NCBI GenBank assembly: GCA_902766695.1
Contig: CACXEY010000137.1
Span: forward strand, 1-36,015
Direction: 5' to 3'
Source: an uncultured bacterium
GTDB lineage: Bacteria; Verrucomicrobiota; Kiritimatiellia; CAIQIC01; Lenti-01
DNA: 36,015 bases
Shown here: positions 1 through 36,015 of the stretch, in pieces
Position numbering within the stretch: the first letter of the stretch is position 1
Layout: the number at the start of each line of letters is the position of its first letter
Position numbers and translations under genes: made by a program
The notes under the pieces: generated by a model
Databases searched by the model: none
Seen by the model: the letters and a program-made list of their open reading frames with translations, nothing else
Told to the model about the DNA's origin: nothing

Positions 1-1495
1 CCGTCTGCCCGAACCAGTTGCCGTTCCCGCCCGTCGTGAACGACAGCGCCTGGTTGTCCAGCGCCGTCGGCAGGGGTACCGTCTGCGCGGCCCCGCTCCG
101 GCCCAGTTCCACGCTGCGCAGCACGCTCACGTTCGTGCACTGCGGGGTGTAGGAATAGGGATAGTCTGCGTCGGAAGGGTTGGTGTCGAAGAATTCGTCG
201 ATGTTCACGCAATAATCGTAGCCGCTTTTCCAGCATTCATAGGCGTCGGCGTAGCCGTCGTTGTCGCCGTACCCGCTTCGCGAATCCGCCGATCCGTCCC
301 ACCACCCCCACGTGAAGGCGCCCAAGAACGTTCCGGCGGGCACCAGTCCGATTTCCGCATCGGGATTGGTCAGCCAATCCGCCGTGTCGTAGGAACCGAA
401 ATCCTTGGAGGTTTCGTTGTAGTTCGCCGCCGTCACCCACCCGATTTCGCTGGCGGAAAGCGACTTGCCCACGTTCTCTCCCCGCGCCTGCCGACGCGTC
501 CGGTCCGCCTCCATCAGCGCGGTCACGCGCGCTGCCAGATCGAATGCCGGGGCCGCCTTCCTGCCCCGGCTGCTGGTGCCCATGAACAGACCGCCCGAGT
601 GGCAGGCGTCGACCACCACGACCACCTTGACCCCCGCGGCGAATTTCCTCAAGTCCGCCGCCATTTCCGTGTCCTCGTAGTAGTTGTCGTAGGTGAGCAG
701 GTAGACCGAGTAGAGATCCGGATCGTAGTCCGGGTAGTTCCACCCGCCGTGCGAAGAATGCATGTATACGAACGTGTCCCCGGACACCGCCTTCGCCGCG
801 CAGTCCAAAATCGCCTTGCGGATGGCCGTCTTGGTCGCCCCGCCGTCCGTCAGCTTCACCATGTTCGCCGTCGGCCATCCCCCGCGGTCCGCCAGGTTCG
901 CGTGGAAGTACTCCGCATCGTTGACGCACCCCGACAGTTCGTCAGCTTGGAGCTTCGAGTCGTACTTGTTGATTCCCACGCACACGGCGTACTTGTTCCC
1001 TCCTCCCCCGGACGGCGAACTCCCCTGCCCTTCCTGTGTCACGTACACCACGTAGTCCCCTTCGCGCGGATCCGACCTGACGGTCGCGCTCCGGCTGGCC
1101 GTGTCCGTGTTCGCATCGGCCGCGAGGGTGAAGTAATACGACCAGGCCCCGCCGCTGTACCGGATGGTCCGGTCGGCGCGCAACCACTCCGCGCTCGAAG
1201 TCGGAAGGTCGTAGGTTCCGCTCCCGCCGCTCGCCGAGTACGGCATGTAGACGTTGGTCGTCACCGCCGCCGCTCCCAGGGTCACGTTGGTGCTCGTTTC
1301 CCCTTTCGCCATCCAGGCTCCTCCCCAGAACGTCCAGGACAAAACAGCCAAAAGCCGGATGTCGGTCCACCGCCGCACCAACGTGGTCCAACTTCTTCCC
1401 CACGATTGCTTCTTCGTTTCCATTTTGTCTCTTCCTTTCTTGGGTTCTTGAACCTGCTGTTTTGGAATCGGGGCATCGGTTTCCGTCATGGACAT
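1..1495 (-). CDS. Caspase-like (peptidase C14) protein, N-terminal part, runs off left edge
   Basis: The frame is open from 1495 to the window edge (about 498 residues) with no stop, so the C-terminus is missing. The caspase fold is indicated by MHSSHGG (His249) and, 49 residues later, VVVVDACHSGG (Cys298), the His/Cys dyad of family C14 (metacaspase, paracaspase and bacterial caspase-like proteins). The domain begins near KYAVCVGINKYD at about residue 185 (the canonical first strand). A hydrophobic stretch at about residues 48-65 suggests a membrane anchor or uncleaved signal, placing the protease outside the cytoplasm. Start chosen at ATG 1495 because GGAG lies 7 nt upstream; in-frame ATGs at 1489 and 1423 (the latter after AAAGGAAGAG) are alternatives. 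Residues after the dyad are rich in Trp, Tyr and Asp (for example GAFTWGWWDGSADS) and could form substrate loops. It is last in the gene array. Catalytic class is well supported; substrate and physiological role are unknown. Confidence 0.85.
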   Translation of the reverse strand, partial: MSMTETDAPIPKQQVQEPKKGRDKMETKKQSWGRSWTTLVRRWTDIRLLAVLSWTFWGGAWMAKGETSTNVTLGAAAVTTNVYMPYSASGGSGTYDLPTSSAEWLRADRTIRYSGGAWSYYFTLAADANTDTASRSATVRSDPREGDYVVYVTQEGQGSSPSGGGGNKYAVCVGINKYDSKLQADELSGCVNDAEYFHANLADRGGWPTANMVKLTDGGATKTAIRKAILDCAAKAVSGDTFVYMHSSHGGWNYPDYDPDLYSVYLLTYDNYYEDTEMAADLRKFAAGVKVVVVVDACHSGGLFMGTSSRGRKAAPAFDLAARVTALMEADRTRRQARGENVGKSLSASEIGWVTAANYNETSKDFGSYDTADWLTNPDAEIGLVPAGTFLGAFTWGWWDGSADSRSGYGDNDGYADAYECWKSGYDYCVNIDEFFDTNPSDADYPYSYTPQCTNVSVLRSVELGRSGAAQTVPLPTALDNQALSFTTGGNGNWFGQT

Positions 1496-1634
1496 CGCCG
1501 TTCTCCGAGACGCGGAGGAGCTTCTTTTGGGTTGGCCCTGCCCGCCTCCTGATGCGCCCGCGGGGAAGGGAGGTCCCAAGCGGAGCACGGGATGGGGGAC
1601 AGGTCGGAATGGCGCGGGGGGCGCATACCGGGAA
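1496..1634. other. Short intergenic region between the repeat protein and the caspase-like gene
   Basis: 139 nt. It contains the GGAG ribosome site for the caspase-like start on the minus strand. I see no convincing promoter hexamers, hairpin terminator or small gene. Confidence 0.5.
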
Positions 1635-3917
1635 CTACGGCACGAGGAGGACGGGGGCGGAGGCGGATGATGGAGGGGGAGGCTCGGCTGGCGCCGGTGC
1701 CGGGGCAGTATTCGGGATGGCGGCCGGCAGGGCAACGGGATTGGCGGTAATGGAAATGGTGGCAGGAGACGCGGCCGGAACCGGAGCCGCCGCGGAGGTC
1801 GGAGCAGGGCCGGGAACGGATGGAGCGGCGGGTACGGATGCCGCCGATGCCGGGGCAGGCACGGGGTCGCGGGCGGAAGGCGGGGAAACAGGCTTGGCCG
1901 GTGCGGCGGATGCCGGCATCCCGGGCGTCTGGAGGCGGATGCCTTCGGTGGGGTTCGGGATGTCGAGGGTGCGGATTTCGCCGCGGGGGACGGCCGGGAT
2001 GTCGAGGCGCCCCTGCGCGGTAAAGCGGCCGTTGCTGTAGTTCAGGCGGTAGTAGGCGGTGGGCGTCGGGGGCATCGGCATCGGGCGCGTGGAGTCGCCG
2101 CGCTTGACCGTGAACGGCTTGCCGAGGGGGCGGCCGGCGCCGGACATCAGCGTCGCTTCGGCATCCATCATGCCGCCGATGTTGCGCAGGACGATCTGCG
2201 GCGCGGGCTTGAGCGTCGCGTGCAGCTTGGCGGAGGTGCTTTCGCCGGGGTCCATCGCGGAGAGGGATACCGGCTCGCATTGGTAGTCGGCATGGGCGGC
2301 GGTCCCCGTCAGGAGGGTGCGCCGTCCGGCGGGAACGGTCACCGTCGCGGTCTTGCCGGGGAGGATGGTCACGCCGTCGGCGGGGCTGGCCATGCCGGCG
2401 ACGCGCACGGCGACGGGACCGGTGTTCTGGAGGACCACCTCGGGATCGCCCTTGAGTTCGGCGCGCAGCACGAGGTTGGACCGGTCGCCGTAGAAGAGCG
2501 GCGGGATGTCGGTATGCCCGGCCTTGTGGAAGGAGGAGCGGAAGCGGTAGGCAACGGCCAGCGCCTTGTGGGCGGGCACGGGGATGCCGATGCCGGTCTC
2601 CCCCGCCTGCAACGTCAGCTTCGTCGCGCTCCCCCAGCCGCCGCCGGCCGGCGTGACCGTCACGTCCACCGGCATCATCTCCGGGTTGTTCAGCACGATC
2701 CCCGGCTGCTCCTTGCGCACGGAATCGAACCGCACGTGCGCCTCGGCGGCCTGCTGTCCCGAGACGGTCCAGTCCCGCGCGTAGGGATCGGATTCCGCGG
2801 GTTCGCCGTTGAGATGGATCGGCGTCCCGGGCCGCACGACGAGGCACAGCAGGACGGTGCCGCCGGCCGGAAGCGTCGCCGTGCGGGTTTCGTCCCCCAC
2901 CATGACCTTGACGGCCACGGCCACGGAGCCCGCGTTTTCCAGGAGGTTGGTGGTCAGCCCCAATCCGCCGCCCTCCTCCCCGGACGCGGCCTGCAGCACG
3001 AACCATGCCGGGCGCCCGCCGGATGCGGAAACGGGCCAGGGGAAGACGCGTTCATCCCCTTCTCCCGCCTCATCGCCGTCCGCGACCGGGGCATAGGCGA
3101 TCTGCAGGCGGCTGTCGGCCGGGAACACGCCCTCGACGCGGTTGGTGCCGTCGAGGCGGACGGGCAGCGGCGACTCGAACACGTCCGGCAGCGGCTTTCC
3201 GTCGGCCCCGGCGATGCGCCGGATTTCGAGCGGCCGAGCGTCCCCGGAAAGGAACACGGCCTGGAGCGCGGTCGGCCAGTCCGCGGCGAAGAGGTCCCGG
3301 TAGGCGGCCTGGAGATCGCGCCCGGCGGCGAACCCGCGCATCTGTCCCTTCCGGGCGCAGCGGTCGAACGCTCGCCGGAGGGCCGCGAATTCCGCCGCGT
3401 ACTTCGTCCCCGGGAACCCCACCACCATGCTCTGCCCGCCGAACACCGTGCGCATCTGCTCCAGGATGGCTTCCATCCCGTCCCGCCACGCCGCCTCGTT
3501 CGTGCGGGCCAGCCCGTCGAGCCGGACCGCGAAGCGCCCGCCGAGGTCCGTCCAGCGCAGCAGATGGAACCGCTCCACGGGCACCGGGGCGGAGCGTACC
3601 GTCTCCTTCAGCTTCAGCTCGCACGACCGCCATCCCGGCACCAGCACCGTCACCGACGCCGCGGCGCCGCCCGCCCCCTCCCCCGTCCACACCGCGTCGC
3701 CCGCCCGGACGTCCGCCGCCCGGAACAGCCCCTCCGCCTCGCGCGGCAGCGTCACCGTCGCGGCCCCGGCGGTTCTGGCCACCTCCGAGCGCTCCGCGAA
3801 GATTTCGAGGGCCCAGTCGCCCTCCCGGCCGATGCCAATCATCGAGGCGAAGGCCTGTGTTGCGAGGACCCAGGCGGCCAGCGCCGCCATCCATGCGGTT
3901 TTCGTCGTGCGTTTCAT
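1635..3917 (-). CDS. Secreted repeat protein with Pro/Ala-rich C-terminal tail, unknown function
   Basis: 760 residues. Start at ATG 3917 because it begins a clear signal peptide (MKRTTKTAWMAALAAWVLA..FA) and AAAGGA lies upstream; an in-frame TTG at 3941 would only add a charged extension. The first 320 residues match nothing I recognise. From about residue 390 there are several 70-90 residue units starting with patterns such as PGIVLNNPEMMPVDVTV, PEVVLQNTGPVAVRV and PQIVLRNIGG, which resemble in layout (hydrophobic-N-x, then VxV, then a Gly turn) the extracytoplasmic units of the kinase at 5788-9501, though much more diverged. The last 100 or so residues are almost entirely Pro, Ala, Ser and Val, a likely unstructured or cell-wall-spanning tail. 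It follows the kinase-sensor paralogue by 33 nt in the same direction, so it is probably co-expressed. Function unknown. Confidence 0.8.
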   Translation of the reverse strand: MKRTTKTAWMAALAAWVLATQAFASMIGIGREGDWALEIFAERSEVARTAGAATVTLPREAEGLFRAADVRAGDAVWTGEGAGGAAASVTVLVPGWRSCELKLKETVRSAPVPVERFHLLRWTDLGGRFAVRLDGLARTNEAAWRDGMEAILEQMRTVFGGQSMVVGFPGTKYAAEFAALRRAFDRCARKGQMRGFAAGRDLQAAYRDLFAADWPTALQAVFLSGDARPLEIRRIAGADGKPLPDVFESPLPVRLDGTNRVEGVFPADSRLQIAYAPVADGDEAGEGDERVFPWPVSASGGRPAWFVLQAASGEEGGGLGLTTNLLENAGSVAVAVKVMVGDETRTATLPAGGTVLLCLVVRPGTPIHLNGEPAESDPYARDWTVSGQQAAEAHVRFDSVRKEQPGIVLNNPEMMPVDVTVTPAGGGWGSATKLTLQAGETGIGIPVPAHKALAVAYRFRSSFHKAGHTDIPPLFYGDRSNLVLRAELKGDPEVVLQNTGPVAVRVAGMASPADGVTILPGKTATVTVPAGRRTLLTGTAAHADYQCEPVSLSAMDPGESTSAKLHATLKPAPQIVLRNIGGMMDAEATLMSGAGRPLGKPFTVKRGDSTRPMPMPPTPTAYYRLNYSNGRFTAQGRLDIPAVPRGEIRTLDIPNPTEGIRLQTPGMPASAAPAKPVSPPSARDPVPAPASAASVPAAPSVPGPAPTSAAAPVPAASPATISITANPVALPAAIPNTAPAPAPAEPPPPSSASAPVLLVP

Positions 3918-3950
3918 GTGCGTGTCATCCTTTCTGCTCAATAGGTCCGT

Positions 3951-5729
3951 TTACTGCCCCGGATACCGGGAAAAGAACTCCTTCCAGCTCCCGCTCTTCT
4001 CCGTGGTCTCGACAATCCGCTGCCATTCCGCGTTGCGGACGCCGCGCTTCGCGGCAACGGCCGCCGACCACTCGGACCAGGGGACGGCATCTCCGGCAAT
4101 CCCGTCAACGTCCACAGACCGGGCGAAATGGCCAACCTCCTGCAACGCCCTGTAAATGGCCTCGATTCTTCCGGCAATCCCGTGCTCAATCCACTCTTCG
4201 TCGAGGTACATCTTCGCCTTGTTCAACCGATTCGCCAAGGCATCCCGGAGCCAATCCTCCAAATCCGGTTCCGGTCCCGGCCCCGGCATCCGTTTCAGGT
4301 CTGCCGTGCAATCCAGCACGACAGGCTTGTCCCAGGCGCACTCGACCGTTTCGTCCGTCGCCTCGTAGCTGGCGGGATTCTGTTCCGCATCGTTGCGCTT
4401 GTCGGGCCTGGCCCGGGTCCGCACCCGGTAGCGCCCCGCCTCTGGAAACTCCACCGTCCGCTCGCCCCCCTTCTCCAGCATGAACTCCTCCACCACCGCC
4501 CCGTCGGCGGCGCGGCTCACCGTGACCACCATCCCCCGGCGGGGCGTCACGTTGCGTACCCGCAACGACGGAGGCGTCCGGCGCGCGGGAACAATCGTTT
4601 CAACGCAGCGCTTGTTCCACTCGTAGGGACCGAGTTCGCGGCTCCCGTCCAGATATCCGTCCTCTTCGGCTTCCCATTCGATGGAAAACTTCCGTTCCAC
4701 GCACACCGGGACCGCCCGTGTCTCTCCCGCGCCCAGGGACAGCGGTTCGCGCCGTCCGGCCACGCGCACGACCAGCGCCACGTCCCCGCCGTTGACAAGC
4801 TGCACGACCGGATACGCCCGCTTCGTCAGTTTCAAGTCCACGGCGACCATCTCGCCGCCCTTCGGGGTCACATTGCGAGCCATGGCCGTCTCGGGCGAAT
4901 TCTCGGCATATTGCTGCTTGGTGGCATGGCAACGGAGAACGGTTTCCACGCCGGGACGGACGCAAATCGGCTTCGTCGCCCCCGGTGCCATCTGGACTAC
5001 GCCTTCGTACCCACCCTTCAGCTCCACCACCACGTCCACATCGTTCGGATTGCCCAGCCGCAGGACGGTCTGCGCGTCCGAAAGCGCCTTCCGAGCCGGG
5101 AGCAACTCGACCGTGGCGGCCCCCGTCACTGTCGTCTCCCCAGTTTCGTACAGTCCGCTGTAGGGTGCGTGGAAACGGACCGTTGTCGCCACTCCGTCCC
5201 GCACGGAACGCACCACGATCGTTCCGGGGGCCACCTCGAAGCGGTTGTCCAGCCCGCCCGTCGTCTCGACGAAAATGGGCGTGTCGAGCGGATTGTGGAA
5301 GCGCAGCGTGGCCGCTGCGCCCCCAACCGGCGCCTTCGCAACGGGTATCGGCGCCCCTGGGGCGGCGGCCGGAGCATCCGTCCGCCGGGCCAGCACCAAT
5401 GCCACGTCGTTGGTCATGCCAGCGACCGACGCGCGGAGCGCCAGATGGCGAGGATTCGCCTCGGTTTCCAAGTATCCATCGCTCCACGGTGGCCAGTAGG
5501 CAATCTCGGTCGCGGAGCCTGCCGCGACCGCTTGCACAACGGCACCTCCATCATCGACCAGGAACTCCCGCTCGAATCCGCCCGTTGCTCGGACCTGGAT
5601 GTCCGCCCCCGAACGGTTCACGAAGCGGAACGCCGCAGGCGCAAGGACGTCCGTCTGGGCCAACCCCGTACCCGCCCAGAAGGCCGCCGCCAGAAGTGCC
5701 GTGATTCCAATCACTCCGATCCGCTTCAT
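3951..5729 (-). CDS. Stand-alone secreted paralogue of the kinase extracytoplasmic domain
   Basis: 592 residues from ATG 5729, which is preceded by GGAGAAGGAACAGGAC and starts a signal peptide (MKRIGVIGITALLAAAFWAGTGLAQ). An in-frame TTG at 5768 is less likely. Residues 139-592 align along their whole length with residues 785-1237 of the upstream kinase; shared blocks include ATKQQYAENS, TKRAYPVVQLVNGGDVAL, RTPPSLRVRNVTPRRGMVV and RGVRNA-WQRIVE. No kinase domain or internal membrane span is present, so it is probably periplasmic or surface-exposed. It has the same beta-rich 80-90 residue units as the kinase, then a C-terminal module of about 120 residues predicted helical (unit boundaries are my estimate). 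It lies 58 nt downstream of the kinase. It may be a decoy, co-receptor or ligand-binding partner of the kinase (inference). The domain family is not one I can name. Confidence 0.88.
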   Translation of the reverse strand: MKRIGVIGITALLAAAFWAGTGLAQTDVLAPAAFRFVNRSGADIQVRATGGFEREFLVDDGGAVVQAVAAGSATEIAYWPPWSDGYLETEANPRHLALRASVAGMTNDVALVLARRTDAPAAAPGAPIPVAKAPVGGAAATLRFHNPLDTPIFVETTGGLDNRFEVAPGTIVVRSVRDGVATTVRFHAPYSGLYETGETTVTGAATVELLPARKALSDAQTVLRLGNPNDVDVVVELKGGYEGVVQMAPGATKPICVRPGVETVLRCHATKQQYAENSPETAMARNVTPKGGEMVAVDLKLTKRAYPVVQLVNGGDVALVVRVAGRREPLSLGAGETRAVPVCVERKFSIEWEAEEDGYLDGSRELGPYEWNKRCVETIVPARRTPPSLRVRNVTPRRGMVVTVSRAADGAVVEEFMLEKGGERTVEFPEAGRYRVRTRARPDKRNDAEQNPASYEATDETVECAWDKPVVLDCTADLKRMPGPGPEPDLEDWLRDALANRLNKAKMYLDEEWIEHGIAGRIEAIYRALQEVGHFARSVDVDGIAGDAVPWSEWSAAVAAKRGVRNAEWQRIVETTEKSGSWKEFFSRYPGQ

Positions 5730-5787
5730 GTCCTGTTCCTTCTCCGTTTTCCGCCCGGTTCCGTTCAACCCAGTACTCGCGTGTCAG

Positions 5788-8700
5788 TCACGGGAACCGC
5801 CCGAAGAACTCCGTCCAGCTCCCGCTCGCCTCGGTGGCCTCGACGATCCGCTGCCAGTCCGCGTTGCGGACGCCGCGCTTCGCCTCGACGGCCGACGCCC
5901 AGCCGGTCCACGGGACATCCTGCCCGGCGATTCCGTCAGCATCCACGAACCGTGCGAAATTGCTGGCCTCCTGCAAGGCTTTTTCGATGGCCTCGACGGT
6001 TCCTTTGGCGCTGTGTTCAACCCAGTTTTCGTCGACCCGCATCTTCGCGGCGGTCAACTTGCTCAACAAGGCATCCCGGACCCAATCCCCTTGGTCCGGC
6101 GCGGGCACGCCCTGTCCCGGATTCCGCTTCAGGTCCGCCGAGCAGTCCAGGACGACGGGCTTGCCCCAGGTGCACTCGACCGTTTCGTCCATCGCGTCGT
6201 ATCCGGCGGGATTCTGCTCCGTGTCGTTGCGCTTGTCGGGCTTGGCCTTGGTTTGGACGCGGTAGCGGCCCGCCTCGGACAGTTCCAACAGCCGCTCGCT
6301 TCCTTTCTCCAACGTGAACTCCTCCACCAAAGAATCGTCGGAGGCGCGGGTCACGGTCACGACCATCCCCCGGCGGGGCGTCACGTTGCGCACCCGCAGG
6401 GACGGCGGCGTCCGGCGCTCGGGGACGATGGTCTCGCGGTACCGCCCGTTCCACTCGTAGGGACCGATGTCGCGCCCGCCCTCCAGATACCCCGCCTCGT
6501 CGGCCTCCCATTCAATGGGCATCGTCCGGCCAACGGGCATCGAAAGCGCCTGGACGGCGCCCGCGGCCAGAGGATACTCCTTCCCGTTCACGCGCACGGT
6601 CAGCGCCACGTCCCCGCCGTTGACGAGTTGCACGACCGGATACGCCCGCTTCGTCAGCGTCAAGTCCACGGAGACCGTCTCGCCGCCCTTCGGGGTGGCC
6701 GCGGCGGGCTTGGCCGTCGCGGACGAGTTCTCGGCGTACTGCTGCTTGGTGGCGTAATAACGGAGGTCGGTCTTCACGCCGGGCCGGACGGAGACTTCCT
6801 TTGTTGCCCTCGCTTCCACCAGAACTTCGTCGTCCCGACCGCCCGACAGCACGACCACCACGTCCACCTCATTCGTGTTGGACAGTCGCAGGACGGCCGC
6901 GTCCACCCGGGCAACCGGCTTCAGGTCCAGTTCCACCACCTCGAAGGCACCGGCCCGCACGGTCACGTTCGTCTCCCCTGTTCCGTACTGGTTGCTCCAC
7001 GGCGTGTGGAAACGGACCGTGGTCGGCACGCCCGCCCGAACGGCGCGGAGCACGGTTCCGCCCGGTTCCACCTCGAACCCGCCGTCAAACCCGCCCGACA
7101 CTTCGACGGAGACGGTCTCCCTGGGGAGGGGGTTGTGGAACCGCAATTCGGCCTGGGCAACCGCGTTGTCGTCTTTCCTCTGCGTGAGGTTCAGCACGAT
7201 GCGTTCGGTCCCCCCGGCCTTCGGCGTCGCGTTCGTCACCGCTGGATTAGCCTCCGTCTCCGCATACTGGTCGGTGAACCGGACGTAGTAGCTGATGCTC
7301 GTTTCCCTCCCGGGCGGGGCCTCCTTGGAGACCGGGGATTTCTTCTCCACCGGGAAGCTGGCCTCCAATCCCCCCTTCGTCACGACTTGCACGGGCGTGT
7401 CGTTGGGGTTGACGAACAGCAGGGTGGCCGTCGCCTGCGAAGGCGTCGCCTTGTGCTTCAGCGTGATTTCCACCATGCGGGTCTCCCCGGCGGCTGGCGC
7501 GTTCGTGCTGAAAGGGGCGCTCTCGTAATCGTCGCTATACGGCGTCTCGACAACGTATTCGATTTTTGTACCGGCCTTGAAGGTACGCCGGACATTGCCT
7601 TTGGCGGGAATCGGGATGGGCGCCGTTTTCCATTCGCCGCGCGGGGTAATCCGGATGTCCGCGGAAAGCGTGTTGGTGAAAACGAGCAATGCCGGTTCCC
7701 CCCGCGGCGCTTCTTTCCTGCGCACCAAAGTCAACTCCACGACATTGGTTCCGCCGGGGGCTGGGGCCACGGCAGGTTGAGGTTTCGGCTTTTCGTATTC
7801 TTCCGCACCCCAGCTCGGCTCGTACGACACCCTGGCATTCAGTCCACGCGCCACTGGCTTTTCGACACTGTCCTGCTCCGGAACTTCGAAAGCCTGCCAT
7901 CCCCCTGGCACCGCTTCGACCCAGATCGGCCTGTCCGTGCGGTTGACGAACCGGAGAACGGAGGGAACGGACGGCTCGAGCGCGGGAGTCCCGGCGGTAC
8001 GGGAAGGAACGGGTTCCGGATTCACAGGGGCAGGTGGTGTCGACACCGGCTCCGCTGGCCCGGAGTAGATCAGCCGGCAGATGTCGCCGAGCAGCCCCTC
8101 GTCCCCGGCATGGTTCGGGATGAAATCGGTGGACGCGGCGAAGAAGGACGCCCCCAGCAGCACCAGGAGCAGCACGGCGAAGGCCAGCCAGACCTTGCCC
8201 GCGGCGGATTTACGGCCGCCCTTCTTCCCGGAGGAAGCGGCCGCCGGCCGGCCGATGGCGGCCTCGAAACGGGTGCCCATCGTCCCGACGGTACCGACGG
8301 TCCCCACGGTCCCGACGGTCCCGTCGCGCACGGAAAAGGTCGGCAGGCTGACCGCGGTCCGCGGTTCATCCCCCGCGCCCGCCCCGAACGCCCCGCCGCC
8401 GGTTCCCGTGACGCCGCCGCCGGTTCCGCCGCCCGTGTTCCCGCCGCCGGTCGGCGCCCCGTCCCACATCCCGGTATGTCCCGCGCCGCCCGTCGGCGCG
8501 CGCACGGTGCCGGGGTCGGACGGGAACCCGGCATCCAGCATCACGTCGGTCGGCGGCGGATTCGTCGGGTCCATGATCGTCGAGTCGTCGTACTCCGGCT
8601 CCTCCGCGCTCTCCTCCGGCTTCGCGTACGGCATGTGGGCCTTGAGCTTCTGCAACCGCGCGATCAGGTCCGCCGGGGTCTGCGGCCGCGCGGCCGGGTC

Positions 8701-9501
8701 CTTCGCCATCATGCACGCGACGAGTTTGGCCGTGTCCGAATGGATTTTCCGGGCCTTGGGCTTGGAGCGCACGTCCGGCGGCGGCTTGTCGGTGATGACC
8801 TGCGCGAGCACCTGCACCGGCGTCTCTCCCTGGTACGGGCGTTCGCCGCTCAGCAGCTCGAAGAACACGGTCCCCAGGCTGTAGATGTCGCTGCGCGTGT
8901 CCACCATGCGGGCGTCTTTCGCCTGCTCCGGCGACATGTAGGCCGGCGTCCCGAACACCGCCTCCCGCAGCGTCAGCTGGGTCTCCTCGTTCCTCGAACT
9001 CTTCGCGATGCCGAAGTCCGTCAGCTTGCACACCCCCGCCGCGTTGTACAGGATGTTCGCCGGCTTGATGTCGCGGTGCACCATCTGCGTCTCGTACGCC
9101 TTGTCCAGCGCCAGCGCGATCTGCTCGACCACCGCGATCGCTTCCGCCTCCGGCAGCGGCCCGTGCGCCCGCAAGCGGTTCGCCAGCGACGCCTGCATCC
9201 GCTCCATCGCGATGTAGTACAGGTTCTGCTTCGAGTCGTACCCCGTCTCGTACACGCTCACCCAGTGCGGATGCCGGATGCCGCCCGCCAGCCGCGCCTC
9301 GCGGATGAACCGCGCCACGTCGCCGCCGGGACGGTTCGATTCGCCCCGGAACATCAGCACCTTGAGCGCCACCTCCAGGCCGGTCCCTTCCTGGACCGCC
9401 AGGTACACGGTGGCCATCCCGCCGTGCCCCAGCAGACGCTCGATGCGGTACTTGCCCAGCAGGCTGCCGGGCATCAGCTCCGAATGGCTCGATCCGGGCA
9501 T
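5788..9501 (-). CDS. Transmembrane Ser/Thr protein kinase (Hanks type) with large extracytoplasmic sensor
   Basis: 1237 residues. Kinase domain about 18-290: glycine loop GHGGMATVYLA (25-35), catalytic Lys47 in VALKVL, HRDIKPANIL (Asp144), DFGIAK (Asp162), and the APE position as SPE (190-192). All key residues are present, so it should be active. A Gly/Thr-rich juxtamembrane linker (300-436) includes a GTVGTVG tandem tract and Asp-flanked Thr such as DDSTIMDPTN. One membrane span at about 437-455 puts some 780 residues outside: about six 80-90 residue beta-type units (starts near 514, 603, 691, 784, 868, 954), then a 120-residue C-terminal module. The topology recalls PknB-type receptor kinases but with unrelated sensor units. 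Start ATG 9501 has GGGAG 7 nt upstream. With the PP2C at 10808 and nearby FHA proteins it forms a complete phospho-Thr circuit. The ligand is unknown. Confidence 0.95.
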   Translation of the reverse strand: MPGSSHSELMPGSLLGKYRIERLLGHGGMATVYLAVQEGTGLEVALKVLMFRGESNRPGGDVARFIREARLAGGIRHPHWVSVYETGYDSKQNLYYIAMERMQASLANRLRAHGPLPEAEAIAVVEQIALALDKAYETQMVHRDIKPANILYNAAGVCKLTDFGIAKSSRNEETQLTLREAVFGTPAYMSPEQAKDARMVDTRSDIYSLGTVFFELLSGERPYQGETPVQVLAQVITDKPPPDVRSKPKARKIHSDTAKLVACMMAKDPAARPQTPADLIARLQKLKAHMPYAKPEESAEEPEYDDSTIMDPTNPPPTDVMLDAGFPSDPGTVRAPTGGAGHTGMWDGAPTGGGNTGGGTGGGVTGTGGGAFGAGAGDEPRTAVSLPTFSVRDGTVGTVGTVGTVGTMGTRFEAAIGRPAAASSGKKGGRKSAAGKVWLAFAVLLLVLLGASFFAASTDFIPNHAGDEGLLGDICRLIYSGPAEPVSTPPAPVNPEPVPSRTAGTPALEPSVPSVLRFVNRTDRPIWVEAVPGGWQAFEVPEQDSVEKPVARGLNARVSYEPSWGAEEYEKPKPQPAVAPAPGGTNVVELTLVRRKEAPRGEPALLVFTNTLSADIRITPRGEWKTAPIPIPAKGNVRRTFKAGTKIEYVVETPYSDDYESAPFSTNAPAAGETRMVEITLKHKATPSQATATLLFVNPNDTPVQVVTKGGLEASFPVEKKSPVSKEAPPGRETSISYYVRFTDQYAETEANPAVTNATPKAGGTERIVLNLTQRKDDNAVAQAELRFHNPLPRETVSVEVSGGFDGGFEVEPGGTVLRAVRAGVPTTVRFHTPWSNQYGTGETNVTVRAGAFEVVELDLKPVARVDAAVLRLSNTNEVDVVVVLSGGRDDEVLVEARATKEVSVRPGVKTDLRYYATKQQYAENSSATAKPAAATPKGGETVSVDLTLTKRAYPVVQLVNGGDVALTVRVNGKEYPLAAGAVQALSMPVGRTMPIEWEADEAGYLEGGRDIGPYEWNGRYRETIVPERRTPPSLRVRNVTPRRGMVVTVTRASDDSLVEEFTLEKGSERLLELSEAGRYRVQTKAKPDKRNDTEQNPAGYDAMDETVECTWGKPVVLDCSADLKRNPGQGVPAPDQGDWVRDALLSKLTAAKMRVDENWVEHSAKGTVEAIEKALQEASNFARFVDADGIAGQDVPWTGWASAVEAKRGVRNADWQRIVEATEASGSWTEFFGRFP
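8276..8320 (-). repeat. 9-bp tandem repeat encoding a Gly-Thr-Val tract in the kinase linker
   Basis: About five near-perfect copies of a 9-nt unit (plus strand ccgacggtc with variants), encoding GTVGTVGTVGTVGTMG at kinase residues 395-410. In-frame by construction (9 nt = 3 codons), so copy-number change would keep the frame. The Thr residues sit in the cytoplasmic juxtamembrane segment. Confidence 0.8.
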
Positions 9502-9562
9502 CGCTTCACTCCCTCACGCCACGCTCCCGTCCCGGGAGCCGGGAACAGAACCCCGGGTTGCC

Positions 9563-9712
9563 TCACGCGGAGACGCGGAGGTCGACAAAGCACCAAAAGG
9601 CGGAACAGGCAAACAAGACATTCTGTTTTCTCTCCGCGTCTCCGCGCCTCCGCGCGGGAATGCCCTCTCTCCCAACCTCTCTGCCCCTCTGCCTCTCTGC
9701 GCCTCTGCGTGA
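9563..9712. repeat. 150-bp dispersed repeat with imperfect terminal inverted repeats
   Basis: The ends are tcacgcggagacgcggag (9563-9580) and, on the opposite strand, tcacgcagaggcgcagag (9712-9695), 15 of 18 matching. Between them are further runs of ctctcc/cgcgtctccgcg that can pair with the left end. Read on the minus strand it would encode HAEAQRG...GAETRREN, a string often seen as a spurious small protein in many genomes carrying this type of element (from general knowledge). It fills most of the 233-bp spacer between the second TadA (stop 9735) and the kinase start (9501). I see no gene in this spacer. Confidence 0.7.
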
Positions 9713-9734
9713 GTGTTCATTTTCCTCTCCGCGC

Positions 9735-10811
9735 TCACCCGACCGCCGGCACCGCCAGACCCAGCTGGCGAGCCTGGGCCGCGAACGTCGGCTCCGCCTT
9801 CATCTCGAACGCCCCCTCCAGCCGCCCGTCGTCCAACCGCCGGTCCGTCCGCCACGCCACCAGGTCGCGCAGCCGGTAGTTCCCGCCGTCCAGCGGCAGC
9901 ACCTCCGACACCGCCACGATCTTGCGGCTCCCGTCCGACAGCCTCGCCGTGTGCACCACCACGTCCACCGCCGACGCCACCTGCGCCCGCAGCGCCGACA
10001 GCGGGATCTCGATCCCGCTCAGCAGCGCGCACGTCTCCAGCCGGAACAGGCACTCCAGCGGCGCGTTCGCGTGGATGGTCGACATCGACCCCGCGTGCCC
10101 CGTGTTCAGCGCCTGCAGCAGGTCCAGCGCCTCCCCGCCGCGGATTTCGCCGATCACCAGCCGGTCCGGACGCAACCGCAGCGCCGAGAAGATCAGGTCG
10201 CGGATCGTGATCTCCCCCTTCCCGTGCGCGTCCGGCTTGCGCGTCTCGAAGGGCACCACGTGCTCCTGCTGCAACTGAAGCTCGCTCGCGTCCTCCAGCA
10301 CCAGGACCCGCTCGTCCGGCGCGATGAACGAGCTCAGCACGTTCAGCACCGACGTCTTGCCCGAGCTCGTCCCGCCCGACACCATCACGTTCTTGTGCAT
10401 CGCCACGATCGTCCGCAGCAGCTCCATCCCCTCCTCCGACAGGCTCCCGTACCGCAGCAGCTTCGCCGCGTCCAGCGTCTCCCGCTTGAACTTGCGGATC
10501 GACACCACCGTCCCGCACCGGCTCAGCGGCGGGATCACCGCGTGCACGCGCGAGCCGTCCGGCAGCCGCGCGTCCAGCTGCGGATGCGCCTCGTCCAGCT
10601 GGCGGCCCACCGACTTCGCGATGTTGGCCGCCGCGGCCCGCAGGGCCGGCTCGCTCGCGAACACCGCGTCCGTCGCCTGCAGCTTGCCGCCGCGCTCGAT
10701 GTACACCTTCCCGGGGCCGTTGACCATGATTTCCGAGACGTCGTCGTCCTCCAGGTACCGCCGGATCGGCTCCAGGAAGAGGACCAGGAACGATGCGGGC
10801 GCGGGGCTCAC
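9735..10811 (-). CDS. Second TadA/CpaF-family secretion ATPase (no FHA domain)
   Basis: 358 residues. Belongs to the type II/IV secretion ATPase family (GspE/VirB11/CpaF). N-terminal element VSEIMVNGPGKVYIERGG (25-42), RLPDGSRVHAVIPP (82-95), Walker A GGTSSGKT (146-153), acidic Asp box VLEDASELQL (171-180), Walker B RLVIGE (217-222), His box STIHANA (244-250). All motor motifs are intact. Start is GTG 10811, the GTGA overlapping the stop of the phosphatase; no ATG gives a better N-terminus. It is shorter than the FHA-TadA at 28765-30528, lacking both the FHA domain and the long N-terminal helical region. It could power a second direction of movement (retraction versus extension) or a second TadE-type fibre, since a second TadE lies just upstream (inference). 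Cytoplasmic, presumably docking on TadB/TadC. Confidence 0.93.
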   Translation of the reverse strand: MSPAPASFLVLFLEPIRRYLEDDDVSEIMVNGPGKVYIERGGKLQATDAVFASEPALRAAAANIAKSVGRQLDEAHPQLDARLPDGSRVHAVIPPLSRCGTVVSIRKFKRETLDAAKLLRYGSLSEEGMELLRTIVAMHKNVMVSGGTSSGKTSVLNVLSSFIAPDERVLVLEDASELQLQQEHVVPFETRKPDAHGKGEITIRDLIFSALRLRPDRLVIGEIRGGEALDLLQALNTGHAGSMSTIHANAPLECLFRLETCALLSGIEIPLSALRAQVASAVDVVVHTARLSDGSRKIVAVSEVLPLDGGNYRLRDLVAWRTDRRLDDGRLEGAFEMKAEPTFAAQARQLGLAVPAVG

Positions 10812-11737
10812 GGCACGGCCTCCCGTTCGGCCATCTTGGAAAGGTGGTCGCTTTCCTCCACATCGAGCGGATCGAGCGTCTCCTCGTCCGGCGGCATCTC
10901 CTTCTTGACCCGCAGCAGGATGAGCGTGATGTTGTCCTTCCCGCCCCCGTCCAGCGCCCGCTGCAGCAGCAGGTCCGCCAGCAGCGGCAGCTCGCCCTGC
11001 CCGTCCTCCCGGAAGAGCCGTTCCATCGCCTCGTCGGGGATCATCCCGTACAGCCCGTCGGAGCAGACCAGGAAGAGGTCCCCCGGGCACAGCGCCAGCT
11101 CCGACCATTCCAGCTCGTGGCTGCTGGCCGTGCCGAGCGCGCGCGTCAGCACGTGTCCCAGCGCGCTGTTCTCCGCCCCGCCCTTGAGTTCCGCGCCCAC
11201 GGTGTGGTCCTGCGTCAGGCGGAACAGTTCCCCTTCGCGGAAGCAGTACGCCCGCGAGTCGCCCACGTGGCTGACCCACGCCCGGTCGCTCTTCCACGGA
11301 TCGAGCAGGAAGCACACCAGCGTGCTGCCCATCGTCTGGTACCGGTGGTCTTCCGCGTGCCGGTTGATGGCCTTGTTGGCCTCCTTCGCCGCCTGGAGAA
11401 CCCGGTATTTGCGTTCGCCGGGCGACTCCGTCTCGCTTTCCTTGAGCAACCGCCGCAACGCGTGCACCACGTACCGGCTGGCGATCTCGCCGGCCTCCCC
11501 GCCGCCCATCCCGTCCGCCACCGCGTACACGCCGTCCGACGGCATCCCCAGCAGCGCATCCTCGTTGTTGTCCCGTACCAAGCCCGGATGCGTCAGGCAC
11601 ACGTGCTCCACGCAGTCGAACCGCGACCGCACCGCCGCGGGCGCGGGCTCCGCCTCCGGCACCTGCGTCGGGGCATCCTCCGCCGCCGGCGGCACTTCCG
11701 TCGCTTGCTCTTGCTCGTTCACATTCTCGTCGCTCAT
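10808..11737 (-). CDS. PP2C-family Ser/Thr protein phosphatase
   Basis: 309 residues, soluble, cytoplasmic. PPM/PP2C motifs in order: RDNNED (55-60), ADGMGGG (74-80, metal Asp75), MGST (136-139), GDSRAY (159-164), TQDH (175-178), CSDGLYG (225-231), GGGKDNITLI (264-273). Metal-coordinating aspartates are all present, so it should be a Mn/Mg-dependent phosphatase like PrpC/Stp1/PppA. The first 37 residues are an acidic Pro/Ala/Glu tail absent from the minimal family members. It should remove phosphate from Thr/Ser targets of the kinase at 5788-9501, and so reset FHA-dependent interactions in the Tad apparatus (inference from context). The ATG overlaps the stop of the 39-codon ORF, and its stop overlaps the GTG of the second TadA, so translation is likely coupled. 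Confidence 0.96.
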   Translation of the reverse strand: MSDENVNEQEQATEVPPAAEDAPTQVPEAEPAPAAVRSRFDCVEHVCLTHPGLVRDNNEDALLGMPSDGVYAVADGMGGGEAGEIASRYVVHALRRLLKESETESPGERKYRVLQAAKEANKAINRHAEDHRYQTMGSTLVCFLLDPWKSDRAWVSHVGDSRAYCFREGELFRLTQDHTVGAELKGGAENSALGHVLTRALGTASSHELEWSELALCPGDLFLVCSDGLYGMIPDEAMERLFREDGQGELPLLADLLLQRALDGGGKDNITLILLRVKKEMPPDEETLDPLDVEESDHLSKMAEREAVP

Positions 11738-11853
11738 CTCTCGCTCCTTTGTTCCGGCCCTTGGCCCGTGAAATCCGCGTTTCCTTCACGCTTGCAGTCG
11801 CGTGCATTCGACTGCATTCGATTGCAACCGTTCCTCCGTTCCGTCCTCTTCAT
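11734..11853 (-). CDS. Possible 39-residue bridging ORF containing a 10-bp repeat array
   Basis: ATG at 11853 overlaps the stop of the gene at 11850-12206 (ATGA), and its TGA overlaps the ATG of the phosphatase (ATGA), so ribosomes could pass through the gap without reinitiating from free solution. The peptide is basic (starts MKRTERRNGCNRMQS) and most of it is encoded by four 10-bp repeats. It may have no protein function and act only as a coupling leader. The evidence is the exact double overlap; composition alone would not support it. Confidence 0.35.
   Translation of the reverse strand: MKRTERRNGCNRMQSNARDCKREGNADFTGQGPEQRSER
11791..11830. repeat. 10-bp tandem array, four units
   Basis: Four consecutive 10-nt units on the plus strand: cttgcagtcg, cgtgcattcg, actgcattcg, attgcaaccg (consensus actgcattcg). 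A second array with the same core (TGCA followed by TCG) lies at 21253-21296. The 10-nt spacing places each unit on the same face of the helix. Confidence 0.75.
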
Positions 11854-12206
11854 TCGCTCACCCCCCACGAGCATCCTGTCCGCCCGTCCTTCATCTCCCA
11901 CAGCATCACGATGATCCGCTCCCCCTCCTTCTCCCACTGTTGCAGCACCCTCCCCCCTCCGGCCATCGGGATGTCGTACTCCAACCGGTACCCCTGCCCC
12001 TCCAGGCACGCCCCCACCGTCCGCACCCCCGACCCGTACGTCTCCCCCAGCGCCCCCGACTCCCTCCACGTGTTGTTTTTCCCCTGCGACCAGCGCGCCT
12101 CGAATCCTCCCGGCATCCGCGGCTCCGCCCGCACCACGACCGCCCCCCACACGAGCGCCGCCGCCACGGCCACCGACCGGATGCCTTTCTGCCAAGCCGC
12201 GCGCAC
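11850..12206 (-). CDS. Small exported protein, unknown function
   Basis: 118 residues from a GTG start at 12206, 3 nt after the TadE-like stop. The N-terminus (WQKGIRSVAVAAALVWGAVVVRAEP) looks like a signal peptide with cleavage near Ala27. The mature part of about 90 residues has one clear pattern, GxxEARWSQGKNNTW...GQGYRLEYDIPMAGGGRVLQQW, mixed alpha/beta and soluble in character. I do not recognise a family. Tight packing between the second TadE and the phosphatase makes it part of the Tad-like operon, perhaps a periplasmic assembly or pilus-tip accessory (inference). Confidence 0.7.
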   Translation of the reverse strand: MRAAWQKGIRSVAVAAALVWGAVVVRAEPRMPGGFEARWSQGKNNTWRESGALGETYGSGVRTVGACLEGQGYRLEYDIPMAGGGRVLQQWEKEGERIIVMLWEMKDGRTGCSWGVSE

Positions 12207-12209
12207 CGC

Positions 12210-12971
12210 TCACTCCCCGTACGCCACCAGCTTCCGCTGGTAATCCTCTTTTTCCTGGGCGGCTTCCTGCGCCGCCGGCATGTCGTGGAAGCCCCGGTCC
12301 TCGCCTCCCTCCACCCACGGCTCGTGCTGGGAAACGTTAATCCATACGTTGTCCGCAACCTCGATACCCGCGGCCCGCCGCAGGTAGTTCGGATCTCCGG
12401 TCTCCGGCCGACGCCGCACCAGAAGGTGCCGGTACTGCCGGACCGCCTCCCCGTTCTCTCCCGCCGGCACCACGTACGAATCCCCGAACGGCAGCTCTTC
12501 CTCCTCCCCCGCCGTCGTCTCCATCCTCCTCGCGGCGTGCGCGTTCGCCAGCCGCATCCACACCGGGACATCCACCTCCACCACGGCAAACCCCATAAAC
12601 GCGTCCAGCCACGAGTTCCCGGCCAGCCGGTCCCCGTCCCGCAGTTCCGCCACGCTCAGCCCCGTCACCGGCGCCGTCTCCGTGTCCCCGACCGCCGCCA
12701 GCAGTTTCTTCATCCCGTCCGCCCCGTGCCCCGAATAGCGGTCTCCGCCGATCCACGTGATGCACCGCTCCACAACCTGCAGTTTCATCCGTGCGCGCAT
12801 CAGGTCCCCGATGATGAACAGCGCCCCCAGCAGCATCAGGTAGATCGGCAGAACCAGGATTCCCTCCAGCAGCACCGAGCCGCCCTCGCCGCGGACGCGG
12901 AGCCGCGCCCCCTCCCCCGCGGCCCGCCGGCGCACCCTGCACCGGTCCGGCTGGATTCCGCCGCCCGACAT
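12210..12971 (-). CDS. TadE-like pseudopilin (second copy)
   Basis: 253 residues from ATG 12971, one nucleotide after the lipase stop (TAGGATG). Leader of 31 residues, Arg-rich, ending GEGG, then the prepilin-like start SVLLEGILVLPIYLMLLGALFIIGD: Gly before the cut and Glu at +5, followed by about 20 hydrophobic residues, the hallmark of TadE-family pseudopilins processed by CpaA/TadV. The rest is a predicted periplasmic globular region (for example DVPVWMRLANAHAARR and NYLRRAAGIEVADNVWINVSQ), long for TadE, which is usually under 200 residues. It differs strongly from the TadE at 20585-21337 outside the N-terminus, so the two are probably not interchangeable. Likely a minor pilin at the base or tip of the fibre. 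A start further upstream in the same frame would overlap the lipase and is not needed. Confidence 0.85.
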   Translation of the reverse strand: MSGGGIQPDRCRVRRRAAGEGARLRVRGEGGSVLLEGILVLPIYLMLLGALFIIGDLMRARMKLQVVERCITWIGGDRYSGHGADGMKKLLAAVGDTETAPVTGLSVAELRDGDRLAGNSWLDAFMGFAVVEVDVPVWMRLANAHAARRMETTAGEEEELPFGDSYVVPAGENGEAVRQYRHLLVRRRPETGDPNYLRRAAGIEVADNVWINVSQHEPWVEGGEDRGFHDMPAAQEAAQEKEDYQRKLVAYGE

Positions 12972-12972
12972 C

Positions 12973-15900
12973 CTACGGCTTCCTGTTCCCGGTTCCGCCG
13001 CCGCCGCCACCGCCCATCTGGAGGATTTGCGTCCCGTTGCTCCCCCCGCCCTGCGACGGACGCATCCGGTTGATGATCCGCTCGCCCGCATCCCTCCCGA
13101 TGTCCACCACCTTCCCGATTCCCTTGCCCACCAGTTTCTCCAGGGCGGCCTGGAACTTGCCCAGCAGCTTGTCCGGAATCTTGATTCCGTGCTCGCCCAA
13201 CAGGTTCTTCAGCCAGTTCACCGCCTTGCCGATCCACTTCTGGGCGATTCCCGAAAGCCAATGCTGGAGCTTGTCCAGCCCGTAGTTCAGCGCGCTGACG
13301 GCCATGTCGCACAGCTTGTTCTGGGCCCATTCCGCCAGATTCCCGATCTTGTCCGACAGCGACCCGTTCCCCGTCAGGATTCCCCAGATTTCCTTCACCC
13401 CGCCGACTATCCACTTTCCGTCGATGCCCAGTATCCCGAACCACTTCTGCAGTTCCGGGTTCTTGGCGATCCACGAGTCCAGCTGTTTCGTCGCCCAGCT
13501 TTCCAGCTTTTGGACCGTCGTCGTCTTGATGGGCCCCCACACGTCCCCGCCGCCCTGGGCGTCCCCGCCGAAGCATCCGCCGATTGACGGCCCCTCCGGC
13601 CCATCGAAGCAGCCGCCGTCGGTTCCTTCCTCCCCGCCCGTCCAGTCCCCGAACAGTCCCCCTTCCTCCGCCATCTTCAGGATTTCCTCGACCGACGGCT
13701 CCCCTTCCCCTTCGTAGTTCCCCTCGATCAAATCGTGCAGGACCTGCTCCATCTCCAGCACCGTCTCCCCCTCCCCCAGCCCCGCGTCGATCATCAACGC
13801 CAGGGCCTGCTCGATCGGCGACTCCTCCCCCTCCGGTCCCTTCTCCTCTTGGGGCTTCGACGGCTCGTCCCCTTGAACCGGCCCCGCCGCGTTGGTGGAA
13901 ACGCTCGTCGTTCCGTTCGTGGATACATCCGTCGCCTCGTACGTCCCGTTCGTCGAAACGTCCGTCGTCTCGTACGTGGCGTTCGTGTAGACGCCGTAAG
14001 TCCCGTTCGTGGAGTCGCCCGGCCAGTACTCGTACCCCTGCTGCTGCTCCTGCTGCTGCGTCTGCGTGTCGGTGTGGATGTCCGGATCGTACTCCGTGTC
14101 GGGCCCCGGCCGCGGCTGGGGATCGAAGTCCGGCCAGTTGTCGACGATGATGTCGATCAAATCCGGCAAGTTGTCGAAAATCCAGGTCAGGATTGGATGT
14201 TCTCGGCGGAATTCCGCCTCGTCCGTTTCGTCATCCTGCGGCAGCTCCGTGCCCTTGTCCGCGGAAGGATCGTCCTCGTCGGCGTCCTCTTCCGTTTCTT
14301 CGGGACAGTCGCATCCGGCGTTGTAGGCATCGCACAGCGCATTGCAAGCCTCGATCAGGGCTGCCTCTTCCTCCATTTCGTAGTTGAACTCCTGCCAGTA
14401 CTGGTCCGAGTGGTTCTTCCAGATGGACCCCTCGTCGTCGCGGTTCAATTCGTATCCGAGCAGGATGATGTCCAGACCCGACGGCATCAGGTCCTTGAGG
14501 GTCAGGCGGGCGCTCTTCCCCATCACGCGGGAGAGTTTGGGCATGATCTTCTTGTTGAAGTTGCTCCTCGCCTCCGCCGCGCGGTTGAAGGATTTCCAGA
14601 TGTTGTCGTTCTCCGCGGCGACCCGCCGTTTGAGGGCGGTGAGTTCCTTTTCCAGCTGGTCCAGGTCGGGATTGCTTCCCGTCCACCCCGGCTGCGTCGA
14701 AAGGACCATCTTGTTCCCGGCGATGGCCGCTTCGACTTTTTTGATCAATTCTTCCCGCCCCGCGATGTACTTTTCGATGTCCGCCCGCTTCCCCGCTTCG
14801 ATTTTCAGCTCGTGCTTGAGGTTTTCCCGCTGGATGCCGCCCACCTTGTCGGCGATGCTCCCGAGGGTTTTCCAGGTGGTCTCGCACCCGCTTTCGACGG
14901 TATTGGCCAGTTCCACGGCCTGGTGCGCATCCTCCAAGCTCGTCCTGTATTCATCGCTCTGGAGGATGTCCATCACCTCGGCGTAAAGCCCCGGAGCTTC
15001 CTCGGCCAACCGGACGAGGCCGTAGGTGTCCCCCAGGACCGGCACGTAGTTGAGCAGGGTGTCGGTCGTCTTCAGCCGGCGCAACCAGCCTTCGTCGCGG
15101 ATCAGGCGCAATGCCCAATACGCATCCCCCTGCTTCTTCTTGAAATCATCGTAGGCCGCCTTCCACGCGGCTTGCTGCCTGGCCGCTTCGTCCGGACACC
15201 GGCACGGCGGCGGCGGGTGCGAATACCCTTCGGCGATGTCCCAGATGTTGTTGTAGAGCGTCTCCCGTTTGGATCGCGTGCCCCACCATTCGCGTCCCTC
15301 GATCCTCTTGGGCGCCAGTGCCGCCTTGTAGTCGAATTCCTCGGCGTCTTTCGCCCGTTCGCGTTCGGCCCTCTCCCGGACGTAATCCTCCAGGCGCCGC
15401 ATGACTGCGACCAAGACCCGGCCTCCGGGCGTCAGGGACTGGATGGCTTCCGCGGCCGCCCTGGAATACTTCAGGAGGATGGGCTGCAATTCTTCTTCGA
15501 TCGGCTTCACCTTGGCGTTCCGCCACCCTTCCTGCTCCCGCATCTCCGCCCCATCGTACATCCGGGTCCGTAGCATGTTCTGGATCCCGACCGTGATGTC
15601 GTGCGCCGCCACGGCATCCCCCATGTCCCCCTCGTTCCGGACGGTATACAGCGGCCCCACGTGGTTCCCGGCCATGGAAACGACATCGTATTCATTCCGG
15701 ATGTTGACGGTGTTCGCCGCGGCCTGTTTGATGAGCTCCGGCCGGGTCCGGGCCAAGGTCTCCTCCGAAAGCCCGGCGGCGTTCAACGTCCATCCTTTCA
15801 CCCTGTCCCCGATGGGATTCGAAGCCATCGCCCAGTTCGCGAGCCCCCCTCCCAACGAATGCCCCGTCACGTCGATGTGTATCTCCTGGCCGTCCGCGTT

Positions 15901-16563
15901 CTTCTTCCCTTCCGTGTTCCGGATGACGTCGCCCAGGAGTTTCTGCGCGGCCTGGTACTGCCGGGTGTCGTCCCCCATCAGTTGCCCCATGTCCGTTTCG
16001 ATCCAGTCTGTCAGGAAATCGCCCGGGTTGCTGCTTTCCGATCCCCGGAAGGCCACGACTAGGTTGCCGTCTTCCTTGTTCCGGAAAATCCTCGCGGCGA
16101 ATCCGCCGCCGAACTCGATGACCCCGTCCTGCTTGACGGCGCCCGTCTTGAAATACCCCGGGTCGACCAGGGATTCGAGATCGGCCCCCGTGACCGGCTC
16201 GTAGCTGGGCGGATACTGTCCGGCCCGGTCCTTGTATGCGGCGGCATCCAGCTGTGCCATGACAATGGCCTTGTTCTTCTGCTCGGCCGTCAACCCGGTT
16301 TCGAAGTTTTCGCACGTCTCCGGGTAGGCGACCTTGCTACAATCCTCCACCGGGGTGCTGAACGTTTCCAGGGCGACTTTCGTGCTTCCGTCGGTCAGGG
16401 TGTACCCGATGTACGTTGCCTGGTTGAAACGGGAAAGATTGTAGGCCGTGTTCCGTATCTTCGTGCGGTCCTCCAAGGACAACCCCTGTCCTGAAACAGG
16501 AAGAACGGTCGCCAGCATGGTCAACCCGGCCACGAACGCTGCTGCTTGATTCGCCCTTTTCAT
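12973..16563 (-). CDS. Large secreted lipase-like alpha/beta hydrolase (class 3 type)
   Basis: 1196 residues from ATG 16563; a GTG directly before it (16566) is equally close to the AAAGGG site. Signal peptide MKRANQAAAFVAGLTMLATVLPVSGQ. The hydrolase domain covers about 95-330: VVAFRGSES (oxyanion region), VTGHSLGGGLANWA with nucleophile Ser236, NEYDVVSM (Asp293) and VAAHDIT (His321), the complete triad order of class 3 lipases and DUF2974-type proteins. The following 870 residues include helical, coiled-coil-like segments (about 560-700), an acidic low-complexity stretch with paired Cys, 11-residue Thr/Asn repeats (about 850-890), a Trp-rich repeated helical region (LESWATKQLDSWIAKNPELQKWF; amphipathic) and a Gly-run C-terminus. 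It is embedded between TadG-like and TadE-like genes, so it may be exported by, or displayed on, the Tad apparatus (inference). Substrate unknown. Confidence 0.88.
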   Translation of the reverse strand: MKRANQAAAFVAGLTMLATVLPVSGQGLSLEDRTKIRNTAYNLSRFNQATYIGYTLTDGSTKVALETFSTPVEDCSKVAYPETCENFETGLTAEQKNKAIVMAQLDAAAYKDRAGQYPPSYEPVTGADLESLVDPGYFKTGAVKQDGVIEFGGGFAARIFRNKEDGNLVVAFRGSESSNPGDFLTDWIETDMGQLMGDDTRQYQAAQKLLGDVIRNTEGKKNADGQEIHIDVTGHSLGGGLANWAMASNPIGDRVKGWTLNAAGLSEETLARTRPELIKQAAANTVNIRNEYDVVSMAGNHVGPLYTVRNEGDMGDAVAAHDITVGIQNMLRTRMYDGAEMREQEGWRNAKVKPIEEELQPILLKYSRAAAEAIQSLTPGGRVLVAVMRRLEDYVRERAERERAKDAEEFDYKAALAPKRIEGREWWGTRSKRETLYNNIWDIAEGYSHPPPPCRCPDEAARQQAAWKAAYDDFKKKQGDAYWALRLIRDEGWLRRLKTTDTLLNYVPVLGDTYGLVRLAEEAPGLYAEVMDILQSDEYRTSLEDAHQAVELANTVESGCETTWKTLGSIADKVGGIQRENLKHELKIEAGKRADIEKYIAGREELIKKVEAAIAGNKMVLSTQPGWTGSNPDLDQLEKELTALKRRVAAENDNIWKSFNRAAEARSNFNKKIMPKLSRVMGKSARLTLKDLMPSGLDIILLGYELNRDDEGSIWKNHSDQYWQEFNYEMEEEAALIEACNALCDAYNAGCDCPEETEEDADEDDPSADKGTELPQDDETDEAEFRREHPILTWIFDNLPDLIDIIVDNWPDFDPQPRPGPDTEYDPDIHTDTQTQQQEQQQGYEYWPGDSTNGTYGVYTNATYETTDVSTNGTYEATDVSTNGTTSVSTNAAGPVQGDEPSKPQEEKGPEGEESPIEQALALMIDAGLGEGETVLEMEQVLHDLIEGNYEGEGEPSVEEILKMAEEGGLFGDWTGGEEGTDGGCFDGPEGPSIGGCFGGDAQGGGDVWGPIKTTTVQKLESWATKQLDSWIAKNPELQKWFGILGIDGKWIVGGVKEIWGILTGNGSLSDKIGNLAEWAQNKLCDMAVSALNYGLDKLQHWLSGIAQKWIGKAVNWLKNLLGEHGIKIPDKLLGKFQAALEKLVGKGIGKVVDIGRDAGERIINRMRPSQGGGSNGTQILQMGGGGGGGTGNRKP
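13890..14012 (-). repeat. 33-bp tandem repeat in the lipase gene
   Basis: Encodes imperfect 11-residue units of the form TNGTYEATDVS (with variants TNATYETTDVS, TNGTTSVS). Units at the nucleotide level share cgtcccgttcgt and cgtacg blocks. The Thr/Ser/Asn-rich character suggests a flexible linker between the acidic middle and the C-terminal helical region. Confidence 0.7.
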
Positions 16564-16603
16564 CACGCAACACCCTTTCTCGCTTCTCGAAATCCCTTGT
16601 CCC

Positions 16604-17740
16604 TCATGGCTTGGCCCCCGGCCGCCCCTCCCAGACCTTCAGCAGTTCCTCCGCCTGGTCGAGGTCGTACCATTCGAAATCGACGGTTCCCGCATCCGGG
16701 TTTTCCAGGCGTCCTTTCGGCACGCTGACGGTCGCGTACAGGCGCGGGAAATCCTGGTTGACGAACAGGTACAGCGTTCCCTCTTCGTTGGCCACGCACC
16801 CGTAGGCCCGGAAACCGAGCTTGAGCGACCTCGGCAGCTTCGAAAACGTCTCCACGAACGTGTCGTGCAACGGGTTTTCGAAGTAACGCTTCATCTGCGA
16901 CCTCAGTCCCAGCTGGAGCACCCGCTCCACGCGCCCGGCCACGGCCCGCCATTCCGGCGTCAGGTGCATCCCTTCGAGGCCCTTCAGGCGGACGGCCACG
17001 CGGGCGATCAGCATTTCCATGTCCCGCCCGGTGTCGATTTCGCCCAGCGCGCTTTCTTTGAGCCGCGGATCGTCGTCCGCCCGCGCCGGATACAGTTCGT
17101 TGAAGCGCCGCATCACCTTCGCCTGCGCCCTCCAGAGGCCCGGGGAGAGCGGCTCGTCGGGAAACGCCCCGCGGCCCGCCCCGCCCGGCAGCACCGTCGA
17201 GAAGTCCGGCTCCTCCGGATGCTCCCCGCAGAACGCCTCTCCGCTCATGAACCGCATCTTCGTCGCTTTCGGGAGTTTCTTGTCCGCCTCCTCCTCCGTC
17301 TTCGGCAGCTCGCCCTCCACCTCGAACAGCATGATGGCGTTCCAGTGCGGATTGTACAGCCCCATCACCATCCGCTCGCCCGAGAACGGCCCCGCCAGCG
17401 GAATCGCCCCGCGGATGAAGTCCGCCTGCGTTTCCGGCAGGAAGTTCCCGACGAACACATGGTTCGTCACCGTCCCTTTCACCACCTTCACGGATTCCCC
17501 GAAAATCCCTTTCCACTCCCGCTCCGCCGACTGGCCCGGCCAGAAAAACCGTTTCAGGAGGTTCTCCGGCGTCTCCATCCCGCAAACCCGGAACGCATCC
17601 ATCCACTGCGTGTACAGCATGAACTCCGTCGTCCGCTCCGCTTCTTCCTGCGTCATCGCGACCTCCTGCGCCGGTGCTCCGGCCGCCAATCCCAGCGCCA
17701 GCGCCGCCGCCGCCGCGAGTGTCATTCCTCTGGTGTTCAT
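16604..17740 (-). CDS. Secreted protein of unknown function
   Basis: 378 residues from ATG 17740, with a strong AAAGGAG 6 nt upstream. Signal peptide MNTRGMTLAAAAALALGLAAGAPAQE, cut probably after Ala24 (APA-Q). No lipobox. The mature region is mixed alpha/beta with several Trp and Met and one notable block, FLPETQADFIRGAIPLAGPFSGERMVMGLYNPHWNAIMLFEVE (about 100-142), that could form a hydrophobic groove. I do not recognise a domain. It is separated from the TadG-like gene by 175 nt that hold a paired-hairpin repeat, and from the lipase downstream by 40 nt, so it may be co-transcribed with the lipase and could act as its secretion partner or foldase (inference only). Confidence 0.8.
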   Translation of the reverse strand: MNTRGMTLAAAAALALGLAAGAPAQEVAMTQEEAERTTEFMLYTQWMDAFRVCGMETPENLLKRFFWPGQSAEREWKGIFGESVKVVKGTVTNHVFVGNFLPETQADFIRGAIPLAGPFSGERMVMGLYNPHWNAIMLFEVEGELPKTEEEADKKLPKATKMRFMSGEAFCGEHPEEPDFSTVLPGGAGRGAFPDEPLSPGLWRAQAKVMRRFNELYPARADDDPRLKESALGEIDTGRDMEMLIARVAVRLKGLEGMHLTPEWRAVAGRVERVLQLGLRSQMKRYFENPLHDTFVETFSKLPRSLKLGFRAYGCVANEEGTLYLFVNQDFPRLYATVSVPKGRLENPDAGTVDFEWYDLDQAEELLKVWEGRPGAKP

Positions 17741-17775
17741 GTCCGTCTCCTTTCATCGAAAATCCGGTTTCCGCA

Positions 17776-17877
17776 CCGGGAGGGCCGCGCTCCGTCGCGG
17801 CCGCGTGGCAAGTCCGTTCCCGGCCCGTTCCCGGCGCTTCCCGCGGACCCGGCCCGGACGGAGCCGGGCCCTCCCGG
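17776..17877. repeat. Paired-hairpin dispersed repeat, copy A
   Basis: 102 bp bounded by ccgggaggg and its inverse ccctcccgg. It contains two perfect 7-bp-stem hairpins: ggccgcg-ctccgt-cgcggcc (17783-17802) and ggcccgg-acggag-ccgggcc (17851-17870). The two 6-nt loops are exact reverse complements of each other. Its reverse complement aligns with copy B at 22522-22623, which has the same length. The layout recalls REP/BIME pairs. It lies between the TadG-like stop and the ribosome site of the next gene; the rest of this 175-nt spacer shows nothing else. Confidence 0.85.
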
Positions 17878-17915
17878 CGCGCAAATGTCCGCCAACGGCC
17901 TTGTTGCAAGCGCGT

Positions 17916-20588
17916 TCACAGGAGCCTCCGGTGCAGGAACATCCCGTAGAGCGGGTACGGGAGGATGTCCGACGTATTCTTCGTCGGACTCTTGCGGACC
18001 TTCTCCATCAGCTCGGCATTGCCGGCCACCTGGCCGGACTGTTCGGCGGCGACCAGCAGCAGCCCGCTGTTCCAGGCCATCGACTGGACGTGCGCCGCCA
18101 GCCGCTGAACCGCGTTCGTCCTGTCGTCCTGGTATTCCCAGAAGCTCCCGTCCGTCAGGTCCTTGTAGCTGTCGTAAGGGGAATGCGCGTCGTACGCGTG
18201 CCGTAGCGGCAGCAACGTCCCGTCCCAGTCCGTTTGCGACAGGTTCCACATCCGCAGCAAGCGGTCCTGGGTCTCCGCCTTGCCGCACGCGCACTGGAAT
18301 CCGAACACGTGTTCCGTCACCCCGTCGAACCGGGGCTCGTAGTTGCCCGGGGCCTTCGGCGTCCCCGTCCCGTTCATCGATTCCATCCCCGTCACCGGCT
18401 TGTCCGGCCGCGGCGCCCAGGCCGCCCGCGCCGCCGACAGCCCCACCAGATACCGGTCCGCCCCCGGCCGCGGCGAGAACGGCTCGTAGAGTCCCCCTTG
18501 CGACACGCCGCCTGCCAGCTTCAGGAACGGGTTCTTCTGCTTCCGCGCCAGCCCCACCAGGATCGTCCCATCCCCTTTGAAGAACGCCTCCGACAGCACC
18601 CACGGGCGCGCCAGTGCCCCTTCGTAGCACAGCGGGTCGAAAATGTCCGCATCGTCCCCGTAGACCCGCGCGTACCCCTTCAGGTAGTGGTTCTTGTTCA
18701 TGTCCTGCGTGTCGTCGAAGTTGATGAAGCACGATTGGTATTCCGCCCGCGTCGCCCCCGCGTGCCGTCCCTGCCGCGGGCGAAGATGGTCCAGCTCTTT
18801 CAGCCACGGCTTGTACCCGTGCTCGTCGCATCCCGTCAGCGCGCTCACCGGCAGGCGCCAGCATCCCAGGTAGACCGGCTTCCATCCGTACGGCGGCGGC
18901 ACCCGGAACCACGGGGAAATCCAGTACGCCGACGACCATTCGTACTGGGCCACCAACCCCGTGCTCGGACTCACGTGCAGGCACTGGTCCGGGAAATCCT
19001 CGGGCAGATGCCGGTCCGACGGCAGGATGTCCTTCGAGAACTGTTCCTGCAACTGGCCGAGCTGGCCGATGATGCCCCCCACCCCACCCAGGGCCTGGGT
19101 CAGTTTGCCCATCGTCGCCTGGAGGATCTGGTTGACGAAATCCCGCACCCGTCTGGGAACCCTGCCGCCGAACGGATTTCCGAACTGGCCGAACGACGTC
19201 TGGATGTCCATCCAGTTGACGATGTTCGACAGCTCCGGATTGACCGAAAAAACGTGGTTCGGCCGGTGGAACTTCAATCCCAGCTTGTCCGTCGCCCCCT
19301 CCTCCCGGTTGGTGTGCTTGTACACGCGCATGATGCCGCCGGGGGCATCCGCCGGCCGGAATTCCTTCTCCACGTTCAGCTCCCCGCTCTCCGCCTCTTT
19401 CGCCGTCCCCCGCACGTACCACTGGTCCAGGCCGCCCGCGACGTAGATCTTCTCCCCGTCGGAATCCTCCTGCGTCAGCTTCTCGTCCTGCCCGAACCCG
19501 AAGTAGTCCGAAAGCCGCACCGGCCGCCCCTCCATCCACCCCGGCGCCCCCTCCCGCCGCCCCGGAATCCCGTCCGCCATCGTCAGGAACTGGAGTTCGT
19601 CCCCTTCTGTGTTCCCCAGCCCCGAGAAATAGCTCCCGCTCGGATCGTCGGCCTCGCCCTTGGGGGTTCCGCTGTACGCCTCGGGCATCGGACCCAGCCC
19701 GCCGTGCATCGCCCACTCGAAGTCTTCCGCATCCTCCACGGAGAGCTGTCCCTTCGAGTCCTTCGGCAGGTTGTGGAACAGCACGTACTCCACCGCCGCC
19801 TCCAGGTTCGTGTGCAAGTCCCCGTTGATCTGCACCAGCGTCGCGTTCATCGACTCGATCAACGATTTGTCCCACAGGATCCGGTTCGCCATCATGGTCT
19901 TCCACGGGCTGTCCCGCGTGACGTACGGCTCGTCGCTGCCGGGAGGTGGTGGTTTGTAGGACGCGCCCGCCATCTCGTCGAGTTTCTCCAGGGCGTCTTC
20001 GATTTCCTTCACCGGCGTCGCCTTCCCGATGTCGGTCTCCCCGTTCAGCAGCACGTGGGCTTGCTTGGGCTCCGACATCCCGTCGCTCACTCCGCAGTAC
20101 CACGCGTCGTGGTCGTGCGTGCACTTCGGGTCGTGGCAGTGCAGCCCCGCCCCCGCGGAGCTGGGCGAGCCGATGTTGTAGCGGGAGCCCTCGAACGTGA
20201 AATGCCGCCTGCTGCCGATGTCCCCCGGCATCGCCTTGTTCTCCTCGTCCCAGCGGAACCGCTGGCACGTCAGCCGCAACCAGGAGAACACGATGTAGTC
20301 CATCTCCTCCCGGCACAGCTGGATGTACGTCCACGCCATCGCACGGTTGACCACCGCCATGCGGCTCAGTGCATCCGCCTGGACCACCGCCGCCGAATAC
20401 GCGGCCGCGTCGCACGCGTTCTGCACCTCGATCCGCTGCCGCACGGTCTCCCCCGTCGCGTACACCCCGCAGCACAGCACGTACAGCAGCAGGAACACCG
20501 CCAGCGTCAGCATCAGCGCCACGCCGCTCTCCTCCCGCGCCAGCCGCCGCACTTTCCCCGCCAGATGACGGACCGTCCGCGCCTTCAT
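17916..20588 (-). CDS. Large TadG-like pilus-assembly protein
   Basis: 890 residues from ATG 20588, which overlaps the TadE stop (ATGA). N-terminus: basic leader, then ESGVALMLTLAVFLLLYVLCCGVYATGETVRQRIEVQNACDAAAYSAAVVQADALSRMAVVN, matching the Tad/TadG N-terminal signature (hydrophobic span about 23-45, then a QNACDAAAYSAA block that in the family usually reads QNAADAAALAAA). The Glu at +5 of true pilins is absent, as is common for TadG. The remaining 800 residues are periplasmic and much longer than usual TadG; no von Willebrand factor A motif (DxSxS) is visible. A Cys/His-rich loop, HCHDPKCTHDHDAWYC (150-165), may bind metal. Likely a structural or anchoring subunit. The large C-terminal part has no family I recognise. 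Confidence 0.82.
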   Translation of the reverse strand: MKARTVRHLAGKVRRLAREESGVALMLTLAVFLLLYVLCCGVYATGETVRQRIEVQNACDAAAYSAAVVQADALSRMAVVNRAMAWTYIQLCREEMDYIVFSWLRLTCQRFRWDEENKAMPGDIGSRRHFTFEGSRYNIGSPSSAGAGLHCHDPKCTHDHDAWYCGVSDGMSEPKQAHVLLNGETDIGKATPVKEIEDALEKLDEMAGASYKPPPPGSDEPYVTRDSPWKTMMANRILWDKSLIESMNATLVQINGDLHTNLEAAVEYVLFHNLPKDSKGQLSVEDAEDFEWAMHGGLGPMPEAYSGTPKGEADDPSGSYFSGLGNTEGDELQFLTMADGIPGRREGAPGWMEGRPVRLSDYFGFGQDEKLTQEDSDGEKIYVAGGLDQWYVRGTAKEAESGELNVEKEFRPADAPGGIMRVYKHTNREEGATDKLGLKFHRPNHVFSVNPELSNIVNWMDIQTSFGQFGNPFGGRVPRRVRDFVNQILQATMGKLTQALGGVGGIIGQLGQLQEQFSKDILPSDRHLPEDFPDQCLHVSPSTGLVAQYEWSSAYWISPWFRVPPPYGWKPVYLGCWRLPVSALTGCDEHGYKPWLKELDHLRPRQGRHAGATRAEYQSCFINFDDTQDMNKNHYLKGYARVYGDDADIFDPLCYEGALARPWVLSEAFFKGDGTILVGLARKQKNPFLKLAGGVSQGGLYEPFSPRPGADRYLVGLSAARAAWAPRPDKPVTGMESMNGTGTPKAPGNYEPRFDGVTEHVFGFQCACGKAETQDRLLRMWNLSQTDWDGTLLPLRHAYDAHSPYDSYKDLTDGSFWEYQDDRTNAVQRLAAHVQSMAWNSGLLLVAAEQSGQVAGNAELMEKVRKSPTKNTSDILPYPLYGMFLHRRLL

Positions 20589-21337
20589 GCCCCGCTCCCC
20601 GTGTGGCGGTTGATGACTTCCAGTTCGTCCGGAATCGTGTGCGGATACCGCTCCGTCGTCCACGGCTTCGGCAGCACGCACGACTCCGTGAACGTGAAAT
20701 ACGGGTGTTTCCCCGCGTCCGTCAGCCGATCGAGGCTCCCGTCCCCCGTCCCCGCGGCCGCCCCCGGCTGTCCTGCCGCCGCATCGAACACCGCGAACGC
20801 CGTCGGGAACCGGAACGACACCGTCACCTTCACCCACCCGTCCCCCTCCTTGCATCCGGCGGGAACCAGCCGCACCTGGTCGCGGATCCGCGACGAATGC
20901 GGGACGTCCCCGTAACCGGGCACCCGGAAGTTGTTCGAGTCCGGCGTCCCGCTCAACCACGAAAGCGTCGTCACCGCCGCCAGCCAGCACACCCCCTCGT
21001 TGGCCTTGAACTGCCCGGCGTTCGGCCCGCCGTCGTCGGCCGGGATCCGGTAGTGGAGGGGATTGTACACCAACGCCGCCCGCGCCGCGTTGTACGCCGC
21101 GTACCGCGTCAGCAACCTCGCCTGCCAGAACCGCGCGAACTGGAAAATCCCCGTGATCAGCATCAGCAGCAGCGGCAGCACCAGGATGCTCTCCATCAGC
21201 ACCGATCCCCGGCCGTCCCGCAGGAGGGCACGGCCTTGGCCCCTGCCCTTCCGATTGCAATCGGTTGCAATTGACTGCAATCGACTGCAATCGATTCCGT
21301 TCCCCCCGGGAAAACGACTTTGCCTCGCCCCTCTCAT
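20585..21337 (-). CDS. tadE: TadE-like pseudopilin (first copy)
   Basis: 250 residues from ATG 21337, which overlaps the CpaA stop (ATGA). The leader is 44 residues, long and Arg-rich, and about a third of it is encoded by the 10-bp array at 21253-21296. It ends DGRG and is followed by SVLMESILVLPLLLMLITGIFQFARFWQARLLTRYAAYNAARAAL: Gly at -1, Glu at +5, a hydrophobic span and then the conserved helix with RYAAYNAARAA, diagnostic of TadE. The C-terminal 180 residues are periplasmic, with three Cys that could form disulphides. The position between the prepilin peptidase and TadG is the classic tad order. No in-frame ATG lies between 21337 and the processing site, so the long leader seems real unless a rare start is used. 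Confidence 0.9.
   Translation of the reverse strand: MRGARQSRFPGGNGIDCSRLQSIATDCNRKGRGQGRALLRDGRGSVLMESILVLPLLLMLITGIFQFARFWQARLLTRYAAYNAARAALVYNPLHYRIPADDGGPNAGQFKANEGVCWLAAVTTLSWLSGTPDSNNFRVPGYGDVPHSSRIRDQVRLVPAGCKEGDGWVKVTVSFRFPTAFAVFDAAAGQPGAAAGTGDGSLDRLTDAGKHPYFTFTESCVLPKPWTTERYPHTIPDELEVINRHTGSGA
21253..21296. repeat. 10-bp tandem array in the TadE leader
   Basis: Four units plus a partial one on the plus strand: gattgcaatc, ggttgcaatt, gactgcaatc, gactgcaatc, gatt. The junctions make palindromic cgattgcaatcg. The same core occurs in the array at 11791-11830; on the minus strand both are read in the same frame and give similar peptides (CSRLQSIATDCNR here, CNRMQSNARDCKR there). Confidence 0.78.
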
Positions 21338-21864
21338 ATCCCGAACACCCCCAGCGAAACCCACGTCCCCGCCGCGATCGCGATGCCGAACGGCACCCGG
21401 TACCGCTCGTCGTCCCTCGGCGGCAGCGCCGCCCGCCCCGCCGCACGGTCGTAGCGCCAGTCGAACGCGCACCGCAACCAGTGCTTCAACCGCCCTCCCG
21501 ACGCCTTGCCCGCCAGGATCATCGCCGGCGCCAGCACCAGCCCCGCCAGCGAAATGCACAGCAGCAACTCCACCGCATGGCCGCTCCCGAAGATGCACCC
21601 GACCGCGAACAGCATCTTCACGTCGCCGCCGCCCGCCGCGTGCAGCAGGAACGGGATGATGAGCAACGCCGCGCAAAGCAACCCGCCCACCACCCCGTCC
21701 ATAAACGCCCCCCGTCCCATCCCCAGCCTCCACGCCAGCCCCGCCGCCGCCCCCCCCAGCGTCCACCAGTTCGGCAGACGACGCCACCGCCAGTCCTGCA
21801 CGCACAGGACCAGCAGCCACGCGCTGAGGAGGACGGTGAAGGGGAGCATGGACGGGATCGGCAT
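21334..21864 (-). CDS. cpaA: Prepilin peptidase CpaA/TadV (A24 family)
   Basis: 176 residues, integral inner-membrane aspartic protease that cuts the leaders of Flp and TadE-type prepilins. Two catalytic Asp are visible: Asp24 in the first loop (VQDWRWRRLPNWW) and Asp81 in GGGDVKML, the GxGD motif. About five membrane spans (8-23, 56-74, 83-92, 97-118, 160-175). It lacks the Cys-rich methylase domain of PilD, so it is the short CpaA/TadV form. It sits 21 nt after the second Flp-like pilin and overlaps tadE by ATGA. The ribosome site before ATG 21864 is poor; an internal ATG at 21849 is possible and both would depend on coupling with the upstream pilin gene. Confidence 0.93.
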   Translation of the reverse strand: MPIPSMLPFTVLLSAWLLVLCVQDWRWRRLPNWWTLGGAAAGLAWRLGMGRGAFMDGVVGGLLCAALLIIPFLLHAAGGGDVKMLFAVGCIFGSGHAVELLLCISLAGLVLAPAMILAGKASGGRLKHWLRCAFDWRYDRAAGRAALPPRDDERYRVPFGIAIAAGTWVSLGVFGI

Positions 21865-21885
21865 GGAGGGAATGGGCGTCAGGGC

Positions 21886-22251
21886 TCAATTGCCGCCGCC
21901 GCCACCACCTCCACCGCCGCCGCCGGGGCCCGCTCCGACGTCATTGAAGTGAGTTCCGTCGATGAGGTTTTGGGCCGAACCACTACCGGTCTTTCGAGCT
22001 GCCCGGCGGTTGTCGAGATTCTGTTTCGCTTGGGTTGGCCCCACGGTCAGAACATCGATCATGTAGCTGAACTGGTCGTGGATGGCATCGCCGAAGACCA
22101 TGGCGATGGCGACGGCCGCGGCGACGACCAGCACGCCCAGCACGACGTATTCCATCATGACCGCGCCGCCCTGGTCGCCGAGAAGCCGGCAGAAGAAGCG
22201 GCCGAGGGCGCTTTCCTTCGCCCGCTGGATCTTGAATTTCATCTTGTTCAT
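21886..22251 (-). CDS. flp: Flp-type pilin with polyglycine C-terminus
   Basis: 121 residues. AAGGAG lies 7 nt before ATG 22251. Leader of 29 residues (MNKMKFKIQRAKESALGRFFCRLLGDQGG), then AVMMEYVVLGVLVVAAAVAIAMVFGDAI: Gly at -1, Glu-Tyr at +5/+6, the exact type IVb/Flp signature (G/xxxxEY) followed by a 20-residue hydrophobic helix. The mature protein is about 92 residues, longer than typical Flp (50-70), because of a polar tail and a terminal run GPGGGGGGGGGGGN. It is the best candidate for the major pilin because of its strong ribosome site. Directly followed by the peptidase that should process it. Confidence 0.92.
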   Translation of the reverse strand: MNKMKFKIQRAKESALGRFFCRLLGDQGGAVMMEYVVLGVLVVAAAVAIAMVFGDAIHDQFSYMIDVLTVGPTQAKQNLDNRRAARKTGSGSAQNLIDGTHFNDVGAGPGGGGGGGGGGGN

Positions 22252-22287
22252 TCGTTCTCCTTGTGTGTTGTTGTTTTTTTTCGAAAT

Positions 22288-22662
22288 TCACGGGACCGGC
22301 ATCGCAATCCCTTCCAGGAGCCGCTGCTGGGAATCCACCAGAGCGCGCCCCATCGTCCCCGTCCATCCCTTGTCGGCGTTGTAGAGCTCCAGATGCCACG
22401 CCGCGACGATCACCAGCGCCGTGAAGCAGCACAGCACCACGTACTCCATGAGCACGGATCCCTTGTTCCCGGAAACCGCACGCCGCGTGCCGGCCGGAAA
22501 ACCGCATGTTTCGTCCCTGAACCGGGAGGGCCCGGCTCCGTCCGGGCCGGGTCCCCGGGCATCGGCCGGAACGATCCGGGCACGTGCCTTGCACACGGCC
22601 GCGGCGGAGCGCGGCCCGCCCGGCGCGGGGTCCAATCTCCCGGATCCGGCCTGGACCGTCAT
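22288..22662 (-). CDS. Flp-like pilin with a long leader interrupted by a paired-hairpin repeat
   Basis: 124 residues from ATG 22662, which overlaps the upstream FHA gene stop (ATGA). The prepilin site is clear: SGNKG followed by SVLMEYVVLCCFTALVIVAAWHLE (Gly68 at -1, Glu-Tyr at +5/+6). The mature part is only about 56 residues, the normal Flp size. The 68-residue leader is abnormal, since Flp leaders are usually 10-30 residues; most of it is encoded by repeat copy B (22522-22623), inserted without breaking the frame. Between the repeat and the processing site there is no ATG, GTG or TTG codon in frame, so the leader is translated or the gene is weakened. It ends 36 nt before the next pilin. 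Confidence 0.75.
   Translation of the reverse strand: MTVQAGSGRLDPAPGGPRSAAAVCKARARIVPADARGPGPDGAGPSRFRDETCGFPAGTRRAVSGNKGSVLMEYVVLCCFTALVIVAAWHLELYNADKGWTGTMGRALVDSQQRLLEGIAMPVP
22522..22623. repeat. Paired-hairpin dispersed repeat, copy B
   Basis: 102 bp in the opposite orientation to copy A (17776-17877). Hairpins: ggcccgg-ctccgt-ccgggcc (22529-22548) and ggccgcg-gcggag-cgcggcc (22597-22616). The loops are again complementary, with one G-U type wobble. It lies inside the reading frame of the pilin at 22288-22662, before the prepilin cleavage site. Confidence 0.85.
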
Positions 22663-25166
22663 GGCACGTCCCCCTTCGGCGCATGGCTGGCGTAGTACTC
22701 GCGCCATTCGTAGAAATAGTTCTTGTCGGGAATGCAGTTCTCCAGATACGCCACCAGCCCGTCCGATTCGGCCTGCGCGGCTCCGGTGTAGCCCCGGGCG
22801 AGTTCCCCGCGGATGGAATCGGCGGCCGCATGCTTCTTCTCGTCCCAGCGGGGCGAGACGACCAGCCAGAGCGCCCGCGCGAGCACGCCGTCTCGGTCCC
22901 CGCGCCAGCAGAACGGCTCGACGGTCTCTTCGAGCCAGTTGTCGCGCTGGCGGAGCAGGGTCAGGGCCCGGTCGTAATACTGCTTGAGGCGGTTGGGGCG
23001 CTTGCCCGGCAACGGGGCCAGACGCGTCGCCGCCGCCTTGAACAGCGGCTCCGCGTTCACGAAATCCACGAACGACTTGAGCTTCGCGTAGTCCTCGCGG
23101 GCCTGCCGCGCCACCGGGCAGAACATGTAGAGGGGCGGGTTTTCCAGGTCGCCGGGGGAAATGGCGAGGAAATCCTGCGCTTCTTCCCCGCGGGTCAGGA
23201 GTTCGTAGACGTACACGCACCCGAGGATTTCGTCGTAGACGCATCCGGGGATGGGCGTTTCGCCGCTCCAGCGGGGGGGCGGAGGCGTCCGCCAGTCGAT
23301 GAAACGCATCGCGTCCTGGATCGTCCCCGGACGGAGGAGGCGGGCGACGGCCGCCGGCGTCCCGTCGGGAGCGGTCATCCCCATCTTCGCGAAAGCGGAC
23401 AGGTGGATGTTCGTCAGGGCGCTCCGCGCGCGCCCGCAAAGCGAACCGTTCGCGGCTTCGAGCGCGGCTTGGTAGTCGCGGAAGAGGATTTCGTCGGTGT
23501 GGGTCGGGAAGGCCAGCTGCTCTTGCATGCGGGTCTCCCAACCCGGCTCCATCGCGGCGATGGCGTCCAGGTTGGCGTTGACGGTCTTCTCCGCCGCCAC
23601 GAGGTCGTCGAGCGCCAGCCACACCCGGTTGTATTCGTTCTCGGCCAGGGAACAGAAGCGCAACACCCGCTGCCCTTCCGCCTTCTGCTCTTCGATCCGC
23701 TCCTGCTTGTGCCGCAGGTCCGCCTCGTGCAGCTCCTGGATTTCCGCGCGGGCCGCCTGCGCCGGTCCCGACAGGATGTCCTGCCCTTTCAGGCGGGACA
23801 GGCTCTCCCGGACCTTTTTTTCCGCGGCGATGCCGGCGGTGATCTCCCCGGAAATGGCGCTCCCCGCCGCCCGGAGCGGATGCCACACGTCCTGGTATGC
23901 CGTGTTCACCGCGAGGAACTGCACGTTTTCACCGGACCCGGTTTCCGCCCCGAAGGCGATGGGCCAGACGGAGACCTGCATGGCCGGCTCGCGCTCGGCG
24001 TCCGCCAGGGCCTTCTCCCACGCGTCCCGGACGCCTGCCAGATCCGCCGACGACGAATAGGGGTCGGCCAGCGCCGTCCGCATGTCGAGATAGCCGTTCA
24101 GCAACCGCTCCACGCACTCCGCACGACGCTTGTGTTCGATGGCCGTGTCCGTGTTCCAGTCCCATTTCGACACCTGGGTGAACCCCTGCTGCGCCCAGAC
24201 CCATTTGCCGTTCCGCATGTGGTTCTGGATGGAATTCCACGCGATGGCGGTATTCTGCCAGTTCCGGATGGAAAGGGTCAGTTCCTGGATCTGGCGGGCG
24301 TAGGGGCCGCCGTGCCGGGCCAGCCGCGCCGCCCCCGTCAGGTGCAATGCTTCCTGGAAATGCCACTTCTCGGCCTGCCTCCGGGCCTGCTTGAGCAGAT
24401 GGTCCGCGCTCGGGTGCGCCGCGTTCCAGAAGAACCACCCCGCCAGGCACACCAGCACCGTCATCACCGCCACCGCGGCCCGCAGGCGGATGTTCGACGG
24501 CGTGTGCGCCGTGTTCTTGTCCCAGAACCGGAAGTCCACGTACGCCACCGACAGGATGTCCCCGTCCCGCAGCATGCGTTCGTTCGCCTTCAGCGGCACC
24601 CGGTTCACCCGCGTCCCGTTCCGGCTCTTCAAATCCTTGACCCAGCAGCTCCCGTCCCGCTTGCACGCCACTTCCGCATGCCGGTGCGACACCAGGTTGT
24701 CGTCGCACACGATGTCGCACGTCGGCGCCGATCCGATGATGCTGCTCTCCCGGTCGAGGTCGATCATCCGCCCCGCGTCGGCCCCGTTCAGCTGCTCCAG
24801 CCGGTGGTACTGGGCACGCTCGGCGTCCTTGTTCTCCGCCCGCAACGCCACCAGCACGCAGTCGCCGATCGACACCTGGTCCCCCGCGGCCAGGCACCAC
24901 CGCGCCACTTTCTCCCCCTTGCAGTACATCCCGTTCCGGCTCCCCGTGTCTTCCACCCACCACTTTCCCCGCTTCGCGAACAGCTTCGCGTGGTGGTTGC
25001 TCGCCGTCTTGTCCGTCGGCGGAATCCGCCACGTGCAGTCCGCCGCCCGGCCGATCGTCAGCTCCGGCGGCAGCTCCCGCGTCGTCCCTTCGCACAGCAC
25101 CCGGCCGTTCAGCTCCAGCCGGATTTCCAGCTCTTTTTTCGGGAATCCGATCTTGAACGGCTTCAT
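22659..25166 (-). CDS. Membrane protein with two cytoplasmic FHA domains and a large periplasmic region
   Basis: 835 residues from ATG 25166, which overlaps the stop of the preceding FHA gene (ATGA); the frame continues further upstream but that part only overlaps the other gene. FHA domain 1 about 38-108 (TIGRAADCTW..., SNHHA, DTGSRNG) and FHA domain 2 about 143-215 (SIIGSAPTCDIVCDD, VSHRHAEV, LKSRNGTRVN). Both keep the Ser/His and Asn residues for phospho-Thr contact, although the first domain has SNHHA in place of SRRHA. One membrane span at about 228-249, then about 585 residues of mostly helical periplasmic sequence with coiled-coil-like stretches (about 485-520). It probably recruits phosphorylated partners to the Tad base. 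FHA proteins are not part of the standard Tad set. No known enzymatic domain is seen in the C-terminal part. Confidence 0.9.
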   Translation of the reverse strand: MKPFKIGFPKKELEIRLELNGRVLCEGTTRELPPELTIGRAADCTWRIPPTDKTASNHHAKLFAKRGKWWVEDTGSRNGMYCKGEKVARWCLAAGDQVSIGDCVLVALRAENKDAERAQYHRLEQLNGADAGRMIDLDRESSIIGSAPTCDIVCDDNLVSHRHAEVACKRDGSCWVKDLKSRNGTRVNRVPLKANERMLRDGDILSVAYVDFRFWDKNTAHTPSNIRLRAAVAVMTVLVCLAGWFFWNAAHPSADHLLKQARRQAEKWHFQEALHLTGAARLARHGGPYARQIQELTLSIRNWQNTAIAWNSIQNHMRNGKWVWAQQGFTQVSKWDWNTDTAIEHKRRAECVERLLNGYLDMRTALADPYSSSADLAGVRDAWEKALADAEREPAMQVSVWPIAFGAETGSGENVQFLAVNTAYQDVWHPLRAAGSAISGEITAGIAAEKKVRESLSRLKGQDILSGPAQAARAEIQELHEADLRHKQERIEEQKAEGQRVLRFCSLAENEYNRVWLALDDLVAAEKTVNANLDAIAAMEPGWETRMQEQLAFPTHTDEILFRDYQAALEAANGSLCGRARSALTNIHLSAFAKMGMTAPDGTPAAVARLLRPGTIQDAMRFIDWRTPPPPRWSGETPIPGCVYDEILGCVYVYELLTRGEEAQDFLAISPGDLENPPLYMFCPVARQAREDYAKLKSFVDFVNAEPLFKAAATRLAPLPGKRPNRLKQYYDRALTLLRQRDNWLEETVEPFCWRGDRDGVLARALWLVVSPRWDEKKHAAADSIRGELARGYTGAAQAESDGLVAYLENCIPDKNYFYEWREYYASHAPKGDVP

Positions 25167-26986
25167 GGCGTCCACCACCTGTCTTTCTGGGCCGTCACGT
25201 GGCGGCGGTCGTCCGGAGACCGGAACAGGCTCCGGATCTCCTCGTCCATCCGCGCGGTGTCGGCGTCCTTGTCGCGCGAAGCCCGGTAGCGGACCAGGCA
25301 CCGCTTCTTCCAGGTCTCCGCCTGGCGTGCCCGGAGGATGCGCATCCACTCCAGCGCCTCTTCGTGCAACCGCCCCGTGTCGGGATCCTGCGTCCGCCGG
25401 GGGTAGGTCCGGATCAGGATGGTGGAGAGCTTGTCCTCGATTTCCTCCCAGGCGTTGTCCATGTTCTTGTCCATGAGTCCCCGCACGCTGTTGCGCAGCA
25501 TGGGAAGATCCCCGTGGTACTGGCGTTCCGGCGGCATGCCGGCCCAGCGTTCCTGCACCATGTCCGCGCCGATGCCGAGGAAGATCCCCGTCCGCAGCAG
25601 CATGGCTTCGGACAGCAGTCCCTCGTTGCCCGGCACCTCGCGGAAATACACGAAACAGGTGTCCCGCAGGCGGAAGAAGGACAGCACCCCGGCCCAGTCG
25701 AGCACCCCTTCCGCCTCCTCCCCGGGAGTCGCCTTCCGGGTGTAGGCGTAGCGGAGGCAGGGGATGCCGGGATCCGCGCCGAAGAAGTCATTCGCGAGCC
25801 GTCCCTGCTTTTCGATGCCCTGGCCGCCGGTCCGCTCCCAGTCGGCAAACGCTTCCTCCTGGCTCTGTTGCAGGGACGCGGGATTGGCATAGACGACCAG
25901 ACGCAGCTGCAACGGGAAATCCGGGTTCCGGCCGACCCGGGTCCGGACCGTGAAGATGGTTTCTTCCACTCCCAGCGCCTCGTTCGTGTCCGAACGCATT
26001 CCCTCTCCGTTTCCCCACGGAGGAGGCGGATAGGAAAAGTAGGGGGCGAGGGCTCCTTCCGGCTTTCCGCCGGCCGGGAGCGGCTGCAGGGCGGAATCCA
26101 GCATGTGCCATTCCTTTCTCCGGGAATCCGCGTACAGGACGTGGTCCCCCTTGTCCAGGAAAGCATACACGACGGCCGCGAACACCACCAGCAATCCGCT
26201 GAGGGCGATGCGCATCCCCAGCTTCTTCCGGCGCTTCTTGTTGTGGAGTTCCCGCATGTACGCCATTTCCTGGGGCGTTGCGGCCCGGGTCTGGATGACC
26301 TGCGTGGCGTCGGCAGGCGGTTGCAGGGCCTCGGTTCCGAGGGTTTCGCCACCGGAAGGCGGAGGGGGCCCCAACGGCACGGCCAGGGTGCCGATGGTGC
26401 CGGTGGGCGTGGCCGGGACGGACGGCGGAGGACCATAGCGCACCGGAGGCGGCTTCGGGCGTGAAGGCGGCGGTGGCGGGATGTGGGTGCCGGTGTCGTC
26501 GTCGTCGGGGGCGGGACTTCCGCCGGCGGCAGGCGTGGTCATGCTGGTCTCGTCGCCCGCGCGGACCTCCCCGGGCCGCCGCGTGGCGTCGGCATCGCCG
26601 CCGGCCGCTTCCGCCCCGAAACGGGTCATGCCGTCGGTCCAGTCGCCCGGAGCCTCGGTCCGGTCCCCGTCGTTGCGGTAGCACTCGATGACGAATGCGA
26701 CGGCGCCGCCCATCGAAACGCTCTGCCCGGCCTTGACCGGCACCTTGTCGCCCGTCTTCAGCGCCTTGCCGTCCAGCATCGTCCGCCGCGAGCTGATGAC
26801 CTCCATCCCGACCCCCTTCGGTCCGGCGGACAGCATCACGTGCCGTCCCGACACGTCCGGCTCCATCACCCGGATGCCGCATGTGTGGGAGCGCCCCACG
26901 ATGACGGATTCGGCGCCCAGGGGGAACAGCTGCCCCGCAAGGCTGCCTTTCGTGAAGGATATCCGGTATTTCAGTTCTTCCGCCAT
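25163..26986 (-). CDS. Membrane protein with one FHA domain and a periplasmic C-terminal domain
   Basis: 607 residues; ATG 26986 follows the TadC stop after one nucleotide. FHA domain about 28-102: VIVGRSHTCGIRV, DVSGRHVML, SSRRTMLDG; Gly-Arg, Ser-x-Arg-His and the loop before Leu-Asp-Gly are recognisable, although the usual Asn after the second loop is replaced. A Pro-rich linker with scattered Thr (about 110-240) precedes a basic stretch (KKRRKKLG) and a single membrane span (about 258-276), giving cytoplasmic FHA and periplasmic C-terminus. The last 330 residues are unlike any domain I know; a motif LRYAYTRKATPGEEAEGVLDWAGVLSFFRL resembles a beta-sandwich in hydrophobicity. The Thr-rich linker could itself be a kinase target. 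Same gene neighbourhood as the two-FHA protein, with which it could form a complex. Confidence 0.88.
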   Translation of the reverse strand: MAEELKYRISFTKGSLAGQLFPLGAESVIVGRSHTCGIRVMEPDVSGRHVMLSAGPKGVGMEVISSRRTMLDGKALKTGDKVPVKAGQSVSMGGAVAFVIECYRNDGDRTEAPGDWTDGMTRFGAEAAGGDADATRRPGEVRAGDETSMTTPAAGGSPAPDDDDTGTHIPPPPPSRPKPPPVRYGPPPSVPATPTGTIGTLAVPLGPPPPSGGETLGTEALQPPADATQVIQTRAATPQEMAYMRELHNKKRRKKLGMRIALSGLLVVFAAVVYAFLDKGDHVLYADSRRKEWHMLDSALQPLPAGGKPEGALAPYFSYPPPPWGNGEGMRSDTNEALGVEETIFTVRTRVGRNPDFPLQLRLVVYANPASLQQSQEEAFADWERTGGQGIEKQGRLANDFFGADPGIPCLRYAYTRKATPGEEAEGVLDWAGVLSFFRLRDTCFVYFREVPGNEGLLSEAMLLRTGIFLGIGADMVQERWAGMPPERQYHGDLPMLRNSVRGLMDKNMDNAWEEIEDKLSTILIRTYPRRTQDPDTGRLHEEALEWMRILRARQAETWKKRCLVRYRASRDKDADTARMDEEIRSLFRSPDDRRHVTAQKDRWWTP

Positions 26987-26987
26987 C

Positions 26988-27881
26988 TCACATCCCCGAC
27001 TGCGCCATCTGGAAATACACCGGCACGCCGACCATGATGAACACCGCCGGCATCAGGAACAGCGCCGTCGGGAAAATCATCACCGAAGGCGCCCGCGCCG
27101 CCTGCTGCTCCGCCAGGTGGAACCGCTCGCGCCGCATGTCCTCGCCCTGCATCTTCATCGTCTCGACGATCGACGCGCCGACCTCGATGCCGTGCGTCAC
27201 CGCGTCCACGAACGACGTGAAGCTGTCCGTCTGCACCCGCAACGCCATCTCCTGCAGGGCTTCGATGCGGCTCTTGCCCAGTTCGCTCTGCCGCAGCATC
27301 GCGCCGAACTCCACCGGCAGCGGTCCGCCCATCCCGATGGACAGGTAGTAGCGGATGGCCGCGTTGAAATCCAGCCCCGCGCGCATCGCCGACCCGATCA
27401 GGTCGATGGCGAACGGCAGGCTCCGGATCAGCGCCTTCTGGCGTTTGACCGCCACGTCGGCGAGCTTCATCGTCGGATAGAACCATCCGCACGCCGCCGC
27501 CGCGCCCGCGAACAGCAGCGTCCCCCCGGGCGGCATCCCGAACAGGAAGAACGCCACCAGCATCCCCCCTCCCCCCAGCAGGCACAGCGCGAGCTGCGCG
27601 CCGGCGACGAGCGACGGCTTGATGTTCCAGTTCGCCAGCAGCAACTGCTTGCCGATCCGCTCCGCCCGTTCGGCGCCCAGCAGCAGCGAGTCCGGGCGGA
27701 TCCGGTCGGCGAACCACGTGAACAGCGGCTTCATCTTCCGGTACATCGCGGGCACGGAGCTCCCCATCGGCCCTTCTTCGTCCCGCGCCCCCGGCAGGTT
27801 CATCAGCAGGTCCGCGACCAGATACGGCACCAGCACGCACGCGAACGCCATCAGCAGGTTCCAGAACATTCCCGTCTCCAT
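26988..27881 (-). CDS. tadC: Tad pilus inner-membrane platform protein TadC
   Basis: 297 residues, T2SS protein F-type domain (about 150-290). Hydrophobic spans at about 5-27, 88-110, 112-135 and 268-290. Conserved platform sequence RSLPFAIDLIGSAMRAGLDFNAAIRYYLSIGMGGPLPVEFG and the C-terminal RAERFHLAEQQAARAPSVMIFPTALFLMPAVFIMVGVPV-like block (here RRERFHLAEQQAARAP) are typical of TadC. With TadB it forms the inner-membrane platform turned by the TadA ATPase. It starts 3 nt after the TadB stop. Ends immediately before the FHA gene. Confidence 0.95.
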   Translation of the reverse strand: METGMFWNLLMAFACVLVPYLVADLLMNLPGARDEEGPMGSSVPAMYRKMKPLFTWFADRIRPDSLLLGAERAERIGKQLLLANWNIKPSLVAGAQLALCLLGGGGMLVAFFLFGMPPGGTLLFAGAAAACGWFYPTMKLADVAVKRQKALIRSLPFAIDLIGSAMRAGLDFNAAIRYYLSIGMGGPLPVEFGAMLRQSELGKSRIEALQEMALRVQTDSFTSFVDAVTHGIEVGASIVETMKMQGEDMRRERFHLAEQQAARAPSVMIFPTALFLMPAVFIMVGVPVYFQMAQSGM

Positions 27882-27884
27882 CGC

Positions 27885-28760
27885 CTACACCTCGATCGTC
27901 ACGATTTTGTTGATGCAGATGAAGCCGAGCGCCACCATCACGCACGTCACTCCGATCGCCGCCCAGCCCAGCCCCGTCGTCACCATCGGCTTCATCAGCG
28001 GCGGGTTGATCAGGTACAGGATGACGAACACGAACAGGGGGGCCAGCGACATCGCGATGGCTTCGAACCGCCCCTGAGCCGTCATCGACTTGAGCTTGTC
28101 CTGGAACTCCTTGCGCTGGCGGATCGTCTCCACCATCTGCCCCAGCACCTCCGCCAGGCTGCCGCCGGTCTGCATGGTCAGCCGTATGGCCGCCACGAGC
28201 AGCCGCAGGTCCTCGCACCCCATGCGTCCGTGCAGGCGTTCCAGCGCCTCGGGCAATTCCAGTCCCAGCCGATATTCGCGGATCACCGTCTGCAACTCCT
28301 CCTTCATCGGCTGCGCGATGCGGCCCGAGATTGATTCCAGCGCCGCCGGCAGCGCCTCGCCCGCCTTCAGTCCGTTCGCCAGCCCGACCGTCAGGTCGAG
28401 AATCCTCGCCTCGAACGCCGCCTGGCGCTTCCGGACGCGCCAGCGGAAGTACAGCAGCGGCAGATACGCCCCGAGCGCCGCCGCCCCCGCCGCCAGCGGC
28501 ACATACACCCACCCCGGCACCCCCGCCAGCACCAGCACCACCATCACGGCCACCCCCAGCCCGCACGACCACACGATCCGGTACGTCGTCAACTGCACCG
28601 GCGTCACCAGCCTCCGCATCGGCGAGATGTTCTCCTGGTCCTCCTGGCTCTGCCGGAGCCGCGCATCCTCGCCCAGGTGCCGGACCACCGTCGAAAGCAC
28701 CTGGTACGCCACGGCCAGCGCCGCGCCGAACACCAGGACCAACACCATCCAATCCTTCAT
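27885..28760 (-). CDS. tadB: Tad pilus inner-membrane platform protein TadB
   Basis: 291 residues, T2SSF-type. Membrane spans about 5-25, 68-87, 89-106, 235-252 and 262-285. The T2SSF core reads RILDLTVGLANGLKAGEALPAALESI, then REYRLGLELPEALERLHGRMGCEDLRLLVAAIRLTMQTGGSLAEVLGQMVETIRQR, the diagnostic TadB block (GGSLAEVL). It begins 4 nt after the stop of the FHA-TadA ATPase, whose partner it is. Length is in the normal family range (about 280-330). Confidence 0.96.
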   Translation of the reverse strand: MKDWMVLVLVFGAALAVAYQVLSTVVRHLGEDARLRQSQEDQENISPMRRLVTPVQLTTYRIVWSCGLGVAVMVVLVLAGVPGWVYVPLAAGAAALGAYLPLLYFRWRVRKRQAAFEARILDLTVGLANGLKAGEALPAALESISGRIAQPMKEELQTVIREYRLGLELPEALERLHGRMGCEDLRLLVAAIRLTMQTGGSLAEVLGQMVETIRQRKEFQDKLKSMTAQGRFEAIAMSLAPLFVFVILYLINPPLMKPMVTTGLGWAAIGVTCVMVALGFICINKIVTIEV

Positions 28761-28764
28761 CGCC

Positions 28765-30528
28765 TCAGTTCCTCGGCACGAACACGCCCATGTCCAGACG
28801 CAACCCGCCCGCCTCGCGCAGGCGGTCCACGAAGTACGGGATGTTCCCCGTCGCCGTGTGCTGCCCCACCACGTGCCCGTTCCCGTCGATCTTCTCCTGC
28901 TTGAACACGAAGATGTCCTGCATCGTGATCACGTCCCCTTCCCGGCCCGTCACTTCCGTGATGGCCACGATCTTGCGGCTCCCGTCCACCAGGCGGTTCT
29001 GCTGCACGATCAGGTCCACGGCGGACGCCACCTGGTCGCGGATGGCCGACGACGGCAGTTCGTACCCCGCCATCATCACCATGTTCTCCAGGCGCGACAC
29101 CGCATCGCGGGGCGAGTTCGCGTGGCACGTCGTGAGCGACCCGTCGTGGCCCGTGTTCATCGCCTGCAGCATGTCCAGCGCCTCCGCCCCGCGGCATTCG
29201 CCCACGATGATCCGGTCCGGCCGCATGCGCAGGGTGTTCACCACCAGGTCCCGGATGCTCACCCGCCCCTTGCCCTCGATGTTCGCCGGACGGGCTTCCA
29301 GCCGGACGATGTTCTTGTGCGACAGCTTCAGTTCCGCCGAGTCCTCGACCGTGATCACGCGCTCCCCTTCGGGGATGAATTCGCTCAGCACGTTCAGCAG
29401 CGTCGTCTTGCCGGACCCCGTGCCGCCGCTCACGATGATGTTCTGCCGCGACCGCACCGCCTCCTCCAGGAACAGCGCCATCTCCTCGGTCATGCTCCCG
29501 AACCCGATCAGGTCCGACGTCTGGAGCTTCTTGTCCGAGAACTTGCGGATGGTCAGGGACGATCCGTCCAGCGCCAGCGGAGGAATCACCGCGTTCACGC
29601 GGGATCCGTCCGGGAGCCGCGCGTCCGCCAGCGGGCAGGCCTCGTCGATGTGCCGGCCCAGCGGGTCCACGATGCGGTGGATGATCTGCTGCAGGTGCCG
29701 GTCGTTGAAGAACCGCACTCCCGTCTCGTAGAGACGCCCCTTGCTTTCCAGGAACACGTGGTCCGGGCCGTTGACCATGATTTCCGAAATGTCCTTCGCC
29801 CGCAGCAGCGGCGTGATCGGCCCGTACCCGATCAGTTCGTCCAGCAGGGCCTGCCGGAACTTGTCGTACTCGATGTCCGGCGGCAGCTCGTGCCGCTGCT
29901 GCTGGAGCGTCTCGTCCAGGCACACCTCCAGCTTCGCCCGCATGTCGTCGTCCGCGTCCACCGTCAGCGCCTCGTCCGACAGGTTCAGCTTCGTCAGGAT
30001 CAGCGCGTGGAGCCGTTGCTTGAGGACCATGATCTCCGGCGTGTACAGGAGGTTCGCATCCTTGAACTCGTCCAGGAAGTTGTTCGCCGCGGGCGGCGGC
30101 ACGCGGTGGGCATGGAACGGCGGCGGCGGCGTGCGGTGCGCGGATGCGGACGGGCGGTCCGTTCCGGCCGCGCCGCCTGTCGGCGATGGCGCGGGCCGCA
30201 CGGACGGCTCCCCGTCCGGCGTATCGCCCAGCCGCACCGTGAACGATGCGATCAGCAGCTCGTCCCCCGGCGCGAACGGCGTCATCACGTCCACCCTCTG
30301 CTGGTTCAGGAAGGTCCCCAGCGAGCTGCCCAGGTCCTCGACGAAGTACTGTCCGCCCGCGCACAGCACCCGGGCGTGGCGGCGCGACACGCTGCCGTTC
30401 GGCAGCACGATGTCCGCGTCCGCACGCCGCCCGATGATCTTCTCCTCTCCCTCGCCGGGAGCCTCGAAGGCTAGCATGTCGCCGTTTTCGCCTGCCGCCG
30501 TCAGCCACATGGTGCCTGCGCCTTCCAT
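28765..30528 (-). CDS. tadA: FHA-TadA/CpaF fusion ATPase
   Basis: 587 residues. N-terminal FHA domain about 30-100: KIIGRRADADIVLPNGSVSRRHARV, EDLGSSLGTFLN, so Arg34, Ser48 and His51 needed for phospho-Thr recognition are present. A Pro/Thr linker (105-148) leads into the standard CpaF N-domain (about 160-340) and the motor: ISEIMVNGPDHVFLESKGRL (247-), RLPDGSRVNAVIPP, Walker A GGTGSGKTT (368-376), Asp box VEDSAELKLSH (394-), Walker B RIIVGE (439-444), His box TTCHANS (466-472). The FHA fusion ties motor activity to phosphorylation. Two starts are possible: ATG 30528, or ATG 30510 with GGAAGG upstream; the first keeps a 10-nt gap to the secretin stop. Cytoplasmic, docks on TadB/TadC. Confidence 0.96.
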   Translation of the reverse strand: MEGAGTMWLTAAGENGDMLAFEAPGEGEEKIIGRRADADIVLPNGSVSRRHARVLCAGGQYFVEDLGSSLGTFLNQQRVDVMTPFAPGDELLIASFTVRLGDTPDGEPSVRPAPSPTGGAAGTDRPSASAHRTPPPPFHAHRVPPPAANNFLDEFKDANLLYTPEIMVLKQRLHALILTKLNLSDEALTVDADDDMRAKLEVCLDETLQQQRHELPPDIEYDKFRQALLDELIGYGPITPLLRAKDISEIMVNGPDHVFLESKGRLYETGVRFFNDRHLQQIIHRIVDPLGRHIDEACPLADARLPDGSRVNAVIPPLALDGSSLTIRKFSDKKLQTSDLIGFGSMTEEMALFLEEAVRSRQNIIVSGGTGSGKTTLLNVLSEFIPEGERVITVEDSAELKLSHKNIVRLEARPANIEGKGRVSIRDLVVNTLRMRPDRIIVGECRGAEALDMLQAMNTGHDGSLTTCHANSPRDAVSRLENMVMMAGYELPSSAIRDQVASAVDLIVQQNRLVDGSRKIVAITEVTGREGDVITMQDIFVFKQEKIDGNGHVVGQHTATGNIPYFVDRLREAGGLRLDMGVFVPRN

Positions 30529-30538
30529 CCCGCGCCGT

Positions 30539-32086
30539 TCACCACGCCAGCCAGTTCAGGGGCGCGAGACAGCCCTTCCAGCGCTGTTTCTCCTTGAGCC
30601 GCTCGTCGTTCGTCTTGTCGATTTCCAGCGTGATGTCCTTCGGCGGCGGCAGCTCCGCGGCCACGCTCCCCGGCTTGACGGTGGCCACGCTGATGGCCAT
30701 CACCATGTTGATGTCCTGGTCCACGTGCCCTTCCGACGACACGAACCAGTTGACGATCGGGATGTGCCGCAGCAGCGGCATCCCCGACGGCAGGTCGCTC
30801 ACTTCCCGCATCTTTTCGTAGCCGCCGATCAGGACGGTCTCGTCCAGGCCGCATTCGATCACCGGGTTGTACACGTTCTCCGACATGTCCCACGACCCGT
30901 CGTCCCCCACCCGCGGCTGCGTCCGCTGCTCGACCTTCAGCTGGATCTGGACCTTGTCCTCCGAAATCCGCCGCGCCGCCAGCTTCTCCAGCGTGAACCC
31001 GTATTCCACGTCCTCGAACGACTGCGTCAGGTTCCCGTCCTGGTCCTTGTACTGCAGCTTCAGCTTCATCGTCCCGCCCCACTTGATCCGGCTCGGTTCG
31101 TCCGAGTTCAGGTGGAACCGCATGCTCGCCTTCTCGCTGTCCCGCATCATCCCGTTCCCCGAAAACGCCTCCATCACGTTGTTGATCGACGCGTTGATGT
31201 TCATCGTCTCCGTCCCGTGCTTGCCCGTCAGGAAGTCGTAGAAGATCTTGTAGAACGGCTGGATCGTCGGCGTGCCCGCGCCAATCCGGCGGCTCGCGCT
31301 CTCGGAAATCCCCATGATCGCGGCCGTCAGTTCCACGAACTCTTGGTCCACGCCGACGTTCGCCACGCACACCGCCCCCGGCGCCTTGTCCCCGGCGTCC
31401 GCCGCCGCCGTCCCGCTCATCCTCAGCCAGCTCTGCATCTCCAGCAACCGCATCAGCTTGTCCACGTCCCCCTGCGACCACGCCGTCCCCGTCAGTTTCA
31501 GCACGTTGTCCTCGTACAGCATCTGCAAGGTGCCCGGCTCCTGCGGATACCCCGTCGTCAGCTTGAAGCCCATCCCTTCGATCTGCCGCTTCAGGTTGTC
31601 GATCGTCCGCTGGTCCACCCGGAACGCCACCAGGTTCTCCACCTTCCCCCGGAACGCGTCCATCTCCAGGACCTTCTCCATCCGCTTCCAGTCCGAAGGA
31701 TTCGAAATCACGCCCGTCAGCACCAGCTTCTCCCGGTCCTCGTCCACCGTCACCCCCGAGATTTCCTCCAGGCGCATCGCGAGGCTCCGGCGCAGTTCGG
31801 GAAGCCCGCTCGTCACCCGCACGCTCTCCGTCCGGCGCGGCACCCCGTCCACGTAGAACGTCACGTCGCACTGCCCGATCTGCTTGCCTTCGATGGTCAC
31901 GCGGTCGGACCCGGAACCTTCCGGCGGCAGCACCACGCGCACGCTGTCGCGGCCGTCCTGCGACACGATGAAGCTCTCGGGTTCGAATCCCAGTTCGAGG
32001 GTCCGCCGGTCGCCCACCGGAACAGACAGGGCCCACGCGGTCCAGGCGCAAAGCGCCAATGCAACGGTTGCAATCCATTTCTTCAT
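30539..32086 (-). CDS. cpaC: Outer-membrane secretin CpaC/RcpA-type
   Basis: 515 residues. Signal peptide MKKWIATVALALCAWTAWALS. The N-terminal pilus/BON-like region (25-125) contains LELGFEPESFIVSQDGRDSVRVV and DVTFYVDG, as in the CpaC N-domain; it is followed by two BON/ring-building motifs (MRLEEISGVTVDEDREKLVLTGVIS and GTLQMLYEDNVLKLTGTAW). The secretin core is about 245-470 (KIFYDFLTG, INASINNVMEAFSGNG, VYNPVIECGLDETVLIGGYEKMREVSDLPSGMPLLRHIPIVNWFVSS). The final PLLRHIPIVNWFVSS is the typical secretin gate/lip end sequence. The C-terminal tail 470-515 is polar. It would form the outer-membrane channel for the fibre. It starts 10 nt after the CpaB stop and is followed by the ATPase. Confidence 0.93.
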   Translation of the reverse strand: MKKWIATVALALCAWTAWALSVPVGDRRTLELGFEPESFIVSQDGRDSVRVVLPPEGSGSDRVTIEGKQIGQCDVTFYVDGVPRRTESVRVTSGLPELRRSLAMRLEEISGVTVDEDREKLVLTGVISNPSDWKRMEKVLEMDAFRGKVENLVAFRVDQRTIDNLKRQIEGMGFKLTTGYPQEPGTLQMLYEDNVLKLTGTAWSQGDVDKLMRLLEMQSWLRMSGTAAADAGDKAPGAVCVANVGVDQEFVELTAAIMGISESASRRIGAGTPTIQPFYKIFYDFLTGKHGTETMNINASINNVMEAFSGNGMMRDSEKASMRFHLNSDEPSRIKWGGTMKLKLQYKDQDGNLTQSFEDVEYGFTLEKLAARRISEDKVQIQLKVEQRTQPRVGDDGSWDMSENVYNPVIECGLDETVLIGGYEKMREVSDLPSGMPLLRHIPIVNWFVSSEGHVDQDINMVMAISVATVKPGSVAAELPPPKDITLEIDKTNDERLKEKQRWKGCLAPLNWLAW

Positions 32087-32096
32087 GTTCTTCTCC

Positions 32097-32831
32097 TCAT
32101 TCGCCGATCGCTTCGCGGTTCATCTTTTCCAAAGCCTCCATGGTCAGCGCCTCGCCCGCCGGCAGCTGCCGGATTTCGAGGTTCGACCCGCTGTCCCCGC
32201 GGCGCCGCAGCACCGGGTACAGCTCGCCCGCCCTCTGCGCCGCCAGCAGCGTCATCGCCTCCTGCGGCGGCAGCGACAGGATCACGCCGTTCTGCATCTT
32301 GTTCATCACGCGCTTGCGCGGGAACAGCACCCGCGCCTCCTGCTGCTCCACCACCTTGCTGCCCGCGCTCAGGTCGCGCGATGCCGCCTCCGTCCGCTGG
32401 ACCTTCACCCACAGGATGATCGCGATTTCGTCCCCGCGCTGGATGTAGTTCAAAAGCGCCCCGTCCGCGAAGTGCACCGGCACCGCCCACTCGCCCAGAC
32501 CCACGTCGGCGGAGGGGGAATCCGCGACCTCGAAGTCGCTCATCATGATGAAGCTGCGCTGCATCACGTCGTGGTTGAGCTTCAGCCCTTCGACCATGTT
32601 CCGGTCCTCGTACCGGACCTGCTGCCCCGCGATGTACACGTCCGCCGGGATCACGTGGCTCACGTAGTCGTTCGCGCCCAGCGTGTCGCCCGCCTTCAGC
32701 GTCCGGCTCGCCTTCAGCACCGCCACGGTCTTCCCGCGCGCGTTGTCCCGCTGCGACAGCGTCCGGCTCACCGCCAGGACCGCCGCCAGGCCGAATACCA
32801 CCGCGATGATCAACGGTATCGTGTTCTTCAT
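32097..32831 (-). CDS. cpaB: Tad pilus assembly protein CpaB/RcpC (SAF domain)
   Basis: 244 residues; membrane anchor 6-22 (PLIIAVVFGLAAVLAVS), then the SAF/RcpC region (about 36-105): VAVLKASRTLKAGDTLGANDYVSHVIPADVYIAG, characteristic of CpaB, and a second beta domain around VPVHFADGALLNYIQRGDEIAIILWVKV with the VLFPRKRVMNKMQNGVILSLPPQEAMTLLAAQRAGELYPVLR block. This periplasmic protein is thought to link inner-membrane machinery and the secretin. AGAGAGG precedes ATG 32831, which also overlaps the stop of the 44-codon ORF. Standard length (about 250-300). It is the first canonical gene of the tad set here. Confidence 0.93.
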   Translation of the reverse strand: MKNTIPLIIAVVFGLAAVLAVSRTLSQRDNARGKTVAVLKASRTLKAGDTLGANDYVSHVIPADVYIAGQQVRYEDRNMVEGLKLNHDVMQRSFIMMSDFEVADSPSADVGLGEWAVPVHFADGALLNYIQRGDEIAIILWVKVQRTEAASRDLSAGSKVVEQQEARVLFPRKRVMNKMQNGVILSLPPQEAMTLLAAQRAGELYPVLRRRGDSGSNLEIRQLPAGEALTMEALEKMNREAIGE

Positions 32832-32962
32832 CTTCTCGATTCCTCTCTCGTTTCAACTTTCGTCCCCGACAACAGGCGCGTTTCTCCCGGTTGCAGTCGG
32901 GGGCGGCCGACGGCCGTCGATGGCAATCGGTCCCGCAAACCGCGCTGGACTCTCCCGCACAT
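32828..32962 (-). CDS. Possible 44-residue ORF between adhesin and cpaB
   Basis: ATG at 32962 is 8 nt after AAGGAAGG, which itself follows the adhesin stop by one nucleotide, and its TGA overlaps the cpaB ATG (ATGA). The peptide is Arg-rich (ends VETREESRR) with no predicted membrane span. The double junction evidence equals that of the 39-codon ORF at 11734-11853. It may be a coupling leader and not a protein product. Otherwise the 145-nt spacer shows only a short palindrome (cgacggccgtcg) and no clear promoter. Confidence 0.3.
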   Translation of the reverse strand: MCGRVQRGLRDRLPSTAVGRPRLQPGETRLLSGTKVETREESRR

Positions 32963-32976
32963 GCCTCGCGCCTTCC

Positions 32977-35900
32977 TTATTTCGCCTTCTCCCCGGCCTT
33001 CGCCTTCGGCGCGTCGGATTTCGCCGCGGGTTTCGCGGGGGCCTTGGCGTCCGCCGCCTTCGCGGGGGACGCGGGCTTCGCCGTCGCCTTGCCGGACGCC
33101 TTCTCGGCCGGGGCCGCCTTCGGGGAGGGCTTGGCCGCTTCCTTGGCTTCCGGCAGCGGATCGAACTCGATCAGGTACAGGCGGCTCCGGCTCATCCGTT
33201 CGCTGTCCCACAGGCTGTCGTCCAGACCCCACCGGCGGGGACCGTACACGACGGCGTTCTTGCCGTTGTTCGGGTCGAGCAGGTCGTTCTGGATGATGTT
33301 CCAGTAGTCCACGCCCGTTTCGCCCGCGTTGAACAGCGCCAGGTCGGTGTGCAGGAACAGCGGCGATCCGAAGATGCCCTGCGTGCTCTTGAGTTCCGGC
33401 GTGTCCACGCTGAAGGCCAAGGCGCTGTAGATCTTGCGCAGGAGGTCGGGATGACCCAAGACAGGACGGCCGTTGACGATCACGAGGCCGGGGATCGCGA
33501 TCGTTCCGACGTATTCCGGCGTGTCGCTGTATTCCGTCTCGCCCATCACGATGTAGATGTAGCTCATCGGGGTGCCTTCCAGCTCGCCGTTCAGGATCGT
33601 CCACTGGCCGTTGACCTGCGCTTCCATCGGGTCGCCGGCCGTTCCCATCCGGCCGCCGAGGTCCAGCTCCAGCCCGTCGCCGGCGACCAGGTTCAGCGAG
33701 TCCCCGTTCGCGTCCAGGTACCCGTGCAGGCCGTCCGGCAGCCCGATCCGCGGCGCCGTCAGCGACAAGTGCCCGCTCGCGTCGATCGTGCCCAGCAGGA
33801 TGTCGTGCCCGGTCGACTGCTCGTGCAGGTAGATGTTCTTCCCGGAAATCCGCTCGATCCGCGAGCTGATTTCCGTGTTGATCGGCTTGCCCGCGCTGCC
33901 GATGTCGCCGCCCGCCGTCATCGTCAGGCTCCGGACCCGCACCAGCGAGCTGTTGTCGTTGATCGACCCGCGCGCGGCCAGCTCCGCGGTCCCCGCATTC
34001 AGCTTGCCCATGTTGATGCTGCCGGCGTTGACCTTCACGTCGTCCGCTTCCATCGTGTCGAACGTCAGCGCGCCGCCGACCTTGAGTTCCGCGTCCCCGC
34101 CGATGTCCGCCTCCTTCAGCGTCGCCGCGCCGCCGATGTCCGCCGTGAGCTTCCCGCCCGTGGACAGCGTCTGGACCGTCGTGGCGCCGCCGACCGTCGC
34201 GGTCATCGGCCCGCCCGAGGTCACCGTGTCCGCGGTGAACCCGCCGCCGACATTGGCGTCGATCTCGCCGCCGGCCCGCACGTCCGTCGCCGTGAAGTCC
34301 CCGCCCACGTTCTCCAGCTGGATGTTGTTGCCCGCGCTCAGCGTGCCGACCGACATCGGCCCGCCGACCGTCGCCACCACGTCGTTTCCCGCCTGGACCG
34401 TGCTGCTGTTCACGGAACCCGCGTGGATCGTCGCCGTGCCGCCGGCGTTGACGCTGCCGACGGTCAGCCCGCCGACGTCCAGCGTCGCCTGCCCGCCCGC
34501 CACGATCTGCGAGCCGGACACGTCCTGCCCGCCGGACACCGTCGCGTCCTGCGCGGCCACGATGCCGTCGATGGTGTCGCCTTCTTCCAGCACGCCCTCG
34601 ACGGTCGCGACCTCCCCGTCGGCCCGCATCGCGGTCACCTGCGCGGAGCTGCCGCCCTCCAGGCTCGTCAGGTTCACCGGCGCCGCGAACGTCACCGTCA
34701 CGCTGCCGTTGACGCTTTCCGCCGCGAAGTCCTTCGCCGTCACGTTGTCCATCGTGATGTCGTTGCCCGACTGGATGCCGAGCGTGTCCGTCTCGACGCC
34801 GCCCTGGATCGTCACCGAGTCCTTCGCCACCAGCACCAGCATGTTCGTGCCGGCCATCGTCGAATCGGCATCCACGTTGATGTCCCCGTTGTAGGACTGC
34901 ACGCCCGCATTGGCCGCACCGAGAACCGCCTGCGTCAGCGTCACGTCCTGGTCGGCCTTCAGGACCAGATTCGTCCCGGCTTCCACCGACGCTCCATTCT
35001 TCCACGTCAGGGCACCCTGTTCCGCCAGCATCACCAGGTCCCCGCCCGCCGTCACCTGCGCGCCGTCCACCGTCACGCTGTCCGTCCGGGAAATCACCGT
35101 CACGTACTGCTTGCCGTCGATGTTCCCCTGCACTTCCGCGGCACCGGCCGCACTGATTCCGACGTTCTCGCCCGCCGTGACCGTCCCGTTCGCCGTGCTC
35201 GTGACCGTCCCGGCCGTGTTCGTGAGCGTCACGCTGCCCGCCGTCGCTTCCACCGCCGCGTCCAGCCGGATGTCGCTGCCCGCGTCGATCAACACGTTGC
35301 CGGCGGTCGCCGTGACCGTCCCGGTCCCCGTGTTCGTGAAGGTGCCGCCCGCCTTGTTCGTCGCGGTATTCCCCGCGAGGACCGCGCCTTGCAGCACCAT
35401 GTCACTACTGGCATCCAGCAACGTGTCGTTCTTGGCCGTGATGGTACCGGCCGCCGAGTTCGTCAAGCTGCCGTCCTTGGCCAGGATGGTCACATTGCTC
35501 TGCACCGATTCCACGGCCGCATTCACCGACACGGCCTTCGCGCTGTCGATCAGGACCACCCCGTTCGTCGCCGTCACGCTACCCGTGGTCATGTTCGTGA
35601 AGCTGCCCGAGGTGACCGTGAGCGTCGCGTTCTCGCCCGCTCCGACCGCGCCTTCCAGCGTCATGTCGCCCTTCGAGGTCAGCATCGCATCCGTACCGGC
35701 CTGTATCGTCCCGTTCGTCGTGCTCGTCAGCGTGCCGCCCTGGGCCGTGACCGTCACGTTGCTGGCCGTGGCCGCCAAGCCGGCATCCAGATGGACGCTG
35801 TTCGTCGCCGCCACCTTCACGTCGCCGGACGTGGCCGTCAGGCTGCCGCTGGCTTTGTTCGTGAAGCTACCGCCCGCGGTCGCCGTCACGTTTCTCCCCG

Positions 35901-36015
35901 CGTCCACAGCGCCCTGCACCAGCGTGTTGCCGCTGGAGTACATCACCACGTCGGTCGCCGCGTGGACCGTCCCGTTCGTCGTCGTCGTCAGTGCACCGCC
36001 GTTCGCCTTCAGGTC
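32977..36015 (-). CDS. Giant repeat adhesin, C-terminal part, runs off right edge
   Basis: The frame stays open to the window edge, so the N-terminus is missing; a GTG at 35949 is internal, because residues upstream of it (for example GGALTTTTNGTVHAATD) continue the repeat. About 1012 residues are visible. The N-terminal third consists of 88-residue repeats, each of two 44-residue halves, with sequences like TSTTNGTIQAGTDAMLTS and SFTNMTTGSVTATNGVVLIDS, Thr/Asn/Ala/Gly/Val-rich beta-helix units as in filamentous-haemagglutinin-type adhesins. The middle continues as degenerate parallel-helix units (GGDAELKVGGALTFDTM). A distinct, non-repeated domain at about 790-960 (WTILNGELEGTPMSYIYIV, PLFLHTDLALFNAGETGVDYWN, ...RSRLYLIEFDPLPEA) precedes a Lys/Ala/Pro-rich tail. 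No autotransporter barrel and no LPXTG or PEP-CTERM-type sorting signal is visible. Probably surface exposed. Export route unknown. Confidence 0.85.
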   Translation of the reverse strand, partial: DLKANGGALTTTTNGTVHAATDVVMYSSGNTLVQGAVDAGRNVTATAGGSFTNKASGSLTATSGDVKVAATNSVHLDAGLAATASNVTVTAQGGTLTSTTNGTIQAGTDAMLTSKGDMTLEGAVGAGENATLTVTSGSFTNMTTGSVTATNGVVLIDSAKAVSVNAAVESVQSNVTILAKDGSLTNSAAGTITAKNDTLLDASSDMVLQGAVLAGNTATNKAGGTFTNTGTGTVTATAGNVLIDAGSDIRLDAAVEATAGSVTLTNTAGTVTSTANGTVTAGENVGISAAGAAEVQGNIDGKQYVTVISRTDSVTVDGAQVTAGGDLVMLAEQGALTWKNGASVEAGTNLVLKADQDVTLTQAVLGAANAGVQSYNGDINVDADSTMAGTNMLVLVAKDSVTIQGGVETDTLGIQSGNDITMDNVTAKDFAAESVNGSVTVTFAAPVNLTSLEGGSSAQVTAMRADGEVATVEGVLEEGDTIDGIVAAQDATVSGGQDVSGSQIVAGGQATLDVGGLTVGSVNAGGTATIHAGSVNSSTVQAGNDVVATVGGPMSVGTLSAGNNIQLENVGGDFTATDVRAGGEIDANVGGGFTADTVTSGGPMTATVGGATTVQTLSTGGKLTADIGGAATLKEADIGGDAELKVGGALTFDTMEADDVKVNAGSINMGKLNAGTAELAARGSINDNSSLVRVRSLTMTAGGDIGSAGKPINTEISSRIERISGKNIYLHEQSTGHDILLGTIDASGHLSLTAPRIGLPDGLHGYLDANGDSLNLVAGDGLELDLGGRMGTAGDPMEAQVNGQWTILNGELEGTPMSYIYIVMGETEYSDTPEYVGTIAIPGLVIVNGRPVLGHPDLLRKIYSALAFSVDTPELKSTQGIFGSPLFLHTDLALFNAGETGVDYWNIIQNDLLDPNNGKNAVVYGPRRWGLDDSLWDSERMSRSRLYLIEFDPLPEAKEAAKPSPKAAPAEKASGKATAKPASPAKAADAKAPAKPAAKSDAPKAKAGEKAK
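35160..36015 (-). repeat. 264-bp (88-residue) repeats in the adhesin gene
   Basis: At least three units are visible, with NVTxxA starts spaced 88 residues apart (units beginning NVTVTAQGG and NVTILAKDG, plus the preceding partial unit running into the edge). Each contains GTI/GTV-TA, a D-M-x-L-x-G-A-V block, SFTN/TFTN and VLID. Units are diverged (not recent identical copies). More copies probably lie outside the window. Confidence 0.75.

Follow-up and report, generated by a model that had tools for sequence, protein, structure and literature searches.

The question raised by this locus is why the gene for a transmembrane protein kinase should have as its neighbour one for an exported protein that looks like a copy of the kinase's sensor. 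The window, a complete contig of 36,015 bases from a genome of 3.04 Mb, carries the genes at issue (A for the copy, B for the kinase and S for a further exported protein) all on the minus strand, together with a Tad-like gene cluster. Contamination or alien DNA was considered and rejected, the GC content (0.67) and tetranucleotide profile being within the scatter of the same genome's other contigs.

A kinase and an exported paralogue of its ectodomain

The features of the three genes are as follows.

1635–3917, minus: S, exported protein of 760 residues, 57% amino acid identity to that of the relative (see below)
3951–5729, minus: gene A, exported paralogue of the kinase ectodomain, 592 residues; signal peptide, five β repeats and a C-terminal helical domain
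5658–5729, minus: signal peptide of A, Sec/SPI type without a lipobox Cys (by inspection)
5385–5648, minus: repeat A1, counterpart of kinase repeat B3; 35% amino acid identity, synonymous sites saturated
4302–5324, minus: repeats A2–A5, counterparts of B4–B7; 59%, 61%, 66% and 77% identity, respectively
4803–4898, minus: candidate conversion tract of about 95 nt, 22/22 synonymous codons identical (p about 0.02)
3954–4301, minus: C-terminal helical domain of A, counterpart of that of the kinase; 65% identity
5788–9501, minus: kinase B, transmembrane Hanks-type Ser/Thr kinase, 1237 residues
8677–9450, minus: kinase domain of B (Pfam Pkinase, E = 7e-48), motifs HRDIKPAN, DFG and SPE intact
8569–8589, minus: juxtamembrane (Y)DDSTIMD of B, kept in the relative inside an otherwise diverged linker (alignment)
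8131–8193, minus: single transmembrane segment of B, about residues 437–457 (by inspection)
6136–7977, minus: β repeats B1–B7 of the ectodomain, about 85 residues each
5791–6135, minus: C-terminal helical domain of B

The Pkinase domain, catalytic motifs and transmembrane segment mark B as a Hanks-type transmembrane Ser/Thr kinase, in which the kinase domain is followed by a linker, the membrane segment, seven β repeats and the C-terminal helical domain. The conserved juxtamembrane DDSTIMD is a candidate pThr-x-x-Asp site for FHA binding. A search of PDB sequences with a profile of the ectodomain produced nothing but a chance antibody match (E = 0.3).

The listed open reading frame of gene A begins with TTG at 5768. 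The ATG at 5729, which has AAGGA just upstream, is a better start and gives the 592-residue protein, with the signal peptide MKRIGVIGITALLAAAFWAGTGLA|Q. The frame is open throughout, with no stop or frameshift, and to judge from gene spacing A sits in an operon-like run. Its product matches nothing in Pfam even at E ≤ 10, nor in NCBIfam at E ≤ 0.01.

The relationship of A to B is clear. BLASTP aligns residues 30–590 of A with 690–1237 of B at 57% identity (E = 0), and over the membrane-distal part of the ectodomain identity is about 59% and collinear repeat by repeat, off-register pairs of repeats scoring far lower. Kinase repeats B1 and B2, nearest the membrane, have no counterpart in A. The original prediction had aligned the C-terminal 453 residues of the kinase with the body of A; that alignment is real and its coordinates correct, but its limit was misplaced since homology runs one repeat further towards the N-terminus, into the saturated A1–B3 pair.

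Origin and age of the duplicate

No further copy of A or of the ectodomain was found in the same genome. Local tandem duplication, as originally proposed, is the well supported and simplest origin of A: the two genes are adjacent and collinear, the sequence is otherwise single-copy in the genome, and the corresponding junction is empty in the relative. That relative, the one further genome in which the locus was found, is the goat-rumen Kiritimatiellae metagenome-assembled genome RGIG3480, which belongs to another genus and is 65% complete. Its gene order of PP2C phosphatase, CpaF ATPase, kinase and S is the same as here, and just 29 nt separate the kinase stop from the start of S, with the junction itself intact and A missing; nor was A found elsewhere in this 65% complete genome. 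The pair is therefore not conserved, an outcome that had been named beforehand as counting against a functional partnership, and A is evidently not needed for the system in RGIG3480.

Between A and B the core dS is 0.58 (0.47–0.72) with dN of 0.26, although all dS values given here are rough because codon usage by itself produces about 50% same-codon matches. Between this genome and RGIG3480, orthologue dS, subject to the same roughness, is 0.55 for the kinase domain, 0.68 for CpaF, 0.72 for the FHA–CpaF fusion, 1.01 for the PP2C phosphatase and 1.00 for S. Since the core value is near these, the duplication would be approximately as old as the split between the genera, or else older and homogenised since.

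Gene conversion and strong constraint had both been offered as reasons for the likeness of A and B. The check proposed with them, on synonymous divergence along the pair, showed it to be uneven, with identity not uniformly low. Repeat A1 has 11/30 identical synonymous codons and the remainder of the alignment 196/281 (Fisher p = 0.0005), and the best change point of synonymous identity falls at A148/B792 (p = 0.003), near the start of the 453 residues first aligned. Both of the 29-nt identical tracts reported earlier were recovered, and the 22/22 tract overlaps the one at 4801–4829. As proof of conversion, however, these runs fail: under a shuffle preserving the amino acid pattern, a longest run of 29 nt is ordinary (P = 0.40), and two such runs are borderline (P = 0.05). 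On the mosaic of synonymous identity and the 22/22 tract, partial homogenisation of A and B is possible but weakly supported.

Strong constraint, on the other hand, can be set aside. Compared across the two genera, amino acid identity is 84% in the kinase domain (dN 0.12) and drops to 29% in the ectodomain (dN 0.90), which is the fastest-evolving part of the kinase. With such rapid divergence, the resemblance of A to B should reflect shared recent history instead.

The substitution pattern also bears on whether A does anything at all. It could be a recent by-product of duplication, under relaxed selection and without a fixed role, and its presence in one genome only agrees with this, as does a dN/dS of about 0.45, which is not stringent. 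Nevertheless, the frame is intact and retains a good ribosome-binding site and signal peptide at a dS by which decay would be usual for a copy without use. We regard this explanation as quite improbable; the dN/dS ratio indicates that A is under moderate purifying selection.

Phyletic distribution

The ectodomain family is narrowly distributed. Among 346 genomes of the class it was found in its own genome and RGIG3480 only, and in a 388-genome sample of the phylum in its own genome only. Of two further scans of genome contigs, one was empty and the other gave the ectodomain in RGIG3480 only; viral contigs contained none. The ectodomain, S and kinase B are all missing from a genome of the same genus that is rated 100% complete. 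So far, A thus appears to be lineage-specific, being found in one genome of one Kiritimatiellae lineage.

A base rate for neighbouring paralogues of this kind was estimated from other kinases. In a sample of 57 bacterial Ser/Thr kinases with tails of at least 150 residues, we sought kinase-less paralogues of the tail on the same strand in flanks of up to 8 kb, and found no genuine example. The sole locus flagged, L024, with two open reading frames, proved on inspection to contain another kinase and a kinase fragment at a contig end.

The ectodomain varies in repeat number as well, with seven repeats here (5788–9501) and five in the relative (L005, 9731–12763); repeat count and sequence shift quickly while the kinase domain stays well conserved. 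Two other members of the taxonomic family (L120 and L121, in G006 and G009) possess an FHA–CpaF ATPase cluster, and no match to kinase B or the ectodomain was found within 20 kb around these clusters.

Protein S and the repeat family

In hhalign, the profile of the ectodomain family matches that of S with a probability of 95% (E = 2e-8); in four controls, run with further profiles of two sequences each taken from this cluster, the probability was at most 0.5%. The ectodomain and S profiles contain two or three sequences each, so the placing of S as a remote member of the repeat family is only suggestive. If correct, it implies that the kinase was accompanied by a secreted repeat protein first and that A was added later. 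S has a long, Pro/Ala-rich C-terminal tail that is absent from the relative's S. Its structure model (pLDDT 35) offers no usable fold.

This kinship would also suit a structural role, in which kinase ectodomain, A and S are scaffold parts of the Tad-like machine or of the cell surface, and A adds length or copies. The predicted repeats of A do resemble β-sandwich stalk and adhesin modules. However, the model is only moderate (pLDDT 68, pTM 0.29), and its Foldseek matches are to generic β-sandwich repeats, with TM-scores of at most 0.3 among the hits listed. Furthermore, A retains the C-terminal helical domain of the kinase, which is untypical of a plain spacer. We consider a structural role improbable.

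The Tad-like gene cluster

The FHA-rich cluster (9735–36015), upstream of the kinase, includes the following genes.

9735–10811, minus: CpaF/TadA-type secretion ATPase, 90% amino acid identity to that of the relative
10808–11737, minus: PP2C-type phosphatase, 79% identity to that of the relative
22659–25178, minus: protein with two FHA domains
25163–26986, minus: FHA-domain protein
26988–28760, minus: two T2SSF/TadB-TadC-like proteins
28765–30528, minus: FHA–CpaF/TadA fusion ATPase (FHA and T2SSE)
30539–32086, minus: secretin, RcpA/CpaC-like
32097–32831, minus: RcpC/CpaB-like protein, match below the curated cut-off

The same contig also encodes a prepilin peptidase and TadE-like and TadG-like proteins. 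The components that characterise a Tad (type IVc pilus) system are accordingly present, namely CpaF ATPase, TadB/C, secretin, CpaB/RcpC (sub-threshold), TadE and prepilin peptidase; no pilin gene was identified in the cluster. By inspection, the residues that bind phosphothreonine are largely in place, Arg being kept in three of four FHA domains and Ser-x-x-His in all four. Also inside the cluster is a protein of 1197 residues with a DUF6792/lipase-like match (12973–16566), whose match in the relative covers just its C-terminal 140 or so residues.

Comparison with known systems

Control by a kinase, a phosphatase and FHA proteins is well known for the T6SS. In its threonine phosphorylation pathway (PpkA, PppA and Fha, with TagR or RtkS), as here, a transmembrane Ser/Thr kinase, a PP2C phosphatase and FHA proteins are encoded with a secretion machine, and an exported protein (in the T6SS pathway, TagR or RtkS) is encoded beside the regulators. 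The machine differs, being Tad-like here, and no T6SS core matches were found among the proteins scanned from the gene cluster. RtkS is periplasmic, its gene is linked to fha and pppA, and it binds the periplasmic domain of PpkA, whose stability and activity depend on it (PMC6082577). PpkA, in turn, is described as controlling T6SS assembly through an FHA protein (PMC6082577; PMC3953482).

The machine itself resembles the Kil Tad-like apparatus of Myxococcus xanthus (PMC8460266), with which the present cluster shares a Tad core, several FHA proteins (here 22659–26986) and an FHA-fused CpaF ATPase (28765–30528). Kil, however, has a single ATPase and no TadG, whereas here there are two CpaF-type ATPases, a Tad/TadG-like match, a PP2C phosphatase and a kinase. 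The main text of the Kil paper mentions neither kinase nor phosphatase, although it proposes a signalling cascade for the FHA-rich Tad-like machine (PMC8460266).

Two other comparisons are more distant. The PASTA kinases Stk1/PknB and the phosphatase Stp1 are the best NCBIfam matches of the kinase and phosphatase here, both below curated cut-offs. Membership of the PASTA family was rejected for B, as NF033483 scores 264 bits against a cut-off of 450, over the kinase part only, and the ectodomain has no PASTA match. The T7SSc/T7SSe clusters (TscD/TscF, TseJ; PMC11217815) likewise join a transmembrane kinase, a PPM phosphatase and FHA to secretion, but belong to the WXG100/EssC system of Gram-positives, a machine unrelated to the Tad-like one here.

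Possible function of A

Taken together, the gene content suggests a Tad-like (type IVc pilus) machine under threonine-phosphorylation control. The periplasmic repeats of kinase B would sense a signal from the envelope or the machine, and the kinase would then phosphorylate Thr sites to be read by the FHA proteins and the FHA-fused ATPase, so controlling assembly; the PP2C phosphatase would undo the phosphorylation. Since A appears to keep the binding surface of the receptor while lacking the output domain, it may act in the periplasm on the kinase's own partner. It might do so by forming heteromers with the kinase ectodomain or by binding the kinase's ligand, for which S is a candidate, and in either case would shift the threshold of the kinase. 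That A is a periplasmic paralogue tuning B, through the same partner or by heteromerisation, is a function we infer from its architecture and location and hold tentatively, at a little below an even chance. The pairing of RtkS with PpkA offers an analogue for such modulation.

A could, alternatively, be a soluble decoy which binds ligand without output, competes with the kinase and raises its threshold. The absence of kinase domain and membrane anchor from a protein 59% identical to the homologous part of the receptor is what a decoy would be expected to show. The ligand is hypothetical, though, and because A lacks the membrane-proximal repeats B1 and B2 the binding site may lie outside it. 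A pure decoy seems to us to have a small chance of being correct, and we favour A as a modulating partner since the kinase and the secreted repeat protein S are common to both genera. In the fuller mechanism, the exported copy of the sensor, by which the kinase of a Tad-like machine would be tuned, arose recently by tandem duplication and has been kept alike by partial gene conversion within an ectodomain family that diverges fast; this is rather doubtful as a whole.

The component parts of the locus are of known kinds, and it is their arrangement that is new, resting on one genome. As far as we have searched, it is new for a locus of this sort, probably controlled by phosphorylation and combining FHA-bearing Tad components with a transmembrane kinase and a PP2C phosphatase in one cluster, to include a soluble protein paralogous to the sensor of its Hanks kinase. 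A may offer a testable case of a bacterial receptor evolving its own soluble modulator, with the empty site of RGIG3480 as a natural control.
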